Assembly (NCBI GenBank): GCA_030429235.1
Contig: JAUIDB010000010.1
Coordinates: forward strand, 77,334-141,333
Source of the DNA: Thermoanaerobaculia bacterium
GTDB lineage: Bacteria; Acidobacteriota; Thermoanaerobaculia; Multivoradales; JAIOJS01
Length of the DNA stretch: 64,000 nt
Direction: 5' to 3'
Shown: positions 1 to 64,000 of the stretch, one piece after another
How the letters are laid out: every line of letters starts with the position of its first letter
How positions within the stretch are numbered: the first letter of the stretch is position 1
The notes under the pieces: generated by a model
Told to the model about the DNA's origin: nothing
The model's input: only the letters and a program-made list of their open reading frames with translations
Database searches by the model: none
Position numbers and translations under genes: made by a program

Positions 1-29
1 GTCGGTACGGGGAGGGTTCGGCCAGTCAT
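1..29 (-). CDS. 5' end of an unidentified leftward gene (partial)
   Basis: An ATG on the minus strand at 29-27 opens a frame (MTGRTLPVP...) that runs off the left edge without a stop. It is called mainly because a TACAAT hexamer lies exactly 8 nt upstream, the spacing seen at other apparent leaderless starts in this window (7312, 57648). Nine residues are too few to assign a product. Confidence 0.35.
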
Positions 30-37
30 AGTCGGGG

Positions 38-43
38 ATTGTA
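38..43 (-). promoter_or_regulatory. -10 hexamer TACAAT of a probable leaderless promoter
   Basis: Read on the minus strand the hexamer is TACAAT, followed by 8 nt and then ATG at 29. No Shine-Dalgarno sequence precedes the ATG. No -35 match was recognised. Confidence 0.4.
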
Positions 44-97
44 GCTCCCGATGGTCGGCCGCGCGGAGGGCACTGGAGCCTCGACTGCGAACGGGGA

Positions 98-103
98 TAG
101 CAT
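98..103 (+). promoter_or_regulatory. -10 hexamer TAGCAT before a leaderless-type ATG
   Basis: TAGCAT lies 7 nt before the ATG at 111. There is no Shine-Dalgarno sequence before that ATG, and the spacing matches other TANNNT-start pairs in the window. This supports 111 over 51 as the start of the hydrolase gene. Confidence 0.4.
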
Positions 104-110
104 CGACCCC

Positions 111-1343
111 ATGATCTACTCGCGGCGACGACGGACCCTCCGTGCCACCAGGCGCCGGCCGTGGCGCCGGTCCGTATGGCTGGGGCTACTACTTCTGGCG
201 GTCCCTGCCATCGCAGTGGCGCAAGGAACGCGCGGCATCGACCAGATGGCCTGGCTCAGCGGCTGCTGGGCGGCCGAGTCTGGCGAACCAGGTTCTGGCG
301 AGGTCTGGCTCCCGCCGGCCGGCGGCACTATGTTCGGCGTCAATCGTGCCGTGGCCGGGGGCGAGACGGTGTTCTTCGAGTGGATGCAGCTGCGGGAAGG
401 GGAGGCAAGTCTCGAGTTCGTCGCCTCACCGCTCGGCACCGGTACCACCGTGTTCGCTGCCACCACGATCGAGCCGCGTCGCGTGGTGTTCGAGAATCCC
501 GGGCACGACTTCCCGCAGCGGGTGCTCTACGCTCGCATCGACGATCGGATCGAGGCACGCATCGAAGGCACCGTGGTCGACGAGGACGGGCAGGATCAGG
601 AGAGAGCCGCCGACTTCTTCTTCCGTCGGGTGCCCTGCGAGGAACTGGGGGGAGACGTCGAGATCGCCCCCCTCGCCGATGGACTCGGTCCGGACGGCAA
701 GGCCTCGCTTCTTTTCATCGGCAACAGTCTGACCTATAGCAACGAACTCCCCGGTCTGATCGGCACTCTCCTGGAGTCGGTCGGCATCCCTTCGGAGATC
801 GAAGGGGTCCTGGGACCCAATCTGGGACTGCAGGACCACTGGCAGGAGCGATCGGTCCGGGCGAAGATCCGGCGTGGGTCCTTCGACTTCGTGATCTTGC
901 AGCAGGGGCCGTCTGCGACCGAGGGGCGTCCCTCGCTTTTGGAGTACGGGGAACGTTTCGCCCAGCTGATCCACGAGGCCGGGTCGCGCCCTGGCTTCTA
1001 CATGGTCTGGCCGGCAGTCTCACGGGCGTTTGATTTCGACGGGGTCGCGACTTCGTATCGGATGGCGGCCACGGCCACGGACGGGCACCTGTTTGCGGTC
1101 GGTGACGCGTGGCGAGCCGCCTGGAGACTCGATCCGGAACTGGCGCTCTACGGGCCGGACGGGTTTCATCCTTCGCGGTTGGGGAGTATTCTGGCCGCGG
1201 TGGTGTTTTTCGAGGGTCTCACCGGACGCCCGGCGCCCGCCGAACCTCCCTCGCAGTGGGAGATCGAACCAGCAACCTGGGAGGTCCTGCTGTCGGCTGC
1301 CGCCGCAGTGCGTGGGCCCGAAGAGGGAAGTCCAACACGATGA
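111..1343 (+). CDS. Secreted DUF6265-like / SGNH hydrolase fusion
   Basis: A 410-residue exported protein. A signal peptide (arginine-rich n-region, then LGLLLLAVPAIAVAQG) covers about residues 1-38. Residues ~42-175 resemble the DUF6265 family (WLSGCWAAE near the start, PGHDFPQR later). Residues ~195-390 form an SGNH/GDSL-type esterase domain: block I is IGNSLTYSNELP with the candidate nucleophile serine, and block V is GPDGFHPS with the Asp-His pair. The substrate is unknown; SGNH enzymes act on esters of carbohydrates or lipids. An in-frame ATG at 51 would add 20 residues before the signal peptide. I prefer 111 because of the signal-peptide geometry and the TAGCAT box. The stop overlaps the adenosine deaminase start (ATGA), so the two are translationally coupled. 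Confidence 0.8.
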   Translation: MIYSRRRRTLRATRRRPWRRSVWLGLLLLAVPAIAVAQGTRGIDQMAWLSGCWAAESGEPGSGEVWLPPAGGTMFGVNRAVAGGETVFFEWMQLREGEASLEFVASPLGTGTTVFAATTIEPRRVVFENPGHDFPQRVLYARIDDRIEARIEGTVVDEDGQDQERAADFFFRRVPCEELGGDVEIAPLADGLGPDGKASLLFIGNSLTYSNELPGLIGTLLESVGIPSEIEGVLGPNLGLQDHWQERSVRAKIRRGSFDFVILQQGPSATEGRPSLLEYGERFAQLIHEAGSRPGFYMVWPAVSRAFDFDGVATSYRMAATATDGHLFAVGDAWRAAWRLDPELALYGPDGFHPSRLGSILAAVVFFEGLTGRPAPAEPPSQWEIEPATWEVLLSAAAAVRGPEEGSPTR

Positions 1344-2587
1344 ACCGTCCGAATCCAACCACCGATCACCACGTCGGGCCGTTGACGGAGGAGTTACTCC
1401 TGGCGCTCCCCAAGAGCGACCTCCACCTGCATCTCGACGGCTCGCTCCGGCTCGACACGTTGATCGAACTCGCCGGAGCCAAGGGGGTCGACCTGCCGTC
1501 ACAGACTCCCGAGGGTTTGTTGGAACTGGTGTTCAAGGAGCGCTACCGGGACCTTCCCGACTACCTGCACGGTTTCCGCTACACCTGCGCCGTGCTCGAC
1601 GAACCGGAGGCGCTGGAGCGCGTCGCGTTCGAACTCGCCGAGGACAACCTAGCCGAGGGAGTGCGCTACATCGAGGTCCGCTTCGCTCCGCAGTTGCACG
1701 TGCGGCCGGGCTTCGACGTCGGGAGGGTGCTGGCGGCGGTCGACCGCGGCCTGGACCGGGCCCGTCGAGAGTTTGATGCGCGCAAGGCCGCCGACGAACC
1801 GCCGTTTCGCTACGGCATCATCGCCTGCGCGATGCGGATGTTCACGGCGGGATTCAGCCCCTACCACGCCCAACTGATCGGCGCCCTGCCCCACTGGCCG
1901 GCGAACGAGATCCACGCGGTGGCGTCGCTGTCGCTGGCGCGCGACGTGGTGGACGCTCGCGATCGGCTGGGGGTGCCGGTGGTCGGCTTCGATCTGGCCG
2001 GAGCCGAAGCCGGATACCCGGCCTCCGATCACGTCGAGGCCTTCGCCTACGCGCACAAGCACTTCCTGAAGAAGACCGTACACGCCGGCGAGGCCTACGG
2101 TCCCGAGAGCATCTTCCAGGCGATCACCGATCTGGGGGCCGACCGCATCGGCCACGGAACCCGCCTCTACAATCTGGACGAGGTTTCTCATCCCGATCCC
2201 CAGCGGTACGTCGAACTACTTTCCGACTCCATTGCCCACCGGCGCACCACGCTCGAGGTCTGCATCACGTCCAACCTCCAGACCATGCCGTGGCTGGAAT
2301 CGGTGGAGGATCACCCGGTGGGACGCATGGTGGCCGAGCGACTCTCGGTGGCGCTCTGTACCGACAATCGACTCGTGTCACGGACCAGCGTCACCCACGA
2401 ACTGGCTCTGGCGTGCCGCGCCTTCGGCTGGTCGGCGCGGGATCTGCGGAACGTCGTGGCGCACGGCTTCAAGCGCTCCTTCTTCCCCGGCGCCTACCGC
2501 GAGAAGCGCGCCTACGTGCGCCAGGTGATGGACCGCTTCGACGCGGTCATGGCCGCGGCCGGCGTCGAACGAACCGGCGGCCGCTGA
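1340..2587 (+). CDS. add: Adenosine deaminase
   Basis: A 415-residue cytosolic metal hydrolase converting adenosine (or a related aminopurine nucleoside) to inosine in purine salvage. The family's motifs are all visible: the zinc pair H29/H31 in SDLHLHLDGSLR, the FDLAGAE segment, the catalytic VHAGEAYGP (His and Glu), DRIGHGTRL, and the late zinc aspartate in CTDNRLVS. The second Asp of the classic TDDP motif is Asn here, a variant I recall from other bacterial members. The ATG at 1340 overlaps the upstream stop (ATGA). A longer in-frame extension back to 1109 lies inside the upstream gene and is not coding. The adjacent SGNH hydrolase gives no obvious pathway link. Confidence 0.93.
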   Translation: MNRPNPTTDHHVGPLTEELLLALPKSDLHLHLDGSLRLDTLIELAGAKGVDLPSQTPEGLLELVFKERYRDLPDYLHGFRYTCAVLDEPEALERVAFELAEDNLAEGVRYIEVRFAPQLHVRPGFDVGRVLAAVDRGLDRARREFDARKAADEPPFRYGIIACAMRMFTAGFSPYHAQLIGALPHWPANEIHAVASLSLARDVVDARDRLGVPVVGFDLAGAEAGYPASDHVEAFAYAHKHFLKKTVHAGEAYGPESIFQAITDLGADRIGHGTRLYNLDEVSHPDPQRYVELLSDSIAHRRTTLEVCITSNLQTMPWLESVEDHPVGRMVAERLSVALCTDNRLVSRTSVTHELALACRAFGWSARDLRNVVAHGFKRSFFPGAYREKRAYVRQVMDRFDAVMAAAGVERTGGR

Positions 2588-2593
2588 GCGCCG

Positions 2594-2643
2594 CAGACCG
2601 AGCCCCGGATCCGATGCGACGGATCGGATCGAGGCTCGGTCTG
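2594..2643. terminator. Long stem-loop between convergent genes
   Basis: Outer arms CAGACCGAGCC (2594-2604) and GGCTCGGTCTG (2633-2643) are perfect inverted repeats. Inside them GATCCGAT (2608-2615) pairs with ATCGGATC (2623-2630). No T-tract follows on either strand. It sits between the adenosine deaminase and hydrolase stops, so it may end transcription from both sides or stabilise 3' ends. Confidence 0.5.
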
Positions 2644-2674
2644 GGAGGAGGCTCGCGCCGCCTTCGGGGTGAGC

Positions 2675-4267
2675 TCAGAAGGCGGAGGTGTCTCCCATGC
2701 TGCCGAACTCGCCGAGGGGGTTGCTGTAGGTCTTCGACAACCCGGTGACGGTATCGGTCACCGTCATCTCGAACTCCACGTTGGTCAACGACCCGTAGAA
2801 GATCCAGAAGTGGCCGTTGCTGCGGCGACCGTCGAGGGCCTTCACCGTCAACTCGAGGTTGTCCGGGCTGAAGAAATAGAAGGAACCCGCGTCGGCGGTG
2901 CGGGCGTCGGAGACGAAGCCGGGACCGGTGCGGTTGCGGAAGTCCTGCCAGTCGACTTCGACCTTGAACCGATCGTCCATCAAGCAGAGCGTGTCGGTGC
3001 CTTCGGTGCACGCGGTTCGGGGGCGGGCCCGGTGCCCGAGATCACGGTTGACAAAGTTGGGGTCGTAGCGGCAGGGACCCTCGGCCAGCCCGCCGAGATC
3101 GAGGGCGTTGCAGGTGTTCTGCAGGTCCTGCACCGTGGGCTGGGGCAGGCCGGCGACCCAACCGCGGAGCGACTCCCAGGCGGCGGCCGTTTCGGCAGCG
3201 GTGAAACCGCAATGCGTGGGTTCGTCTTCGACGATGATCCCGACCGTCAGATTGTGAAGCGGCACGGCGTCGGCGTACTCGTCTTCATGTTCGACGAAGA
3301 CGAGGCCATCCTTGTCGGTATGGATCGACACGATCCGCGTGTCCCCGACCCGCCCCGTAGGGGTGTAGTGGTCGAAGAGACGTCGCACCGCGGCCGGGTC
3401 GGCCTGCACCCTTTCGATGCCGAGATTGATCATCGGGTCGCCGTAGTCGACCTCCATGTTGCCGAGCGCCGGGGCGCCGCCCAGTTTCTGCGGGTCGTAG
3501 CTGAGGTCCGCCAGGGCGAAGGTAACGAAACCCATGTCGGTGAGGAGGAAACTCTCGGGGATGTCTCCCAGGTCGAGCAGCGTCGCCAGGCGGGCAGCCT
3601 GTTCCGGCGTTCGGAGACTGGGGGGCGCCAGGATGCCCGTGCACGCGTGCACCGCGGCTCCGAGGGCGTTGTTGTCGAAAGCGGGATCGGGAGGGAAGGG
3701 CAGACCCATGGCTCCTCCCGGGATCGCGGCTCCCGGGACTCCGCCGCAGATCAGGTTGTAGGCGAGGCGGAGGTCCAGGGCGGCGTTCCAGGTCCGCGAG
3801 CCCGCGACGGCGCCGCAGATCGGCATGGCGCCGACGACGTTGCCGAGGTCGGCCTGCTCGATCGCTTGGGCGGTGACGGCACCGCCGAGCGAGGCTCCGG
3901 TGACCAGAGTGTGGGTGGGAGCTCCGAAGTGATCGACGAAGTCGTCGTACATCTGATTGAGGTCCTCGACGGTGTTGAACAGCGCCCAGCCCGAGAGGCT
4001 GTAGCTCGACGCGGCCACGGCGTACCCTTCGGAGAGTTGGAGATCGACCAGCGGGCCGAGGTCCGTCACAGGACCTACCGGGTTGAGACTGAAACCGTGG
4101 TTCCAGATCACGAGTCCGTCGGCCGGCTGCCAGCCGTCGGGCACCATGATGGTGTGGTAGGCGCCGGAGTCCGTCTGGCCTTCGAGAATGGTCTGGGCCG
4201 ACACGGCCAGGGGACTCGCCAGCAAGAGGCCGACGAGAATCCCGGTGCGAAGAGAGGTGCGCTGCAT
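2675..4267 (-). CDS. Secreted alpha/beta hydrolase with acidobacterial-type C-terminal domain
   Basis: A 530-residue exported protein. The signal peptide ends near AVSAQ (residues 1-22). Residues ~40-400 look like an alpha/beta hydrolase: an oxyanion-type IWNHGF, a nucleophile elbow VTGASLGG with Ser in G-A-S-L-G, and a late HCGF that may carry the catalytic His. Several cysteine pairs suggest disulfides. The last ~100 residues (from DDRFKVEVDW, through FWIFYGSLTNVE, to the TSAF end) match a C-terminal module I recall from many secreted Acidobacteriota proteins; its function is unknown. Start: ATG at 4267 follows an AAGGAG Shine-Dalgarno sequence. The open frame extends upstream to 4909 but that part has no signal and lies antisense to the lipoprotein gene. 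Substrate unknown. Confidence 0.8.
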   Translation of the reverse strand: MQRTSLRTGILVGLLLASPLAVSAQTILEGQTDSGAYHTIMVPDGWQPADGLVIWNHGFSLNPVGPVTDLGPLVDLQLSEGYAVAASSYSLSGWALFNTVEDLNQMYDDFVDHFGAPTHTLVTGASLGGAVTAQAIEQADLGNVVGAMPICGAVAGSRTWNAALDLRLAYNLICGGVPGAAIPGGAMGLPFPPDPAFDNNALGAAVHACTGILAPPSLRTPEQAARLATLLDLGDIPESFLLTDMGFVTFALADLSYDPQKLGGAPALGNMEVDYGDPMINLGIERVQADPAAVRRLFDHYTPTGRVGDTRIVSIHTDKDGLVFVEHEDEYADAVPLHNLTVGIIVEDEPTHCGFTAAETAAAWESLRGWVAGLPQPTVQDLQNTCNALDLGGLAEGPCRYDPNFVNRDLGHRARPRTACTEGTDTLCLMDDRFKVEVDWQDFRNRTGPGFVSDARTADAGSFYFFSPDNLELTVKALDGRRSNGHFWIFYGSLTNVEFEMTVTDTVTGLSKTYSNPLGEFGSMGDTSAF

Positions 4268-4341
4268 TCGTCTGCTCCTTCGATCAGGTGGATGAAATGG
4301 CCGTGGTCGGGACCGCGGCGTCGAGGGGAAAGGCTGAGTCC

Positions 4342-4347
4342 AGTATA
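4342..4347 (-). promoter_or_regulatory. Candidate -10 (TATACT) for the secreted hydrolase
   Basis: Read leftward the hexamer is TATACT, about 75 nt upstream of the ATG at 4267, which itself has a Shine-Dalgarno sequence. No convincing -35 was found. Confidence 0.3.
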
Positions 4348-4431
4348 CGCCGTGACATCTCGCGGATCCCCGGGTAGCATCTGACCGGTCCAAACCCAAG
4401 CAACGGCCGAGCAGGCAAGAGGAGAGGGAAG

Positions 4432-5163
4432 ATGAATACCTATCGGATCCTGACGGTGCTACTCGTGGGCGCTCTCGTGGTCGGGTGTGTGTCGAAGGGC
4501 GACCACCAGGCGGTCCTCGCTCAACTGGAGGAGTGTCGCAACGACAAGACGGCGGCGCAGAGCGCGGCGGCGGCTTGCGAGGATCGTTTCGAGCGCGAGA
4601 TCGCCCGCTTCGACAACCTGGATGCCACGCTCGGCGACGTGCTGCCGGCCACGCTGCGCGAGTTCGAGGACGAGCGGGCCAAGATCCTCGAGCAGGTGCC
4701 GGTGCAGGTGCAGGGCGAGGTCGCCAACTACATGGATGAGTTCTCCGACGCGGTGCGTCGGAGTTTCCACGGCTTGCAGCAGGACAACCTGGAGATGATG
4801 GCGCAACTGTCGCAGGCGCAAGAGAAGCTCGAGAGTCTGGGTGTGAGTTCGGAGGATCTCGGCCGCCGTGTCGACACCATCGGCTCGGGACTGGCCGAGC
4901 AGAACGCACTGCGGGGCGAGGCGGCGGAGATCGCCGAGCGGCTGCGGGAGTTCGATCGCACCATGGTCAACTGCCGAAACTGCGAGGATCGACTGCGCCT
5001 CAATCGCAAAGAGCGGGAGACGATCTCGAACTTCCACGCCGAGTTGGTGGCCAGTCTGCTGGTCCTGGCCACCGGCGAGGAACCCGAAGAGGGTGAGGAG
5101 GGGACGACCCCGGAGGTCCTGTCCGACGAGGAGATGTCCGAAGGCGCGAGCGAGGGAGCGTGA
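4432..5163 (+). CDS. Coiled-coil lipoprotein
   Basis: A 243-residue lipoprotein. It has a short hydrophobic signal with lipobox LVVGC, so Cys19 should be lipidated. The rest is almost entirely charged, heptad-like helix (about residues 24-205) with a CRNCEDR segment near 182, and an acidic Glu/Gly-rich tail. The family is not recognised. An AGGAGAGGGAAG purine tract precedes the ATG. The stop overlaps the GTG of the next gene (GTGA), so it is co-translated with a cytosolic flavoprotein; the functional connection is unclear. Confidence 0.8.
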   Translation: MNTYRILTVLLVGALVVGCVSKGDHQAVLAQLEECRNDKTAAQSAAAACEDRFEREIARFDNLDATLGDVLPATLREFEDERAKILEQVPVQVQGEVANYMDEFSDAVRRSFHGLQQDNLEMMAQLSQAQEKLESLGVSSEDLGRRVDTIGSGLAEQNALRGEAAEIAERLREFDRTMVNCRNCEDRLRLNRKERETISNFHAELVASLLVLATGEEPEEGEEGTTPEVLSDEEMSEGASEGA

Positions 5164-6539
5164 CGGCGGCGGTCGGTAGCACCTCGAACCCACTGCGCGT
5201 CGCGGTGGTCGGAAGCGGGCCGGCGGGAATGTACGCCGCCGCTGCCCTGATCGGAACTTCGGACCTCGAGGTCCGGGTCGACGTGTTGGAACGACTGCCG
5301 GCACCCTTTGGTCTGGTGCGCTACGGAGTGGCACCGGACCACCAGAAGATCAAGCGGGTTCAGCGGGTCTTTGATCGGAGTTTCGAGGACGAACGGATCC
5401 GCTTTCTGGGCAACGTAGAACTGGGGCGCGATGTCACTCGCGCAGAACTGCGGTCCAGCTACCACCAGATCGTTTACGCCGTCGGAGCGCAGGGAGATCG
5501 TCGACTCGGGATCGGCGGCGAGGACCTTCCGGGGAGCTGGTCGTCCACCGAGTTCGTGAACTGGTACAACGGCCACCCCGATCTGGCGACGGCGGACTAT
5601 CCCGTCGACGTGGAGTCGGTAGCGGTGGTCGGCATCGGCAACGTAGCCATGGATGTGGCGAGGATCCTCGCTACGGATCCGGAGGCGCTCGCCGCCACGG
5701 ATATCTCGGATCGAGCGCTGCAGGGCCTGGCCCGGAACCGCGTTCGGACCGTCCACGTGCTGGCGCGGCGGGGTCCGGTGCAGGCGAAGTGTTCACCCCC
5801 CGAGCTGAAGGAGCTGGGGGAACTCAAGGGGGTCAGTATCGGCGTGAACCCGGCTGATCTCGAGCTCGACGAGGCGTCGGAACGAACCCTCGCTGACGAC
5901 CGTGCCGCCGAGAAGAACTTGGCCCTGCTGCGGGAGTTCCTGGCCACCGAGCCGTCGAGCTCGGAGCGCTGTCGAATCCACCTCCACTTCCTTACTTCAC
6001 CCCGCGAGCTGGTGGCGGAGGAGGGCGCGATCGTGGCGGTGCGCTGCGAACGCAATCGGCTGGTCGAACTGGACGGCGGCTATCTCAACGCCGAGGGCAC
6101 CGGCGAGTTCTTCGACCTACCGGTGCAGCGGGTGGTTCGTGCGATCGGCTATCGGTCGGACCCTCTGGTCGATCTGCCCTACGACGAGCGACGGGGCGTG
6201 ATTCCCAACCTCGAGGGGCGGGTGCGCGATGGCGACCGAGTGCTCACGGGGGAGTACGTCGTAGGCTGGGTCAAGCGCGGCCCGAGTGGGTTGATCGGGA
6301 GCAACAAGGCCGACGCCAAGGCGACCGTGGAGTCGATGGTCGAAGATGCGCGGCGGGGCGAGCACCTGCAGCCCACGCTCGAGGGCCTCGAGGCTCACCT
6401 GGTGGCCAAGGAGCACCGCGTGGTCAACTGGTCCGACTGGCAGCGGATCGAGAGCGCCGAGAATTCCCGCGGCGAGGCGGCCGGCCGCCCGCGTGTCAAG
6501 TTCTTGACGGTAGAGGAGATGCTCTCGGTCCTCGACTAG
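5160..6539 (+). CDS. FprA/adrenodoxin-reductase-type ferredoxin-NADP+ reductase
   Basis: A 459-residue flavoprotein of the family that includes mitochondrial adrenodoxin reductase and mycobacterial FprA. It moves electrons between NADPH and ferredoxin. Evidence: the N-terminal FAD site VVGSGPAGMYAA, the family-typical PFGLVRYGVAPDHQKIK segment, an NADP site VVGIGNVAMDVARIL followed by a VHVLARRGP arginine cluster that suits the 2'-phosphate, and the late GWVKRGPSGLIGSNK motif that closes the FAD site. Translation starts at GTG 5160, overlapping the lipoprotein stop. No ferredoxin gene is adjacent. Confidence 0.9.
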   Translation: MTAAVGSTSNPLRVAVVGSGPAGMYAAAALIGTSDLEVRVDVLERLPAPFGLVRYGVAPDHQKIKRVQRVFDRSFEDERIRFLGNVELGRDVTRAELRSSYHQIVYAVGAQGDRRLGIGGEDLPGSWSSTEFVNWYNGHPDLATADYPVDVESVAVVGIGNVAMDVARILATDPEALAATDISDRALQGLARNRVRTVHVLARRGPVQAKCSPPELKELGELKGVSIGVNPADLELDEASERTLADDRAAEKNLALLREFLATEPSSSERCRIHLHFLTSPRELVAEEGAIVAVRCERNRLVELDGGYLNAEGTGEFFDLPVQRVVRAIGYRSDPLVDLPYDERRGVIPNLEGRVRDGDRVLTGEYVVGWVKRGPSGLIGSNKADAKATVESMVEDARRGEHLQPTLEGLEAHLVAKEHRVVNWSDWQRIESAENSRGEAAGRPRVKFLTVEEMLSVLD

Positions 6540-6562
6540 TTGCGGACGCAAGGCCGCCGGGG

Positions 6563-7312
6563 CTACGCCTGGCTCGGGGGCTTCGGGTCGACCGCGACCG
6601 AAGCCGGCATCGACAGGGTTCCCGGTGCGATCGGGCTGTGGAGATCGCGCCGGCGAGTCATGTCGGCGATCACGTTCTGTTTGAACACCCGAGGTTCGAC
6701 CTGGCCGAACCCGAGACTGTCTCGGTACTCTCCGATCTCGGTCAGCTCGAAGCGCAGTCGGACCTTCTTGAAGAGTCGGGGGAACCCCTCGCCCGGGATC
6801 TGCACGTGGTGGAGACCGCCGCTGTAGGCAAACAGGAGGCGACCGTCCGGAACGACCGCCAGGAGATCGGCCACGCCGCCACGGACCGTCATCGGTTTGC
6901 CCTGGGAGTCGAGGCCGTCGGCTCGCCGCATCCTTCCTTCGGGCAGGATGACGACCATCGACTCGTCGTCGATCGAGTCCTTGATGGCATCCCAGGTGTG
7001 GTCTCGGCGCCGGGTGATCGGCACGACTTCGGGAGCAAAGAGCCGGAAGATCCGGCCCACGATGGGGCGGTTGGCGGTCTTGTCGGCCACCGGCACCAGT
7101 CCATGCTCGGCGAGGCGTCGAATCAGGCCGTTCTCGACGCCACCGAGGAAGACTGGCTCCATCAAGCTGGTGTGGGTGAGCAGCGCAACGAGGTGGATCC
7201 CCTCCCACCAACGCTCGGGCGGTGGCTCGACCCAGCTGACTTCGTGGCGGTAGAAGAGCCGCGTGAGCCACTTGATCGAATAAAGAAAGGCGAAGCAGAG
7301 GGGGTTCTTCAC
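6563..7312 (-). CDS. PlsC-family acyltransferase-like protein
   Basis: A 249-residue protein resembling 1-acylglycerol-3-phosphate acyltransferases. Motif I is THTSLMEPVF, an HX4E form in place of the usual HX4D; the third block has ILPEGRM, matching the acceptor-binding PEG motif. The middle (DKTANRPIVGRIF, PITRRRDHTWDAIK) fits the PlsC fold. An N-terminal hydrophobic stretch may anchor it to the membrane. It starts at GTG 7312 with no Shine-Dalgarno sequence but with TACAAT 8 nt upstream. It is divergent from another PlsC-like gene 20 bp away. Exact acyl acceptor unknown; the Asp-to-Glu change in motif I makes activity less certain. Confidence 0.78.
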   Translation of the reverse strand: MKNPLCFAFLYSIKWLTRLFYRHEVSWVEPPPERWWEGIHLVALLTHTSLMEPVFLGGVENGLIRRLAEHGLVPVADKTANRPIVGRIFRLFAPEVVPITRRRDHTWDAIKDSIDDESMVVILPEGRMRRADGLDSQGKPMTVRGGVADLLAVVPDGRLLFAYSGGLHHVQIPGEGFPRLFKKVRLRFELTEIGEYRDSLGFGQVEPRVFKQNVIADMTRRRDLHSPIAPGTLSMPASVAVDPKPPSQA

Positions 7313-7319
7313 GGTCGGT

Positions 7320-7326
7320 TATTGTA
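7320..7326. promoter_or_regulatory. Overlapping divergent -10 elements for two acyltransferase genes
   Basis: TATTGT (7320-7325, plus strand) lies 7 nt before the ATG at 7333. TACAAT (7326-7321, minus strand) lies 8 nt before the GTG at 7312. The same seven bases can therefore serve as -10 in both directions. Neither gene has a Shine-Dalgarno sequence, and the intergenic space is 20 bp. Confidence 0.5.
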
Positions 7327-7332
7327 GCGTCG

Positions 7333-8730
7333 ATGAGCGACGGGCATCAGCCAACCTCGACCTATCCGCGGTGGGTCGCTTCGCTGGCCGGTTGGATCTG
7401 TCGCGTCTTCTTCCGGCAGGTCGTGATCGTGGGAGCAGAACTCGTGCCGCGGCAGGGGCCGGTTCTTTTCGTCGCCAACCACGGCAACGGTCTGGTCGAT
7501 CCGCTGCTGGTCATGGGGTTCCTTCCTGGCCGGCCCCGCTTCCTGGCCAAGAGCACCCTATGGAACAACCCGGTCCTGCGCCCCTTCCTGCGGCTGGGAG
7601 GGGTGATCCCGGTCTATCGGCGGCGGGACCCAGGCTTCGACGCGGCCAAGAACGCCAGCATGTTCGAGGCCTGTCGCAGGGTACTGGCGGCAGGGGGAGC
7701 GATTGCGCTCTTCCCCGAAGGCCAGAGCCATAGTGAGCCGTCCTTGACCGAGATCAAGACCGGGGCGGCGCGGATCCTCGAGGTTGACGACCCCGCCATC
7801 CGCCGCACCCGGATCGTGCCCGTCGGTCTCTACTTCGACGTCAAGAGCCGGTTTCGGTCGCGGACGCTGGTGCGGGTGGGGGTGCCGCTGGAGCTGACGG
7901 CTCAGCCGGCGGGTGAGGCGTCCGAAGAAGCGCGTCGGGCGGCGGTCCGCCGGCTGACCGATCGGATCGCCGAAGCCTTGCGCACTGTCACGCTCAACTA
8001 CGAATCCTGGGAGGACGCCCAACTGGTGGCCCGTGCGGCCGAGATCTACCTGCGCGAGGGGAGCGATTTGCCGCGGTCGACGCCACTGGCCGACCGAGTG
8101 GAGACGATCGCTCGAGTCCAGTCGGTGCAGCAGCGCTTGCTCGAGAGGGAGCCTTCGAGCTTGCAGCCGCTCCGCGAGACCCTGGCCCAGTACGACGCTC
8201 TGCTGCGCTCGCTCGGTCTGCGCGACGAGCAGGTAGCGGCCAACTATCCCGTACCCGCGGTGACCGGACATCTGGCGCGGCAGGGGCTGTTTCTGCTGTT
8301 CTGGCTACCGCTGGCTGCCGCCGGCATGGCCCTCAACGTCCTGCCCTTCGTGGCCTGTGGAATCCTGGCGGCCAGGTTCGCGCGCGAGCCCGACCAGCCG
8401 GCCACCTACAAGCTGTTCGGAGGCGTGGTGCTCTACCCGTTGAACTGGCTGGCTCTGGGGGTGGCGGCGGGCTTCTGGCTCGGCGGGACGGCGGCGCTGG
8501 CGGTCTTGGGGCTGGCGGTGGTCAGCGGCTGGGTCACCATGCACTTTCTCGACCGCGCGACGACGCTGGCCAAGGAGGTCCGGGCGTTCTTCACCCTACG
8601 ACTCGGTCGCTCGGCGGAGAACGGAACCGACGAAGCCTCCCTCTGGCGAGCGCTTCGGAGGCAGCGCGCCGCGCTACGTGCGGAATTTCTCGCATTGAGC
8701 GCCGCGATTGCCGATTCGGCTGAAACCTGA
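7333..8730 (+). CDS. Membrane PlsC-family glycerol(phosphate) acyltransferase
   Basis: A 465-residue phospholipid acyltransferase-like protein. The acyltransferase domain (~25-230) has ANHGNGLVDPLL (H and D five apart, as in one PlsC subgroup), VIPVYRR, and FPEGQSHSEP. A helical middle (~230-310) is followed by four hydrophobic segments (~315-430) and a charged C-terminus. This size with C-terminal membrane helices resembles bacterial proteins related to glycerol-3-phosphate/DHAP acyltransferases. ATG 7333 is preceded by TATTGT at 7 nt and no Shine-Dalgarno sequence. Divergent from a second acyltransferase-like gene, so the pair may act in lipid synthesis together. Confidence 0.85.
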   Translation: MSDGHQPTSTYPRWVASLAGWICRVFFRQVVIVGAELVPRQGPVLFVANHGNGLVDPLLVMGFLPGRPRFLAKSTLWNNPVLRPFLRLGGVIPVYRRRDPGFDAAKNASMFEACRRVLAAGGAIALFPEGQSHSEPSLTEIKTGAARILEVDDPAIRRTRIVPVGLYFDVKSRFRSRTLVRVGVPLELTAQPAGEASEEARRAAVRRLTDRIAEALRTVTLNYESWEDAQLVARAAEIYLREGSDLPRSTPLADRVETIARVQSVQQRLLEREPSSLQPLRETLAQYDALLRSLGLRDEQVAANYPVPAVTGHLARQGLFLLFWLPLAAAGMALNVLPFVACGILAARFAREPDQPATYKLFGGVVLYPLNWLALGVAAGFWLGGTAALAVLGLAVVSGWVTMHFLDRATTLAKEVRAFFTLRLGRSAENGTDEASLWRALRRQRAALRAEFLALSAAIADSAET

Positions 8731-8821
8731 CCCTGGGCTCGTCGTAGTTAGCTGTGAACGCCGGCTGCATGTCAGTCGGACCTCACGAGCTGCTTATCTT
8801 GAGTCTGGGAGTCGAGCCGTT

Positions 8822-10081
8822 ATGTCAAAGAAGATGTTGGTCGGTGTCGGAGTCGCCGCGGTGGTCCTCATGGGAGCCGGGTTTGCGATCAAGTCGAACA
8901 AGGGTGGAGACGAGGGAGTCACAGTCGAAACTGCTCCCGTCGAGCGCCAGACCGTCGTACAGACGGTCGAAGCTACTGGGCGGATTCAGCCCGTCACTCA
9001 GGTGAACATCAGCGCGGACGTCAGTGCCAAGATCACGCGCCTCGAGGTCAAAGAGGGTGACTGGGTCGAGAAAGGGCAGTTCCTGGTCGAGCTCGATCGC
9101 GAGCGACACCTCGCGGCAGTCGAGAGCGCCGAAGCGAGCTTGAACTCGGCCCAGGCCGGTGCCACTCTGGCCCGAGAGAACATGCGCAAGGCGGTCAAGG
9201 ACCACGAGCGCACCCAGGAGTTGTTCGACAAGAGCCTCGAATCGCAGGCCGCCCTCGATGCGGCCTACGCTCAGGCTGAAGTGGAGCGCGCACGCTACCG
9301 ATCGGCCCAGGAACAGGTGGAACAGGCTCGGGCATCGCTCAAGCAGGCGCGCGACGATCTGTCGAAGACGACGATTCACGCGCCGATGTCCGGAACGATC
9401 AGCAAGCTCAACAAGGAGATCGGAGAGATCGCCCTGGGCTCGCAGTTCCAGGAGGACGTGATCATGGAGATCTCCAACCTGGAAGGGATGGAGGCACTGG
9501 TCGACGTGGACGAGAACGACATCGTCTCGCTGTCGCTGAACGATGCGGCCTCGATCGAGGTCGATGCCCTCCCCGGGCTGACCCAGGCCGGCGAGGTGAC
9601 CGAGATCGCCAACAGCGCCAAGGTGTCGGGTCAGGGTACCAACGATCAGAAGACCGAGTTCGAGGTCAAGATCGCGGTGACCGATCCCTCCGATCAGCTC
9701 CGGCCCGGGATGACGGCGAGTGCCGACATCGTGGTGGCGACCCATGAGGACGTGATCGCCGTTCCGTTGCAGTGTGTCGCCGTACGGACCGTCGAACAGC
9801 TGAAGGGCAACGGTGGCGGAGACGACGCCGAGGGCGAAGGGGAAAGCCAGTGGACCCCCGACGAGGACGGGTTCGTCTCGGTGGTCTTCGTGGTCGAAGA
9901 TGGTGTCGCCTACGCACGGCAAGTCGAGACCGGGATTCAGAGCGAGAGCCACATCGAAATCCTCGACGGGCTCGGCGAGGGAGACATGGTCGTGGTCGGC
10001 AGCTACCGGGCCATCTCGCGCGATCTCGCCGACGGCGCGTCGGTGACCGTGTCCTCCGGCGACGACCAGATGGCGAAATAG
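8822..10081 (+). CDS. MacA-like periplasmic adaptor (HlyD family)
   Basis: A 419-residue membrane-fusion protein for an ABC efflux pump. One N-terminal transmembrane anchor (~4-22) is followed by a biotinyl-lipoyl half-motif ([12 protein letters not shown]), a long helical hairpin (~95-190), the returning lipoyl strand ([12 protein letters not shown]) and beta-barrel/membrane-proximal domains. A charged Gly/Glu-rich insert sits near residue 335. It is followed 13 bp later by an ATPase and then two permeases, the MacAB/LolCDE-type layout. The frame is open back to 8708, but the ATG at 8822 gives a normal anchor and is preceded by GGGAG. Likely exports peptides, lipids or toxic compounds; the substrate cannot be told. 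Confidence 0.9.
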
Positions 10082-10094
10082 GGAGACGCGGACC

Positions 10095-10796
10095 ATGGGT
10101 CTCGAGATCGAGAACATCACCAAGACGTACGTCATGGGCGAGATCGAGGTGCCTGCCCTGCGGGGCGTCACCTGCACGGTCGAGGACAATGACTACGTGG
10201 CCATCATGGGTCCCTCGGGCTCGGGCAAGTCGACGTTGATGAACGTCATCGGCTGCCTCGACGTGCCGACGTCCGGGACCTACCGTCTCGACGGTGAGAA
10301 TGTCGGGGAACTGGACGACAACGAGCTGGCCGAGATTCGCAACCGCAAGATCGGGTTCGTGTTCCAGACCTTCAACTTGCTGTCCCGGGCCGACGTACTG
10401 CACAACGTCGAGCTCCCGTTGATCTACGCTGGGCTGGGGGTCAAGGAGCGGCAACGACGGGCGGAGGAGGCGATCGAGAGTGTCGGTCTGCTCGACCGCA
10501 AGAAGCACAAGCCGAACGAGCTTTCGGGTGGACAACGTCAGCGGGTCGCCATCGCGCGGGCCCTGGTGACCCGTCCCTCGATCATCCTGGCGGACGAACC
10601 GACCGGAAACCTCGACAGCAAGACGGGCATGGAGATCATGGACATCTTCGATCGCCTTCAGGAAGCCGGCAACACGATCATCCTGGTGACTCACGAGGAC
10701 GACATCGCTCAGTACGCGAACCGCGTGATCCGATTGCGCGACGGCCTCATCGAGTCCGACTCACTGAACGGAAAGGCGAATGCGCATACTGCATGA
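10095..10796 (+). CDS. ABC transporter ATPase, MacB/LolD type
   Basis: A 233-residue nucleotide-binding subunit. Walker A is GPSGSGKST, the signature is [15 protein letters not shown], Walker B with catalytic Glu is [12 protein letters not shown], and the switch His is in ILVTHEDD. Cysteine-containing [13 protein letters not shown] is typical of the MacB/LolD branch. A GGGAG Shine-Dalgarno sequence precedes the ATG. The 3' end overlaps the first permease by 17 bp. With the adaptor and two permeases it forms a tripartite efflux or lipoprotein-type transporter. Confidence 0.95.
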
Positions 10797-12015
10797 AGGG
10801 GCCGAGTCCCTGCGGATCGCGCTGCGGGCGATCCGCGCCAACACGGCGCGCGGCATTCTGACGACGTTGGGCATCATCATCGGCATCGTCGGCGTCAGCA
10901 CCACGATGACCGCGGCCAACGGTCTGTCCTCCTCGTTCAAAGAGAGCCTCTCGGCCCTGGGGTCGGACGTGCTCTACGTGTCGAGGATGCCCTGGGTCTT
11001 CACCGGCAACTTTTTCGACTTCCGCAATCGGCCCAATGTCTCTCTGAAGCAAGCCGAACGGCTGGCCGAGCAGTTGGACAGCGCGTTGGCGGTGAACCCC
11101 TCGGTCAACACGGAGCGTAGCGTGCGCTACCGGTCCGAGACGGTACCCAACACAGACATCATCGGCACCACCGATCAGCAGATGATGGTGTCGGCCTCGG
11201 TGCCGGAGATCGGTCGGTTCTTCTCCGCCTCTGACGTGCGCACCAAGCGTCGGGTGGCGGTGATCGGCTACAACATCCGGGAGCGTCTCTTCGGGACCGC
11301 TGATCCCCTCAACAAGGACATTCGCATCGGGCGCAGCAACTATCGCGTCATCGGAGTGATGGAGAAGCAGGGCTCGGCCGGCAACTTCGGCGGTCCCGAC
11401 TTCGACTCTCAGATCTTCGTGCCGATCACATCGTTCGTGAAGTCGTTCGGCGGCGGACGCCGCAATCTCGACATCGCGGTCAAGGCGCCCCCCGGCGTTT
11501 CGCTGGAGGACTTCGAGTTCGAGGTCGTAGGCGAGATGCGCAAGGTCCGGCGCCTGCAGCCGGAAGAGGACGACGACTTCGCCATCAACAAGATGGATGC
11601 CCTGGTGGGCATGTTCAATCAGGTGATGGGGGTCGTGCTCCTGATCGGCATGTTGATCACTTCGATCTCGCTGTTCGTGGGCGGCATCGGGGTGATGAAC
11701 ATCATGTTCGTCTCAGTGACCGAACGGACGCGGGAGATTGGCATCCGCAAGGCGATCGGGGCCAAGCGGCGCACGATCCTGGCCCAGTTCCTCTTCGAGT
11801 CGGCGGCGATCTGCCTGACCGGGGGCCTGCTCGGGGTCCTGGGGGCCTTCGGAGTCACCCAGCTCATCAACAAGATGGTCATGCCCGCGAGCATGTCGAT
11901 CCCCATCGTCGTCGTGGCGCTGGTGGTGTCGATGCTGACCGGAATCGTGGCGGGCCTCATCCCCGCGATCAAGGCGTCGCGACTGAACCCGATCGAAGCC
12001 CTACGCTACGAGTAG
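10780..12015 (+). CDS. MacB/FtsX-type ABC permease 1
   Basis: A 411-residue permease. It has the family topology: one transmembrane helix near residues 20-45 ([15 protein letters not shown]), a large periplasmic MacB_PCD domain (~50-275), then three helices in the FtsX domain (~285-400) containing [20 protein letters not shown] and the coupling [10 protein letters not shown] segment. Overlaps the ATPase gene by 17 bp and is followed by a second permease after 16 bp. MacB proper fuses ATPase and permease; here they are separate and two different permeases probably pair as a heterodimer. Confidence 0.93.
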
Positions 12016-12031
12016 CGAGAGGAGAGTATCC

Positions 12032-13279
12032 GTGAAAATCTCTGAAGCCTTCCGCATGGCCTCGACCGCGGTCAAGACCAACAAACTCCGCTCGGCCCTG
12101 ACCCTGGTCGGCATCATCGCCGGGGTGGCGTCCGTCATCGCGGTGATGACCGGCATCTCCGTGGTGCAGGGTGCCATGGAGGAGGAGATGAGCGTCCTCG
12201 GTACCACCACCTTCCAGGTGCAGAAGTGGCCCCGAGGGAACTTCGACAACGACTTCGACTGGCGCAAGATCCAACAGCGCAAGCCGGTGACCGTCGAGAA
12301 CGCCAACGCCGTACGCGAGAACGTCGAGACGGTCGATCTGGTCGGCGCGGAACTCTGGCAGTTTGGCTCCTCGGCGTCGTACCGGACCGAGGAGACCAAC
12401 GGCCGACTCTGGGTCGTCGGTGGCACCCCGGAGTACCCGGAGAACAACACCCACTACGTAGACCTCGGCCGCAATATCAGCAACGAGGACGTCGCGGTGG
12501 CTCGCAGTGTGGCGGTCATCGGGTTCGCCATCGCCGAGGAACTCTTCCCCTTCATCGATCCGATCGACAAGGAGATCAAGGTCGACGGCAAGAAGTACAC
12601 GGTGGTCGGCGTCTTCGGTGAGAAGAAGACGGCGATGGGAGGCAACTTCGACAACTACGTGCTGATCCCGGTCTCTCGCTTCCAGCGGGCCTACGGCATG
12701 CGGCAGGGCAATGGACAGCTCCGGTCCGTCAATATGACGGTGCGAGCCAAGAGTCCCGAACTGCTGCTCGAGGCGATCGAGGAGACGCGGGCGGTCCTGC
12801 GGGCCGATCGTGGCGTACCCCCCGGCGAAGAGGACGACTTCTTCTACTTCACCAACGACAGCAGCATCAAGCAGTTCAACCAGGCTACGGCCGGGGTGAA
12901 GCTGGGCGCTTTCGTGATCGGGGCGATCGCACTGATCGTGGCCGGTATCGGCATCATGAACATCATGCTGGTCAGCGTCACCGAGCGCACCAAGGAGATC
13001 GGAATCCGCAAGGCCCTGGGCGCCAAGCGCAGGGACATCCTCTGGCAGTTCCTGCTCGAAGCGGTCCTGCTCTGCAACGTGGGCGGGATTCTCGGAGTCG
13101 CGGTCGGGTTCGGTCTCGGCAACATCGTGATCTTCTTCACCAACTTCAAGGTGTCGGTGCCGATGAACTGGGCGGTCAACGGCCTGGTCTTCTGCACCGT
13201 GATCGGCCTGGTTTTCGGCATGTGGCCGGCCCTCAAGGCGTCACGCCTGCCTCCGATCGAGGCCCTGAGCTACGAGTGA
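12032..13279 (+). CDS. MacB/FtsX-type ABC permease 2
   Basis: A 415-residue paralogue of the preceding permease with the same order: N-terminal helix (NKLRSALTLVGIIAGV), periplasmic domain, and a C-terminal FtsX domain with GIGIMNIMLVSVTERTKEIG and KALGAKRRDI. It starts at GTG 12032 behind a GAGAGGAGAG purine tract. As the last gene of the operon it is followed by a small GC hairpin. Its periplasmic domain differs clearly from permease 1, consistent with a heterodimeric pump. Confidence 0.93.
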   Translation: MKISEAFRMASTAVKTNKLRSALTLVGIIAGVASVIAVMTGISVVQGAMEEEMSVLGTTTFQVQKWPRGNFDNDFDWRKIQQRKPVTVENANAVRENVETVDLVGAELWQFGSSASYRTEETNGRLWVVGGTPEYPENNTHYVDLGRNISNEDVAVARSVAVIGFAIAEELFPFIDPIDKEIKVDGKKYTVVGVFGEKKTAMGGNFDNYVLIPVSRFQRAYGMRQGNGQLRSVNMTVRAKSPELLLEAIEETRAVLRADRGVPPGEEDDFFYFTNDSSIKQFNQATAGVKLGAFVIGAIALIVAGIGIMNIMLVSVTERTKEIGIRKALGAKRRDILWQFLLEAVLLCNVGGILGVAVGFGLGNIVIFFTNFKVSVPMNWAVNGLVFCTVIGLVFGMWPALKASRLPPIEALSYE

Positions 13280-13282
13280 GCG

Positions 13283-13296
13283 GGCCGGTGTCGGCC
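13283..13296. terminator. Short hairpin between convergent genes
   Basis: GGCCG-GTGT-CGGCC forms a five-pair stem with a four-base loop. It touches the stop codon of the minus-strand dehydratase gene. There is no T-tract, so assignment as terminator is tentative. Confidence 0.3.
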
Positions 13297-14240
13297 TAGG
13301 GATCGCCGAAGTCGAGGTTGCCACCGCTGAGGATCACGCCGATTCTCAGGTCGGCGACCTCGACGGGCTCTCGCAGGAGTACCGCTAGCGGCACGGCGGC
13401 AGAGGGTTCCACCACCGATTTCAGGCGACTCCAGAGCAGGTGCATGGCCTGACGGATCTCGTCGTCGGTCGCGGTCTCGACCTCGATTCGATGCTGTTGG
13501 AGAATCGAAAACGGCAGCTTGCCCACCGTGGCCCGCAGGCCATCGGCGATGGTGTCGACGGTGGCGAGCGGTGTGATCCGACCGGCGCGCAGCGAGCGTT
13601 GCCCGTCGTCGGCCCCGGTCGGTTCGGCGCCGAGGACTCGACACCGCGGGCGTAGAGCCGCCGTCGTGATCGTGGTGCCCGAGAGCAGGCCACCGCCGCC
13701 GAGCGGCGCGACGATCAGATCCAGGTCGGGGACCTGCTCGAGCAGTTCCAGCGCTGCCGTCGCCTGTCCGGCGATGATCCGGGTGTCGTCGTAGGGGTGC
13801 ACCAGGCTGGCGCCGGTGGCGGCGACCACCTCCGCGGCCACGCGTTCGCGATCCGCCTGGGTGGGGGGGCAGAAGCGGATCTCGGCGCCGTAGGCCCGGA
13901 CGGCAGCGACCTTGGACTCGGTGGATCCCTCGGGCATGACCACGCAGCAGCGGATGCCCCGTTGTTGCGCGGCCAGCGCGAGCGCCGCTCCATGGTTGCC
14001 GGAGGAGTGCGTGGCGACGCCCCGTTCCGGGTCCTCCAACTGAGCGACGGCGTTGCTGGCGCCTCGCATCTTGAAGGCCCCCGTGCGCTGCAGGTTCTCC
14101 GCCTTGAAGAAGAGACGAGCGCCGACGAGGGCGTCGAGCGATCTCGACGTGAGAACGGGGGTCCGGTGGATTCGGGGAGCGATGCGTTCGGCGGCTCGGC
14201 GAACGTCAGCGAGTTGCGGTGCCGGCGGTGGAGCGGTCAT
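13296..14240 (-). CDS. PLP-dependent threonine/serine dehydratase or serine racemase family enzyme
   Basis: A 314-residue fold-type II PLP enzyme. The Schiff-base lysine is in GAFKMRGA, the substrate-binding loop is SSGNHGAALA, and the glycine-rich phosphate loop is PLGGGGLLSG; ILSGGN closes the cofactor site. It lacks the C-terminal ACT regulatory domain of biosynthetic IlvA, so it resembles catabolic threonine dehydratase or serine racemase; the two cannot be separated by eye. The frame is open to 14321, but ATG 14240 gives the usual family N-terminus. Convergent with the efflux operon. Confidence 0.88.
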   Translation of the reverse strand: MTAPPPAPQLADVRRAAERIAPRIHRTPVLTSRSLDALVGARLFFKAENLQRTGAFKMRGASNAVAQLEDPERGVATHSSGNHGAALALAAQQRGIRCCVVMPEGSTESKVAAVRAYGAEIRFCPPTQADRERVAAEVVAATGASLVHPYDDTRIIAGQATAALELLEQVPDLDLIVAPLGGGGLLSGTTITTAALRPRCRVLGAEPTGADDGQRSLRAGRITPLATVDTIADGLRATVGKLPFSILQQHRIEVETATDDEIRQAMHLLWSRLKSVVEPSAAVPLAVLLREPVEVADLRIGVILSGGNLDFGDP

Positions 14241-14434
14241 GCCGGGATTGTGGCAGCTCTCCGAAGTCAGGGGAAGTTGGGGCGCGACCGCGCTCTCGCA
14301 AGCGTGCCGACTTGACCGCAAGGCAGCGGCGGTCTAGCCTGATCGAAACCCGACAGCCAGCGCTGTGCTCAGCGCTCCCACTCGTAGGTCGCTCGGTCGC
14401 GCCGTGCGGCCTGCACTCGACCGAGGAGAGAAGA

Positions 14435-14884
14435 ATGAACTGGAAGTTGATTCTGTTCGGAGCCCTGGCCTTCTTCGCCACGATTCAGGTCACCAGCATG
14501 GTCACCGGCATCGTGATCCACGACGGCGTTCTGGTCGCCGACTACGAGGCCACCCACGGCCACTGGCGACCCGAGCTGGAGCAGGACCCGCCCGACATGA
14601 TGGCGTTGATGCCGATGTGGATGGCGTTCTCGTTCATCACGTCGCTGGTCTTCGCGGCAATCTACGGCTGTGTCCGCTCGGCCCTCAGCGGCAGTGGGGT
14701 CAAGAAGGGTCTACAGTTTGGCTTGATCGGTGCGAGCTTCTTCGCCTGTACCTGCCTCGGCATGTTCGGAGTGATGAACATTCCCGGCACGATCTGGGTC
14801 TGGTGGGCGATCGAAGGCTTCATCCTCTGGTCGTTGGGCGGAGTCGCCCTCGGTGCGGTAGCCCAGAAGGTCGCTCCGGAGTGA
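14435..14884 (+). CDS. Small membrane protein, four helices, unknown function
   Basis: A 149-residue hydrophobic protein with helices at about residues 5-27, 57-80, 91-112 and 117-142. A soluble, His/Asp-bearing loop (YEATHGHWRPELEQDPPD) lies between the first two. I do not recognise the family. The start at 14435 is chosen because GAGGAGAG lies just upstream; the frame is open back to 14219. It is tail-to-tail with the M61 peptidase, whose stop immediately follows. Confidence 0.75.
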   Translation: MNWKLILFGALAFFATIQVTSMVTGIVIHDGVLVADYEATHGHWRPELEQDPPDMMALMPMWMAFSFITSLVFAAIYGCVRSALSGSGVKKGLQFGLIGASFFACTCLGMFGVMNIPGTIWVWWAIEGFILWSLGGVALGAVAQKVAPE

Positions 14885-16822
14885 CTACTTCGGGGTGACG
14901 ACGCGAGGGGTCGCGATTTCGGCCAGCCGATCGGGCCGGTCGTCGTTGCGGACCAGCACGAGGTGCCGCGGACCCTCTTCGTATTGGAGTCGCTTCCGCT
15001 CGTAGCGGTCACCACTGATCAGCAACAGCTCGATCTCGGAGTTGGCCAGAGTTCCATTCAGGGCGTCGAGGAAGCGGCTGCGGCTCCAGACGTAGTCGCC
15101 GACCCCGGCGATCTGCATCTCGGGACCGAGTCCAGCGCGATCGGCGGGCGACTCGAGTAGGACCTGGAGGATCTTGCCCTCACCGTCGACCCGGAGGCCG
15201 ATCGAATCGAGCGCATCGACGCCCTTGCGGTCGACCCGAGTGCCTTCCGGTGCCTCGGCGGCTTCGTTCGCGAACTGCAGGTGGTAGCCGAGTTCCTCCA
15301 ACAAGCCGAGTTGGAAGGACTCGCTCGGGCGATCGATCCGGCTCGTTAGGAAGGCGGCCCAGTCGTCGCTGGCCAGATCGTCGAGGATGGCGATCACCTC
15401 GCTGCGGTCGTGGCCGTTGGGGTGGGCCATCCCCGGCTCGTAGTGGAAGAACCTCTGCACGAAGTCGTCGAGCGAACGGGCACCGTCGGTCAGGTTGCGC
15501 AGTCGGGCATCGATCTCCATCCAGAGCAAGGCTCCTTCGGAGTAGTAATCCTGGCCCCGTCGGAGGTGGCCCCAGTTGCGACTCCGCCCGCGAAGGATGT
15601 GCGCTGCCGCCCCCGTATCGGCTAGCGAGCGCCAGCTGCGGCCCTGCCGGTGGCGAGCCCGACGGAGGGTCTGTAGCAGGCTCCAGCGGTACTCCTCGAG
15701 CGTCGCCATGCCGGTGCGGGCTTCCAGTAGATCCCCGAGGTACTGGGCCAGACCTTCGTACACCCAGAGGAGTTCGGTGTCCTTGGGGGTGTGGTAGTCG
15801 CCGGTGATCATCCCCGCGGGCCGGCGGTACTTGCCGCACCAGGTGTGCACGTACTCGTGAGGGATGAGCATCTGGTTCCAACCGCTCAGAGCGTTGGGCT
15901 CGGTCAACGGTTCGATGGCCAGGACGTTGAACGTCGAAGTCGAATGTTCGAGGCCGTTGGCCCGCAGCAGATCGGTACTCCCGAGGAGGATGTCCATGCT
16001 CGGAAAGGGGTGGCTGCCGAAGAGCGCCGACGCCTCGGTCACCATCCGGCGGTAGGACTCGAGGACCCCGGGGTCGAGCTCGACGCCCCGCTTGGACTCG
16101 GAAACCAGCTGGAGTCGATGGGGGGGAGTGCCCTCGGGGGCTTCCTCCGTGACCAGAGAGAGGGATCTGTGGTGCCGTCCGAGGACGATCGGGGCGTCGA
16201 TCAGCTCCTCCAACGAAACGGTCTGGTAGCGAGTGGTGGTGATTTCTTCGCCCGTCTCTCCCTGCGAGTCCGGCCGGGGCTGCAGGGCCGTGGCGGGAAC
16301 CATCGTCGCGGGGTGGAGGAGAGTGAGGTCGGCCGAGGTGGCCGGTGCCTTCTGGTCCTCGCGATAGAACAGGATGGTGTTGAGGTTGATCACCCCGATG
16401 CCGTCGGCTCCGAAGGAGTCGACCCCGCGCGAGTTGGTCGTCGGTTGGTTCGTGATGTACCGGGTCTCGACGCGAAGCCGGTCGACGCCGGCGGGAACCT
16501 CGACCTCGATGCGGTACACCTCGCCCGGGGTTCGGTTCCAGACCAACCGGGGGCCGTGGTGGGCGAAGACCTCCAGTCCGGCGAGGTTGCCGACCGGGCC
16601 GTTGGGTCCGTGAACTCCCGGAATCCACTTCGGGTACCACAATCCCAGGGTCCCCCCGGCGCGGGTCAGCTCTCGCGGAACGTCGAACTCGACCGTACCG
16701 TGGAGCAGCTTCCGGTGCAGTTCGGTAGCGTCGACCGTGATCTCGAGGTCGGCTCCCAGGAGGGGAACGGACAGGCCGAAGAGAAGACTGGTGAGAACGA
16801 GCCGGGAGCGGAAACTGCGCAT
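14885..16822 (-). CDS. M61-family metallopeptidase with PDZ domain
   Basis: A 645-residue exported zinc peptidase. The signal peptide (RLVLTSLLFGLSVPLLGA) is cleaved near residue 24. An N-terminal beta-rich M61 domain is followed by the catalytic LIPHEYVHTWCGK (HExxH) and LWVYEGLAQYLG, whose Glu is the third zinc ligand. A PDZ domain (~555-625) contains SPADRAGLGPEMQI. The family prototype is a glycyl aminopeptidase. Most members read HEYFHxWNVK where this one has HEYVHTWCGK. The Shine-Dalgarno AGGAG precedes the ATG. Confidence 0.9.
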   Translation of the reverse strand: MRSFRSRLVLTSLLFGLSVPLLGADLEITVDATELHRKLLHGTVEFDVPRELTRAGGTLGLWYPKWIPGVHGPNGPVGNLAGLEVFAHHGPRLVWNRTPGEVYRIEVEVPAGVDRLRVETRYITNQPTTNSRGVDSFGADGIGVINLNTILFYREDQKAPATSADLTLLHPATMVPATALQPRPDSQGETGEEITTTRYQTVSLEELIDAPIVLGRHHRSLSLVTEEAPEGTPPHRLQLVSESKRGVELDPGVLESYRRMVTEASALFGSHPFPSMDILLGSTDLLRANGLEHSTSTFNVLAIEPLTEPNALSGWNQMLIPHEYVHTWCGKYRRPAGMITGDYHTPKDTELLWVYEGLAQYLGDLLEARTGMATLEEYRWSLLQTLRRARHRQGRSWRSLADTGAAAHILRGRSRNWGHLRRGQDYYSEGALLWMEIDARLRNLTDGARSLDDFVQRFFHYEPGMAHPNGHDRSEVIAILDDLASDDWAAFLTSRIDRPSESFQLGLLEELGYHLQFANEAAEAPEGTRVDRKGVDALDSIGLRVDGEGKILQVLLESPADRAGLGPEMQIAGVGDYVWSRSRFLDALNGTLANSEIELLLISGDRYERKRLQYEEGPRHLVLVRNDDRPDRLAEIATPRVVTPK

Positions 16823-16903
16823 TGCGGGAACTCCTATCGATGGAAGCGAGGGCCGGATCGTACCAAATCCGTTCAGCCATCGCCGTGATGGAACCGCGAG
16901 CGG

Positions 16904-18097
16904 TCAGCCGAGGTCTTCGACGACCTGTCCGAGGGTCTCCATGGCCGCGTCGAGCTGACCATCGTGGAGGTACGGGGCGGGGCCGAAGCGCAGGGTCTGG
17001 TTGCGAGAGTCGGTGAGGACACCACGACGAGCCAGCTCGGCCTGGTACTCCTCGGCACGGGGGGACTGAAGCGCGAGGAACCCGCCGAGCCGATCGAGCT
17101 CGATCTCGGGTCGGCGGATCGTGTCGGGAGGCAGGTCGAGGGCATCGAATCGACTTCGCAGGCGAGCCACCTGGTGCTGACTCACCGTTCTCAGCCGGGC
17201 GGGCTCGAGATGCATCTCGGCGAAGAAGGCGAAGACCTCGGCGGCTCGGTAGTGGCTGGTGGGATCGTAGGTGGCGCCGGCGAAGCGCTGGGTCAGGGGG
17301 CCGTAGCCGACGCGTCGGAGGTCGGTGTGGCTGCGCTCCTCGAACTCGGCGAACCAACCGGTGACGACTGGGCGGAGTCGACAGTCTTCGGGCGACCGCA
17401 GGAAGGCGTTTCCCTCTCCGAGCTGACAGTACTTGTAGCCACCGCCGGTGACGTAGGCCGACTCCAGCCCCTGGTGGCGCAGCGAGAAGGGGACCACGTT
17501 CAGTTGGTGGTAGACGTCGAGCAGCAGCGGGACTCCGTGGTGCTGGCAGGCTGTGGCCAGTTCGCGCAGTCCACCGGCGATCTCACCGCTGTCGAAGAAC
17601 ACCGTCGAGACCAGGACCGCCGCCAGGCGTTCGTCGACCCGTTCGGCGAGGCGGTGGCCGACGTCGATTCCGGGGCGGGACGGCACCGTGCTGAGCTCGA
17701 TTCCCTCCTCTTCGAGGCGTCGCAGTTGGCGGCGGGCGCTGTAGAACTCGGAATCGGTGGTCAGGATGTGGGGGCGTTCTCGCAGGGGCAGCGCCGACAA
17801 CCACTTCACGATCAACTCGTGGGTGGAGGTTCCCAGACAGATGGTCTCCGCCGGAGTGTCGAGCAGCCGGCCATACCCCTCGCGAACTCTGGCCGCCTGT
17901 TCGAGGGCACGGTCCCACTTCTCGTCCACCCACCGGGCGGCGTCTTCGAAGGCTCGGTGCTGGCCGACCTCGGCTCGGTCTGGCCAGGCTTGGTGGGAAT
18001 GCCCGGTCAGCAACAGGCGTTCGTCGACCCGGAAGCGCGAGTAGTGGGGGGCGAGAGCATTGGGTGTCTCGTACAAGACCTCGACGCGTTCGATCAC
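16904..18097 (-). CDS. kynU: Kynureninase
   Basis: A 397-residue fold-type I PLP enzyme that should split kynurenine to anthranilate and alanine. The PLP-stacking region is CLGTSTHE, the cofactor Asp/His pair is in LLLDVYHQLN, and the Schiff-base lysine is in GGGYKYCQLGEGN. It is more divergent than proteobacterial KynU, so the name rests partly on context: it starts at GTG 18097 inside the stop of tryptophan 2,3-dioxygenase (GTGA overlap), the gene for the first pathway step. A kynurenine formamidase, needed between the two steps, is not nearby. Confidence 0.82.
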   Translation of the reverse strand: MIERVEVLYETPNALAPHYSRFRVDERLLLTGHSHQAWPDRAEVGQHRAFEDAARWVDEKWDRALEQAARVREGYGRLLDTPAETICLGTSTHELIVKWLSALPLRERPHILTTDSEFYSARRQLRRLEEEGIELSTVPSRPGIDVGHRLAERVDERLAAVLVSTVFFDSGEIAGGLRELATACQHHGVPLLLDVYHQLNVVPFSLRHQGLESAYVTGGGYKYCQLGEGNAFLRSPEDCRLRPVVTGWFAEFEERSHTDLRRVGYGPLTQRFAGATYDPTSHYRAAEVFAFFAEMHLEPARLRTVSQHQVARLRSRFDALDLPPDTIRRPEIELDRLGGFLALQSPRAEEYQAELARRGVLTDSRNQTLRFGPAPYLHDGQLDAAMETLGQVVEDLG

Positions 18098-18876
18098 AGC
18101 CGCACCCGGATGGCCCAAAGGTCGGGGAACAGGGGCCGGAAAAGGGTGCTCTTGAGGTAGTCCGCTCCGCTCGAACCACCGGATCCCATCTTGGTACCGA
18201 TGGTGCGCTCGACCATCTTGACGTGTCGGTAGCGCCACTCCTGGAGGCCTTCGTCGAGGTCGATCAGGCGTTCGCAGACCTGACTCACCAGGGCGTCTTC
18301 CCGGTAGACCTGTAGCAACACGTCCTGGACTCCTTCGGACGGAGCGATCGGCTGGCGCACGTCACGCTCGAGTTCGGCGGTCGGGATCGGAAAACCCTGC
18401 CCGGCGAGGTACCGCAGGAAGGCGTCCCAGAGGGTCGGCGCCGCCAGGCGTCGGGCCAGGCTGGCGTACTCCGCCGAGTTCTCGGGGTAGTGGCGGAGGG
18501 CCGATTCGCGCTTGTGACCGAGGACGAACTCGAACTCGCGGAACTGAGCCGACTCGAAGCCGCTGGCGGTGTCGAGCCGACTGCGGAAGGAGTTGAAGGA
18601 CATCGGAGTCATCGTCTCGAGGACGTCGATCTGTCCGACCAGGGTCTTCAGGATCGTGAGAACCCGTTTCAGCGTGGCCAGGGCATGATGGGTGTCACCC
18701 TCCTCGAGCGAACGCGCCAACCGGCCCGACTCGTGCAGGATCTGCTTGAACCAGAGCTCGTAGACCTGGTGGATGACGATGAACAGCATCTCGTCGTGTT
18801 CGGGCCCGTCAGAGCGCGGTTTTTGAGCCGAGAGGAGTCGATCGAGGTCGAGATAGGTGCCGTAGGTCAGAGCCAT
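18094..18876 (-). CDS. kynA: Tryptophan 2,3-dioxygenase
   Basis: A 260-residue heme dioxygenase opening the indole ring of tryptophan to N-formylkynurenine. Family landmarks: TYGTYLDLDRLL at the N-terminus, the FIVIHQVYELWFKQIL helix, PMSFNSFRSRLD, the FESAQFREFEFVLG segment, and a C-terminal YRHVKMVERTIGTKMGSGGS with the proximal heme His. First gene of a two-gene catabolic operon with kynureninase. ATG 18876 lacks a Shine-Dalgarno sequence but has TAAGAT 8 nt upstream. Divergent from fabV. Confidence 0.95.
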   Translation of the reverse strand: MALTYGTYLDLDRLLSAQKPRSDGPEHDEMLFIVIHQVYELWFKQILHESGRLARSLEEGDTHHALATLKRVLTILKTLVGQIDVLETMTPMSFNSFRSRLDTASGFESAQFREFEFVLGHKRESALRHYPENSAEYASLARRLAAPTLWDAFLRYLAGQGFPIPTAELERDVRQPIAPSEGVQDVLLQVYREDALVSQVCERLIDLDEGLQEWRYRHVKMVERTIGTKMGSGGSSGADYLKSTLFRPLFPDLWAIRVRL

Positions 18877-18884
18877 GGCCGGGG

Positions 18885-18890
18885 ATCTTA
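18885..18890 (-). promoter_or_regulatory. -10 hexamer TAAGAT of the kyn operon (leaderless type)
   Basis: Read leftward, TAAGAT is followed by 8 nt and the kynA ATG. No ribosome-binding site is present. No -35 match was recognised. Confidence 0.45.
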
Positions 18891-18928
18891 TCGCGGCGCG
18901 CAGGGTAGGGGGCGGGCGCCAGCGGTGA

Positions 18929-18934
18929 TATAAA
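18929..18934 (+). promoter_or_regulatory. Candidate -10 (TATAAA) for fabV
   Basis: TATAAA about 80 nt upstream of the fabV ATG in otherwise GC-rich sequence. The gene has its own Shine-Dalgarno sequence, so a leader of roughly 75 nt is plausible. The -35 is not clear. Confidence 0.35.
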
Positions 18935-19014
18935 CCACGCTTTCAGGGATGCGGCCACGGCTGCGGTCGGAGAGGCCTCCGATCGACTCCCGTCGTCAGA
19001 TCGAAGGAGTAGTC

Positions 19015-20211
19015 ATGATCATCGAACCCAAGATCCGAGGCTTCATCTGTACCACGGCCCACCCGGTAGGCTGTGCGGCCGAGGTCGACCGCGAGATCGC
19101 GATCGCCCGCGACCGTGGGCGCGTCGACGACGGTCCGCGCACGGTGCTGGTGATCGGTTCGTCGATGGGGTACGGCCTGGCCACCCGCATCGAGGCCGCG
19201 TTCGGCGCTGGCGCCGCGACCCTGGGAGTGCAGTACGAGCGGCCGGCAGCGGGTAAGCGAACGGCGACCGCCGGGTGGTACAACAGCGCGGCCTTCGAAC
19301 GGCGAGCGCGCGAGGCTGGACTCTGGGCTCACACCATCAACGGCGATGCCTTCTCCCAGGAGGTCAAACAGGAGGCGATTGATCGCTTGCGAGAGGTGGG
19401 GCCGGTCGACCTGGTGGTCTACTCGCTAGCGGCTCCCCGGCGCACGATGCCCGACGGCAGGGTGGTGAAGTCGGTCCTGAAGCCGATCGGCGAGACCTAC
19501 CGCAACAAGACGGTCCTGGTGGAGACCGGCCAGATCGAAACCGTCGAGATCGAGCCGATTTCGGAACCCTCCGAGATCGACGACACGGTGACGGTCATGG
19601 GAGGAGAGGACTGGAGCTGGTGGATCGAGGCTCTCGACGAGGCCGGACTCCTGGCCACGGGCTGCACGACGGTGGCCTACTCCTACATCGGTCCCGAACT
19701 GACGTTCCCCATCTACCGCCACGGCACCATCGGCCACGCCAAGGCACACCTCGAGGCGACGGCCCACGCCCTCGACCAGCGGCTGGCAACGCGCCACCAG
19801 GGCCGAGCCTTCGTATCGGTCAACAAGGCCGTGGTCACGCAGTCGAGTTCGGCGATCCCGGTGGTGCCGCTCTACATCTCGATCCTCTTCCGCGTGATGC
19901 AGGAGATGGGGCTGCACGAAGGGTGTATCGAACAGGCGGTCCGTCTCTTCACCGATCGGTTGTACACCGGGCAGCCGGTGCCGGTGGACGAGGAGCAACG
20001 GATCCGACTCGACGACTGGGAGATGCGGCCCGATGTCCAGCAGGCCGTGAACGCTCTCTGGGAACGGGTCGACGAGGCGTCGCTCGAAGAGGTCGCGGAC
20101 CTCGACACCTACCGGGCCGACTTTCTGCGACTCTTCGGTTTCGGGATCGAAGGGGTCGATTACCAGGCCGACGTCGATCCCAACTTCGGCGGTGTCGAGG
20201 AGCCCGCATGA
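19015..20211 (+). CDS. fabV: FabV-type trans-2-enoyl-ACP/CoA reductase
   Basis: A 398-residue NADH-dependent reductase for the last step of fatty-acid elongation. The N-terminal MIIEPKIRGFICTTAHP, the cofactor loop VIGSSMGYGLATR and the SLAAPRR segment are family hallmarks. The FabV active-site pattern Y-x8-K is present in YRHGTIGHAK. FabV enzymes are insensitive or weakly sensitive to triclosan compared with FabI. The start at 19015 follows GAAGGAG at good spacing; the upstream extension to 18949 is not needed. The stop overlaps the M28 peptidase ATG (ATGA). Confidence 0.95.
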   Translation: MIIEPKIRGFICTTAHPVGCAAEVDREIAIARDRGRVDDGPRTVLVIGSSMGYGLATRIEAAFGAGAATLGVQYERPAAGKRTATAGWYNSAAFERRAREAGLWAHTINGDAFSQEVKQEAIDRLREVGPVDLVVYSLAAPRRTMPDGRVVKSVLKPIGETYRNKTVLVETGQIETVEIEPISEPSEIDDTVTVMGGEDWSWWIEALDEAGLLATGCTTVAYSYIGPELTFPIYRHGTIGHAKAHLEATAHALDQRLATRHQGRAFVSVNKAVVTQSSSAIPVVPLYISILFRVMQEMGLHEGCIEQAVRLFTDRLYTGQPVPVDEEQRIRLDDWEMRPDVQQAVNALWERVDEASLEEVADLDTYRADFLRLFGFGIEGVDYQADVDPNFGGVEEPA

Positions 20212-21599
20212 GCCGACTGAGGGTTGTGCTGCTCGCCGTACTGATCTGCCCAGGGGGGCTCGCGGCGACCGAGCCCCTCGAGCAGCTTCGCACCGCCGCC
20301 CTCCAGGACGACCGAGCCTGGGAGCTGGTGGCGAGTCTCACGTCCGAGATCGGTCCCCGGCCGGCGGGCTCGCTCAACGACCGCCGGGCCGTGGCCTGGG
20401 CCGTGGATCGGATGGAGCGGCTCGGTTTCGAGAACGTACGGGCCGAGCCGGTCGTGGTGCCCCACTGGGAAGCGGGGACCACGTCGGTGGAGATCGTCAC
20501 ACCGGGTCCGCAGGAACTGCACGCCACGGCGCTCGGTGGCAGTGTCGGTACCACCGACGCGGGGATCGAGGCCGAGGTGATCGAAGTTGCCGATCAGGCC
20601 GCCCTGGAGGCCGCCGATCCGGCCACGATCGAGGGCAAGATCGTCTTCGTCAACCACCGAATGGAGCGTAGGAAGGACGGATCGGACTACGGCAACGTCG
20701 TGAAGGCCCGCGGCTCGGCCGCCTGGGTCGTGGCCGAGAAGGGTGGGCTGGCGGTGGTCATCCGCTCGGTCGGGACGGGGCCGCACCGGTTTCCCCACAC
20801 GGGGGGTATGCGACGCCGCGAGGGGCAGTACCCGCCGATTCCGGCGGCGGCGCTCGCCGTTCCGGATGCCGACATCCTGGAGTATCAGCTGCGCGGGGGC
20901 TCCGCGGTCCGGTTGCGGCTTCGGATGACCAGCCGGCGCCTTCCCGATGCCGTTTCCGCCAACGTGATCGGTGAGATCGTCGGCCGCGAGCGACCGGACG
21001 AAGTCGTCCTATTGGCAGCGCATCTCGACTCCTGGGGATTGGGTACGGGGGCGGTCGACGACGGTGCCGGCTGTGCCATCGTGATGGCCGCGGCGAAGTT
21101 GGTGGCCGAGTTGCCGGAGCGACCCAAGCGCACGTTGAGGGTCCTCTTGACGGCCAACGAGGAGTTCGGCCTCACGGGAGCCCGCGCCTACGCGGAAGCC
21201 TACGCTGACTCCATGGAGAAGCATTACCTGGCACTCGAGTCGGACTTCGGCGCCGGGCGGGTCTGGCGTTTCGACCGGCGCTTCGGCGCGACCGGCGAAG
21301 CGCTGGCCCACCGCATGCTGAGCGCGTTGTCGGAACTGGGAGTCGCGGACGGTCCGAACGACGCCACCGGGGGTCCGGATCTCAGCCCGCTCCGGACCTT
21401 CCTGGTACCCGTGGTGGAACTTCAGCAGGACGGAACGTACTACTTCGACTACCACCACACGGCCGACGATACGCTAGACAAGGTCGATCCCGAGGCGCTG
21501 CGCCAGAACGTAGCGGCCTTCGCCCTGGTGGCGTTCCTGGCGGCCGAGGCCGACGAGACCCTACGACCGATCCCAGCCTACCCACCGCGCAAGCGCTAG
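20208..21599 (+). CDS. Exported M28 metallopeptidase with inserted PA-like domain
   Basis: A 463-residue secreted aminopeptidase-type enzyme. The signal peptide ends near GGLAAT. A protease-associated-like insert lies at ~115-235. All five di-zinc ligands of M28 are visible: His in AAHLDSWG, Asp in GAVDDGAG, Glu-Glu in TANEEFGL, Asp in LESDFGA and His in YHHTADDT. It is close to plasma glutamate carboxypeptidase-type M28 members. Coupled to fabV through ATGA, a pairing with no obvious pathway logic. Its TAG stop shares the palindrome CTAG with the stop of the convergent diguanylate cyclase. Confidence 0.9.
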   Translation: MSRLRVVLLAVLICPGGLAATEPLEQLRTAALQDDRAWELVASLTSEIGPRPAGSLNDRRAVAWAVDRMERLGFENVRAEPVVVPHWEAGTTSVEIVTPGPQELHATALGGSVGTTDAGIEAEVIEVADQAALEAADPATIEGKIVFVNHRMERRKDGSDYGNVVKARGSAAWVVAEKGGLAVVIRSVGTGPHRFPHTGGMRRREGQYPPIPAAALAVPDADILEYQLRGGSAVRLRLRMTSRRLPDAVSANVIGEIVGRERPDEVVLLAAHLDSWGLGTGAVDDGAGCAIVMAAAKLVAELPERPKRTLRVLLTANEEFGLTGARAYAEAYADSMEKHYLALESDFGAGRVWRFDRRFGATGEALAHRMLSALSELGVADGPNDATGGPDLSPLRTFLVPVVELQQDGTYYFDYHHTADDTLDKVDPEALRQNVAAFALVAFLAAEADETLRPIPAYPPRKR

Positions 21600-24500
21600 A
21601 CCGCAGGCCACTGGGCCGCCTGGATGCAGTTCTTGCCGGCCCGTTTGCCGGCGTAGAGGGCTTCATCGGCGAGCGCGGTGGCGGTTTCGAGATCCTGATC
21701 GGGAGCGACTTCGGTGACTCCGAACGTCATGCTCACCGGGGTTGGCAGTCCGAAGTCGTAGGTTTCGATCGCACTGCGGATCGCTTCCGCGGCTTGACGG
21801 GCGCCCTCGAGCGGGCAGTCGTAGAAGAGCAAGATGAACTCCTCGCCGCCCCAGCGCGCCACCAGGTCCGACTCTCGCGCCGTTTGCGTCATCAGGTCGG
21901 CCGTGGTGACCAGGACGGAGTCGCCGGTGTCGTGTCCGTGGACGTCGTTGATCCGTTTGAAGTCATCGAGGTCGGCCAGCGCCAGACAGAGGGGGCGCTG
22001 CGTCCGTCGTTGTGAGGTCAACGCCTCCTGCGCTCGCTCGATGAAGTGGCGCCGATTCGGGATTCCGGTGAGGTAGTCGAATCGCACCATCTCCTCGAGT
22101 CGCTGGTTGGCGAGTTGGAGTTCCTGGGTCCGCTCGGCGACCCGTTGCTCCAGTTCGGTGGCTCGCCGTTGCGCCTGTCGGTAGCGACGAAGGGGCCAGA
22201 GAACCGCCAGGCTCACCAGGCAGAGGGCGGCCACCGTTCGGGCCCACCAGGTACCCCACCAGGGTGGAGTCACGTGGACGGCGAGGGTCGCGACCGCCGA
22301 GTCCCAACGTGCCCCCGGGTAGCGGGCCTGCGCCTCGAATCGGTACCGCCCGGGGGGGAGCTGCGTGTAGGTGGCCTTCCGGTCCGAGGCGTCGGTGGTG
22401 TACCAGTGGTCGTCGAGTCCGACCAGTCGGTAGCGATACTCGATCTCACGAGGACGACGAAACTCGACCGTGCCGAACTGGAGGGCCACGAGTAGGTCTC
22501 GATACGACAGGGTCAGCTCTGGGAGTTGGGCGAGAGGGAGTGGCAAGAGACCTTCTGGGTCGACCGTGACTCGTTCGTTGCCGACCAGCAACTCCTGGAG
22601 GTGGACTCGGGGTGGTTCGGTGGGAGCAGGGAAGCCTTCCAAAGGGAGGAGCGTGACCTCGAAATGGCCCAACACCGCCAGCTGATCCCCGGCTCGATCG
22701 ATGAACAGGTGCTCGCTGTCCTCCAGTCCCTGCGATACGTCGAGCTGGTGGAGGACCTGACCGGAGGTCGGATCGAAGCGGAACACCGAGGGCGGAGTGG
22801 CAACCCACAGGGTGTCGTCGGGGGCCGGGATCAAGCCGTGGACGACATCGCTCGGCAGGCCGGTGCTGGTGTCGTAGTGGTCGAGGGTGCCGTCGGCCGT
22901 ATCGAGTCGATGGAGGCCTCCACCGCGAGTCCCGATCCAGAGGTGGCGCGGAGCTTGGAACCAGAGAGAGTCGATGAAGTCGTTGTCGAGGGATCCCGGG
23001 CCCGCGTAGATGCGCTGGATCGCTTTGGTTTCCAGGTCCAGCCGGCTCAGCCCCCGGTACGAGCCGATCCAGAGGGTACCGGGTGGGCCCTCGGCGAGCT
23101 CCGAGGCCGAAGTACTGCTCAGGGTCGCCGCGTCGCCGGGGTCGTGGAGGAAGTCCTCGAAGGCCAGGATCTCGCCGTTCGCACCCCGCTCGGCACGATG
23201 CAATCCGCGGTAGGTTCCGACCCACAACTGTCCGGTCGAGTCTTCGAAGGCCGAGAGTACGGCGTCGCTGCTCAGACCCTCGAGGTAGTGCTCGAGGACG
23301 GGGGCGGAGGCGTCGAGCTGGTCCTGGGGGAGGCGGAAGAGCCCTTCGAACGTGAGGATCCAGAGGTCGCCGTTGTCGGTGAAGAGCAGTGAGTGAGCAT
23401 CGATGGTGTGCTCGGGGTGGGACGCATTGGCAATCGGGATCGTCGCCCTCTCCGGGGTTTGGTAGGGGCTATGGGTGCGCTCGAGCCGGTCGAGTGTCGC
23501 GTCGGAGACCACCCAGAGCCGTCCTCGCGAATCGAGGGCGGTGGCGTGGGGGACTCCCGAGAGAACCGAGGTGGGCGTGTCCTCCTCGTACCGCAGCACC
23601 TCGATCGCTTCGAAGCGCCGGTCGAGCCGCATCGTCCCACTTTCGGAACCGACCCAGAGGTCGCCGTTCAGGTCCGCCAGGAAGGCGTTGACCTCGACGT
23701 GGTGGAGGCGATCGGTGGCGGTGAGGGCGCGATCGTGGCGCAGAAGTCGGGGGCTCGTCGCGTTGCGTTCGGACTCCGGGAGTTCGTGGAGGCCGCTCTG
23801 CGTTCCGATCCACAGGCTGCCGAGGTGGTCACCAAAGAGCGCCATGACCCGGTTGTCCTGGAGACCCCAGGGGCGAGGTTCCTGTCCCGGGGGTGGGGTG
23901 TAGGTCTCGAAGGCGGCGTGCGGTTCGGCCCGCGAAGCCTGGCGGAGCCGCGAGAGACCACCGCCCCACATGCCGACCCATAGGTTGTCGTCGCGGTCGA
24001 GCCAGAGCGACCAGACCTCGTCGTCGGGCAGCGAGTTCGCGCGGTCGGGATCGTGCCGAAAGTGGTCGAACTGGTTCTCGGTTCCCGGCCGTAGTCGATT
24101 GACTCCCCCCATGGTGCCGACCCACAGGGTGCCGCTGGGGTCGATATGGAGGGTCCGGGTCCGGCTGTCGGAGAGCGACTCGGTTCGCTCCGGATCGTGC
24201 TCGATCCGCTCGAATCCAGCCTCGACACTGTCGAGATCCAGCCGGCTGAGTCCGTTGCGAGCCGTAGCGATCCAGAGCCGACCTTCCCAGTCCAAGGCGA
24301 GGGCCATGATGTCGTCCTCGCCCAGGCTGCGTGGGTCGTCCGGTTCGTGAGAGTAGTTGGTGAAGGCGGTGGTGGTGGGATCGCGCCGGCTGAGTCCTCC
24401 TCCCCGAGTGCCGATCCATAGCGCGCCCAGGTCGTCGACCACCAGGCTCGAGATGCGATTCGAGCGTAGGCCTTCGGTCGTGCTCCGCCGCAGCCAGCCG

Positions 24501-24700
24501 TGGTCCTGCCCATCGAACCAGAAGAGCCCTTCCTGGGTGCCGACCCAGAGGGTTCCGTCGGCCGACTGAGCCAGAGCCCGCGTACGGTGGGGCCCGATCC
24601 CTTCCTCGGTGACCGGCTCGAACCGCCGCTCACTCTGCGACCAGAGCGAACCCGCGAGGCTGACCAAACCGAGGGCCAGGAGCAGAGAGCGTCGAGGCAT
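21596..24700 (-). CDS. Periplasmic propeller-sensor diguanylate cyclase
   Basis: A 1034-residue membrane sensor making cyclic di-GMP. After a signal peptide (~1-21), about residues 30-670 are repeated two-component-regulator propeller blades (recurring LWVGTQEGL, LWIGTRGGG, LWVATPPS). A Y_Y_Y beta-sandwich follows (~690-765), then a transmembrane helix (~775-795), a coiled-coil linker and a GGDEF domain (~835-1025). The active-site loop is RWGGEEF, and a product-inhibition I-site RxxD (RESD) stands five residues before GGEEF, so the enzyme looks active and feedback-controlled. No partner kinase or phosphodiesterase is adjacent. The start has TATACT 6 nt upstream and no Shine-Dalgarno sequence. 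Confidence 0.93.
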   Translation of the reverse strand: MPRRSLLLALGLVSLAGSLWSQSERRFEPVTEEGIGPHRTRALAQSADGTLWVGTQEGLFWFDGQDHGWLRRSTTEGLRSNRISSLVVDDLGALWIGTRGGGLSRRDPTTTAFTNYSHEPDDPRSLGEDDIMALALDWEGRLWIATARNGLSRLDLDSVEAGFERIEHDPERTESLSDSRTRTLHIDPSGTLWVGTMGGVNRLRPGTENQFDHFRHDPDRANSLPDDEVWSLWLDRDDNLWVGMWGGGLSRLRQASRAEPHAAFETYTPPPGQEPRPWGLQDNRVMALFGDHLGSLWIGTQSGLHELPESERNATSPRLLRHDRALTATDRLHHVEVNAFLADLNGDLWVGSESGTMRLDRRFEAIEVLRYEEDTPTSVLSGVPHATALDSRGRLWVVSDATLDRLERTHSPYQTPERATIPIANASHPEHTIDAHSLLFTDNGDLWILTFEGLFRLPQDQLDASAPVLEHYLEGLSSDAVLSAFEDSTGQLWVGTYRGLHRAERGANGEILAFEDFLHDPGDAATLSSTSASELAEGPPGTLWIGSYRGLSRLDLETKAIQRIYAGPGSLDNDFIDSLWFQAPRHLWIGTRGGGLHRLDTADGTLDHYDTSTGLPSDVVHGLIPAPDDTLWVATPPSVFRFDPTSGQVLHQLDVSQGLEDSEHLFIDRAGDQLAVLGHFEVTLLPLEGFPAPTEPPRVHLQELLVGNERVTVDPEGLLPLPLAQLPELTLSYRDLLVALQFGTVEFRRPREIEYRYRLVGLDDHWYTTDASDRKATYTQLPPGRYRFEAQARYPGARWDSAVATLAVHVTPPWWGTWWARTVAALCLVSLAVLWPLRRYRQAQRRATELEQRVAERTQELQLANQRLEEMVRFDYLTGIPNRRHFIERAQEALTSQRRTQRPLCLALADLDDFKRINDVHGHDTGDSVLVTTADLMTQTARESDLVARWGGEEFILLFYDCPLEGARQAAEAIRSAIETYDFGLPTPVSMTFGVTEVAPDQDLETATALADEALYAGKRAGKNCIQAAQWPAV

Positions 24701-24706
24701 GGGAGA

Positions 24707-24712
24707 AGTATA
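24707..24712 (-). promoter_or_regulatory. -10 hexamer TATACT of the diguanylate cyclase gene
   Basis: Read leftward TATACT precedes ATG 24700 by 6 nt (or TTATAC by 7 nt). No ribosome-binding site intervenes, consistent with a leaderless transcript. Confidence 0.4.
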
Positions 24713-24739
24713 AGGCCGGGGGGCTTGCGCTGTTTCGAT

Positions 24740-24745
24740 TAATGT
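24740..24745 (+). promoter_or_regulatory. Candidate -10 (TAATGT) of the ArsR operon
   Basis: TAATGT lies 7 nt before an in-frame TTG (24753) and 16 nt before the ATG (24762). Transcription would begin inside the inverted repeat 24745-24762, suiting repression by the gene's own product. Confidence 0.35.
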
Positions 24746-24762
24746 GTAACCATTGCGTTACA
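24745..24762 (+). promoter_or_regulatory. Inverted repeat, probable ArsR-family operator
   Basis: TGTAAC (24745-24750) and GTTACA (24757-24762) are perfect arms with a 6-bp spacer. The right arm reaches the first base of the ATG. A palindrome over the promoter/start of an ArsR-family gene is the usual autoregulatory site. Confidence 0.5.
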
Positions 24763-25091
24763 TGAATGAGGACCTGGTGTTTTCCGCTCTGGCTCACGCC
24801 GACCGCCGACGAATTCTGGACATCGTGAAGGCGCATCCGGGCTGCAACGTCCAGGAGGTGGCGGCTCACTTCGCGACGAGTCGCATCGCGGTACTCAAAC
24901 ACATCAACGCGCTGGAGAAGGCGGAGCTTCTGCTCACCGAGCGAGAGGGGCGGGAGCGCCGACTGTACTTCAACGCGGTGCCCATTCAAGTCATCTACGA
25001 CCGCTGGACCTCGGAGTACAGCGCGTTGTGGGCTCCGGGGCTGACCCGACTCAAGTACACCATCGAACAGCGAAACGAGGAGGAATCGTAA
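24762..25091 (+). CDS. ArsR-family winged-helix regulator
   Basis: A 109-residue DNA-binding protein: LVFSALAHADRRRILDIVK, then the recognition helix region VQEVAAHFATSRIAVLKHINALEKA and a wing (TEREGRERRLYFNAVP). No metal-binding cysteines, so it belongs to the metal-independent branch often paired with SRPBCC (AHSA1) proteins. That is exactly its neighbour: the next ORF starts in its TAA stop (TAATG). A TTG three codons upstream (24753) is the alternative start. Likely represses its own operon through the palindrome at 24745-24762. Confidence 0.85.
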   Translation: MNEDLVFSALAHADRRRILDIVKAHPGCNVQEVAAHFATSRIAVLKHINALEKAELLLTEREGRERRLYFNAVPIQVIYDRWTSEYSALWAPGLTRLKYTIEQRNEEES

Positions 25092-25627
25092 TGACGGAAG
25101 CGGCGGACAAGGCGGTCTTTCGGATCACCATCCACGGCAGTGTGGACGATGTCTGGCAGGAACTGGTGAGGACGGATCGACCGCAGGGAGCGATGTTCAA
25201 CAGTCGAATGGAGCGGGACCGCCTGGCCCCGGGAGGTCAGCTGCGGATGCGGTCGCCGAATGGAAAATACACGGCCGTGGCGGGCGAGTTCATCGAAGTC
25301 GAGCAGCCGGTGCGGCTGTCGCACACCATGCGGTTCACCAACTACGACGACCCCGAATGCACCGTGGTCTACGACCTCCGAGAGGTGGAGACGGGGGTCG
25401 AGGTGACGCTGACGGTCGAGAAGCTGCCGTTGGGTACGAAATCGGAGAAGCAGCTTCGGCAGGGTGGTCCCTTCATCGTCAAGAACCTCAAGGCGATCGT
25501 CGAGACGGGCAAACCAACTCTGGGAGCCAGGTTGCTCTACGTGCTCTTCGCGCTCATGGCACCACTCAATCCCAAGCGCTGCCGCAGCGTGTACTGGCCG
25601 ATCCCGTCGACCGGGAGCGAGGCCTGA
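25091..25627 (+). CDS. SRPBCC (AHSA1/START-like) domain protein
   Basis: A 178-residue single-domain protein. The N-terminal VFRITIHGSVDDVWQELV strand-helix and the later LSHTMRFTN, CTVVYDLREVETGVEVTLTVE strands match the helix-grip fold that binds small hydrophobic ligands. The C-terminus carries a hydrophobic LLYVLFALMAPL stretch. It overlaps the ArsR gene by one base, a common regulator-SRPBCC pair; the ligand is unknown. The longer frame starting at 25028 lies within the ArsR gene. Confidence 0.85.
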   Translation: MTEAADKAVFRITIHGSVDDVWQELVRTDRPQGAMFNSRMERDRLAPGGQLRMRSPNGKYTAVAGEFIEVEQPVRLSHTMRFTNYDDPECTVVYDLREVETGVEVTLTVEKLPLGTKSEKQLRQGGPFIVKNLKAIVETGKPTLGARLLYVLFALMAPLNPKRCRSVYWPIPSTGSEA

Positions 25628-25628
25628 G

Positions 25629-26198
25629 ATGGCGACTCCCGAGGAGATGGCGCAGAAGATGATCGCCAACCTGCCCGAGCGCACGGGGCGCTCGCTCGAG
25701 GAGTGGCTGGTGCTACTGGCGGATCGCGAGACCGAGAAGCACGGACAGATCGTGAAGTACCTCAAGGGTGAGCACGCGGTGACGCATGGGTTCGCCAACC
25801 TGATCGCCCACTGCCACCTGGATCCCAGCTATCGACCGGGGGCTGCGACTTCCGAGGAGGATCTGGTGGCGACACAGTACTCGGGCGCGAAGGAGGCCCT
25901 CTTGCCGATCTATCGGACTCTCGTCGAAGCGGTGGAGGGTTTCGGACAGGACGTGGAACTGGCGCCGAAGAAGGCCTATGTGAGTCTGCGGCGCCGCAAA
26001 CAGTTCGGCCTCGTACAACCCTCGACCCGGACGCGGGTCGACGTCGGGCTCGTCCTCCGCGGGGTACCGGCGGGAGAGCGACTCGAGGCGGCCGGCAGCT
26101 TCAACTCGATGGTGACGCACCGGGTGCGGCTGCAGGAGGTCAGCGAGGTCGACGACGAACTGCGGGGCTGGCTGCGGCAGGCCTACGAGGAGGCCTGA
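25629..26198 (+). CDS. DUF4287/DUF5655 domain protein
   Basis: A 189-residue soluble protein. Residues ~3-75 resemble DUF4287 (MIANLPERTGRSLEEWLVLL then KHGQIVKYLKGEHAVTHGFANLIA). The second half (~80-188) resembles DUF5655 (VELAPKKAYVSLRRRKQFGLVQPSTRTRVDVGL), a domain I recall as a predicted transport-associated or nuclease-like domain of unknown role. Third gene of the ArsR-SRPBCC operon, one base after the SRPBCC stop. Its place suggests control by the same regulator. Confidence 0.85.
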   Translation: MATPEEMAQKMIANLPERTGRSLEEWLVLLADRETEKHGQIVKYLKGEHAVTHGFANLIAHCHLDPSYRPGAATSEEDLVATQYSGAKEALLPIYRTLVEAVEGFGQDVELAPKKAYVSLRRRKQFGLVQPSTRTRVDVGLVLRGVPAGERLEAAGSFNSMVTHRVRLQEVSEVDDELRGWLRQAYEEA

Positions 26199-26240
26199 GG
26201 CTCCAATCGGCGCCGGATTGCTTTGCGGGCGCGGCCGCGA

Positions 26241-26246
26241 TAGGTT
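26241..26246 (+). promoter_or_regulatory. Candidate -10 (TAGGTT) before the TraB-family gene
   Basis: TAGGTT lies 9 nt before the ATG at 26256, which has no Shine-Dalgarno sequence. Weaker member of the leaderless-type set. Confidence 0.25.
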
Positions 26247-26255
26247 CCGGCTCCC

Positions 26256-27434
26256 ATGAGCGACGATCTGCCCGAACTCCCCTCAGCCGTCCACCGCCTC
26301 GACCTCGAGGGCCGCACCGTCTGGCTCGTCGGCACTGCCCACGTCTCGAACCAGAGCGTCGAAGACGTGCGGACCACGCTGGCCGCAGTGCAGCCCGATA
26401 CCACCTGTGTCGAACTGTGCGAGCCCCGCTACACCAACATGATGAACCGGGAAGCGTGGCGCAAACTCGACGTCTTCGAGGTTCTCCGCAAGGGCAAGGC
26501 GATGCTGCTGTTCGCTTCCCTGCTCATGACCTCGTTCCAGAAGCGGATCGGGGAGAAGCTGGGAGTCGAACCGGGAGCCGAGATGCGGGCGGCGATCGAA
26601 TGGACCCACGAAAACGAGGGGGAACTGGTTCTCGCCGACCGGGACATCCAGACCACCTTGAAGCGCACCTGGGCCGGCCTCGGTCTCTGGACCCGGCTCA
26701 AGATGTCGTTCCAGCTCCTGGCCGGCATCCTGGTGCCCGAGGAGATCGACGAAGAAGCGATCGAGAAGATCAAGCAGGAAGCTGAGCTCTCCGGGGTCCT
26801 GGAAGAGATGGCGCAGGAGTTTCCCAAGGTCAAGGGAACTCTGATCGACGAGCGTGACCTCTACCTCGCCGAGAAGATCCGTCGGGCACCGGGCGCGCGC
26901 GTCGTGGCCGTCGTCGGCGCGGGTCACGTCCCCGGGATCAAGCGGGCGATCGGGGAGGAACGATCCCTCGAACCCCTCGATCAACTCCCCACGCCGGGTC
27001 GTTTCAGCGGCTGGCTCAAGTGGGTCATTCCGGCGGCCATCGTGGCTCTCCTCGGCTACGGCTTCTACAGTGGGGGCGCAGAGAGCTCCGCCCAGTCGGT
27101 CGGCATCTGGTTCGCGATCAACGGTGCCTTCTCGGCGCTGGGGGTGATCTTGGCCCTCGGCCATCCCTTGGCCGTGCTCGCGGCGCTGGTGGCGGCGCCC
27201 TTCACCAGCCTGAATCCGATGATCGCGGCGGGCTGGGTGGCTGGTCTGGTGCAGGCCTGGGCTCGGCGTCCGATGGTCGCAGACCTCGAACGGTTGCCTC
27301 AGGACATCCTCACGGTGCGCGGCTTCTGGCGCAACCCCGTGAGCCGGGTCCTACTGGTGGTGATCCTCGCCAATCTGGGGAGCACGCTGGGGACCTTCGT
27401 CGCCGGGAGCTGGATCGCCGCCCGGACCTTCTGA
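26256..27434 (+). CDS. TraB/PrgY-family membrane protein
   Basis: A 392-residue protein of the TraB family, related to TIKI/PrgY proteins suspected to be metalloproteases or pheromone-shutdown factors. Conserved points: VWLVGTAHVSNQS at the start, CVELCEPRY, LADRDIQTTLKRTW and VVGAGHVPGI. The N-terminal ~250 residues are soluble; three or four hydrophobic segments follow (~255-385). Function in bacteria of this type is not established. Convergent with the RND exporter 15 bp away. Confidence 0.88.
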   Translation: MSDDLPELPSAVHRLDLEGRTVWLVGTAHVSNQSVEDVRTTLAAVQPDTTCVELCEPRYTNMMNREAWRKLDVFEVLRKGKAMLLFASLLMTSFQKRIGEKLGVEPGAEMRAAIEWTHENEGELVLADRDIQTTLKRTWAGLGLWTRLKMSFQLLAGILVPEEIDEEAIEKIKQEAELSGVLEEMAQEFPKVKGTLIDERDLYLAEKIRRAPGARVVAVVGAGHVPGIKRAIGEERSLEPLDQLPTPGRFSGWLKWVIPAAIVALLGYGFYSGGAESSAQSVGIWFAINGAFSALGVILALGHPLAVLAALVAAPFTSLNPMIAAGWVAGLVQAWARRPMVADLERLPQDILTVRGFWRNPVSRVLLVVILANLGSTLGTFVAGSWIAARTF

Positions 27435-27449
27435 GGCACCCGCGGCCGG

Positions 27450-29624
27450 CTACCCCTTGCGCGGCTCGGGCCGGCGGGCACCTCGGAGCGTGGCCAGCAC
27501 CGGCACGAGGCGAAGCGACGCGATGGCGGCGAGCACCATGCCGACCCCGACCAGTCCTCCGAACCGACGTGTCGGGGGAAACGAGGAGAGCAGGAAGATG
27601 GCGAAGCCGGCCGCGACGATTGCGGCTGCCGCCAGCACGGCGGGTCCCTGCTCGGCAAGAGCTCGGGTCCAGGCGGTCGAGTCCAGCGGGTGGGTGGATC
27701 GTTGGCGTCGAGCGGCGGCAGCCAAGTGGATCATCGAGTCGATCCCAATGGCGATGGCGACGTTGACGGCGGGGGAGGAGATGATGTCGAGGGCAACCCT
27801 CGTCAGTCCCAGGGCTCCGAGCAGTAGGCAGGGGATCGCCGCGACGCAGAGGACCATGGCGAGGGTCGTCTGGACTCGACGGCTGACGGCGTAGGCCACC
27901 ACCAGGAACAGTCCCAGCAGGGCCCCGAGCTGGCGTACGAGACCCTCGCGGATCAGCTGCCCCAGTCGGCTCTGTAGGTCGTAGAGTCCGCCGATGGTCG
28001 TTGCCTGAAGGCCGTTGGCATCGACCCGCGCCGCGAGCCGGGCGATCACACGACTCCGTGGCGCCTGTCGGTCGGCCTCGTGCATCGAGAGCGAGTAGAG
28101 GGCCGTGCGATGGTCGGGACTGAGGAATCCGCGGGTCGTGTCCACGAACTGATCGCGTTCCAACAGCTGGACGAGCCGCTTCCAACCGAGCAGCCGCGCC
28201 AGGGGGTTCTGTTGCGCTTCCTCGGCCAGCACCACGATCGAGAGGGTGGTGCCGACAGTAGGATCCTCTTCCAGTTCTGACTGCAGCGCGCGGAGCTTGC
28301 GACCGTTCTCTGGCTCGTCGAGAGCGGAACCATCGGGACTCGAGACGACAAGGTGGAGCGGACTGCTGCCGCGATCGGCATCGATGATTTCCAGGCCCCG
28401 ATAGAGCGTGGTCGCGTCGTCGAAGTACGAGAGCAGCGACGGGTCGGTGTCGAGTCGACCGAGCCCAGGTCCGGCGACGATACAGCAGACCAGAGCGCCG
28501 GCGAGCCAGGGAAGGGGCCGAACTGACCGGGGGTCGGACTCGGCCCACCGCGGTGCCCTGGTCGCTGTCTCCGACCGGGTCGGTGGGCGCCTGGAGGCGA
28601 GGAAGAAGGGGTACAGCAGGTAGGCGCAGGCGGCGGCGAACAGCGTGGCACAAAGGCCGGCGACCGCCAGCTCCCGGAGGGGCTTGGCGGGAGCTAATCG
28701 CAGCGTGGCGAAGCCGAGCAGCGTCGTGACCATCGACCAGAAGGAGGCAGCGGCCGTGACTCGGATCGCTTGGGCTACTGGCCGAAGCGCCCGGTCCTGA
28801 GGCGAGTCCACTCGGAGCAATCGCCGCCAGTTGTTGGTCAGGAACACCGTGTGCGAGAGCGTCAAGACGAAGGCGATGGTGACGATATTGGCGGTCAGCA
28901 GGCCAATGGGAACCGCGAACCAGGAGAGCGCCAGGAGGGTGAGTAGGGAAGCCGTTACACAGGTCGAGAGCATTCCCAGGACGAGCCGTGGGGCACGATA
29001 GATCCAACCGATGGCCAGGCCGAAGAGCAGGAGCGCGACGCCGCTGAAGACCCGCAGGTCGCGTTCCAGCGCACGGCGGATCTGCTCGACGACCCAGGGG
29101 ACGCCGGAGACGAACAGCTCGAAGTCCGCGGCGGAGTGGCGGGCCAGCACCGCGTCGAGTTGGGACCAGGGCTCGGCTGGTCCGGTCGTTCTGGGGGCCG
29201 GAGTAGTGTTTTCCGCGCTCGACCACTCCATGAGCAGGTAGACGAGGGCCTCGTCCTCGCCCTGCAGGAGTCGGCTCCAGAGCGGGCTCGTCGCCACCTC
29301 CTGGGGCGAGCCGGGGCCAGAAGTGTGCGACAGCACGCGGCCCACGGTGGGGAGCGCCGCGAGTTCGTCGCTGAGGTGCTCCAGGCGTTCCAAGTGGGCG
29401 GCAGAGAGCGGCTCGGGCGTTCGTATCCCGACCAGGACGGGTGACTCGGTGGCGAAACGCTCGGCGATCTCCCGGGAGGCGCTGAGGGCGGGATCGTCGG
29501 AGGCGAAGAAGAAGTCGTTCTCCACTCGGGGGCGGAGGTCGACCTTCGTCGCCGCGAGCCAGAGCGCCAGGGCTAGGACCCCGAGGGGGACCGCGAGTCC
29601 GAGCCGAAGCGAACGAGCCGACAT
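27450..29624 (-). CDS. RND/MMPL superfamily exporter
   Basis: A 724-residue inner-membrane protein with two halves, each beginning with one helix followed by a periplasmic loop and a five-helix bundle. The first bundle is at ~200-345 (helices around FSGVALLLFGLAIGWIY and IVTIAFVLTLSHTVFLTN), the second at ~565-715. It resembles the MMPL/hopanoid-transporter branch of RND proteins, which move lipids or hydrophobic molecules. No adaptor or outer-membrane channel gene is adjacent. ATG 29624 has TATACT 7 nt upstream and no Shine-Dalgarno sequence. Confidence 0.87.
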   Translation of the reverse strand: MSARSLRLGLAVPLGVLALALWLAATKVDLRPRVENDFFFASDDPALSASREIAERFATESPVLVGIRTPEPLSAAHLERLEHLSDELAALPTVGRVLSHTSGPGSPQEVATSPLWSRLLQGEDEALVYLLMEWSSAENTTPAPRTTGPAEPWSQLDAVLARHSAADFELFVSGVPWVVEQIRRALERDLRVFSGVALLLFGLAIGWIYRAPRLVLGMLSTCVTASLLTLLALSWFAVPIGLLTANIVTIAFVLTLSHTVFLTNNWRRLLRVDSPQDRALRPVAQAIRVTAAASFWSMVTTLLGFATLRLAPAKPLRELAVAGLCATLFAAACAYLLYPFFLASRRPPTRSETATRAPRWAESDPRSVRPLPWLAGALVCCIVAGPGLGRLDTDPSLLSYFDDATTLYRGLEIIDADRGSSPLHLVVSSPDGSALDEPENGRKLRALQSELEEDPTVGTTLSIVVLAEEAQQNPLARLLGWKRLVQLLERDQFVDTTRGFLSPDHRTALYSLSMHEADRQAPRSRVIARLAARVDANGLQATTIGGLYDLQSRLGQLIREGLVRQLGALLGLFLVVAYAVSRRVQTTLAMVLCVAAIPCLLLGALGLTRVALDIISSPAVNVAIAIGIDSMIHLAAAARRQRSTHPLDSTAWTRALAEQGPAVLAAAAIVAAGFAIFLLSSFPPTRRFGGLVGVGMVLAAIASLRLVPVLATLRGARRPEPRKG

Positions 29625-29631
29625 GCGTCGC

Positions 29632-29637
29632 AGTATA
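29632..29637 (-). promoter_or_regulatory. -10 hexamer TATACT of the RND exporter gene
   Basis: Read leftward, TATACT is 7 nt before ATG 29624. No ribosome-binding site lies between them. Confidence 0.45.
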
Positions 29638-29825
29638 GCCAGCTGGCGAGTCGCTTCGATGGCGGTACGCCACGCCCCGGAAGCGTTCCATCTGGGAATG
29701 CCGGCTCGGGTTCACTCGTACTGCGGGAGTGAGGACGGGAACCCGTCGCCCTATGTCACGTAGTCCTCGACAAGCCCCTCGAACCGGGGGCCCAAGAACA
29801 ACCGATCGATCCGAAGGAGAAGATC

Positions 29826-30026
29826 ATGACCTCTACCGTTGCCGCACCCCTTCACCGCGATCCGTCGCGAGCGATGCTGGGCGGAGTCTGCGCCGGGATC
29901 GCCCGCTGGCTGGGTTGGGGACCGACCTCGGTCCGAATCCTGTTCGTGCTGGTGTCGGTGCTCTCGGCCGCTTTTCCCGGGATCCTGGTGTACCTCGCGC
30001 TCTGGATCCTGATGCCGAGAAGCTGA
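29826..30026 (+). CDS. PspC-domain small membrane protein
   Basis: A 66-residue protein consisting of one PspC domain: RAMLGGVCAGIARWLGW, then TSVRILFVLVSVLSAAFPG and a final hydrophobic segment ending LWILMP. PspC is a membrane partner of the phage-shock envelope-stress response in enterobacteria; stand-alone short members are common and mostly unstudied. AAGGAGA precedes the ATG. Its stop is one base from the htpG stop (convergent). Confidence 0.9.
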   Translation: MTSTVAAPLHRDPSRAMLGGVCAGIARWLGWGPTSVRILFVLVSVLSAAFPGILVYLALWILMPRS

Positions 30027-30027
30027 G

Positions 30028-31980
30028 TCAGAGAGCCTGCAGCATGAGCTTGCCCACCAGGCGGTTGTAGGCCGCCGGGTCGGGCAGGTCCGATCCTTCG
30101 GCCAACAGGCTGTAGCCCAGCAGCAGTTGGGCATACTCCTCGAGGAGGGGGTCCACTGGATCCGCCGCGAAGCGACCTTGGAGCTTCTCGATCAGTTCGT
30201 GCTTCGGATTGAGTTCCAGGATGCGCTTCTGGATGGGCAGGTCTGCCCCTTCGGTCTGCCGCAGCAGACGTTCGAGGTTGGGGCTGATGCCATGCTCGTC
30301 GGCGACCAGGCAGACCGGCGACGTCGTCAGGCGGGTCGAGAGGCGCACCTCCTTGACGGTGTCGTCGAGCAGCTTCTGGAGGCGGGTCATGAGGTCTCCG
30401 AAGGTCTTGCTCTGCTCGGAGAGTTCCATTTCGGCTTCCTTCTTCTCCTCCTCGGTGCCGAGTTCGACCTCCCCCTTGCCGACCGACTTGAGCTTCTTGT
30501 CGCCGTACTCGAAGACCGATTGGACCAGGATCTCGTCCACCGGATCTGTCAGGTAGAGAACTTCGTATCCCTTGGCCTGAAAGGCCTCCAGGTGGGGTGA
30601 GTTCTTCACGGTGGTGAGGCTCTCGCCCGTCAAGTAGTAGATCTCTTCTTGGCCCTCCTTCATTCGCTCGAGGTACCCATCGAGGTCGGTGAGTTCCTCG
30701 CTGTCGTGCGACGAGGCGAAGTAGAGAAGTCCCATGAGGCGCTTCTGTTGGTCGGGGTCGGCGCTGGTCCCTTCCTTGAGGACTCGGCCGAACTCCTTCC
30801 AAAGCTGTCGGTACTTCTCGTTTTCCTCCTTCTTCATCGTCGCCAGGTGATCGAGGACCTTGCGGGTCAGCCACTTGCGCATCTGATGGATGTGGCGGTC
30901 TTGCTGCACCATCTCGCGCGAGATGTTGAGAGGCAGGTCGGCGGAATCGACGATGCCGCGGACAAACCGCAGGTAGCTGGGAAGTAGCTCTTCGCAGTTC
31001 TCCAGGATCAAGACCCGGCGCACGTACAGCCGAAGCCCCCAGTTCGGTTCTCGGTAGTACAGGTCGAAGGGGGCCCGCTCGGGGAGGAAGAGCAGCGCCC
31101 GGTACTCGATGCGTCCCTCGGCCCGCAGCGCGATGCGGTCGAGGGGGGCGCTCCAGTCGTGCGAGATGTGCTGATAGAACTCGGCGTACTCCTCGTCCTT
31201 GACGTCGTCCGGGTTTCGGGTCCAGATCGGTACCTGCGAGTTGAGGGTGACCTCTTCGGTGACCTTCTGCGGTTCGCCGGGGATCGGTTGGCCCGCGTCG
31301 TCGAGGATCTCCGGAGCGGGAACTTCCTTCTCCTCGTCGGCTCGGATCGGGTACGCCACGAAGTCCGAGTGCTTCTTGACGATCCGGCGCAGCACGTAGA
31401 AGTCCGTGAAGTCCTCGATGCCGTTCTCGGCGTCGACCGGCTTCAGGTGGAGAGTGATCGAAGTCCCGACTGCGTCTCTGTCGGTCGCTTCGAGCGTGAA
31501 CGTTCCGTCGCCGGACGACTCCCAGCGTGTGGCCACCTCCGACCCGGCGCGACGGGTGACCAGGACGATCCGATCCGCGACCATGAAGGCTGAGTAGAAC
31601 CCGACTCCGAACCGCCCGATGAGTTCGGCGCGTGCTTCGGAGTCCGGGTTCTTGGCCAGTTCTTCCATCAGCTCGCGGGTCCCCGACTTGGCGATGGTGC
31701 CGATGTTGGCGACGACCTCGTCGCGGTCCATTCCGATCCCGTTGTCGTGGATCGTCAGGGTACGGGCCGCGGGATCGACATCGAGCCGAATCGTCAGTTC
31801 CTCGTCCTCGGTCAGCAACGAACCGTCGGTCAGCGCTTCGAAGCGGCGGCGGTCCAGGGCGTCGGACGCGTTCGAGACGAGCTCTCGCAGGAAGATCTCC
31901 TTGTTGGAGTAGAGAGAGTGGATGACGATGTCCAGTAGCTGCCGGGTCTCGGCTCGAAAGGCGTGGGTTTCGGTGGTCAT
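30028..31980 (-). CDS. htpG: Chaperone HtpG (bacterial Hsp90)
   Basis: A 650-residue ATP-dependent chaperone. N-terminal ATPase landmarks are NKEIFLRELVSNASDALD, LTIHDNGIGMDRDEV, GTIAKSGTRELM and IGRFGVGFYSAFMVAD. The middle domain has NLPLNISREMVQQ and the C-terminal dimerisation domain ends in LMLQAL. Length is normal. Start ATG 31980 follows GAGGAG; the frame continues upstream to 32037 without need. No standard heat-shock operator was recognised upstream. Confidence 0.97.
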   Translation of the reverse strand: MTTETHAFRAETRQLLDIVIHSLYSNKEIFLRELVSNASDALDRRRFEALTDGSLLTEDEELTIRLDVDPAARTLTIHDNGIGMDRDEVVANIGTIAKSGTRELMEELAKNPDSEARAELIGRFGVGFYSAFMVADRIVLVTRRAGSEVATRWESSGDGTFTLEATDRDAVGTSITLHLKPVDAENGIEDFTDFYVLRRIVKKHSDFVAYPIRADEEKEVPAPEILDDAGQPIPGEPQKVTEEVTLNSQVPIWTRNPDDVKDEEYAEFYQHISHDWSAPLDRIALRAEGRIEYRALLFLPERAPFDLYYREPNWGLRLYVRRVLILENCEELLPSYLRFVRGIVDSADLPLNISREMVQQDRHIHQMRKWLTRKVLDHLATMKKEENEKYRQLWKEFGRVLKEGTSADPDQQKRLMGLLYFASSHDSEELTDLDGYLERMKEGQEEIYYLTGESLTTVKNSPHLEAFQAKGYEVLYLTDPVDEILVQSVFEYGDKKLKSVGKGEVELGTEEEKKEAEMELSEQSKTFGDLMTRLQKLLDDTVKEVRLSTRLTTSPVCLVADEHGISPNLERLLRQTEGADLPIQKRILELNPKHELIEKLQGRFAADPVDPLLEEYAQLLLGYSLLAEGSDLPDPAAYNRLVGKLMLQAL

Positions 31981-32291
31981 GGGTTCTCCTCGATTCAACT
32001 CGGACTGACCCCGCTCGGAGGCCGAGGCCGTGCGCATTCGTTCTGGGGACGTGTGGCGGTGACCGGAGGCTGGCCATTCTGATTTAGGCCGGGCCGGATG
32101 CCGATCTCTGGCAATCGAACCCGCCGCAAACGCAACCCTATTCCATCACAGGGCGTATCTCCTGTCAGCCCATACAGCCGAGGCTTCATGTCACAATGGG
32201 GCTTCGTCCAGGAAATGGGATCGAGCCACGCTCTGCTCGGTGGAGTGATGGGTCATGGAACTACGTTCAGTCATCACGAGAGGAGCCTACG
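31981..32291. other. Divergent intergenic region, htpG / PQQ-propeller gene
   Basis: This 311-bp gap carries the Shine-Dalgarno sequences of both flanking genes and presumably both promoters. I found no convincing -35/-10 pair. A CCCCAT reading leftward at 32201-32196 resembles part of a sigma32 -10, but its -35 is poor and it is over 200 bp from htpG. A short inverted repeat ACAGG/CCTGT lies near 32147-32164. No gene is visible. Confidence 0.4.
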
Positions 32292-34694
32292 ATGTATCGC
32301 AGAACCCCCTTGGTGCGCCGACTCGCACTGTGGACCGCCTTCGTCAGCCTAGCGGGAATTGCCGGCGCTTCCGATTGGGGCCAATTCCGCGGTCCCAACA
32401 GCAACGGCTTGGCGGTGGATGGTTTACCCGAAGGCGACGGACAGCTGGCTCTCGACCAGCGGTGGGTGGTCGACGTGGGAAGTGGCTACTCTGGCGTGGT
32501 GGTGGCGGGTGATCGGGTGGTGACCCTGTTCGCCGATGGTGACAAGGACTACGTCGGGGCGTTTTCTGCGGCTGATGGCAGCGAACTCTGGCGCTTCGAA
32601 CTCGAACCGACCTACCAGGGGCACGATGGTTCGCACGACGGTCCTATCGCGACTCCCATGGTGGCCGACGGAAGAGTCTTTGCCCTCGGCGCGCGTGGCC
32701 GGTTGGTAGCCGTGGACCTCGCGACCGGCTCCCTGAGCTGGTCGGTGCACCTGGTGGAGGATCTCGGAGGCGAAAAGCCGTGGTACGGATTCGGGAGTTC
32801 TCCGCTTCGCGCCGGGGACAATGTCGTGGTGGGCATGCCCTCGGAGGAGGGTGGGCTCGTGGCCCTGAACCGATCGACCGGCGAACTGGCCTGGCAAGCG
32901 ACGGACGACTCCATCGAGTACCAGTCGGCGGCTCTGGTCACGCTTCTGGGGCAGGAACAGATCGTCGTCGGGGCCCAACGTGCCATCTGGGGCGTCGAGC
33001 CGACCGGCAGAGTGCTCTGGAGCTACGAGCACGGAGGCCGAGGAGGGCGTGGCGCGGGGAGCCTCACGGTGCTTCCGGTGAGTGAGAGTCGCGTCTTCAT
33101 CGACCACGACGACAAACAGTCCGCCTTGCTCCAGATCGCCTCGGGCCCCGAAGGCTGGACGGCCGAGAAGGTCTGGGAAGGACGAGCCCTGATCAACTCC
33201 TATGTCCCCCCGGTCACCACCGGTGGTTCGCTCTACGGCTACACCACTCGTTTTCTGTCGGCCGTCGACCCCGAGACCGGTGAGGAACTCTTCCGTTCGC
33301 GCGAGCCGGGGGACGGATTCCCGCTGGCGATCGAGGATCAGCTCGTGGTTGCGACCAAGGCGGGAGGTGTCCACATTGGGCCGGCGAGTCGAGAGGGCTG
33401 GAAGGAGTCGGGCTCGCTCGATCTCTTCGAGGCACACTCCTGGACGCCGCCGTCCTACGCCGACGGGAGTCTCTATCTACGCTCGTTCGGTCAGCTGGCC
33501 CGGGTTGACCTCACCCGTTCCGCGGCGGGAATGGGGATGGCATCTGCCGAGGTACCCGCCCGCATCGAGGCGATCCTGGCGGCGGTGGACCGAGCGGCAG
33601 CGGTCGAGCAGGCCTGGAAGGAGGCGAAACCACCGTGGATCGATGGCACCACCGTGACCTTCGCCTGGCGCGGTGAGGCGGCCGACGTCGGAATCGGTGG
33701 CGACATGATCGGGGTGCGGGACGAGTCGCCCATGAACCACGTGGAGGGCACGGACCTCTGGTGGTACGCCGCCGAACTGCCGGCTGCCGGCCGCGTCAAC
33801 TACGCCTACCTGGTCGACTTCGAGGCGACCATCGATCCCCACAATCCCCGGACCACCCAGAGTACCGTGTTCGGACCTGACATGAACCTGGCCCGTCCGG
33901 AGGGAGTGGAGATGTCCTGGTTGGCCATGCCGGAGTGGCAGCAGCCGGACCACTACGCCGAGCTGCCATCTGACCATCCTCGGGGCACGGTGGTCGAGAG
34001 CGAGCTCTCCTTCCAGCCGCCGACGCCCGAGGGTGCTCCCGAGGCGCCACCAGCGGCAACGATCGGTCTCGCGGTTTGGACTCCGCCAGGCTACGAGGAG
34101 GGGAGCGACAAGTATCCTGTGCTCTACGTGCTCGACGGCCAGGCACGGGAGCTCGGCGGTTGGGTCAATACCCTCGACCGGCTCGTCGGCGACCAGGTCC
34201 TGCCGGTGGTGGTGGCCTTTGTCGACCTGCCCCGTCTGCCGGGCCCGATGGCGATGCAGGCCTTCCAGGAAACCGTCGTCTCCCACGTGGAGACAGAGTT
34301 CCGGGTCGACGGAAAGCGCGACTCGAGGGCGCTCCACGGGGCCGGCGGCAGTTCCTCTCGTGCGCTTCTGCTGGCGCTTCACAACCCGGACTTTGCCCGC
34401 GGTCTGGCCATGCAGTCGGTACACTCGATCGATTTCGAACTGAACATGATTCGCCAGGCGCTCGCAGGGGGTGATCCTGAGACGGTGCCGCTCGACATCT
34501 ACCTGGAGTGGGGAGTCCTCGACCTTCGAGCCGATGCCGAGGGTTGGGACATGCGCGACTCCGCACGGCAGGTCCAGGCCGCCCTCATCGAACGGGGCTA
34601 CCAGCCGCAGGGCGGTGAGGTGGTCGATTCGACCGACTGGGCGGCGTGGAGGAACCGCACGGACGTTGTGCTCCGAACCCTCTTCCCGAAGTAA
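32292..34694 (+). CDS. PQQ-type beta-propeller fused to enterochelin-esterase-like domain (probably inactive)
   Basis: An 800-residue exported protein. The signal peptide ends near GIAGAS. Residues ~25-420 are PQQ-like propeller blades (WGQFRGPNSNG, LVAVDLATGSLSW, LVALNRSTGELAW). A CBM48-like early-set domain follows (~445-525, VTFAWRGEA...NYAYLVDF), then an esterase domain of the Fes/esterase-D type (~575-800). Where active relatives read GASMGG at the nucleophile elbow this has GAGGSSS (683-689), and where they read GGHDW near the end this has DSTDW (779-783), so the catalytic His is missing. It may bind rather than cleave a ligand. GAGAGGAG precedes the ATG. Convergent with a TonB-dependent receptor. 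Confidence 0.82.
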   Translation: MYRRTPLVRRLALWTAFVSLAGIAGASDWGQFRGPNSNGLAVDGLPEGDGQLALDQRWVVDVGSGYSGVVVAGDRVVTLFADGDKDYVGAFSAADGSELWRFELEPTYQGHDGSHDGPIATPMVADGRVFALGARGRLVAVDLATGSLSWSVHLVEDLGGEKPWYGFGSSPLRAGDNVVVGMPSEEGGLVALNRSTGELAWQATDDSIEYQSAALVTLLGQEQIVVGAQRAIWGVEPTGRVLWSYEHGGRGGRGAGSLTVLPVSESRVFIDHDDKQSALLQIASGPEGWTAEKVWEGRALINSYVPPVTTGGSLYGYTTRFLSAVDPETGEELFRSREPGDGFPLAIEDQLVVATKAGGVHIGPASREGWKESGSLDLFEAHSWTPPSYADGSLYLRSFGQLARVDLTRSAAGMGMASAEVPARIEAILAAVDRAAAVEQAWKEAKPPWIDGTTVTFAWRGEAADVGIGGDMIGVRDESPMNHVEGTDLWWYAAELPAAGRVNYAYLVDFEATIDPHNPRTTQSTVFGPDMNLARPEGVEMSWLAMPEWQQPDHYAELPSDHPRGTVVESELSFQPPTPEGAPEAPPAATIGLAVWTPPGYEEGSDKYPVLYVLDGQARELGGWVNTLDRLVGDQVLPVVVAFVDLPRLPGPMAMQAFQETVVSHVETEFRVDGKRDSRALHGAGGSSSRALLLALHNPDFARGLAMQSVHSIDFELNMIRQALAGGDPETVPLDIYLEWGVLDLRADAEGWDMRDSARQVQAALIERGYQPQGGEVVDSTDWAAWRNRTDVVLRTLFPK

Positions 34695-34710
34695 CACTCC
34701 GCGCGGTGGG

Positions 34711-36795
34711 TCAGTACCGCAGTCGTACCCGCAGCGTGACCTGTCGGCCGATCAGATCACCGTAGGCATGTTGTTTGGTCTGATCGTCGGTCAGGTTGGT
34801 GCCGCGCAGGGTGAGGCTGAGCCGCTCGGAGACGGTGTGGGTCAAGCTGCCGTGCAGGTGCGTGTAGGCATCGGTGGGACCCCAGAAGCGCTCGTCGAGA
34901 ACGTCGCGCCAGTAGGCCTCGTCGGTGAACGCGACCGTCAGCGCGCCCGACCACTGATCGGTGGTGCCGGTCAGGGTTACCGAGGCCTGGTGGCGGGGGG
35001 GTGAGTTCAACACCATCGGGTAGGGGGCCGTGGTGCTCTCGATCTCAGGCTGGTCTTGATAGGCGTAGGCGAAGTTGGTTTGCCAGTGTTCGTTCCAGTT
35101 CGTGGCGAGCGAGAGTTCGGCTCCACCCTCGCGGACCTCGTCGGCGTTGAAGGCGCTGAACGTCTTGGGGAAGGGAGGCGTGAGGAAGGCGGGGAAGGGC
35201 CATCCCGGTGGAGGGTCGGTGGGACCGTAGAAGTCGGTGGTGGCGAACTCGATACTGTCCTCGATGGTGTTGCGGTACACCGCGACGGCCAGTTCGTGGC
35301 GACCGCCGAGGATGGCCGCGTAGCCCAACTCGATGGCGTCGATTCCCTCCTCGCGGAGCTCTTCGCTTCCCAGACCTCGCACCAGCAGGGGAAAGAGCGG
35401 CAGGCCAGGCGCCAGGGCCACCGGATTCGTGGTCAGGACGTCCATGTGGTTCTCGATCGCCGTGGGGGCGCGGTACGCTCGGTTGTAGGTCAGACGGAAC
35501 ACATGATTCCATCGGGGGGCCAGGAAGAGGCTCAGGCGGGGTGAGAAGGTCGTCCCGATGGTGTCGAAGTGATCGACCCGGCCGCCCAGGGCGACGCGGA
35601 GCCGCGGGTTGATCGTGATCTCGTCCTCGACGAATCCGCCCCACTCGTCGCGCGCGTCGGCGGCGGCGGCCCAACTCAGGTCGAACTCGTTGTGGCGGGC
35701 GTTGAACCCGTACACCAGGCGATGGCGACCGCGCGCTTCGAGGCGTCCCGACAGTTCCGCCACCAGGGTATCGGTGGTGGAGCTGAGGACATCTCCTCCG
35801 AGCAAGTTGAGGGTATCGCCCGCGGCGCGATTCCAGTACAGGTGAAGGTCGAACGCAGGCGCATTGCGACGGACCTCGCCGTAGGCCTGATAGAAGTCGT
35901 CTCGGAGAGACAGGGGGCCGAGGCCCGAGAGGATCATCCCGCCCACGCCCCCGTAGCCGGCGCGGTAGGACCAAAGGACGTCCGCGGCGGCCTGGTAGTC
36001 GACCCGGAGGTCGAACTTCGGCTGCTCGGTTCCCTCATTGCGGTAGAGGAATTCCGGTGAGATCGGCTGGCCTTGCGCGGTCAGTGGGTCGCGCGGCCAG
36101 GCATCCTGCTCCAGGTAGCTGCCGGAGACCTTGAAGCTCAAGCGGTCCGAGGTACGGGCGGCCCAGCGCAGGCCAAGGCGGGCGTAGCCGTTCTCGCCAC
36201 CCTCGATTTCGACCAGGCCTCCGAGCAACTCGCTGGGCGACCGGGTCCGGAAGTTGACCACACCTGCCAGGGCGTTGGCTCCCCACATCGACGACCCTGG
36301 TCCCTTGAGAATCTCGATCTGAGCGATCTCGTCCGTGCCGAAGGAGAGCCCGTCGAAGAGTACGATGCCCTGGTGGTCGAGATACACCGAACGGCCATCG
36401 ACCAGGGTGAGCAAGCGGGGCCCCATCACCCCGGCTGCGGTCCGGGCCGAGAACTGGCTGTCCCGGGCGGTCAACTGGATCCCGTTGAGGCCGGGAACGC
36501 CCCGCAGGAGATCGGTCGGCTGCTCGCTCGGCGCGTTCTGTAGGTCCTGACGGTCGAGTACGGTGATCGAGACCGGGCTCTCGAGGATCGGTTCTTCGAC
36601 GCGGGAGGCGGTGACGACGAGCGTTTCATCGTAGCCTGGGCGCTGGTCGGGGCCGGTGGCCTCGCGCTCCTGGGAGTTCTCGTCGGCGGCTGGCTCGAAA
36701 CCTGGGAGTTGCCCGGGCGCCGCTTCGGCCATCGTTCCGAGGGCGCCGGCGACGAGGAGACCCCAGATCGCGCCGACCCGCTGCAGTTGGTCCAT
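34711..36795 (-). CDS. TonB-dependent outer-membrane receptor
   Basis: A 694-residue receptor of the FepA/CirA-like class. Signal peptide ~1-26. The plug domain (~60-180) has a TonB-box-like ETLVVTASR, SITVLDRQDLQ, LTLVDGRSVYLD and the typical IEILKGPGSSMWGANALAGVVNFRT. A beta-barrel fills the rest and ends in the aromatic RVRLRY. Substrate unknown; siderophore, cobalamin and plant-compound receptors share this design. The gene is convergent with the propeller/Fes-like protein 16 bp away, hinting at a shared ligand. GAGGAGG precedes the ATG. Confidence 0.93.
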   Translation of the reverse strand: MDQLQRVGAIWGLLVAGALGTMAEAAPGQLPGFEPAADENSQEREATGPDQRPGYDETLVVTASRVEEPILESPVSITVLDRQDLQNAPSEQPTDLLRGVPGLNGIQLTARDSQFSARTAAGVMGPRLLTLVDGRSVYLDHQGIVLFDGLSFGTDEIAQIEILKGPGSSMWGANALAGVVNFRTRSPSELLGGLVEIEGGENGYARLGLRWAARTSDRLSFKVSGSYLEQDAWPRDPLTAQGQPISPEFLYRNEGTEQPKFDLRVDYQAAADVLWSYRAGYGGVGGMILSGLGPLSLRDDFYQAYGEVRRNAPAFDLHLYWNRAAGDTLNLLGGDVLSSTTDTLVAELSGRLEARGRHRLVYGFNARHNEFDLSWAAAADARDEWGGFVEDEITINPRLRVALGGRVDHFDTIGTTFSPRLSLFLAPRWNHVFRLTYNRAYRAPTAIENHMDVLTTNPVALAPGLPLFPLLVRGLGSEELREEGIDAIELGYAAILGGRHELAVAVYRNTIEDSIEFATTDFYGPTDPPPGWPFPAFLTPPFPKTFSAFNADEVREGGAELSLATNWNEHWQTNFAYAYQDQPEIESTTAPYPMVLNSPPRHQASVTLTGTTDQWSGALTVAFTDEAYWRDVLDERFWGPTDAYTHLHGSLTHTVSERLSLTLRGTNLTDDQTKQHAYGDLIGRQVTLRVRLRY

Positions 36796-36891
36796 GGTCC
36801 GCCTACCTCCTCGGTGGACTATAGCCGACGGCGACGGTTCTCACGTGGTAACGTACTTGCCATCAGCGAGACAGGGAGGATCCACGCGAGG

Positions 36892-37869
36892 ATGTTCGGA
36901 GGAGGGAATCGGCGTCCGGCCACGCCGGCAGAGCAGGTCCGCCGGCTACTTTGGATGCTCGCGCTGCTAGCGGTTCCAGCCGGCATCGCGCTGTCGACCA
37001 TCGACGTCGTGCGCCCGAAGTTGCCCCCGGTTCCCCAGCATTCGGAATTGGGGTACACCTGGAGCCTTCTCTTCTTCGTGCTACCTACGCTGGTGCTGTT
37101 GTCCTGGTTTTGGCGTCATCCCAACCGGAGCGTCAACCAGCGGAGCTTCTGGATCGCCCTGGGGTTCCTTTTCGGACTCGGAGCCGGCTTGGACTTCTTT
37201 TTCGGTACCACCTTCTTCACGTTCGTCAATCGGGGAGCGGTGCTCGGAATCGACGTGCCGGTAGTCGGAGGCAGCGTGCCCATCGAGGAGTTCGGGTTCT
37301 ACTCCTTCGGCTTTGCGGCGATCCTTCTGGTGTACCTGTGGGTGCGTGAGGAGTGGATCCCCGGCGCGCCGGGATTCGAGCACCGGCCCGCGAGCCGCAT
37401 GCCGCTGCGGGACACGGTATCGATCCACTGGACCTCGATTCTTCTCGGCCTGGGGCTCTTCCTGGCCGCCTGGGGTTGGAAACGGTTCGGTCCCCACGGC
37501 AACCAGGAGGGGTTCCCCGGCTACTTTCTCTTCCTGTTGATCGTCGGGGTCCTGCCGAACGTCCTCTTCTTCCGCGCGGTCGGTCCTCGAATCGACTGGC
37601 CTGCCCTGTCGTTCACCATGGTCCTGCTCCTGCCGGTGAGTCTGCTCTGGGAGGGAGTGCTCGCCAGCCCCTATCAATGGTGGGGTTATCGTCCCGAGAT
37701 GATGATGGGAATCGATGTCGACGCTCTCTCGGGGTTGCCGGTCGAGGCGGTCCTGCTCTGGTTCGTCGCGGCCTGGGCGGGGGTCACGATTTTCGAGGTC
37801 TGCCGGTTGGTCCAGGGAGTCCATCCTTGCGGCGAGGACTCGGAGGCACCCTCCGCCGCCGATGGCTGA
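36892..37869 (+). CDS. Lycopene-cyclase-domain membrane protein (CrtYcd type)
   Basis: A 325-residue, roughly eight-helix membrane protein built of two repeats like fused CrtYc-CrtYd. Repeat 1 contains GGSVPIEEFGFYSFGF and repeat 2 contains WWGYRPEMMMG and GLPVEAVLLWF, matching the P-x-E-E and WxYxPE motifs of heterodimeric-type lycopene cyclases; repeat 2 has EA instead of EE. By homology it could cyclise the ends of a linear carotenoid, but no phytoene synthase or desaturase is near. AGGGAGGA lies about 12 nt before the ATG. Its last 8 bp overlap the adenylyl-cyclase-like gene, so they are one transcript. Confidence 0.75.
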   Translation: MFGGGNRRPATPAEQVRRLLWMLALLAVPAGIALSTIDVVRPKLPPVPQHSELGYTWSLLFFVLPTLVLLSWFWRHPNRSVNQRSFWIALGFLFGLGAGLDFFFGTTFFTFVNRGAVLGIDVPVVGGSVPIEEFGFYSFGFAAILLVYLWVREEWIPGAPGFEHRPASRMPLRDTVSIHWTSILLGLGLFLAAWGWKRFGPHGNQEGFPGYFLFLLIVGVLPNVLFFRAVGPRIDWPALSFTMVLLLPVSLLWEGVLASPYQWWGYRPEMMMGIDVDALSGLPVEAVLLWFVAAWAGVTIFEVCRLVQGVHPCGEDSEAPSAADG

Positions 37870-40800
37870 GGGCACGGCGGCGGACTCTCTCGATCTGACC
37901 CCGTTCGTACCGAGAGCGCTCTGGCAGGGGGCAAACGACGCTTCGCTGGCCGCGTCCTGGTCCCGGTCGTTTCGGGGCGTGACCCTGTTGGCCGACATCT
38001 CCGGCTTCACCTCGTTGAGTGAGCGCCTGGCGCGGCGCGGAGTCCAGGGTGCCGAGGAGTTGGCCCATCGCCTCGACCAGAGCTTCGGACCGATGGTGCA
38101 GGTCATCGATCGGTACGGAGGCGACATCGTCCGTTTCGCCGGCGATGCGCCGATCGTGGTCTGGCCCGCCGGTGGCGACTCGCTGTCGACCGCCCTCGAG
38201 GCGGCGATCGGTTGCGGCGACGAACTCCTCTCTCTGGTCGAGGGGAATCGCAGGCCGGCCGGGTTGCAGCTGGCGATGCGGATCGGGGTCGGTGCCGGCC
38301 CACTCTGGGCGGCCTCCGTCGGAGGGGCCGAAGACCGTTGGGAGTTCGTGCTCCTGGGGGAACCGTTGCACGCGATGGGCCGAGCCGAACGCTGTGCCGC
38401 GCCGGGAGAGATGGTGTTGGCACCCGAGGCCGTGCAGTGGCTCGACGCATCGATCGCTGTGGCCCCCCTGGACGACGGTTCGGCCAGGCTCCGGCGGCCG
38501 CTGCCGGGACGCGGCGTCGCCCCGATGCCGACCGCCCAACCCACTCCCACGCCGCCCTCCACCGATGGGTTGCGCCCTTTCGTCAGCCGCTCCCTGGTGC
38601 GGCAGCTGGAAGCGGGGCATGGCGACTGGTTGGCGGAGTACCGCCCGATCAGCGTTCTCTTTGCCGGACTCGAGGGGATCGAGGACGAGAGTTCGGAGGC
38701 GGCCGGAACCCTCCAGCAGGCCTTCTCGACCCTGCAGCGAGCCGTCTACGAACTCGGCGGCAGCGTCAACCAGTTTCTGGTGGACGACAAAGGCATCACC
38801 TTGCTCGCCCTGTGGGGGGTACCGGGGCGCTCGCACGAAGACAATGCGCGGCGCGCCACCGAAGCGGCCTTGGCGATGGATCGGCGGATCCGCCGACTGG
38901 GATTGCGGGTGGGGGTCGGCGTCACTTCGGGACGGGTCTTCTGTGGACGGCGGGGCGGGTCCTCGAGGTCGGAGTACGCGGTGATCGGAGCGACGGTCAA
39001 TCTCGCCGCCCGCTTGATGTCCCAGGCGCAGGGTTCCGTGCTCTGCGACGAGACCACGGCGCGCGAAGTCGGTGACGCACTCACCTTCGAGCCCTTGGCC
39101 CCACTGGTCTTGAAGGGACGGGCGGAGGCGACCGCGGTCCTACGGCCGATGCCAACTTCGTCCTCGCGCCGCTTTCGCTCGAGTTCGGGCGACGGCGGCT
39201 CCAGCGGTGAACTGGTCGGTCGCGGACCGGAGGTGGACCGATTCGACCGCCGCCTGGATCGGTTGGACCGTGGACTCGGGCGTTCGATCGAGTTGAGGGG
39301 ACGCTCGGGAGTTGGCAAGACAGTACTGCTCGAGGAGTTTGTGCGGCGAGCCGGCCAGCGCGACCTACCGGTCTTCCAGGCTCGGTGTGATTCCTTCGAT
39401 CGCGCCCGTCCGTACGGTATTTGGGCGGCCCTGGTGGACGATGCCCTGGAGCTTCCCGCGCCGGTCGACGACGCGGCCAGGGAGGCTCGCGGCCGTGAGG
39501 TGGTGCGGCGCCTGGAGGAACTGGGCCTGGACCTCGAACTCGCCGCCCTCTTGAACCCCATCCTGGATCTGCGGGTGGTCGAGAGTTCTCTCGTGGGGCA
39601 GATGGGGCGTGACGTGCGTCGGGACGCGATCCGCGAGCTGATGCTCGACTGGATGACGGCGGCGATCGAGGACCAGTCGGTCGTGCTCGTCGATGATTGC
39701 CAGTGGCTGGACGAGGCCTCACGGCGGCTGGCACGGGATCTGGCGCGGCGCCTACCGCACTGTCTGTTCCTCTTGGTCGGCCGCGACGATGCAACCGCCG
39801 AGGCCAGCGACGATCGAGAGGATGTCGAGCCGTGGACCCTCGACCCTCTGCGCCCTGCCGCGTTGCTGGAGGTGGTTCGCCGGACGCTCGACGCTCGGAG
39901 ATTGCCTCGGGACCTCGAGGATCTGATGGTGGCCCGAACCGAGGGCAACCCGCTGTTTGCACGCGAACTGAGCGAGTCGCTAGTAGCCAGTGGCGTGCTG
40001 GCGGTGCACGATGGAGTCTGTCGGGTTCTCGATCACGCAGCCTTGGCCGCACAGAGTCTGCCCGACTCGGTCCAGGGCGTGATCGCGAGCCGTCTCGACC
40101 GCCTTTCTCCCGAGGATCAACTGATCCTCAAGGTGGCGGCCGTGTTGGGCAATCGCTTTCCCGCCGTGGGCGTTTCGAGTGCCCACCCGGTAGAGGAGGA
40201 CGAACGGAAGCTGAAGAATCGGCTGCAAGAACTGGTCGACCGAGGCTTCCTCGAGGCGGAAGACGACAGCTACCGCTTCAGCCAGTCGGTGGCGCGGGAT
40301 GTCGTCTACGGACGACTGATGCCAACCCAGAAGCGTCAGCTCCACGGCGCGGTGGCGCGTTGGCTGGAGTCGCGCTCCTCTTCGCAGTCGCCGAGCCTGC
40401 TGGCTCGACACTGGCAGGCTGCGGGCAATCGAGAGCGGAGCATTCACTATCTCGCCCTCGCCGCTGACGAGGCGGTGCGGAGTGGAGCCGAACGCCAAGC
40501 CGCGGTGGCCTACCGCCGGGCCCTCGAACTGGTGGCCGACGGCGATGACGAGCCCGCCCTGCAGTGCACCAGCTGGCGTCGGGAGCTGGGTCACGCTCTC
40601 TTTGCACTCGGCGAGATCGACGAGGCCGAGGGGCAACTGCGGCGAGCCTTGGCGGAGGTGGCTACGGCCCTGCCGTCGGGGCGCGCTGGTTGGGTCGCGC
40701 GGCTGGGCCGGGAAAGCGTGCGGCAGGCCCTGCACCGCGTGATCCCGCCCCGCGCGCGGGCCGAGCTCGAGCCCCGATGGGAACGACCTCTGGAGGCGGC

Positions 40801-41842
40801 CAGGCTGATGGGACTGGTCGGAAAACTCAGCTTCTATCGCGACCAGCCCCTGCCCTTCGTGACCGCTTCCCTGGCGGCGGTCAACCTGGCTGAGAAGGCT
40901 CGTCGGCCCCAGGCGGCCGCAGCTGGCTACGCCGCGCTCGGTTATCTGGCGGCCATCCTCGGCCTCGAGCGGACGGCCGAGCGCTGGTGGCAGACCAGCG
41001 AGACGTCGGGGGACACCCGCGCCCGCATCGATGCGCTGATCAGTCGCGGTCTCTTCGCGTTCGGAGAGTGCCGGTGGGACGATTGTGATGGCCACATCGA
41101 ACAGGCGCTCTCTCTGGCCGAGCGCACCCGTGACGCCTTCAGTCGCGAATCCGCCCTGGCGGTGCGGGTCTACCGGTTGCACCACACTGCGCGGTTCGAG
41201 GAGTCGCTCGCCGCGGGGGAGGCACTGCTGGACTCGGCGGTGGAGCGGAGTAGCGCACAACGCGAGATGTGGGGTCGGCTGTCGGTGGTCGGTGACCTCC
41301 TGGTGCTGGGGCGTGAGGACGAGGCACTCGGTCATCTCGAGGTCGCGGCCGATCTCTTCCCGGACTCGGATCAGCTCTCACGCTTGACCTACCGCGGATT
41401 GCGTACTCGAGCCTTCGCCTGGACGGGAGACTGGCGGGCGTTCGGCGTCGAGCTCGAACGGCTGCAACAGCAGACGGCGGACTCCTCGGTGTCCTACGCT
41501 CTCGCCCCGATGCTGGCCATTCAGGGTGAGGGCGAACTCCTGTCGTGGCAGCGAGCGTCGGGGGAGCGAGATTCGAGGAGCCTGCGCCGTATCCTGCTGC
41601 CCACCTTGCGGCGACTCGACCGCTGCGCTCGCAGCTTTCCCTACGCTCGCCTCTCCGCCCTGAAACTGCGCCGTGACTACTGGCGGGCGAGAGGGAACCC
41701 ACGAAAAGCCGGGGCTCTGCAGCAGGCGGCCACCAAGGAGGCGCTTCGGATCGGCCTCGGGCCGCCGGCGCCCGTCGACCCGGAGGCCCCAACTCTGTCA
41801 CCCACCCAGCCACCAAACCGCTCTGACCCTGACGTCAACTAA
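37862..41842 (+). CDS. Soluble-adenylyl-cyclase-like protein: two class III cyclase domains, AAA ATPase, TPR
   Basis: A 1326-residue cytosolic signalling protein. C1 (~38-200) carries both metal aspartates, D45 in LLADISGFTSL and D95 in RFAGDAPIV. C2 (~262-425) lacks the first Asp (LFAGLEG) but keeps the purine-site Lys (DDKG, K310) and the transition-state pair N380/R384 in VNLAAR. A P-loop ATPase follows (GRSGVGKT at 480-487; Walker B-like SVVLVDDCQWLDEA), then ~450 residues of helical TPR-type repeats. This C1-C2-NTPase-repeat order is that of mammalian soluble adenylyl cyclase (ADCY10). The adenine-contacting Thr of that enzyme is Ala373 here. It overlaps the lycopene-cyclase-like gene and is followed 13 bp later by a CruF-like gene. 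Confidence 0.87.
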   Translation: MAEGTAADSLDLTPFVPRALWQGANDASLAASWSRSFRGVTLLADISGFTSLSERLARRGVQGAEELAHRLDQSFGPMVQVIDRYGGDIVRFAGDAPIVVWPAGGDSLSTALEAAIGCGDELLSLVEGNRRPAGLQLAMRIGVGAGPLWAASVGGAEDRWEFVLLGEPLHAMGRAERCAAPGEMVLAPEAVQWLDASIAVAPLDDGSARLRRPLPGRGVAPMPTAQPTPTPPSTDGLRPFVSRSLVRQLEAGHGDWLAEYRPISVLFAGLEGIEDESSEAAGTLQQAFSTLQRAVYELGGSVNQFLVDDKGITLLALWGVPGRSHEDNARRATEAALAMDRRIRRLGLRVGVGVTSGRVFCGRRGGSSRSEYAVIGATVNLAARLMSQAQGSVLCDETTAREVGDALTFEPLAPLVLKGRAEATAVLRPMPTSSSRRFRSSSGDGGSSGELVGRGPEVDRFDRRLDRLDRGLGRSIELRGRSGVGKTVLLEEFVRRAGQRDLPVFQARCDSFDRARPYGIWAALVDDALELPAPVDDAAREARGREVVRRLEELGLDLELAALLNPILDLRVVESSLVGQMGRDVRRDAIRELMLDWMTAAIEDQSVVLVDDCQWLDEASRRLARDLARRLPHCLFLLVGRDDATAEASDDREDVEPWTLDPLRPAALLEVVRRTLDARRLPRDLEDLMVARTEGNPLFARELSESLVASGVLAVHDGVCRVLDHAALAAQSLPDSVQGVIASRLDRLSPEDQLILKVAAVLGNRFPAVGVSSAHPVEEDERKLKNRLQELVDRGFLEAEDDSYRFSQSVARDVVYGRLMPTQKRQLHGAVARWLESRSSSQSPSLLARHWQAAGNRERSIHYLALAADEAVRSGAERQAAVAYRRALELVADGDDEPALQCTSWRRELGHALFALGEIDEAEGQLRRALAEVATALPSGRAGWVARLGRESVRQALHRVIPPRARAELEPRWERPLEAARLMGLVGKLSFYRDQPLPFVTASLAAVNLAEKARRPQAAAAGYAALGYLAAILGLERTAERWWQTSETSGDTRARIDALISRGLFAFGECRWDDCDGHIEQALSLAERTRDAFSRESALAVRVYRLHHTARFEESLAAGEALLDSAVERSSAQREMWGRLSVVGDLLVLGREDEALGHLEVAADLFPDSDQLSRLTYRGLRTRAFAWTGDWRAFGVELERLQQQTADSSVSYALAPMLAIQGEGELLSWQRASGERDSRSLRRILLPTLRRLDRCARSFPYARLSALKLRRDYWRARGNPRKAGALQQAATKEALRIGLGPPAPVDPEAPTLSPTQPPNRSDPDVN

Positions 41843-41855
41843 CGAGGAGAGTTCG

Positions 41856-42773
41856 ATGCCCTGGTACTTTCTGTCCACCGAGTTCATCATCTACGGTTGC
41901 ACCGTACTGATCATCGCCCATGCCTGGCGGCGGGGACGAGGCGCCGTCGCCACCTTCACCGCGGCATCGTTGTTCGGTTTCACCCTCGAGTTCCTGTCGG
42001 TTCGCGCCGGCACCGACTACTGCTATGGCAAGTTCCTGATTATGGTGCCTCCCTGGGAGGTGGGAGCGAAGATGCCGCTCGCTGCCTGTACCGGGGGCGA
42101 GGCGGTACCGCTGTGGATCATCCTGGGGTGGGGCATCACGGTCTACGTCGCCATGGCGACGAGTTCGCTGCTGCCGATTCCCTGGTGGGTGCGGCCTTTG
42201 CTCGACGGACTCCTCGCCGTCAACATCGACTGGATCATGGATCCTCTGGCGGGCCACCTCGGCTTTTGGACCTGGTTCCACCCCGGTCCCTGGTTCGGGA
42301 TCCCCCTCGACAACTACTTCGGGTGGATCATGACCGTGGCCGGTTTCTCCTTCCTGGTGCGCTGGCTGCAACACAAGGTACCGGCGTCGTGGTTCGGGAA
42401 GTGGCGAGAGGTCGTGCTGCCCTTCATCGCGGGAGCCCTCGGTCCGCTGGTGGTCTTCGGCTCGATCTCGCTCTACCAGGCGGCGGTGGCGCGTGGGGTC
42501 GAGGAGTGGATGTTGGTGGCCGGAACGGTCTTGGCGGCACAGCTTCCGGTTCTGTATTGGGCTCTCAGGGTCCGCGGTGAGGCACCTCCGCAGCGGCTGC
42601 TGGTGGGGGTTTCGGTCTTCTTTCAGCTGCTCTACTCGGGCATGTTGTGGGGAAGTGGTGTCTTCAGCCAGGTTCCCGCTTTGGCGATCGTGGCGCAGGC
42701 GACCCTCTGTCTAGCCGTGCTGGGCTACTCCTGGCCCTATCGCTGGGGATCCTCATCGACCGAGGGTGCGTAG
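41856..42773 (+). CDS. CruF-like carotenoid-biosynthesis membrane protein 1
   Basis: A 305-residue polytopic protein of the carotenoid_synth/CruF family (pfam04240-like; CruF is a carotenoid 1,2-hydratase). Recognisable points: TLEFLSVRAGTDYCYGKF, the DPLAGHLGFWTW segment and GIPLDNYFGWIM, with acidic residues in helices as in the family. About eight hydrophobic segments. CGAGGAGA precedes the ATG. Third gene of the operon behind the cyclase. Its 3' end overlaps the convergent paralogue by 37 bp. Confidence 0.75.
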   Translation: MPWYFLSTEFIIYGCTVLIIAHAWRRGRGAVATFTAASLFGFTLEFLSVRAGTDYCYGKFLIMVPPWEVGAKMPLAACTGGEAVPLWIILGWGITVYVAMATSSLLPIPWWVRPLLDGLLAVNIDWIMDPLAGHLGFWTWFHPGPWFGIPLDNYFGWIMTVAGFSFLVRWLQHKVPASWFGKWREVVLPFIAGALGPLVVFGSISLYQAAVARGVEEWMLVAGTVLAAQLPVLYWALRVRGEAPPQRLLVGVSVFFQLLYSGMLWGSGVFSQVPALAIVAQATLCLAVLGYSWPYRWGSSSTEGA

Positions 42774-43573
42774 AGGCAGAGCAGTGCCGCTAGGACCGGC
42801 ACGCCGATCAGGAAAGGACTGACGACCCGCGTGCCCTCGGGGTAGCCGGCGAAGGTGTCTCCGACCCCCAGGGCGGCGTAGGAGAGGATGGCGGCGGTCG
42901 GCAACCACGCTCGGAGCGGTCGAGCGGGCCGCAGAGCGATCCGTGGCTCGAGGAACCCGTAGGTGGCGAGGATGGTGAACGACGTCAGGACCCACCCCGC
43001 GAAGTTGCGCAGGGGGATGTCGAAGTAGGGGCCGCCATCGACCCAGATCCAAGCCTTGAAGCCATTCGCCATCAGCGGGTCGTAGGCCAGGTCCCAGCCG
43101 GTCATGACCAGGGCGCCGAGGAGCGCCACGATCGGTAGTCGGAAACCCGCTCGGGGAGGAGCTACTGGCCGACGATCGACGATCGAGTTGACGATCACGT
43201 AGACCGGAAAGACCAACATGAAGTAAGCGAGGGGGATGATCAGAGGTACGGGACCCAGTTTCGGTCCCAGGACGTCGGTGTAGTAGTAGTTGCCGAAGAT
43301 CACGCCGGTCCGCTCACCGACGAACTCGAAGAGGTAGGAGATCAGGGCGGTAACGACGAGAAAGGTGGTCGCTCGTGGCCAGCCCAGCAGGAGCACGGCG
43401 CAGGTGAAGGAGAAGCCGGCGTAGACCGGAATCAGGAGGGTCCAGGGCACCCGACCCTCGAGAGGGACTCCAGAGATCGCATGGTAGAGGTGCGCGCTGA
43501 CGTGGATCGTCAACAGCAACAGCATGAAGGCGAGAAGCAGATCCTCGAAGGTGAGCCGCCGAGAGGTGCTCAT
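42737..43573 (-). CDS. CruF-like carotenoid-biosynthesis membrane protein 2
   Basis: A 278-residue member of the same family, closer to its consensus: SYLFEFVGERTGVIFGNYYY, the YPLAYFMLVFP-like helix, DLAYDPLMANGFKAWIW and IPLRNFAGWVLT. About seven helices. The ATG overlaps the stop of the flavin reductase gene (ATGA), so those two are co-expressed from the minus strand. Two different family members placed tail to tail suggests two hydration or modification steps, or an old duplication. Confidence 0.8.
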   Translation of the reverse strand: MSTSRRLTFEDLLLAFMLLLLTIHVSAHLYHAISGVPLEGRVPWTLLIPVYAGFSFTCAVLLLGWPRATTFLVVTALISYLFEFVGERTGVIFGNYYYTDVLGPKLGPVPLIIPLAYFMLVFPVYVIVNSIVDRRPVAPPRAGFRLPIVALLGALVMTGWDLAYDPLMANGFKAWIWVDGGPYFDIPLRNFAGWVLTSFTILATYGFLEPRIALRPARPLRAWLPTAAILSYAALGVGDTFAGYPEGTRVVSPFLIGVPVLAALLCLYAPSVDEDPQR

Positions 43574-44145
43574 GCCGGGGTTCCGAGTCGGTCGATCCAA
43601 GTGGTGAAGCTCGCGAGGAAGTTGCCGAGGCGCTGGACCGTCGCTTCGTCACGAAGGCGGAGTTCGTCGTCGAAGAGCTGGTGGCACGAGCCGATCAGAA
43701 CCATTGGCTGCGCCATCACCAGCGCATTCAGGGGGGCGAGGTTCTGGCGGAGCTGGTACTGGGCAGCCCGGGTTCCCAGGCGCCCGGGGGTGGCTCCGAG
43801 CAACGCCACCGGTCGTCCGTCCAGGGGATGGGGTTTCGGCGGTCGGCTCAGCCAGTCGATCGCGTTCTTCAACAGGGCGGGAGGTCCGGAGTTGTATTCG
43901 GGAGTCACCAGCAGGAGTCCGTCGGCGCGGCTGACCGCCTCGCGGAGGGCGACGACGCCGTCGGGCAGGCCCCCGGTTTCGACGTCACCGTCGTAGAGCG
44001 GGACCTCCCGCAGGTCTGGCAGCAGCCATTCGACCTCGGGGGGAGCGATCTCCATCGCCGCCCGCAGCAGGGCCTGATTGAACGATCTTTGGCGCAAGCT
44101 GCCGGCGAGGGCAGCGAGGCGGAGGGGGGACGAGGTGTGCGGCAC
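43570..44145 (-). CDS. NADPH-dependent FMN reductase-like flavoprotein
   Basis: A 191-residue flavodoxin-fold enzyme. LAALAGSLRQRSFNQALL binds the FMN phosphate and LLVTPEYNSGPPALLKNAIDW is the family signature loop. Such enzymes reduce quinones, azo dyes or free FMN with NAD(P)H. It starts at GTG 44145 behind CCAGGAGA. First gene of a two-gene operon with CruF-like protein 2, so it might supply electrons for a carotenoid modification; that is inference. Confidence 0.9.
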   Translation of the reverse strand: MPHTSSPLRLAALAGSLRQRSFNQALLRAAMEIAPPEVEWLLPDLREVPLYDGDVETGGLPDGVVALREAVSRADGLLLVTPEYNSGPPALLKNAIDWLSRPPKPHPLDGRPVALLGATPGRLGTRAAQYQLRQNLAPLNALVMAQPMVLIGSCHQLFDDELRLRDEATVQRLGNFLASFTTWIDRLGTPA

Positions 44146-44278
44146 GGTGGGTCTCCTGGGGCTTGCTGGGACGAATGATAGCCGGATCGCTCGAGCGGCG
44201 TTCGGTAGTGACAGAGGGCGGAGCGGCCGGGACGGTCGAGATCAGTGGTAGCACCGCCACCGGCCGGTCGGTACTGGG

Positions 44279-44308
44279 TTGACGTTCTGGGACAGGGTCT
44301 TCTATTCT
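44279..44308 (+). promoter_or_regulatory. Sigma70-type promoter of the cytochrome/FHA operon
   Basis: TTGACG (44279-44284) and TATTCT (44303-44308) are separated by 18 bp. Transcription would start near 44315, giving a leader of about 75 nt before the ATG at 44389. It is the best -35/-10 pair noticed in the window. Confidence 0.55.
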
Positions 44309-44337
44309 GGCCGCACCAGCTCTAACAATGGCAGACG

Positions 44338-44368
44338 CCAGACTAGGTCGAAGACCGACGGTGTCTGG
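44338..44368 (+). other. Leader hairpin before the cytochrome operon
   Basis: CCAGAC (44338-44343) and GTCTGG (44363-44368) are perfect arms; inside, GTCG and CGAC can pair around a small loop. It ends 7 nt before the GGGAGG ribosome-binding site, so it could affect translation or mRNA stability. Confidence 0.35.
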
Positions 44369-44388
44369 GGTGCCGGGAGGTAGATGAG

Positions 44389-46215
44389 ATGGCCGTGGCC
44401 AAGGGATCGATCAGCACTCCGAGTCGGATCGGCGAGCAGTGGGCGAGGAATCGTGGATGGGGTGGACTTCTCGCCTGGGTGGTTTGCGCCCTCTTCGTCG
44501 CGGCAGGGGCCGGAGCCGCGCTCGCCGACGACGAAGGCGAGCAAGAAAAACCGCTCACCGCCGATGAAGAACACGCTCGGATCTTTTCCGAGAATCGCTT
44601 CCCGTCCGCCAACACGTGCGCGACCTGTCACCCGGACCACTACCGTGAGTGGTCGGTATCGCCTCACGCCTACGCCCAGATGAGCCCCGTGTTCAACGCT
44701 TTCCACGGCACCGTTCTCAAGTTGACCAACGGCACCAACGGGGACTTCTGTATCCGTTGCCACACCCCGGTTGGCATGAACCTCGAGGAACCGGAGTTCA
44801 TGAGCAACATGGACCGCCACCCGACCTCGCGCGAAGGCGTGACCTGTCTGGTTTGTCATCGCCTGAACCAGGCCTACGGAAAGATCAGCGGTCGCCTGGC
44901 GATCGTCGAGGGCGACATCTTCGAACCGGTCTACGGTCCGAGCGGAAACGACGAGGTGGCACGCGTCATCGACAGCGACGAGTTCGTCGTCAACACCGTC
45001 AGAGGTCAGGCGGGACGAGCGATCCACACCAAAGCGGAGCCTTTCTTCCAGCTGACGACCTCGGGATTCTGCGCCACCTGCCACGACGTGAACCTGGTCA
45101 ATGGCTTCCGGCTCGAAGAGGCCTTCAGTGAGTTTAAGACCTCACCCGCCGCCAAGGCGAACGTCTCTTGTCAGGACTGTCACATGGGGAAGACCCCGGG
45201 CAAGGTCTCCGGCTACGCCGAGGCCCCGGCAGCCATGGTTGGGGGCAAGCCGACGCAGCCTCGAAAACGCACCGACCACATGTTCATCGGTCCCGACTAC
45301 TCGGTAATTCATCCCGGCATCTTCCCGCACAATCCGCGGGCGGCCGAACTGGCGACCATCCGGGAGTGGCTGACCTTCGACCACGAGGCTGGCTGGGGTA
45401 CCGACGCGTTCGAGGATTCCGTTGCCGAGGACTTCGAGTTCCCGGAACGCTGGCGTTCCATCGACGATCGTTACGATGCCCGAGACATCCTCGACGACAA
45501 CTTCGCGCTCCTGGCCGAGGCTCACGAGGCGCGACGCACGGTACTGCGTAACGGCTACCAATTGGGTGAGATTCGCGTGGAGCGTTCGGACTCTCGCCAG
45601 GGACTCGATTTCCGGGTCCAGGTGCGCAACGCCACCGATGGCCACGGGGTGCCGACCGGCTTCGACGCCGAGCGACTGGTGTTCCTGCAGGTCGAGGTAC
45701 GGGATGCCAACGACGAGGTCGTGTTCCAGTCTGGCGACCTCGACCCCAACGGTGACGTTCGGGACTCCCACTCGCTCTACGTGCACAACGGTGAACTGCC
45801 GATCGACGATCAACTGTTCAGCCTGCAATCTCGTTTTATCGTACGGATGGTCCGAGGTGGAGAGCGCGAGCAGGTCCTGGCCGTGAACTACTCGGATGAC
45901 CCCCTGCCCTTCCTGCGACCGTCCACCACATCGACGATCCTGACCGGCCGCCCGCGAGGGGCGCGCAAGCACAAACAGAACATCGAGCCCAATGGTCAGC
46001 GCTGGGCCGAGTACTCGGTGGAACCGAGTGCTCTGCGGGGTCCGGGTCCCTACACTCTCCGGGTACGACTGATCGCGGGCATGATCCCGGTCAATCTGAT
46101 CGACGCCATTAAAGGCGTCGGCTTCGACTACTACATGAGCCCCCGGCAGGTGGCGGAGAAGGTGGTCGAAGGGCATCAGATTCTCTGGGAGAAGGAGATG
46201 GAGGTGGACCTGTGA
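44389..46215 (+). CDS. Exported pentaheme cytochrome c
   Basis: A 608-residue periplasmic multiheme protein. The signal peptide or anchor (LLAWVVCALFVAAGAGAALA) spans ~28-48. Five CxxCH heme sites lie in the first ~270 residues: CATCH, CIRCH, CLVCH, CATCH and CQDCH. The C-terminal half has no heme site and looks beta-rich (~385-600). There is no CxxCK or HAO-type pattern, so it is not NrfA or a hydroxylamine oxidoreductase. It is the first gene of an eight-gene operon and overlaps the barrel gene (GTGA), which suggests a cytochrome-porin partnership. GGGAGG precedes the ATG. Confidence 0.88.
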   Translation: MAVAKGSISTPSRIGEQWARNRGWGGLLAWVVCALFVAAGAGAALADDEGEQEKPLTADEEHARIFSENRFPSANTCATCHPDHYREWSVSPHAYAQMSPVFNAFHGTVLKLTNGTNGDFCIRCHTPVGMNLEEPEFMSNMDRHPTSREGVTCLVCHRLNQAYGKISGRLAIVEGDIFEPVYGPSGNDEVARVIDSDEFVVNTVRGQAGRAIHTKAEPFFQLTTSGFCATCHDVNLVNGFRLEEAFSEFKTSPAAKANVSCQDCHMGKTPGKVSGYAEAPAAMVGGKPTQPRKRTDHMFIGPDYSVIHPGIFPHNPRAAELATIREWLTFDHEAGWGTDAFEDSVAEDFEFPERWRSIDDRYDARDILDDNFALLAEAHEARRTVLRNGYQLGEIRVERSDSRQGLDFRVQVRNATDGHGVPTGFDAERLVFLQVEVRDANDEVVFQSGDLDPNGDVRDSHSLYVHNGELPIDDQLFSLQSRFIVRMVRGGEREQVLAVNYSDDPLPFLRPSTTSTILTGRPRGARKHKQNIEPNGQRWAEYSVEPSALRGPGPYTLRVRLIAGMIPVNLIDAIKGVGFDYYMSPRQVAEKVVEGHQILWEKEMEVDL

Positions 46216-47645
46216 GCATTCGTAGCTGGGCAGCGGTCCTTTCGGCCTTCCTTCTCGGAGTGGGTTCGGCTGGCTGGGCTTCGGAGGGCTCCGCAACGCC
46301 CACCGCCGGAGGTGGAAGCGGAGGAGAGAAGGAGCACCATGCCGACGGCCACAGCAGTAGCCGAATCACCGACGAAGTGATCCCGCTCGATCTCGAGAAC
46401 TTCCCCGAGCGCCCTCGGCCGCCGATCGAGCTCGGCAACCACTTCTTGGGAACCGGCACGCTGTGGCCGGGATTCGAGTTGCCGACCGGGGCAGTCTGGC
46501 AACCGGCACTCTTCGCCTTCGGTACCTGGCGCAACGCCGTACAGACCCTCGACGACGGGTTCGATACTCGGACGGAGTTCCGGACGCGGATGGACCTCTT
46601 CCTCAACCTGCAGTTGTCGGGGAGTGAACGGATCATCATCGGCGTGCGACCGTTCGACGAAGACGGCGCGTTCACCCGCTACGTCTTCGACGGGCCCGAG
46701 GACTCGGACTTCTACGACGAGCTGGATCTGGGGATCGAAAGCCTCTTCTTCGAAGGGGACTTTGGAGAGATCTTCCCGAATCTGTCGCGGGATGACTTCC
46801 GGCGCACCGACTACGGATTCTCGGTGGGGCGGCAATCGCTGATCTTCCAGGAGGGTTTCGTCCTGGGAGACGCCCTCGACTCACTAGGAGTGACGCGCAA
46901 CACGCTGCTGCCGAAAGGGACGAGCAACTTTCGGGTCACCTACCTAGGGGCCTGGGACAGCATCCACCGGAACGGCGTCGAAGATGAAGATGCCCAGCTC
47001 TTTGGTCTCTTGACGTCGACGGACTTCCGCCGCTCGACGGTCGATGTCGATGCGGTCTACGTCCAGAGCGACGCGGGACTGGGCGATCAGATCGTGGTCG
47101 GAGCCAGCGCGGTGCAGCGTTTCGGTCACATCAATACCACGTTCCGTCTGGTCGGAAGCGCTGGGTTGGACGACTTTGCCGGGGCCGCGGGGGATGGCGG
47201 GATCTTTACCAGTGAAGTCTCCTGGACTCCGCACCACACCGACAATCATGCGTACATCAACGCCTTCGTCGCGGTCGACGACTTCTCGCCGGCGGCTCGG
47301 GCGCCGGGAACGGGCGGGGTGCTGTCGGGCATGGGGATCGGCTTCTCGGGCTCTGGTTTGGGATTCCCGGGACCGCTGGATTCCTCGTCTCGCGACGTGG
47401 TCGGTGCGGTCTTCGGCTACCAGAAGATCGCTCACGACCTGCGCAGCCAGTGGGTGTTCGAGGTCGCTTCGCGGATCGGACTGGACGACGCCGTCACCGA
47501 TTCGGTGGCGGCTACCGTGCGCTGGCAGCGGGCGCTGCGAAAGCACTACGTGGTGGTGTTGGATGGGTTCGGCGGTTGGGTCGACAGCGGTGGCGGCGAC
47601 GATACGTTGTACGGAGCCAGGCTCGAGCTGCTCACCAAGTTCTGA
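46212..47645 (+). CDS. Predicted outer-membrane beta-barrel
   Basis: A 477-residue exported protein. The signal peptide ends near GWASEG. A Gly/His-rich linker (GGGSGGEKEHHADGHSSS) precedes a barrel of alternating strands from ~70 on, such as RTRMDLFLNLQLSG and YGFSVGRQSLIFQEGFV, and the chain ends in Phe (ELLTKF), the usual BAM recognition end. It resembles alginate-export or phosphate-porin type barrels more than MtrB; the exact family is uncertain. Starts at GTG 46212 overlapping the pentaheme stop. Placed between two multiheme cytochromes, it could house or contact one of them in the outer membrane. Confidence 0.75.
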   Translation: MSIRSWAAVLSAFLLGVGSAGWASEGSATPTAGGGSGGEKEHHADGHSSSRITDEVIPLDLENFPERPRPPIELGNHFLGTGTLWPGFELPTGAVWQPALFAFGTWRNAVQTLDDGFDTRTEFRTRMDLFLNLQLSGSERIIIGVRPFDEDGAFTRYVFDGPEDSDFYDELDLGIESLFFEGDFGEIFPNLSRDDFRRTDYGFSVGRQSLIFQEGFVLGDALDSLGVTRNTLLPKGTSNFRVTYLGAWDSIHRNGVEDEDAQLFGLLTSTDFRRSTVDVDAVYVQSDAGLGDQIVVGASAVQRFGHINTTFRLVGSAGLDDFAGAAGDGGIFTSEVSWTPHHTDNHAYINAFVAVDDFSPAARAPGTGGVLSGMGIGFSGSGLGFPGPLDSSSRDVVGAVFGYQKIAHDLRSQWVFEVASRIGLDDAVTDSVAATVRWQRALRKHYVVVLDGFGGWVDSGGGDDTLYGARLELLTKF

Positions 47646-47738
47646 CGCGAGGTCGACAACCGAGGGGCGGGCCGTCGCCGGGGCGGGCAGCTGGGGTACC
47701 ATGTCCTCGAAGTATTGGAACCAGTAGGGCGAGGTGTG

Positions 47739-49805
47739 ATGCAGCGTGGGCAGCGGCGACGACTCCTGATCTCGATGGGCCTAGCGGCCGGGATCTGCTT
47801 CTCGGTTTCGGCCAGTCTCGAAGCCCAGTCCGACGCTTCCTCTGACTGGAACGCCTTGACCCTGCGGGATCCGGCCAAGGTGGTCACGGCCGAAGCGTGC
47901 GGCGAGTGCCATGCTCTAGAAAAGGAAACCTGGCTGACGACGCCACACGCCACTGGGTTCAAGACCCTGCATCGGCGGGAATCCGCCGAGACGATTGCCG
48001 GTCGTATGGGCTTCAAGCTGATCAAGCGGGAGAGCCTCTGCCTCAAGTGTCACTACACGGCGCAGGTGGAGAAGGAGCAGTTGCGGGCGGTATCTGGCGT
48101 CTCCTGCGAGTCTTGTCACGGTGCCGGTCGGGATTGGATCGACATCCACAACAACTACGGTCCCGGTGCCGACGTCGCGACCGAGACCGAGGCGCATCGG
48201 GAACAGCGCATCGACGCGAGTCGGGCGGCCGGAATGCGCCGCCCCAGCGAGATCTACGATACGGCCAAGAGCTGCTTCGAGTGCCACACGGTGCCCGAAG
48301 AGCGGTTGGTCAACGTGGGCGGGCACTCGACCGGAAGCCTCGACTTCGAACTGGTCGAGCGGAGTCAGGGAGAGATCCGCCACAACTTCCTCGGATCGTT
48401 GACCGGCGGCTCGCGAGACAACCGAGTCAGTTCGCCCGAACGGCGCCGCCTCCTCTACCTGGCAGGGCGTCTACTGGACCTGGAGTACAGCCTGCGGGGG
48501 CTGGCGGTAGCCACGAGGGAGGATACCTACTCGAAGGCGATGAGCCGGCGGATTCGCACTGCGGTGGCCGAGGTGCGGGCGATTGCCGCGAGCGCGGGGA
48601 TCGGGGAACTCGACGACCTGTTGCAGTCGGTTCGGTCCGCCGACCTCACCGTCGGGCAGAGTCAGGCGCTCGAGGCGCTGGCCGCGACGGTGGGAACCAC
48701 CAATCGGCAACTCTTGGCAGGCCACGACGGTAGCCGGCTGGCGGCTCTCGACCCTCTGATCGCCGGACAAACGCCGCCGGATCAATGGGCCGAGTCCGAG
48801 GACCAGGGACCGGACGATGAGGTCGACTCACTGTTCTTCGATCCTCCGGAGGCAGAAGGCGAGGTCGCGACTACTGGGACAACTGCCGCGGTCGACGACG
48901 GGATCCCCGCGGAGGGACCTGTCAACCGCTGGCTCCGGCCGCGCTCGAACCATCGTTCGCTGGGGCCTGGCGCCTGTTCGGGCTGCCACGGCGACCAGAA
49001 CGCGTGGTGGTTCGACGACCGCCACTTCGCTTCAGCGGAGCCGTTCTTCGATCAGAGGCCCGAAGCGGTGCGGATCGCGCGACTCTACGGCGTGCGTCCG
49101 GGGTCGATGGCGCGTGGGGACGCCCTGTGCATGGATTGCCACGGCTCGGTCGTCTCCGGCAAGGAGCGGCGCGAAGTACTGGATGGCGTCGGCTGCGAGT
49201 CGTGCCACGGGTCCGCGGCCGACTGGCTCGAACCACACAAAGAGGGAGATGCTTCGTTGGGCCGCAATCGCCCGGGATTCGTCGCGGCTCTGGGTCTGGG
49301 GAAGCGGGACCTGGGACGACTCGACGTCCGCGCCGAGACTTGTGCTTCCTGCCACTACGTGACCGACCCGCGGCTCCTGTCGGCGGGCCACCCGTCGGGG
49401 GAGGGCTGGGACTTTGCAGCGGCGGTTTCGGAGATCGTGCATTGGGATCAGCCGGTGGAACCGAGGTCGGAGCTCACCGCGGCCTGGCGAACGGTCCAGG
49501 GCCAACGCGGACCGGTGCCGACGGTGCGGCTGGCGCGCCTACCGTCCGGTTCGGTACCGACCGCCGACGGTGCCGTGAGCGGAGGACGCTCGGCGCGACG
49601 TTCTCCGCGTCCGGCTCGGACGCTGAACCCGCGCCCGCGCGGCGGTGGTATCGCCCCCGTGACCGAGGAGGTACTAGACTTGGGCCCGGTTCCACCGTTT
49701 CCCGTCGTCGACCCGGATGCGTCGGTCGAGGAGGTATTGCTGATCCTGCGTCAGAGACTAGAGCTACTGTACGGAATCGTGGCCGCGGCCGAGGGGGAGC
49801 CATGA
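47739..49805 (+). CDS. Octaheme cytochrome c built of two tetraheme repeats
   Basis: A 688-residue exported cytochrome. Signal peptide ~8-30 (LLISMGLAAGICFSVSASLEAQ). The first repeat (~53-200) has CGECH, CLKCH, CESCH and CFECH; the second (~405-560) has CSGCH, CMDCH, CESCH and CASCH. Matching flanks show an internal duplication: VSCESCHGAGRDW against VGCESCHGSAADW, and VGGHSTG against SAGHPSGEGWDF. The repeats resemble cytochrome c554-type tetraheme units. A helical, acidic stretch without hemes joins them. The ATG is preceded by GGGCGAGG. The stop overlaps the next gene (ATGA). Confidence 0.9.
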   Translation: MQRGQRRRLLISMGLAAGICFSVSASLEAQSDASSDWNALTLRDPAKVVTAEACGECHALEKETWLTTPHATGFKTLHRRESAETIAGRMGFKLIKRESLCLKCHYTAQVEKEQLRAVSGVSCESCHGAGRDWIDIHNNYGPGADVATETEAHREQRIDASRAAGMRRPSEIYDTAKSCFECHTVPEERLVNVGGHSTGSLDFELVERSQGEIRHNFLGSLTGGSRDNRVSSPERRRLLYLAGRLLDLEYSLRGLAVATREDTYSKAMSRRIRTAVAEVRAIAASAGIGELDDLLQSVRSADLTVGQSQALEALAATVGTTNRQLLAGHDGSRLAALDPLIAGQTPPDQWAESEDQGPDDEVDSLFFDPPEAEGEVATTGTTAAVDDGIPAEGPVNRWLRPRSNHRSLGPGACSGCHGDQNAWWFDDRHFASAEPFFDQRPEAVRIARLYGVRPGSMARGDALCMDCHGSVVSGKERREVLDGVGCESCHGSAADWLEPHKEGDASLGRNRPGFVAALGLGKRDLGRLDVRAETCASCHYVTDPRLLSAGHPSGEGWDFAAAVSEIVHWDQPVEPRSELTAAWRTVQGQRGPVPTVRLARLPSGSVPTADGAVSGGRSARRSPRPARTLNPRPRGGGIAPVTEEVLDLGPVPPFPVVDPDASVEEVLLILRQRLELLYGIVAAAEGEP

Positions 49806-51466
49806 GCGGCAACGATCCCGGCCGGACCATGTTGCGTCGCGTGGCGCAGCATCGGGATCGCTGGAGTTCCTACGGTGGTCAGACCGGCTTGACCTGGCTG
49901 TCCGAGAAGCTCTCTCCGAGCGAACTGCGCGAGTTCGAGGTCTTCCGAGAGTTCACTGACGGCTTCCTGGAACGGCTCAGTCCCGACGTCGCAGTGGCGG
50001 CGTGGGACCGCGATGTCGTGCTCTTCGAAGAGGGCAGCTACATCGATGTCGCCTTCTTCCTGATCGACGGCGAGGTGAGCCTGTCGGTCGGGGCGGACGA
50101 GGACACCGAACCGACGGCGGAGAACCCGATCTTCGATGGGGATCGGACGTATACCGGGAGTCGACCCCAGATTGCGGCGCCCAGCGAGGTCGACGACGTC
50201 GAGAAGACGGCGATGATGCGTTTGCCCGAGCCACGACGGCCGTCGGCCGACGAGCACCGGATTCCGATGCTGGCCACCGCCGATGTCGACTTGCCGATGG
50301 GGGGCAGTGCGCGCCTCGGTCCTGGGGACGTCTTCGGTGAGATCGGTGCCTTGAGCGGCTGGCCGCAATCGGTCACAGCTCGCACCACGACCGCCTGCCG
50401 CCTCCTGCAGGTCCGGCTGCCGGCCCTGCGCCGCATCAAGAAGAAGTCGGTTCTCTGGAAGGAGAAGCTCGACGGGGTCTACCGAGCGCGCTCCTTGGTG
50501 TCGCAACTGCAACGCACACCGCTCTTCGACTCGTGCGACGAACCGACGCTGCGTCGGCTCGCCCGTGAAGTCGAGCTGGTTTCGGCGGAGCCCGACGAGG
50601 TGATCGTGCGCGAGGGGCAGAAGGCCGATTCGTTGTATCTGGTCCGTTCGGGTTTCGTGAAGCTGCAGCAGCGGCTCGGCGACGGAGAGGTCGCGGTCTC
50701 GTACCTTTCGAAAGGCATGACCCTGGGGGAGGTCGAGCTGTTGGTGGCCCCCGGCGGCGAGTGGTCGGTGTCGGCGGTTTCGGTCGAGTACTCGGAATTG
50801 GTGCGAATTCCACGCAAGGTCTTTGCGAGCCTGCTGGCCCCTCTGCCCGGGGTCGAAGAGGGTCTCTGGGAGGTGGCGACCGCGCGGATCCAGGAGACCG
50901 GCCGGAATCGACGGGACCTTTCCGGGTCGCAGGCCATTCAGGTCGCTCTCGATACCGGCCTGGTCGAGGGGAGCAGTGTCCTGGTGATCGATCTCGATCG
51001 CTGTACCCGCTGCGATGACTGCGTTCGAGCTTGTGCCGCGACCCACGGGGGGCGCCCTCGATTCGTTCGCGAGGGCGGCAAGATCGGCAACCTCATGATC
51101 ACGCGCTCCTGCTTCCACTGTCGGGATCCGGTCTGTCTGGTCGGATGCCCTACCGGTGCGATCCACCGGGCCGGCTTCGGGGAAACGGTCGAAGTCAGCG
51201 AAGAGATCTGCATCGGCTGTTCGACCTGTGCCAACAACTGTCCCTACGATGCGATCGTCATGCACGACACGGCCGAGAAGTGGCCCGACGACATGGTACC
51301 GTCGTCACTGCGCGGGGAGGATCGTTTCGTGGCCAGCAAGTGTGATCTCTGCCGCGATACCGGGCACGGTCCGGCCTGCGTCGAGAACTGCCCTCAGGGC
51401 TGTGCCTTCCGCGTGGGATCGGTGGAGGAGTTCCATTCCTTGTTGGACTTCGGAGAGGGCGAATGA
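49802..51466 (+). CDS. Double cyclic-nucleotide-binding-like domain fused to 4x[4Fe-4S] ferredoxin
   Basis: A 554-residue cytosolic protein. Two cNMP-binding-like beta-rolls (~60-210 and ~240-350) precede an NrfC/DmsB-type electron-transfer module (~395-540). The first roll has a ~70-residue polar insert and a phosphate cassette GDVFGEIGALSGWPQSVTART that keeps the ribose Glu but has Gln where the phosphate Arg usually sits. The second cassette is more degenerate. The ferredoxin part has four cysteine sets: 401/404/407/411, 437/440/445/449, 470/473/476/480 and 514/517/526/530. In NrfC-like proteins this module passes electrons to or from a membrane quinol subunit; the next gene is a cytochrome b. 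Overlaps both neighbours by ATGA. Confidence 0.9.
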   Translation: MSGNDPGRTMLRRVAQHRDRWSSYGGQTGLTWLSEKLSPSELREFEVFREFTDGFLERLSPDVAVAAWDRDVVLFEEGSYIDVAFFLIDGEVSLSVGADEDTEPTAENPIFDGDRTYTGSRPQIAAPSEVDDVEKTAMMRLPEPRRPSADEHRIPMLATADVDLPMGGSARLGPGDVFGEIGALSGWPQSVTARTTTACRLLQVRLPALRRIKKKSVLWKEKLDGVYRARSLVSQLQRTPLFDSCDEPTLRRLAREVELVSAEPDEVIVREGQKADSLYLVRSGFVKLQQRLGDGEVAVSYLSKGMTLGEVELLVAPGGEWSVSAVSVEYSELVRIPRKVFASLLAPLPGVEEGLWEVATARIQETGRNRRDLSGSQAIQVALDTGLVEGSSVLVIDLDRCTRCDDCVRACAATHGGRPRFVREGGKIGNLMITRSCFHCRDPVCLVGCPTGAIHRAGFGETVEVSEEICIGCSTCANNCPYDAIVMHDTAEKWPDDMVPSSLRGEDRFVASKCDLCRDTGHGPACVENCPQGCAFRVGSVEEFHSLLDFGEGE

Positions 51467-52308
51467 ACGCGGCAGTTTCCGGTGGCGGCAAGGTGGGGCG
51501 GCGAAGGTTCGGGTTGGGACGCCTGTTTCTCCTCCCGGCACTGGCGGCGCTGGTCTGGGTTCCGTTCCAGGTGCGATTCTTCGCCGCACTCGACCCCGGC
51601 AATGCCTGGGGCATGGGGTACGGGATCGCCGCCGCGGTGCTCCTGGTCGTGGCGATGGCCTACGGGATCCGCCGCCGATTCCAGCGGGTCGCGACCCGAC
51701 TCCGGGTCGGGCGCACCGAGACGTGGCTTCACATCCATCTCGGCATCGGGGCCCTGTTTCTGGTGTTGGTGCTGGTCCACAGCGGGCTCCACCTACCGCA
51801 GGGAGTACTGACCTGGTGGCTCTTTCTGCTCTCCCTCTGGGTGGTGGCGAGCGGAGTGGTGGGCTGGGCTCTGCAGCAGTGGATCCCGAAGTCCCTCTCC
51901 GGTCTCGAGACCGAGGTGTTGTACGAGCGCATCCCGAGCTTGTGCCGCGACCTACAGGAGCGTGCTGCCCTGCTCGCTGCCACCTGTCAGGAGCCGGTCC
52001 GACTGCTGCACGAGCGACTCTTCGAGCCGGAACTCCGACAGCCTCGACGACGCTTCCGGTACCTGATCGACAAAAGCGGCGGGCGCAATCTGCAGTGGCG
52101 TGAGGTGGCCTACCTGGCTGCGGTGCTCGACGAGGCCGAGACCGAACGGTTGGAGGAGATCGAGACGATCGTCCGCACGAAAATCGAACTCGACGTGCAC
52201 TACACGCTGCAGCCCCTGTTGCGCTGGTGGTTGGTCCTCCACCTCCCGGCGGCGGTCGCCCTCACGGGGCTCGTCGTGGTTCACGTCTTGACGGTGGTGT
52301 ACTACTGA
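51463..52308 (+). CDS. Diheme cytochrome b-type membrane subunit
   Basis: A 281-residue protein with five hydrophobic helices (~18-42, 50-69, 88-112, 115-140, 252-281) and a charged cytosolic-type loop (~142-245). Histidines spaced 14 apart occur in two helices: H92/H106 and H260/H274. That geometry fits two stacked b hemes with bis-His ligation, as in NarI-, formate dehydrogenase- or b561-type subunits. It likely exchanges electrons between the ferredoxin module of the preceding protein, the quinone pool and periplasmic cytochromes. Overlaps its neighbours at both ends (ATGA and TGATG). Confidence 0.82.
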   Translation: MNAAVSGGGKVGRRRFGLGRLFLLPALAALVWVPFQVRFFAALDPGNAWGMGYGIAAAVLLVVAMAYGIRRRFQRVATRLRVGRTETWLHIHLGIGALFLVLVLVHSGLHLPQGVLTWWLFLLSLWVVASGVVGWALQQWIPKSLSGLETEVLYERIPSLCRDLQERAALLAATCQEPVRLLHERLFEPELRQPRRRFRYLIDKSGGRNLQWREVAYLAAVLDEAETERLEEIETIVRTKIELDVHYTLQPLLRWWLVLHLPAAVALTGLVVVHVLTVVYY

Positions 52309-53888
52309 TGAACCCAGAAGGGCCCAAGCGCCAAGGGGATCGTGGCAAGGGTTGGTTCGGTCGTTCCGGCCTCCAGGTGGCCAAGGCCTACGTCAACCCT
52401 CCGCCGCGCAAGCGCATGCTGTGGGCCGGGATCCTGGTGGCGGCCGTTCTCGTCGGACTCCTGGCGGCCGATTTCGGATTTCGCGAGGCGCAGTGGGTAT
52501 CGAACGGCCCCCTCTCTTCGGCCCACGCCCGGCTCGAGAACGACTGTTCCTCCTGTCATGACCCACTCTCTCGGCAGGTGACGGTGGAGAACTGCACCCG
52601 CTGTCACGAACGGCATGGAGACGAGTTGGGAGTCTACTCCTTCTCCTCGCACTACCTGTATCGGACCGAGGACTTTCAGCGGGTCGCGGTACAAGACGGC
52701 GAGGTGTCCTGCTTCTCGTGCCACCCCGAACACAACGGTCGGCAGGCTCTCCGCACGGTGGTCGAAGACCGTCTCTGCATCACTTGCCACGATGAGGGCA
52801 GCTTCATCGCCGGTCATCCCGAGTTCGAGGTGCTGCGCGACGCCATCCCAGATCGCCCGGGCATCGCGTTTCCCCACGTTCGGCACGTGCGCGAACTGCT
52901 GGCGGAGAACGAGTTCCTGGAACTGGAGCAGACCTGTCTGACCTGTCACAACCCAGAGGACGACGGGATGGGGTTCCGGGCCATCGAGTTCGACCGTCAT
53001 TGCGATTCCTGCCATCTGACTCGAGGGGTCGCGACGGCTCGGATGGCGATCACGGACGGGGAATCGGTCGGAGTGGAGGATCTGGCCACGATCCGCGCCC
53101 AGGGGCGACCGGGTACCGAGTGGAGCCAGTTCTTGAGTCCGGCAGAGTTCCGGGAGGCTGGAGGGCGTCTCATCAAGACGCCGCTCTACCACGAGGACCC
53201 CTGGGTGCTGTACAACCTGCGTCGTCTGCGCGGTGAGTTGTACGAAGACGGAGGGATCGCAGAACTATTGGTCGTATCTCCCGAGGCCCCGCCGGCCCAG
53301 GTTCGCGAGGTCTACCGGGAGGCGGTGACAACCCTGGAACGCTATGTCTTGGGGCTTCGGGGACGGCCAGAACCGGCCATCCGCCAGGAACTCGAGAAGG
53401 TCGAAGAGTTGTTGGACACTCTGCGACGACGCCTGGAGGATCCGCACACGACGCTCGACGAGAGTGGCTTGCTGCTCGCCCTGCAGCAGCCGAAGGAAGG
53501 GGTGTCGGCGGAGCGCCGACAGGAGATCGAGTCGCTGGTCGAGGAACTGACCCAGGCCTGTGCCGTGTGCCACCAGGTCGACCGTGCCACCATCACCCGC
53601 GTGCAGCGGTCCCAGAAAACCTACCTGCGCGCCGACTTCGACCACCGGTCCCATATCCTGGAAACCAACTGTCTCGATTGCCACGCTCAGATCCCTATCG
53701 CCGAGGCGGTGGCCGATCTTTCGCTACCGCTGCCACCAGAGGATCGCTCGTCGGTACAGAACCTGCCCGGCATCGAGACCTGCCGAACCTGTCATACTCC
53801 GGACCTCGCGGCGGACAGCTGCACCACCTGTCACGCGTTCCACCCTGACCTAAGCCGTCGTTCGGAGTTGCTGCACTATGTCGACTGA
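52308..53888 (+). CDS. Membrane-anchored decaheme cytochrome c
   Basis: A 526-residue protein with one N-terminal helix (~37-57, LWAGILVAAVLVGLLAADFGF) and no obvious cleavage site, so it is probably tethered to the inner membrane facing the periplasm. Ten CxxCH sites: CSSCH, CTRCH, CFSCH, CITCH, CLTCH and CDSCH in the first half; CAVCH, CLDCH, CRTCH and CTTCH near the end, separated by a ~170-residue helical stretch. The first half resembles cytochrome c3/c7-type arrays (FPHVRHVREL before a heme), and the second repeats FDHRSH. The frame extends back to 52227 inside the cytochrome b gene; ATG 52308 shares one base with that stop. Confidence 0.88.
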   Translation: MNPEGPKRQGDRGKGWFGRSGLQVAKAYVNPPPRKRMLWAGILVAAVLVGLLAADFGFREAQWVSNGPLSSAHARLENDCSSCHDPLSRQVTVENCTRCHERHGDELGVYSFSSHYLYRTEDFQRVAVQDGEVSCFSCHPEHNGRQALRTVVEDRLCITCHDEGSFIAGHPEFEVLRDAIPDRPGIAFPHVRHVRELLAENEFLELEQTCLTCHNPEDDGMGFRAIEFDRHCDSCHLTRGVATARMAITDGESVGVEDLATIRAQGRPGTEWSQFLSPAEFREAGGRLIKTPLYHEDPWVLYNLRRLRGELYEDGGIAELLVVSPEAPPAQVREVYREAVTTLERYVLGLRGRPEPAIRQELEKVEELLDTLRRRLEDPHTTLDESGLLLALQQPKEGVSAERRQEIESLVEELTQACAVCHQVDRATITRVQRSQKTYLRADFDHRSHILETNCLDCHAQIPIAEAVADLSLPLPPEDRSSVQNLPGIETCRTCHTPDLAADSCTTCHAFHPDLSRRSELLHYVD

Positions 53889-54588
53889 CCCTCAGCCCCA
53901 GGCCCGCCTCTTCTGCCGCGGTGGGCGCCTCAAGGGAACCACCTTCAACATCCAGGGTGCGGCGGTCCTGGGGAGTGACCCCAACTGCCAGTGCCGGGTC
54001 GACGATCCTTCGGTGGCGGCCCAGCATGCCCGGCTGCGGTGGGACGCCGACCAGGATCGCTTTGTCCTCGAAAACCTGGACAGTGGCCAGGGCACCGCCG
54101 TGGACGGGGCGATGGTACGAGGGGAGCGCGCTCTCGACCGATTGCATGTGATTACGCTCGGCGACGTGTCGTTCGTCTACCAACGCACCGAGGTCGCATC
54201 GGTGTCGCCTCCGCCGAGTCCCAAGACCGAACGACTCGACTCGGTGCCGACGATCCCGGTGGGGTTGCTGGCGATGGAGGGCAGGGCCGAAGAGCCGCGG
54301 TGGGTCCTGGAGGTTGAGATCGACGGCGAGTGGTTGCGCTTCGACCTGTCCGAGGGAGAGAACCGAGTGGGACGGGTGGCCGCAGATGTCGTCTTGCCGA
54401 GCCGAGAGGTGTCCCGCAATCACGCGCTGATCCTGGTGAGCGGGCGCGAGGTCCGGATTCGAGACCTGGGGAGCACCAACTTCACCTTTCTCAACGGCGA
54501 GCGCCTGTTGGTAGAAACGCGCGTCCCGCTGGGAGGCAAGCTCGCGTTCGGGCCACATCCTGCCCGCATCGTGGCCGAGAACAACTGA
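53878..54588 (+). CDS. Double-FHA-domain protein
   Basis: A 236-residue soluble protein of two forkhead-associated domains. FHA1 (~10-103) is degenerate: the usual GR is GS (32-33), although S45/H50 remain. FHA2 (~142-236) has an intact phosphothreonine site: GR at 165-166, SRNH at 179-182 and the NG turn at 206-207. The linker (~105-130) is rich in Ser, Thr and Pro and could itself be phosphorylated. It overlaps the decaheme gene by 11 bp. It probably docks a phosphorylated partner in this electron-transfer system. No Ser/Thr kinase is encoded nearby. Confidence 0.9.
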   Translation: MSTDPQPQARLFCRGGRLKGTTFNIQGAAVLGSDPNCQCRVDDPSVAAQHARLRWDADQDRFVLENLDSGQGTAVDGAMVRGERALDRLHVITLGDVSFVYQRTEVASVSPPPSPKTERLDSVPTIPVGLLAMEGRAEEPRWVLEVEIDGEWLRFDLSEGENRVGRVAADVVLPSREVSRNHALILVSGREVRIRDLGSTNFTFLNGERLLVETRVPLGGKLAFGPHPARIVAENN

Positions 54589-54604
54589 AGGAGAAGCCCG
54601 CACC

Positions 54605-56842
54605 GTGAGTGAGACGACCGATCCGATCCTCGACGTCCTGGTGGCTGGTGGCGGTCCGGCGGGGACTGCGACCGCCTTCCGGGCTTCCGAACTCGGGCTG
54701 AGCGTGTTGGTCATCGACTACGACGACCTGATGAAGCGGATTCGCGACTACTCCAAAGACAAGCTGATCTTGCCGTCCTTCGGCGGCGGTGATGCGATGG
54801 CCTTCCCAGCCGGTGGCGATCGGATCGAGAGTCTCTGCTTCGCTCCTATCGACAAAGACGAACTCTGTCAGCGCTTCAAGCGCTGCTACCGCGACTACGA
54901 CATCCAGCATCGGGTCGGCGTCGAGCTGACCGGCCTGGAACGGGCGGACGAAGAGACGTGGACAGTGCAGGCCTGGGACCACAACGAGCGTCGAGAGGTC
55001 GCCTACCGGGCTCGGCATGTGGTGATCGGAATCGGCCGCGGGGTCCCGCGCCGTTTCGATATCCCGGGGAACACCGACGGGATCGCCTTCCGACTCTCCG
55101 ATCCGAAGCAGTACATCGGTGCCCCCGCCTGTGTGATCGGCGGCGGCACCTCGGCGGCGGAGGCGGTGATGGCGATCTCCCAGGCCAAGGTCGAAGCTGG
55201 TGACGCGACCGACGTCTACTGGTCCTACCGCGGAGACAAGATGCCGCGGGTCTCGAAGGCCTTGGCCGAGGTCTTTTTCGAGACCTACGTCGGCAACGGG
55301 AACATCAGGTACTACCGGCGCAGTGAACCGGTCGCCGTAGTCACCGGCGACGACAAGGAGGAGTACCTCTCGATTCGGGTCGACCGCCGCTCCCTGGCCG
55401 GGCGTCCGATCGAGACCTCGCAGCTCGAGTTTCCGAAACGCGGTTGCATCGCCTGTATCGGTGAGGATCTGCCGGAAGACTTGCTGCGGAGCCTTGGGAT
55501 TCAACGGGTCGAAGGAGGCCCCAAGGGCAAGAAGAGGATGGTGGTCAACCGGTACCTGGAGACGGTGCAACCGCAGGTCTATATGGTGGGCGACCTTCTC
55601 TCTCAGGCCTACCTCGAAACCGATGACTTCACGGCCGACCCGGCTGGGTTTCGGGAGGTTCGCCACCGCGGCAACATCAAGTCGGCGCTGCGGGATGGAG
55701 TGCTGGTGGCGCAGGTGATCCGACAGCGCCGGGACGGCGTCGAGGAGATCGATTGCCGGGTCGAGGATGGCGTCGAGGACCTCGAACGCTCGGCGGCGAT
55801 CGCCGTCATCAGCGGCGTACAGGACGTTCGCGACCTCTCCCGCGCCGCCGCGGCCGGAGGAGCGACCCTGGTCCACATTCTGCGGGATGGGGTTCAGGGA
55901 GAGGAGTTCCCGTTGCGAGTCGGTGGCACGACGACCATCGGCCGGACCGGCTGTGGGGTGAGTTTCCCCGACGATAGCCTCCTGTCACCTCGGCACGCCT
56001 CGATCGAATGGACCAAAGAAGGGGAGGTCCTGCTGCAAGACGACGGCGGGGCCACCGGCGTGTTCCTGAGGGCTACGGCCGGTGAGAAGATGCCGATCGA
56101 GGCTGGATCCCTGGTGGCGGTCGGGCGGCAGTTTCTGGTGGTGCAAGACTCCTCGGTGCCGACACTGGTGCACTACGACGCGTCGGGGCTCGAGAAGGGA
56201 CGTATCGAGGTGGGGTCGTCTCCGTTGGTGGTCGGCCGCGACGCGCCCGGCAAGGTTCTCGATGCCAATGACATGGGCCTGTCGCGCCGCCACTTCTCGC
56301 TCTCGTTCGAGAACGGCCAGCTGCTGATCAAGGACCTCAAGAGCATGAACGGGACCTTCCTCAGGGTGGCGGATCCGACACCCGTCACGCATGGGGCGAC
56401 CTTTCGTGTCGGTGGCCAACTGCTGGCTTTGCGACTCGATCCCGACGCGGTGCTCGACACCGCGCCGCCCCCTCCAGCTCGTCGCTCCTCGGTCGAGCTC
56501 CCGGCGGTTGACACGGATCCGGCGCTTCCCCCTGCTCCCTCGACGCTCGAGGTGGGCGCCCCGGCGGTTACCTTCCGTGGAGGCGGCACCTTCCCGGTTC
56601 CGCCTGGCGATACCATCTGCGACGTGGCCGAAGAGCAGGCCGCTGGGATCAAGGCCGAGTGCCACTCGGGGATCTGCGGCAGCGATCCGGTGCGGATCCT
56701 CTCGGGCCGAGAGAACGTGCTCAACGAACCGGGAGATCAGGAGTCCGAGACGCTGGAGGACCTCTGTGATCTGGAACCGGGAGAGTGCCGCCTGGCCTGT
56801 ATGCTGAAGGTCAAGGGACCGGTCGAAGTCGAGATCCTGTAG
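54605..56842 (+). CDS. FAD/NAD(P) oxidoreductase - FHA - FHA - [2Fe-2S] ferredoxin fusion
   Basis: A 745-residue fusion. Residues 1-390 are a two-dinucleotide flavoprotein: AGGGPAG (FAD) at 14-20, VIGGGTSAAEA (NAD(P)) at 177-187, and MVGDLL near 327-332, as in thioredoxin-reductase/YpdA-like enzymes. FHA1 (~422-514) has GR 446-447 and SPRH; FHA2 (~520-610) has GR 544-545, SRRH 560-563 and NG 582-583. After a Pro-rich linker, residues ~653-745 are ferredoxin-like: C686, C691 and C732 fit the plant-type pattern, but the third ligand is Asp694 (CGSD), with extra C721 and C728. GTG 54605 follows AAGGAGAAG. Last gene of the operon and likely its NAD(P)H entry point. Confidence 0.88.
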   Translation: MSETTDPILDVLVAGGGPAGTATAFRASELGLSVLVIDYDDLMKRIRDYSKDKLILPSFGGGDAMAFPAGGDRIESLCFAPIDKDELCQRFKRCYRDYDIQHRVGVELTGLERADEETWTVQAWDHNERREVAYRARHVVIGIGRGVPRRFDIPGNTDGIAFRLSDPKQYIGAPACVIGGGTSAAEAVMAISQAKVEAGDATDVYWSYRGDKMPRVSKALAEVFFETYVGNGNIRYYRRSEPVAVVTGDDKEEYLSIRVDRRSLAGRPIETSQLEFPKRGCIACIGEDLPEDLLRSLGIQRVEGGPKGKKRMVVNRYLETVQPQVYMVGDLLSQAYLETDDFTADPAGFREVRHRGNIKSALRDGVLVAQVIRQRRDGVEEIDCRVEDGVEDLERSAAIAVISGVQDVRDLSRAAAAGGATLVHILRDGVQGEEFPLRVGGTTTIGRTGCGVSFPDDSLLSPRHASIEWTKEGEVLLQDDGGATGVFLRATAGEKMPIEAGSLVAVGRQFLVVQDSSVPTLVHYDASGLEKGRIEVGSSPLVVGRDAPGKVLDANDMGLSRRHFSLSFENGQLLIKDLKSMNGTFLRVADPTPVTHGATFRVGGQLLALRLDPDAVLDTAPPPPARRSSVELPAVDTDPALPPAPSTLEVGAPAVTFRGGGTFPVPPGDTICDVAEEQAAGIKAECHSGICGSDPVRILSGRENVLNEPGDQESETLEDLCDLEPGECRLACMLKVKGPVEVEIL

Positions 56843-56859
56843 TCGTCGAGATCCCGTAG
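56828..56859 (+). repeat. Tandem 15-bp duplication at a gene end
   Basis: GTCGAGATCCTGTAG (56828-56842, containing the stop of the fusion gene) is followed after two bases by GTCGAGATCCCGTAG (56845-56859), with one mismatch. It looks like a local slippage duplication. Confidence 0.5.
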
Positions 56860-56870
56860 CTGCTGCGCCG

Positions 56871-56884
56871 GCGAGCCCCCTCGC
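56871..56884. terminator. Small GC hairpin downstream of the cytochrome operon
   Basis: GCGAG and CTCGC form a 5-bp stem with a 4-base C loop, followed on the plus strand by a moderately T-containing stretch. Candidate weak terminator between convergent genes. Confidence 0.25.
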
Positions 56885-56991
56885 TTCCCGCGATTCTGGC
56901 TTCTACGGCACCGCGCTTTCGCCAACAGGGGTACTGACTCGCCGGAGGGACACCGTCGACCCACGAGCCGGTGGTGCAACTGGCGGCTGCG

Positions 56992-57648
56992 CTAGCGCGC
57001 CGCTTCGAGGAGAAACCGAGCGGTATGGGCTTCGACCTCGTCGAGGGTTGCGAGCAGTTGGTGGTCGTCGTCGAGCTCCACGAGCTCCACCTTCGGGTGT
57101 CGGTCGGCGTAACGGCGGGAGCCGGCGATCGGTACCGTTTCGTCGTGTCGACCGTGGAGGAGAAGAGTGGGGCAGGCCACCGGAGGGAATGGGGGAAAGG
57201 TCAGCGCGTCGGCCATGAGACCCCAATGGATCTGCGATGGAGTGGCGTTGGGGTCCGGGTTTTCGACGTAGCCGCGCTGCTGCCACTCGTCCACGCCGTC
57301 GGGGCCGAGCTGCTGGCGCCAGTGGTTGGGAAGATCGAAGCCGGGCGCGAGGAGAACCAGGCGGTCGATCCGCTCCGAGTTCAGCTCGGCCCAACGACTG
57401 GCGATCAAGCCTCCCATGCTCGAACCGATCAAGCGCCAGCGGGTTTCCGGCGGCCGGCTGGCGACAAAGTCATCGAAGGCTTCGAGCATACCGGTGTAGG
57501 TGAGGCGTTCCAGACTCGGGCGGTTCAGGTCGGGGATGTGGAGCGTTGCGCCCCGCGCGCTCCAGACCGAGGCCAGCTGCTGTCCCTTGAAGGAAGTCGG
57601 TCCTGACGCGTAGCCATGGAGGTAGGCGTATTCGATCGGTGGTCGCAT
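56992..57648 (-). CDS. YqiA/UPF0227-like alpha/beta hydrolase
   Basis: A 218-residue cytosolic esterase-type protein. It begins YAYLHGYASGPTSFKGQQL, typical of the YqiA group, has the nucleophile elbow LIGSSMGGLIA (Ser in G-S-S-M-G), a late Asp in LLLHGRHDETVP and the catalytic His in DDDHQL. Complete and of normal length. Starts at ATG 57648 with TACAAT 8 nt upstream and no Shine-Dalgarno sequence. Substrate unknown; YqiA hydrolyses short acyl esters. Confidence 0.88.
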   Translation of the reverse strand: MRPPIEYAYLHGYASGPTSFKGQQLASVWSARGATLHIPDLNRPSLERLTYTGMLEAFDDFVASRPPETRWRLIGSSMGGLIASRWAELNSERIDRLVLLAPGFDLPNHWRQQLGPDGVDEWQQRGYVENPDPNATPSQIHWGLMADALTFPPFPPVACPTLLLHGRHDETVPIAGSRRYADRHPKVELVELDDDHQLLATLDEVEAHTARFLLEAAR

Positions 57649-57656
57649 CGCGGCGC

Positions 57657-57662
57657 ATTGTA
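57657..57662 (-). promoter_or_regulatory. -10 hexamer TACAAT of the YqiA-like gene
   Basis: Read leftward, TACAAT is 8 nt before ATG 57648, the same hexamer and spacing as at 7312 and at position 29. Confidence 0.45.
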
Positions 57663-57748
57663 CTGAGGGCGCGGCTGAAACCTCGAACGGAGCGAGCCGT
57701 AGTCCTGGTCGGAGTCCTGGTACTCACCAAACTGCAAGGAGTGGAACC

Positions 57749-58420
57749 ATGTCGCGAGTACGAAGTTCGAGTGTGTTGTGGAGCCTGGTGTGCTTGGCGT
57801 CGGTCCTGCCAGTGTCGGCCGGGGATCAGGTACGGAAGTGGGATCAGTCGCTGGCGGTGCAAGGCGCCGAACGGGTCGTGCTCGACCTGCCGGTCGCCGA
57901 AGTTTCGGTGACGGGGGCCCGGGGGGAAACCGTCGAGATCACGATGTCGGCCGAATGCGGGCACTTCAGCGGTCGCTGCGTGGAGATTGCGGAGGATCTA
58001 GAGTTCGAGATCGATCGTCGAGGTCGCCGTATGGTGATCGACCTGGAGGGATGGCCCGGCAGTAGTCGCCGCGCTCCCGATCTCGAGATTCAGGTGCGTG
58101 TGCCCCAGGGGCTCGATCTCTCGATCGATCTCGGGGTGGGTGAGATCTCGGTCGAAGGGATGGACGGCGACATCGACATCGACACCGGCGTCGGAGAAGT
58201 CACGGTGCGAACGGCCGAGCGCCGAGTGCGCGAGATCTCGCTCGATACCGGAATCGGCGAAGTCGATCTCCGCCCACGGCCCGACGGAGCGGTCAGCAGC
58301 GGGTTCCTCGGCGGTGAGCTGCGCTGGCGAGGGGGCGTCGGTTCCCAGGAGATCAACGTCGACGTGGGCGTCGGCGAAATCGAGGTTCTACTGAGCTCGC
58401 GATTGGCGGCGAGTCCCTAG
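57749..58420 (+). CDS. Secreted DUF4097-like beta-helix protein
   Basis: A 223-residue exported protein. The signal peptide ends near LPVSAGD. The mature chain is a run of short beta strands in which a GxGE pattern recurs: LGVGEISVE, TGVGEVTVR, TGIGEVDLR and VGVGEIEVLL. This resembles DUF4097/adhesin-like repeats that fold as a small beta-helix. Two cysteines near residues 70 and 77 may form a disulfide. CAAGGAG precedes the ATG. Function unknown; relatives are often near envelope-stress regulators, none of which is seen here. Confidence 0.78.
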   Translation: MSRVRSSSVLWSLVCLASVLPVSAGDQVRKWDQSLAVQGAERVVLDLPVAEVSVTGARGETVEITMSAECGHFSGRCVEIAEDLEFEIDRRGRRMVIDLEGWPGSSRRAPDLEIQVRVPQGLDLSIDLGVGEISVEGMDGDIDIDTGVGEVTVRTAERRVREISLDTGIGEVDLRPRPDGAVSSGFLGGELRWRGGVGSQEINVDVGVGEIEVLLSSRLAASP

Positions 58421-58619
58421 GCGGGGCTGGATTTGCCCGCATCCACCGGAGCGTGGCTGGGGCACGAGCTCCCTGGCGAGTCCAGCTGACGAGACGAGCG
58501 CGGGCGTGGCAAGGTGGGTGCCTCCTGACTGAGGTGGCCCGGGCGGGTGAGCGAGCGGCTGACGACTGAGCCCAGATGGAGGAGGCTGGCACACCGTGCG
58601 AGCGGCGGGACCCGTCTCG

Positions 58620-60335
58620 TCAGGGCGACTCCGAATTGGAGGGCCGCGAGGTGTCGGCGGGGAGCCCGGGAATCTCCAGTTCGCGACCCTCCTTCGCTTT
58701 GGCCTCGCGGACGATGCGGCGCACATCGGCCCGCAATTGCTCGGCGTCGTAGATGATTCCGTCCTTGATGGTGTAGCGGACTCCTCCGATTCGGGTCGGT
58801 CGATCCTCCGCGTCGAGGTGGAGCGCCCCGGTGCCGTACAGGACCTTCAGGTTGGCCAGGGGATTGGCATCCACGAGTACGATGTCGGCCAGCTTGCCGG
58901 GTTCCAGGGACCCGACCTGGTCCGCCACGCCGAGGGCTTCGGCGCCGTTCAGGGTGGCGCTTCGGATCACCTCGAGGGGATGAAATCCCGCCTCGCGGAG
59001 GAGTTCCAGTTCGCGCACGTAGGCGAAACCGTAGGTCTGAAAGATGTAGCCCGAGTCCGAGCCGGTCGTGACCCGTCCTCCCCGATCCTTGAAGTCATCG
59101 AGGAAGCGCATCCAGATTCGGTAGTTCTCCTTCCACGCTACTTCGTCCTCGGTCGACCAGGAGAACCAGTAGGAGCCGTGGGAGTCGCGGCTCGGCTGGA
59201 AGAAGTCCCAGAGGCTGGGCAGGGTGTACTCCTCGTGCCACTCGGCTCGGTAGCCGCGCATCAGATCGCGGCTCGCTTCGTAGATATTGAGGGTCGGGTC
59301 GATCGTGAAGTCGAGGGCGATCAGTTCGTCGATGACCTCGTTCCAGCGCTCGCTGCCGGGGGGCGCCGCCTGGCTCCAGAGTCGGCCCGCCTCTTCGAAA
59401 CGGTGCTGCTCGTTGGCGTAGTTGTAGTCGAGAGGGTAGTCCTGAACGGTGCGGTCGGTAAACAGAGCCTCGGGCAGACCGTACCAGTGTTCCATCGTCG
59501 TCAGGCCCCAGCGCGCAGAGTCGAGCACGTTGACTCTGGTGACGTCGAGTTGGGCGTGATGGCAGGCAGTGCGGAGACCACGCTTCTTGGCTTCGTCGAG
59601 GGCCGCCTCCATGATGTCGGGTCGGTAGCCGAAGAACTTCACTCCCTCCGCTCCAGCCGCGGCTTGCTCCCGGATCCACTGCCGGGCTTGTTCGGGCTGG
59701 ATGAACGGTTCGTCCCGGCCGCTGCCGAAGAACACGTAGGGGTGGATCCGTGGGGCTACGATCTCGTTGCGCTCGCTCCTGGTTTTGTGTTCGAGGCTCC
59801 AGTCGAGCCCGTTTCCCGAGCCGGGGTCCCGGATGGTGGTCACTCCGTGTCCAAGCCACAGTTTGAAGACGTACTCGGCTGGCGTCCCCTGGGCGGCGCC
59901 CCCCATGTGGCCGTGGAGGTCGACGAAGCCGGGCAGGGCGTACATCCCCTCGGCGTCGAGCACGTAGTCCTCGGCCCCGGCTTCCGGTCGTCGCTCGGGG
60001 TCGATGGGGAGCCCCGGTGAGCCGACCAACCGCAGAGAACTGATTCGATTGCCTTCGATCACGATATCGACCGGGCCGATCGGGGGAGAGCCGGTGCCGG
60101 AGATCAGGGTGACGCCCCGGATGATGGCCCGCGGGAAGGGGCCTTCGCCCTCGGTACGGTCCGGGGCCGGAAGCACGGATCGCTCCTCAGTCTCGTCCTC
60201 GGTGGTGGCGGCCGAGTTCGTATCGTCGGCTCCGACCGCGGCGGTAAGGAGTGAGAATGCCGCGGTGGCAATCAAGGCGAAGCCGAGCAGCGGGACGGAC
60301 CAGGGCCGGGGGATGAGCGCAGGTGGACGTGTCAT
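58620..60335 (-). CDS. Secreted metal-dependent amidohydrolase
   Basis: A 571-residue exported enzyme of the imidazolonepropionase/prolidase-like amidohydrolase branch. The signal segment is PLLGFALIATAAFSLLTAA. Metal ligands follow the family order: HGH in GFVDLHGHMGG, a candidate carboxylated Lys in EGVKFFGY, His in ACHHAQ, His in MEHWYG and Asp in TTGSDSGY. A C-terminal beta-sandwich ends with LEPGKLADIVLVDANPL. Substrate not evident; relatives are often annotated as peptidase or cytosine-deaminase-like. Start chosen at 60335, behind GAGAGGA; the frame extends to 60584 without coding signal. Divergent from the proline-rich protein. Confidence 0.87.
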   Translation of the reverse strand: MTRPPALIPRPWSVPLLGFALIATAAFSLLTAAVGADDTNSAATTEDETEERSVLPAPDRTEGEGPFPRAIIRGVTLISGTGSPPIGPVDIVIEGNRISSLRLVGSPGLPIDPERRPEAGAEDYVLDAEGMYALPGFVDLHGHMGGAAQGTPAEYVFKLWLGHGVTTIRDPGSGNGLDWSLEHKTRSERNEIVAPRIHPYVFFGSGRDEPFIQPEQARQWIREQAAAGAEGVKFFGYRPDIMEAALDEAKKRGLRTACHHAQLDVTRVNVLDSARWGLTTMEHWYGLPEALFTDRTVQDYPLDYNYANEQHRFEEAGRLWSQAAPPGSERWNEVIDELIALDFTIDPTLNIYEASRDLMRGYRAEWHEEYTLPSLWDFFQPSRDSHGSYWFSWSTEDEVAWKENYRIWMRFLDDFKDRGGRVTTGSDSGYIFQTYGFAYVRELELLREAGFHPLEVIRSATLNGAEALGVADQVGSLEPGKLADIVLVDANPLANLKVLYGTGALHLDAEDRPTRIGGVRYTIKDGIIYDAEQLRADVRRIVREAKAKEGRELEIPGLPADTSRPSNSESP

Positions 60336-60409
60336 AGCCGAATCCTCTCGAGGTTGATGGTTCGGCATTGTAGTCTCTTCGCAGTTCGAGCCGGACCGAG
60401 CCGAGGACG

Positions 60410-60415
60410 TATAAT
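60410..60415 (+). promoter_or_regulatory. Consensus -10 (TATAAT) for the proline-rich secreted protein
   Basis: A perfect TATAAT 65 nt before the ATG at 60481 would place transcription start near 60422. The -35 region is not convincing. Confidence 0.4.
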
Positions 60416-60480
60416 CTGCCTCCGCACCACTGGTCCCACGCCTGTCGCCGACCGACTTCCGTTCTCGTGGAGGGTTCCCC

Positions 60481-62064
60481 ATGTCGAGTTTCCGATTTCC
60501 GCTGCGCTGCACCGCCCTGGCTCTGGCTCTCGTCTTCTTGGGGTGGAGTGCGGCGGCTGCGCAGTACTGGCAAGGCCGGGCCACGATGGAGCTGAAGGTA
60601 GCCGGGGCGCGCTCCGGGCCAGTGTCGGGGGCTCAGGTGTCGTTGACGTTCCTGGAGGGAGCCCCGGAGGTCGTGCCCGGGCAGCTGAGCAGCGACCACA
60701 AGGGTATGGTGAACCTCAGTGGCCTGGCCGAGGGCCGCTGGAGGGTCCGGATCGATCATCCCGACTTCTTTTCGTACGTCACCGTGATCGTGGTGGAGAT
60801 CGGTCGCAAGGTCGAGGTCGTGGAGGCGGCCCATGAAGCCAGCGCGACCGGAAGTGGTCTCCTACGGGCTCGCTTTGGCAAGGTGGTCGCGGGAGCAGTG
60901 CCGGCGACGCGGCCTACGGTTGCGACCCGACCCCAACCAGCGGCACCCCAGGCGGTAGCGCCAAGCCGTCCGCAGACGGTACCAGGCGAAGCGGTTCCAT
61001 CGGGAGCCGAGGTGACCGAGGAACCCTCTCCGCCGGCGCAACCGGTCGATAAGGCGGCGCCGGGAGGGGGCGCCGAACCGGGTCCGGCGACCCAGCCGCA
61101 GGCTCCGTCCGAGGCCGCGGCGGTGGTGGAGCCGCAGCCGGAGGCAGTTCCAGCGGTCGAGGCCGATCCTTCGCCTGCGGATGCGCCGATGCCCGAGCCC
61201 GAGCCGATGCCCGAAGCGGAGCCGGAGCCTCAGTCCGAGGTAGCGACGCCGGCGGCGGTCGCACCGACACCGTCCAGGGCAGCGGAGCCAGTGGCGGAAC
61301 CGGTGGCGGCGCCGGAACCTACACTTGATCCAGAACCAACCGAAGAGCCTGCGACGGCTCCAGAAGCAGCAGCCGAGGTGCCGCCAGCAGCGGAAGAAGA
61401 CCCGGTCGAGGTGGTGGAGCCGGCCCCGACCGCGGCGCCGAAGCTCAGTCCCGGGGAACCGACGCCGGAAGTCACTCCAGCGCCCACGGCACCAGCGGCG
61501 GTAACTGCCCCGGAGCCAGCCGCCGAACTGCCTACCGCGGCGGTCCGTTCTTGGGATCGCGGTACGTGTCACGATTGCCGTCCGGGAGAGTCCGCGCTAT
61601 CGATCGGTCAGGCCGTTCCGGCCGGGGACGGCTCCTGCCCCTCGGCGGTCGATGGCCTATTGCGGCAGGCGGTAGAAGCGATCGGGGCACAGGGGGGTGC
61701 TGCCCTCCGGACCTTCTACGGTCCTCTCGGCAGTCGAACGCTGCAGCCCGCAACCCAACGCTTCGGGACCGAACTGGCGACGGAGGTCGATCGCCTGGTG
61801 GCTCCTTTGCAGGAGGGTTCCTGTCAGGTCCTGGTGGCGGTTCTACCGGCGGCGGCTCGTTTCAGTGGCTACCGCTACGAAGCGCGCGATTTCTCTGCCG
61901 GCGGAGACTGCCTTCCCGATCAGGACTGTCCTATTGGCCAGGCACAGTGGCTGGGAAACCCGGGAATCGTGCGGGGTGAGGGGTTTACCCTAATCTGGGC
62001 GACCTTCGCCAACCGGTCAGCAGATCGAATACGCCACCCCCGCTTGACCGTCTACTTCAAGTAG
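60481..62064 (+). CDS. Secreted protein with Pro/Ala/Glu-rich linker between two small domains
   Basis: A 527-residue exported protein of unrecognised family. The signal peptide ends near AAAAQ. Residues ~30-120 look like a carboxypeptidase-regulatory/prealbumin-type beta-sandwich (VSGAQVSLTFLEG, MVNLSGLAEGRWRV). Residues ~140-355 are low-complexity P/A/E/V repeats (PEPEPMPEAEPEPQSE and similar), probably an extended envelope spacer. The last ~170 residues form a compact domain with cysteine pairs (GTCHDCRPGE, a DCLPDQDCP segment) likely in disulfides. The design suggests an envelope-spanning or surface protein. GGAGGG precedes the ATG. Confidence 0.78.
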   Translation: MSSFRFPLRCTALALALVFLGWSAAAAQYWQGRATMELKVAGARSGPVSGAQVSLTFLEGAPEVVPGQLSSDHKGMVNLSGLAEGRWRVRIDHPDFFSYVTVIVVEIGRKVEVVEAAHEASATGSGLLRARFGKVVAGAVPATRPTVATRPQPAAPQAVAPSRPQTVPGEAVPSGAEVTEEPSPPAQPVDKAAPGGGAEPGPATQPQAPSEAAAVVEPQPEAVPAVEADPSPADAPMPEPEPMPEAEPEPQSEVATPAAVAPTPSRAAEPVAEPVAAPEPTLDPEPTEEPATAPEAAAEVPPAAEEDPVEVVEPAPTAAPKLSPGEPTPEVTPAPTAPAAVTAPEPAAELPTAAVRSWDRGTCHDCRPGESALSIGQAVPAGDGSCPSAVDGLLRQAVEAIGAQGGAALRTFYGPLGSRTLQPATQRFGTELATEVDRLVAPLQEGSCQVLVAVLPAAARFSGYRYEARDFSAGGDCLPDQDCPIGQAQWLGNPGIVRGEGFTLIWATFANRSADRIRHPRLTVYFK

Positions 62065-62366
62065 CTAGCTAGACCCCCTCTCCCCTGGAGCCCCCTTCTG
62101 AGCCCCCTTCTAAGGAGCCCCACCCTTTTCGAAACTGGACCGTCCCTCTTTCGATCGATTGGTGCGACGCGGGGGGTGGAGAGAGGCGGGAGTCCCAAGG
62201 AGATCGAGTCAGGAACTTTGAGTTCTCGAGCCTCGAGCGAGAGCGGCTCTCACGACCGTCGGTGTCGGTCCTAGACTCGAATCGTACAGCGGAGCTTGGA
62301 CGCAGATCGACGTGAGCACAAGGTAGAGCAGCCCCCGAGTGCGCGTCTGACGAACTGCCGCTCCTC
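62065..62366. repeat. Gene-free 302 bp with left REP-like repeat
   Basis: Contains CCCCACCCTTTTCG at 62118-62131, the reverse complement of a 14-mer found twice on the other side of the transposase gene (63364-63377, 63424-63437). Next to it, read leftward, GAAGGGGGCTC and AGAAGGGGGCTC recur, similar to the GTGAAGGGGCTC units of the right side. No supportable gene is seen in the rest. Confidence 0.55.
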
Positions 62367-63302
62367 TCAGATCGGTCCGTCTCGAACCATAGCGGGCACG
62401 AACGGGCCACGAGGTGGAAAGCAGCCGGGCGGAAACACGGCGGGCTCGTTCCTTAGTAGTCGGTCCGCCGCGAGCCGGTAGCGGTGCTGGAAGTCTCGCC
62501 AGGCCTCCTTGAACCGAGTCCAGGCCTCGAGTGACGCTGCGTGCACCAGCGGAGCCGGGGACCTCTTGGGTTGGGCTGGACGGTTGTGAGGATTCTGTCG
62601 CAAGACACGCCGTGCGCCCAAAGGAGAACTGCCAGTGGACTCGAACCGATCTCGAGTTTCCTGTTCGACCTCGGAGACCATCATGCGCACCTTGGCTTGG
62701 ATCTCCGCGGGGTCGAGCTGATCCCAGCAGGGAAGTGGTGTCAGATGCACCTGCTCCTCTTCAGCGAAGTCCCAAGGGTCGGGTGCTTCTCCCGCGCGTC
62801 GAGCATAGTATTCAGCGGTGCGATCGAACCAGTGTCCCAGGACTGGTTTGCCGGTGAGAAGTGCCTGTAGGGCGGATGCTCCAGGCCACTCGGAGGGCTT
62901 TCGCACCAGGCCTTCCTTGCATCCATGCGCTAGAAGGTACAAGAGGCCGGCGACCTGAGCCTCCTCCTCGTCGGTAAACGCCACAACCTTGTATCGTCGG
63001 CCCCAGAACTTCTCCTTCCATCCGTGCAGTCGCCCCACTTCCTTGGCGATGTTGGCGTGGACGTAGTTCAGGAATCTAGCCAACTGCTCCCCATCTCGGG
63101 GTCGTGTCAAGACATGAAGGTGGTTCGACATGGCTACGAAGTAGCAGATCGCCATGCCGTAGCGCCGTTGAGCACGTCCGATGATCCCTTTGATGATCGT
63201 GTTGACCCTAGGCGAAGGGCGCAGCAGGAAGCGCGCGTGCTGAGTGCGGATCGTGGAGCAGTGGAGACGCCCTGATTCGATAAAGCGAGGTGAATTTCCC
63301 AT
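62367..63302 (-). CDS. REP-associated tyrosine transposase (Y1/HUH type)
   Basis: A 311-residue protein of the Y1 transposase superfamily. The HUH motif is in YFVAMSNHLHVLTRP; the likely catalytic tyrosine is in the helix FLNYVHANIAKEVGRLHG, followed by the family's KEKFWGRRYK and EEEAQVAGLLYLLAHG segments. A C-terminal extension (~165-311) without recognised domain makes it longer than typical members (about 165-230). Such single-copy enzymes act on small palindromic REP sequences, and matching repeats flank this gene. No insertion-sequence ends were found. Start ATG 63302; no clear Shine-Dalgarno sequence. Confidence 0.85.
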   Translation of the reverse strand: MGNSPRFIESGRLHCSTIRTQHARFLLRPSPRVNTIIKGIIGRAQRRYGMAICYFVAMSNHLHVLTRPRDGEQLARFLNYVHANIAKEVGRLHGWKEKFWGRRYKVVAFTDEEEAQVAGLLYLLAHGCKEGLVRKPSEWPGASALQALLTGKPVLGHWFDRTAEYYARRAGEAPDPWDFAEEEQVHLTPLPCWDQLDPAEIQAKVRMMVSEVEQETRDRFESTGSSPLGARRVLRQNPHNRPAQPKRSPAPLVHAASLEAWTRFKEAWRDFQHRYRLAADRLLRNEPAVFPPGCFPPRGPFVPAMVRDGPI

Positions 63303-63363
63303 CGCACCCCAGTACGAGCTTCGTTTACGTGACCTTACGAGGAACTGAGTTCGAGCGACCTCG

Positions 63364-63437
63364 CGAAAAGGGTGGGGCCTCGTGAAGGCCTCTCGTGAAG
63401 GGGCTCGCGAAGAAGGGCCTTAGCGAAAAGGGTGGGG
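63364..63437. repeat. Right REP-like repeat array
   Basis: CGAAAAGGGTGGGG occurs at 63364-63377 and 63424-63437 as direct repeats. Between them GGCCT-CGTGA-AGGCC (63376-63390) is a perfect hairpin and CTCGTGAAGG-like units recur three times. The 14-mer is found inverted at 62118-62131 on the far side of the transposase gene. Confidence 0.6.
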
Positions 63438-63447
63438 TCCCGCGTCC

Positions 63448-64000
63448 TCAGTTCCACCGGCTGGTGTCTCCCGTCTCGAAGCCGTCGGCGAAGATGGCGA
63501 AGGCGGAGCACAGATCTGGCTGCTGGTCGGGTCCTTCGATCAGGACGTCGGTCCACTCGATCTGGTCGAATCGGAAACCAGCGGGGTGAACTCCGCCGTC
63601 GGTGGCGTACTCGATCTGGAGTTGCACCGGATCGTTGCGGTTCGCGGAATCGAGAGCCGCCGCGTCGAAGGAGCTCGTCGCCCAGGAGTCCTGGGTCCCT
63701 GCCCAGCCCGCTTCGAGGTTGGTGCCACACGGACCGTTGCCCGTCCCGGCTTCGACGTCGTAGAGGCGCCCGCCACTGGGTTCGACGACCTCCGCCACAC
63801 CGTTTTCGATGAGCGACAGGTTGGCACGGTCGTACCAGGTCGGACCATCCTCGATCTCGTAGTGGTTCCAGAGGGTGAGGGTCGAGGTGGCCGTGAGTCC
63901 GACGGCGGGCGAGACCACCACGTCACACTGGTTGGGCTGAGCCGCCGACGACTGAAGGTAGTAGCTCGACCCGTCGGCTCCCCCCAGGGCATCGGTCCGA
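63448..64000 (-). CDS. 3' end of a secreted protein with C-terminal FADGFETGD motif (partial)
   Basis: The frame is open from the right edge to a stop at 63448 and gives about 183 residues. The visible part is a beta-rich domain (CDVVVSPAVGLTATSTLTLWNHYEIE-type strands) with Cys near the edge, another in GPCGTNL, and the tail DLCSAFAIFADGFETGDTSRWN. Domains like this follow the catalytic part of secreted peptidases in Acidobacteriota, as I recall; the catalytic part is outside the window. The tail is probably a localisation or attachment signal. Confidence 0.75.
   Translation of the reverse strand, partial: RTDALGGADGSSYYLQSSAAQPNQCDVVVSPAVGLTATSTLTLWNHYEIEDGPTWYDRANLSLIENGVAEVVEPSGGRLYDVEAGTGNGPCGTNLEAGWAGTQDSWATSSFDAAALDSANRNDPVQLQIEYATDGGVHPAGFRFDQIEWTDVLIEGPDQQPDLCSAFAIFADGFETGDTSRWN

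Follow-up and report, generated by a model that had tools for sequence, protein, structure and literature searches.

The two genes considered here lie in a window of 64,000 nucleotides, the whole stretch of DNA analysed, from contig JAUIDB010000010.1 of a Thermoanaerobaculia bacterium. They are divergently oriented, their start codons separated by only 20 bp. The elements of the locus are:

6563..7312, minus strand: LPLAT/PlsC-like acyltransferase gene, 249 aa, GTG start, without Shine-Dalgarno sequence
7312, minus strand: GTG start codon of the minus gene, read from the sequence
7312..7315, minus strand: predicted start of the minus transcript, leader of 0-3 nt, from the -10 spacing
7313..7332, no strand: entire intergenic gap, 20 bp, from the sequence
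7320..7325, plus strand: TATTGT, candidate -10 element of the plus gene, its first T at -13 from the ATG
7320..7326, no strand: heptamer TATTGTA common to both candidate -10 elements, giving TANNNT on either strand
7321..7326, minus strand: TACAAT, candidate -10 element of the minus gene, its first T at -14 from the GTG
7332..7333, plus strand: predicted start of the plus transcript, leader of 0-1 nt, from the -10 spacing
7333, plus strand: ATG start codon of the plus gene, read from the sequence
7333..8730, plus strand: PlsC-family acyltransferase gene (PF01553), 465 aa, ATG start, without Shine-Dalgarno sequence

The first-pass annotation had taken both products for PlsC-family enzymes. For the plus protein this holds: it matched PF01553 with E = 8.2e-20 and 71.4 bits, passing the gathering cut-off of 23. 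The minus protein matched no Pfam or NCBIfam family at E <= 0.001 and did not reach the PF01553 gathering score; any connection to PlsC would be one of fold. The top PDB match of its AlphaFold model (pLDDT 80) was PlsC of Thermotoga maritima (5kym; Foldseek E 4.9e-5, TM 0.53). Among 17 sequences of the minus family HTSL and PEGRM were invariant, and the E following HTSLx was nearly so; we take HTSL and PEGRM to resemble PlsC motifs. This LPLAT-like family is widespread, a scan of one collection having confirmed 249 loci (window 6563-7312; loci L104-L183). The titles among 80 of these loci include Acidobacteria, Gemmatimonadota, Planctomycetota and Desulfosarcina. Named relatives of the minus gene were mostly Acidobacteriota, and the closest among the matches listed was a Thermoanaerobaculia MAG. 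A single-protein scan of genome contigs with the plus protein confirmed no relatives.

The overlap of TATTGT on the plus strand and TACAAT on the minus strand, described in the first-pass annotation, was confirmed in the sequence. The two hexamers have five of six positions in common and lie 7 nt (TATTGT) and 8 nt (TACAAT) from their respective start codons. In the geometry given for shared -10 elements in PMC10268837, -11A and -7T of one direction lie opposite -7T and -11A of the other; TATTGTA shows this arrangement, the reciprocal positions being A7321 and T7325. T7320 is the only base required by the plus element alone. The start sites predicted from the sequence lie on opposite strands, 17-21 bp apart. 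A T at -18 is present in each direction if transcripts start at 7333 and 7315, and absent if they start at 7332 and 7314.

Neither gene has an alternative start codon between its start and the in-frame stop upstream. The nearest downstream start codon of the plus gene is at +90 nt, and the minus gene has none within 120 nt. The 20 nt before each start contain no GGAG, GAGG or AGGA. On the plus strand no second usable TANNNT was found from 7000 to the gap (about 320 bp); one further TANNNT nearby, TAGCGT at 7325 (plus strand), directly abuts the ATG. For the minus gene there is no other TANNNT within 240 bp, the nearest being at 7560. A -35 element was seen on neither side of the gap (best matches 3/6 and 2/6). 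A scan of positions 6300-8500 for promoters with both -35 and -10 elements, which is of little use for promoters lacking a -35, found none, against 0.2 in shuffled sequences. The same scan reported one terminator-like site at 6838-6860 (minus strand), within the minus gene.

These distances were compared with the rest of the genome, which has a G+C content of 66%. A simple codon-usage caller applied to 837 kb yielded 577 genes; it is crude, covering 82% of the first 437 kb and giving approximate start positions. In 62 of the 577 genes a TANNNT began between -15 and -12 relative to the start codon, where flanking positions predicted 10.4. This sharp peak is the leaderless signature as described for bacteria in PMC3160421, according to which leaderless genes make up 13.3% on average in three genomes of Acidobacteria. 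When seven genomes of the order were summed, 150 of 1521 genes had TANNNT at -15 to -12 (27.2 expected). All six other genomes exceeded expectation, clearly in G047 (25 versus 2.8) and weakly in G004 (7 versus 2.3). Both genes of the pair, with TANNNT at -14 (minus) and -13 (plus), fall within the peak. TACAAT was the most frequent hexamer of the peak set (7/62, counting the minus gene itself). The base two positions before the element (base -2) was G in 69% of the TA-led genes, and a G is found there on both strands of the gap. At least four -35 matches were present in 9 of the 62 TA-led genes as compared with 67 of all 577, so the TA-led class has no clear excess of -35 elements. About 45% of the called genes (263/577) carried neither a TANNNT nor a Shine-Dalgarno signal, and a missing Shine-Dalgarno sequence is therefore no proof of a leaderless start.

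The double arrangement itself arose in 0.38% of random 20-bp gaps of genome composition and in 0.29% of shuffles of the gap's own letters. Once an element is present on one strand, however, its mirror partner appears in about 18% of random gaps (0.00376/0.02056), because the A at position 2 and the T at position 6 are shared. Symmetry by itself is thus weak evidence, and the case is carried by position, by the absence of other candidates and by conservation. The elements were also scored on a -10 profile made from 60 other TA-led genes, with 195 TANNNT as background. Among the TA-led genes the plus element ranked at the 5th percentile and the minus element at the 22nd; against the background they ranked at the 27th, below the median, and at the 54th, respectively.

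Conservation of the gap had been proposed in the first-pass annotation as a check. The same head-to-head pair occurs in one other genome, on contig JAIOJQ010000283.1 (G045:C117) of Thermoanaerobaculia MAG_60, where it lies in a block syntenic with the window, preceded by a Pyr_redox_2 oxidoreductase gene and followed by HlyD, ABC and MacB/FtsX-type genes. The proteins are 59% and 68% identical to those of the window pair. Fourfold sites were identical at 61/171 and 42/97 positions (36% and 43%), and where the window has A or T at such a site only 4/26 and 2/18 (6/44) were retained, placing silent sites near saturation. TATTGTA, by comparison, is identical at 7/7 positions including T7320. Both start codons there lie at -15 from their elements, and no Shine-Dalgarno sequence was seen before the plus start. 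The left flank is likewise similar (GGTCGG in the window, GGCCGG in the relative), so conservation extends beyond the heptamer. Judged from this alignment, selection is likely to act on the heptamer; for the plus direction by itself, the additional conservation would amount to one base, T7320. The G045 bin was rated 7% contaminated and contains a further, more distant copy of each gene, so JAIOJQ010000283.1 may derive from a different organism.

Outside this pair the two families differ. Of 78 minus-family orthologues, 21 had a candidate start with TANNNT at the leaderless position (ten control offsets, each 4 wide, gave 1 to 13); of 20 other plus-gene relatives, none did. In a co-occurrence survey of 143 loci, 116 of them with a minus-gene relative, both genes were found together only at the window locus, on the MAG_60 contig (L002, L032, L104) and in G040 (L003, L050, L150) and G006 (L008, L039, L167). 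In the last two the genes are adjacent tail-to-tail, so adjacency exists in the opposite orientation too. Both genes are also present on G022:C15, where they are convergent with about 1.7 kb between them.

The explanation we favour, and consider probable, is that the 20 bp between the genes act as a minimal bidirectional promoter and give rise to two leaderless or nearly leaderless transcripts. The position of the elements, the leaderless signature across the genome and the conservation of the heptamer in one diverged relative are observed directly; recognition by a sigma factor, the transcript starts and activity in the plus direction we infer. The housekeeping sigma factor would read the pseudo-symmetric 7-bp -10 element TATTGTA either way. 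A7321 and T7325 would serve as -11A and -7T for the plus gene and, through their partners, as -7T and -11A for the minus gene. Transcripts would begin 0-3 nt before the respective start codons, and with both mRNAs leaderless or nearly so a Shine-Dalgarno sequence would not be needed. Polymerase would occupy the gap in one orientation at a time. The ordinary activity of such a promoter would probably be low, independent expression of both enzymes, with no switch. The -10 shared by both genes, as first proposed, thus draws support from the leaderless signature, from the lack of another usable TANNNT and from the 7/7 identity, although the plus element scores low.

There is an appreciable, if clearly smaller, chance that only the minus gene uses the element, with TACAAT as its leaderless -10. 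TATTGT would then arise from the symmetry of -10 elements, and transcription of the plus gene would come from elsewhere, with a long leader, either from within the minus gene or by means of an alternative sigma factor. The prominence of TACAAT in the peak set points this way, as does the contrast between the minus orthologues and the plus relatives in bearing TANNNT at the leaderless position; in addition the plus element fits the genome's -10 profile poorly, and mirroring creates such elements by chance at the rate given above. Against this, the plus strand offers no other usable TANNNT between 7000 and the gap, and the relative in MAG_60 keeps T7320 with its plus ATG at -15, in the leaderless range, and no visible Shine-Dalgarno sequence. 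It is much less probable, in our estimation highly unlikely, that the gap contains no promoter at all and the pattern is a coincidence. Such a pattern does turn up in 0.3-0.4% of random 20-bp gaps, but coincidence would have to account both for 7/7 identity where silent sites are nearly saturated and for two genes at the leaderless position.

The first-pass annotation went further and saw in the overlap a built-in switch, in which polymerases would exclude one another and only one of the two acyltransferases would be expressed at a time. That only one direction could fire at any moment is reasonable on physical grounds, since the overlapping elements make simultaneous binding implausible, and strong activation one way can repress the other direction (PMC12825309). 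The anatomy, however, does not imply a switch. Basal activity did not suffice for competition at any of the five promoters tested in PMC12825309, the gap sequence revealed no site for an activator or operator, and on the genome profile the plus element scores poorly and the minus element in the middle range. We therefore regard the switch as unsupported and improbable, only a little less so than coincidence.

Bidirectional promoters with a shared -10 element are known from the work of Warman, Grainger and colleagues (PMC10268837, PMC12825309). Their start sites on opposite strands are 7-25 bp apart, mostly 18 (PMC10268837/PMC12825309), polymerase binding is mutually exclusive, and competition can arise once one direction is activated (PMC12825309). 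The window gap resembles them in its pseudo-symmetric -10, the reciprocal -7T/-11A positions, predicted starts about 18 bp apart and the exclusive binding of polymerase expected there. Unlike them, it would fill the whole intergenic gap, and each of its predicted products would be the mRNA of a full protein gene, with no leader or almost none. With the TA-led genes of Acidobacteria and Actinobacteria (PMC3160421, PMC3898074) it has in common a TANNNT just upstream and the lack of a Shine-Dalgarno sequence and of a -35 consensus, the last being reported also for leaderless genes of M. tuberculosis (PMC3898074). Such genes are described singly in the portions of these papers concerned, whereas the element in the window would serve two. 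Closely juxtaposed divergent promoters are described as a common feature (PMC3898074). One M. tuberculosis pair, prpD (Rv1130)/Rv1129c, is divergent with both transcripts leaderless, as is predicted for the window pair; unlike the latter, it is not stated in the relevant part of that paper to have one common -10. Among the titles and abstract openings listed from the open-licence literature, none points to one -10 serving two leaderless transcripts. The gap is probably a compact example of this known kind of two-way promoter; as a switch it is not proven.

If this is correct, about 20 bp suffice for two promoters and two translation starts between divergent genes. The gap would also provide a clean test of the rules for bidirectional promoters, in that changes of T7320 and of A7326 should each kill one direction and changes of A7321 or T7325 both.

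It might be thought that genomes rich in leaderless genes often have shared elements. This was rejected, since among 231 divergent pairs in the seven genomes one shared element was found, that of the window pair; such pairs thus look rare even where genomes bear the leaderless signature. TANNNT occurred at both starts in ten of the 231 pairs, the window included and alternative starts allowed. One further pair with a 20-bp gap, L073, where a TTG start is probably miscalled, lacked the element. The ordinary arrangement, in contrast to the shared one, is a separate TANNNT for each gene. It is seen in the window genome at the divergent pairs L074 (3219-3287) and L099 (3845-3895), where each gene has its own element of leaderless type.

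When 2.89 Mb were scanned for TANNNTA flanked on either side by an ORF start at leaderless distance, 2 of 419 motifs qualified, those of the window and L128, which is too few for a claim of enrichment. Control motifs gave 9/10,788 (five A/T motifs together), 32/32,732 (GC...GC) and 35/44,266 (CG...CG). The scan omitted the MAG_60 contig (L002, L032, L104, L263) and the search loci L003-L060; L183 was outside its limits (offset -16). L183 (G031) was not counted as a further case, as a second TANNNT (TAGAAT) precedes an alternative GTG start there.

In L128 (2187-2995) an orthologue of the minus gene, 50% identical, stands head-to-head with a gene for a FabI-type enoyl-ACP reductase (best model 4.5e-94, under that model's curated cut-off). 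The starts at 2972 and 2995 share TATCATA in a gap of 22 bp, at offsets of -15 and -14. The acyltransferase gene was divergent from fabI in 11 distinct loci: L128 (= L035), L040, L041, L043, L044, L046, L056, L080, L081, L082 and L267. The gaps range from about 22 to about 165 bp and exceed 100 bp in nine of the 11. The gap narrows to about 22-24 bp in one genus (G025, G031); the -10 is shared in G025 and ambiguous in G031. The fabI -10 was symmetric (TANNNTA), judged by eye, in 8 of the 11 loci, which are related to one another, as compared with 15 of 150 TA-led genes. With fabI called at E <= 1e-60, 11 of the 18 family f2 genomes had the two genes on the same contig, and no genome from the order's other families did. 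We suggest, tentatively, that this acyltransferase family has repeatedly been joined head-to-head to lipid genes through a shared leaderless -10, to plsC in the window lineage and to fabI in one genus of another family. About one fifth of the scanned bases were gathered around this acyltransferase gene, so the recurrence is suggestive only. If true, a single heptamer would jointly control membrane-lipid enzymes and fix where translation begins on either side.

Downstream of the plus gene, TATCTT at 8795 lies about 27 nt before the ATG at 8822 of a HlyD-like gene (8795-8824). To judge from this, the HlyD-ABC-MacB-type genes (to 13279) may have a promoter of their own and not depend on the shared one.

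Follow-up and report, generated by a model that had tools for sequence, protein, structure and literature searches.

An eight-gene operon of a Thermoanaerobaculia bacterium as a candidate trans-envelope electron conduit with proposed phosphorylation control

Eight genes in the window (the whole stretch of DNA analysed, 64,000 nucleotides from a Thermoanaerobaculia bacterium) appear to build a wire leading from the NAD(P)H pool across the inner membrane and on towards the outer membrane. Since its own parts carry phosphorylation-reading domains, this wire may have an on and an off state of the kind seen in signalling proteins. Judging from the sequence, the products of the operon probably form a trans-envelope electron conduit that takes electrons from NAD(P)H in the cytosol and whose gate is Ser/Thr phosphorylation. 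More tentatively, it may belong to a widespread, undescribed class of conduits with one core and two forms of control: a form with NuoEF input and a ferredoxin that binds cyclic nucleotides, and a form that has exchanged the nucleotide pocket for FHA/Ser-Thr-kinase control, with phosphosites evolving in the ferredoxin and the FHA linker.

Organization of the operon

The genes, designated g1 to g8, and the sites within them that are discussed below are as follows (all on the forward strand, +).

44389..46215, +: g1, secreted pentaheme cytochrome c of the PHC/c552 kind, outer module (608 aa; 5 CxxCH; phmmer match to PDB 5ze8)
46212..47645, +: g2, predicted outer-membrane beta barrel (477 aa; AF2 model; Foldseek; C-terminal Phe; 4-base overlap with g1)
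47739..49805, +: g3, periplasmic octaheme cytochrome with two tetraheme c554-like halves (8 CxxCH; PF13435, E 1.4e-24, two stretches)
49802..51466, +: g4, cytosolic CNB-CNB-four-cluster ferredoxin (PF00027 twice, cNMP_binding; Fer4; 16 Cys; ATGA overlap with g3)
50126..50149, +: PIFDxxRT motif in the CNB1 insertion of g4, candidate phosphothreonine site (22/29 FHA-bearing vs 0/25 FHA-less relatives)
50336..50380, +: CNB1 phosphate-binding cassette, Arg replaced by Gln (GEIGALSGWPQSVTA; Gln in 27/29; Arg in 25/25 FHA-less relatives)
50726..50770, +: CNB2 phosphate-binding cassette, Trp instead of Arg (Trp in 28/30; Arg in 23/25 FHA-less relatives)
51463..52308, +: g5, diheme cytochrome b with the HX13H pairs H92/H106 and H260/H274 (His invariant in 26/26; AF2 model)
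52308..53888, +: g6, decaheme cytochrome c with an N-terminal membrane anchor (10 CxxCH; PF14522, four stretches)
53878..54588, +: g7, FHA-linker-FHA protein (PF00498 twice; in the window's copy the C-terminal FHA is canonical and the N-terminal one degenerate)
54217..54237, +: Thr motif SPKTERL in the g7 linker (KT-x-hydrophobic motif of the linker; the window's copy is a weak example)
54605..56842, +: g8, NAD(P)H-FAD oxidoreductase with FHA-FHA and a [2Fe-2S] domain (Pfam Pyr_redox_2, FHA twice, Fer2)

All eight genes (8/8) lie on a single strand, and neighbours are joined by start-stop overlaps or by gaps of at most 93 bases. The 23 CxxCH sites of g1, g3 and g6 (5 + 8 + 10) compare with 0.054 in composition-preserving shuffles, summed over all eight proteins. 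An earlier note on this DNA had described eight same-strand, mostly overlapping genes with 5-, 8- and 10-heme cytochromes c, and all of this was confirmed from the sequence, with some starts revised: that of g1 was corrected from 44279 to 44389, those of g4 and g6 to 49802 and 52308, and for g3 the ATG at 47739 is more likely than 47715. The double-FHA protein and the FAD-FHA-FHA-ferredoxin fusion that it had named were recovered by Pfam as g7 and g8, which places FHA domains inside or beside the redox carriers as claimed. A class III cyclase-like gene is located at 37715-41842, ~2.5 kb upstream of the operon.

Conservation of the core

The order of g4-g8 is kept in MAGs of Acidobacteriota, KSB1, Ignavibacteria/Chlorobi, Rhodothermia, Gemmatimonadetes and Troglogloeales, and the distances among these proteins co-vary (r 0.53-0.73). 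This conservation of order in several phyla supports the view that the eight-gene set is probably one functional unit. The earlier note would have given up its proposal if gene order varied among relatives or if the genes matched a characterised complex with the same subunits; the order proved to be conserved across phyla, and no such complex was found in PDB sequence searches or in the open-access literature. The spread is patchy, since g8 was found in only 2/247 genomes sampled from the phylum of locus L036. Across the relatives compared, the outer part is evidently exchangeable, unlike the g4-g8 core.

The outer module

With its five CxxCH sites, g1 can be aligned to the PHC-type cytochrome c552 (PDB 5ze8; phmmer E 2.8e-13), one segment of the alignment being significant alone (i-E 3.6e-8) and two others, the C-terminal beta domain among them, weak. 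It is 71-79% identical to most other Acidobacteriota copies. The ExtKL model (NF040886) matches g1 weakly (E 6e-8), and membership of this pentaheme family was rejected at 31.7 bits against a curated cut-off of 250.

The outer-membrane barrel proposed earlier for g2 is backed by an AlphaFold model of about 18-20 strands, which matches MOMP/Occ porins (Foldseek E 1.6e-11) at a mean pLDDT of only 60; the g2 profile gave nothing useful against PDB sequences. MtrB-type sheaths are larger than a barrel of ~18-20 strands such as this low-confidence model. The barrel gene is encoded beside multiheme cytochromes, which is one feature of porin-cytochrome (Mtr-type) conduits.

The inner-membrane module

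The 16 cluster-ligand Cys of g4 are arranged in four groups, as in four-cluster ferredoxins of the DmsB/NrfC/HydN type, and are invariant in all relatives covering them (29-30 sequences). The best NCBIfam model is DmsB-type (E 9e-17, under that model's cut-off), and the Cys together with the Pfam matches bear out the earlier description of a four-cluster ferredoxin fused to two CNB domains. Likewise, the diheme cytochrome b was recognized in g5 from its two invariant HX13H pairs; in the AF2 model (pLDDT 85.9), the four His sit on two helices, the arrangement of a diheme transmembrane cytochrome b. VIA matches of this model to b561, SpNOX, STEAP and bc1 cyt b had Z scores of 8-10.5, under the caution level for helical bundles, while Foldseek gave no significant match to it and the g5 profile nothing useful among PDB sequences. 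Relatives of g6 carry 9-10 hemes. The NrfC/NrfD-like quinol module suggested earlier had to be dropped: no NrfD-like polytopic subunit was found in the eight proteins with Pfam and NCBIfam, and an NrfCD/Psr-type module was thus ruled out.

NAD(P)H input and control signals

In other Acidobacteriota, a sister branch without FHA was found, in which NuoEF and a NuoG-type Fer2 fused to g4 are followed by g5 and g6, so that a NuoEF-type NADH dehydrogenase takes the position of the FAD-FHA-FHA-[2Fe-2S] protein. Because this module replaces g8, it is argued that g8 is the putative NAD(P)H input, in line with the NAD(P)H-linked pathway proposed earlier. A third input type was also found, in which a non-homologous FNR-type reductase carries FHA at the same place. 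The [2Fe-2S] ligands of g8 are C686, C691, D694 and C732, the third being Asp in 32/35 and Cys in 3/35 sequences. The closest curated family of its flavin domain is YpdA (TIGR04018, E 6e-14), but g8 was rejected as a YpdA bacillithiol reductase: its score is 51 vs a cut-off of 340, and position 19, the place of the active-site Cys of YpdA (GGGPCG), is A, G, F or M and never Cys in 43 sequences. Four Deltaproteobacteria/Binatia genomes carry g8 but no g4, so this protein also serves another role.

A phosphothreonine-binding FHA domain is recognized by the Arg, Ser and Asn in its binding loops, and FHA2 of both g7 and g8 has all three. Residues R166, S179, H182, N201 and T203 of g7 are kept in nearly all relatives and R545, S560 and N582 of g8 in 42/42, whereas FHA1 of the window's g7 has lost all three types of residue. 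An STK/PP2C gene lies within 3 kb of 13/42 FHA loci vs 0/25 FHA-less loci, and in some cases it overlaps g8 on the same strand (g8-PP2C-STK in L036, g8-STK in L062). No kinase was found within 3 kb of 29/42 FHA loci, the window's operon among them; about 60 kinase-domain matches are present elsewhere in its genome. The KT-x-hydrophobic motif occurs 40 times in 35 g7 linkers vs 6.2 +/- 2.3 after shuffling, a count that, like that of the g4 motif, comes from the same sequence set in which the motif was first noticed; the window's own linker copy is among the weaker examples. Phosphorylation control of the putative conduit, as the earlier note had it, is hence supported by genomic evidence, namely the conserved phospho-Thr-binding residues, the proximity of kinases or phosphatases (13/42) and the Thr motifs.

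Its second proposed signal, a nucleotide, found no support in canonical form. The CNB1 Arg is present in 0/31 relatives with FHA vs 25/25 without FHA, and because both CNB domains of the window's g4 and of FHA-bearing relatives are without the phosphate-binding Arg that marks canonical cNMP binding, such a signal was rejected for the window's system. In the tree, one branch separates the ferredoxins of FHA loci from those of FHA-less loci; therefore, the reading of a signal swap rests on one transition and the correlations are non-independent.

Proposed mechanism and alternatives

Electrons would pass from NAD(P)H to FAD and the [2Fe-2S] cluster of g8, then to the four [4Fe-4S] clusters of g4, and would cross the inner membrane through the two b hemes of g5. 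From there, they would reach the membrane-anchored decaheme g6, the periplasmic octaheme g3 and finally the pentaheme g1 with the barrel g2 at the outer membrane, where a presumed acceptor would take them up; the gene set supports such a cytosol-to-outer-membrane path, as had been suggested. A Ser/Thr kinase, responding to some signal that it would sense, would phosphorylate Thr of the CNB1 insertion of g4 and/or of the g7 linker. The FHA domains of g7 and g8 would then bind the phospho-Thr and either bring the flavoprotein onto the ferredoxin or keep the two apart, a gate that PP2C would reverse. Such a switch makes sense because the membrane potential would be depleted as NAD(P)H electrons drained away along this path.

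The chain might instead run inwards, from an outside donor such as Fe(II), Mn(II) or a partner cell through g1-g3, g6, g5 and g4 to NAD(P)H, with phosphorylation permitting reverse flow. NuoEF-type modules are generally reversible, the core is present in a Troglogloeales MAG (L049), and a haem-copper oxidase in 25/26 cluster genomes makes an electron acceptor available; however, the outer cytochromes are compatible with either direction, uphill transfer requires energy and no coupling site was seen, which leaves inward flow unlikely. A regulated periplasmic reductase is less likely than the conduit; here a small soluble acceptor would enter through the porin g2 and be reduced by g1 with electrons from g8-g6. 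The resemblance of g2 to substrate porins, the enzyme-like conservation of g1 (at 75-79% between families of the order, no other gene is as conserved) and the g1-g2 pair standing alone in L069 all speak for it, yet in other lineages the pair gives way to a barrel plus an LVIVD cytochrome with 9-10 hemes and >1000 aa that looks like a surface protein, and PHC relatives have been linked with extracellular electron transfer (PMC11976967).

It is also improbable, though conceivable, that FHA serves as an assembly scaffold or protein contact independent of phosphorylation and that the nearby kinases are a matter of chance in kinase-rich genomes. FHA folds are able to bind partners without phosphate, and the degenerate FHA1 of the window's g7 and the many loci without a nearby kinase agree with this. 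Against it stand the phospho-Thr residues kept in FHA2 of g7 and g8 in nearly every relative, the absence of kinase or phosphatase genes beside the FHA-less branch and their overlap with g8 in some loci, and the FHA domain of the non-homologous FNR reductase.

Significance and comparison with known systems

Most known extracellular electron conduits take their electrons from the quinol pool, and their control is believed to be chiefly transcriptional. If the more tentative reading of a conduit class with two forms of control is true, this would be the first respiratory-type electron wire with carriers that themselves read protein phosphorylation. An NAD(P)H-fed conduit with a post-translational gate would offer bacteria a rapid outlet for electrons, would help to account for the large cytochrome clusters in oxygen-respiring Acidobacteriota and their relatives, and would tie bacterial Ser/Thr kinases to the redox state of the cell, and the two sister forms, with intact cyclic-nucleotide pockets or with FHA domains, would be a natural experiment on the exchange of control signals. 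The open-access literature yielded no paper that links FHA domains to electron transfer of the multiheme or extracellular kind, and the main text of a large survey of outer-membrane cytochromes mentions neither FHA nor Acidobacteriota (PMC11475568).

In its published description, Geobacter extKL is accompanied by a gene for a porin and by two multiheme cytochromes, and the arrangement of ExtI-ExtN (ExtKL pentaheme, ExtI porin, ExtM/ExtN) is as in g1-g2-g3; unlike the window, this system as described is without FHA, CNB-ferredoxin, cytochrome b and NAD(P)H flavoprotein (PMC11976967). The PHC pentaheme family, which includes Thermochromatium c552 (PDB 5ze8), is matched by g1. The input module of Complex I (NuoEF and the NuoG Fer2) feeds the same ferredoxin-cytochrome b-decaheme core in the FHA-less branch but is replaced in the window by the unrelated FHA flavoprotein, and the cluster is without proton-pumping subunits. 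NOX/STEAP and b561-type proteins are paired-His transmembrane diheme cytochromes to which g5 may be likened on weak fold matches, although g5 has separate Fe-S/flavin donors and a decaheme recipient and its sequence matches none of them above cut-off. YpdA, the nearest family of the g8 flavin domain, is without the FHA and Fer2 that g8 adds. The FHA domains of g7 and g8 match in sequence those of GarA/OdhI, kinase-controlled regulators of redox metabolism in Actinobacteria; unlike these, the FHA domains in the window sit within the electron carriers or are encoded alongside them.

Organization of the operon

The operon extends from 44389 to 56842 and is composed of eight genes on one strand, in a draft genome that is 100% complete, comprises 92 contigs and, judging from its relatives, belongs to Acidobacteriota. 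The outer part consists of a secreted pentaheme cytochrome c (g1), an outer-membrane barrel (g2) and a periplasmic octaheme cytochrome (g3); the core consists of a ferredoxin with two cNMP-binding domains, CNB1 and CNB2 (g4), a diheme cytochrome b (g5), a decaheme cytochrome c (g6), a double-FHA protein (g7) and a flavoprotein-FHA-FHA-[2Fe-2S] fusion (g8). Overlaps are found at g1/g2, g3/g4, g4/g5, g5/g6 and g6/g7, and the only two intergenic gaps are those of g2/g3 (93 bases) and g7/g8 (16 bases). Genes were called with a simple codon-usage caller, which placed some starts too far upstream.

The cytochromes g1, g3 and g6 carry 5, 8 and 10 CxxCH sites, against 0.012, 0.006 and 0.028, respectively, in the same proteins after shuffling. 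Pfam domains were assigned to g4 (two cNMP_binding and Fer4), g7 (two FHA) and g8 (Pyr_redox_2, two FHA and Fer2). In g5, the histidines at positions 92, 106, 260 and 274 are present in 26/26 sequences and form two HX13H pairs on two helices, an arrangement shared with the diheme cytochromes b. A family match for the barrel g2 was not found; its AlphaFold model resembles porins (E 1.6e-11), with a mean pLDDT of 60 and a better C-terminal half.

By eye, a large gene at 37715-41842, some 2.5 kb upstream of g1, combines domains resembling class III nucleotide cyclases with an ATPase-like part and a tail rich in repeats. Between it and the operon (41673-44145) lie two adjacent, convergent membrane proteins that look alike and, by eye, carotenoid-biosynthesis/CruF-like, as well as an FMN-reductase-like gene (43570-44145, minus strand).

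Distribution and conserved gene order

The gene g8 is present in 6 of the 297 Acidobacteriota genomes sampled, and a scan of a contig collection gave at least 41 loci. The relatives are mostly MAGs, and the loci, which are not independent of one another, include among those listed the labels Acidobacteria/Acidobacteriota, KSB1, Ignavibacteria, Chlorobi, Rhodothermia, Gemmatimonadetes, Troglogloeales, Planctomycetota, Deltaproteobacteria and Binatia. The order g4-g5-g6-g7-g8 is kept in most loci with a sufficiently long contig, and the pairwise distances of these five proteins co-vary (r 0.53-0.73, Mantel p 0.001). Upstream of the core, g1-g2-g3 is found in Acidobacteriota, Rhodothermia and one Gemmatimonadetes MAG; the outer part differs in Ignavibacteria, Chlorobi, KSB1 and one Vicinamibacteria MAG, the alternative being a barrel together with two cytochromes, a large one with LVIVD repeats and at most 10 hemes and a smaller one of the c554 type. 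One Acidobacteriota genome (G172) has two FHA-bearing cores on separate contigs (L019 and L020), whose g6 proteins have 10 and 9 hemes, respectively.

Four Deltaproteobacteria/Binatia genomes (L054, L059, L060 and L061) have g8 and no g4 match genome-wide; there, g8 has a second setting besides the core. The g1-g2 pair occurs without the core in one genome (L069:8090-12608, where g3-g8 are absent). This pair adjoins, by eye, a CRP-like regulator and a RIC/hemerythrin-type-looking gene, neighbours that hint at its use under oxygen or nitrosative change.

An FHA-less branch and the putative input modules

A search of the phylum with g4 found seven further genomes that have a distant core but lack g8, and a class-level search centred on one of them gave 37/250 genomes. 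The FHA-less set (n=25) was made up of 20 fetched neighbourhoods and five of the first seven genomes, and all 25 contain a g4-g5-g6 core without FHA. Their neighbours include a c554-like tetraheme cytochrome, an LVIVD multiheme cytochrome and a barrel. In most of these loci, a same-strand NuoE-NuoF fusion (2Fe-2S_thioredx, Complex1_51K, SLBB, NADH_4Fe-4S) lies immediately upstream, and a NuoG-like Fer2/4Fe-4S segment is fused onto the N-terminus of g4, as assigned by Pfam for two loci and by tblastn for the others. An NADH-oxidising module therefore sits where the window has g8. At L093:13611-19899, the FHA-less core adjoins genes resembling, by eye, group-4 hydrogenase or Nuo membrane subunits.

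At L089:15234-16916, a third form joins an FHA domain to an FNR-type reductase (FAD_binding_6, NAD_binding_1), and a Fer2-like stretch lies nearby in a different frame; the locus either has a third kind of input module or contains an assembly frame error. The sharing of one position by three unrelated NAD(P)H-oxidising modules is the strongest evidence that the core would be fed by NAD(P)H.

Signalling domains

In FHA-less g4, the cassette YPRSAT is found in CNB1 in 25/25 sequences and the Arg of CNB2 in 23/25; the FHA-bearing forms have Gln, Val or Ile at this position of CNB1 and mostly Trp in CNB2. In cyclic-nucleotide-binding domains in general, the Arg at this place binds the phosphate of the nucleotide. 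Two candidate threonine motifs were spotted by eye before being counted, so that the counts are post hoc: PIFDxxRT in the CNB1 insertion of g4 (22/29 FHA-bearing vs 0/25 FHA-less) and KT-x-hydrophobic in the g7 linkers (40 seen vs 6.2 expected). In the g4 tree, the FHA-bearing and FHA-less forms split on a single branch with 100/100 support; this is one transition, and cause and effect are therefore not readable from the correlation.

The second FHA domain of g8 keeps Arg545, Ser560 and Asn582 in 42/42 sequences, and in that of g7 the Arg, Ser, His, Asn and Thr are conserved in almost every relative; the first FHA domain of g7 is degenerate in the window copy but not in most relatives. At 13/42 FHA-bearing vs 0/25 FHA-less loci, a kinase or PP2C gene lies no more than 3 kb from the core (Fisher p 0.0012, uncorrected for relatedness). 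The order g8-PP2C-kinase is found in L036, with one 4-base overlap and one 6-base gap, and in L031, and the kinase frame overlaps g8 in L062. About 60 kinase matches were found in the window genome, none of them close to the operon.

Proposed function and host physiology

The anatomy of the operon and its conservation are demonstrated here; for the conduit, we infer a direction of electron flow, a dependence on phosphorylation and an outer acceptor. Electrons leaving NAD(P)H through the b hemes would dissipate the membrane potential, a reason why such an outlet would need a switch. As a haem-copper oxidase gene is present in 25/26 of the g8-bearing genomes searched, the hosts are probably capable of oxygen respiration, and use of the conduit is probably conditional.

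Relation to known systems

None of the eight proteins scored above cut-off in the curated whole-protein NCBIfam families, and PDB sequence searches with g5 and g2 gave nothing useful. The flavin domain of g8 is similar to YpdA but lacks its Cys. The third ligand of the g8 Fer2 domain is Asp in 32/35 and Cys in 3/35 sequences; E. coli SdhB also has Asp at this [2Fe-2S] ligand position.

The protein g1 aligns to cytochrome c552 (PDB 5ze8, E 2.8e-13), the penta-heme protein of Thermochromatium tepidum, and weakly to ExtKL. One pentaheme family unites ExtKL, Gsu2801 and related cytochromes; its structural homology to c552 has been noted, and it has been proposed to be related to AvECN, an archaeal nanowire cytochrome (PMC11976967). 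In Geobacter, extKL neighbours an outer-membrane porin gene and two multiheme cytochromes (PMC11976967).

No report of FHA joined with multiheme conduits was found in the open-access papers searched. The outer module is related to known kinds. The inner module, putatively fed by NAD(P)H and controlled by FHA domains of its own, is undescribed as far as tested, and the whole system is placed among the trans-envelope electron conduits, as a variant.
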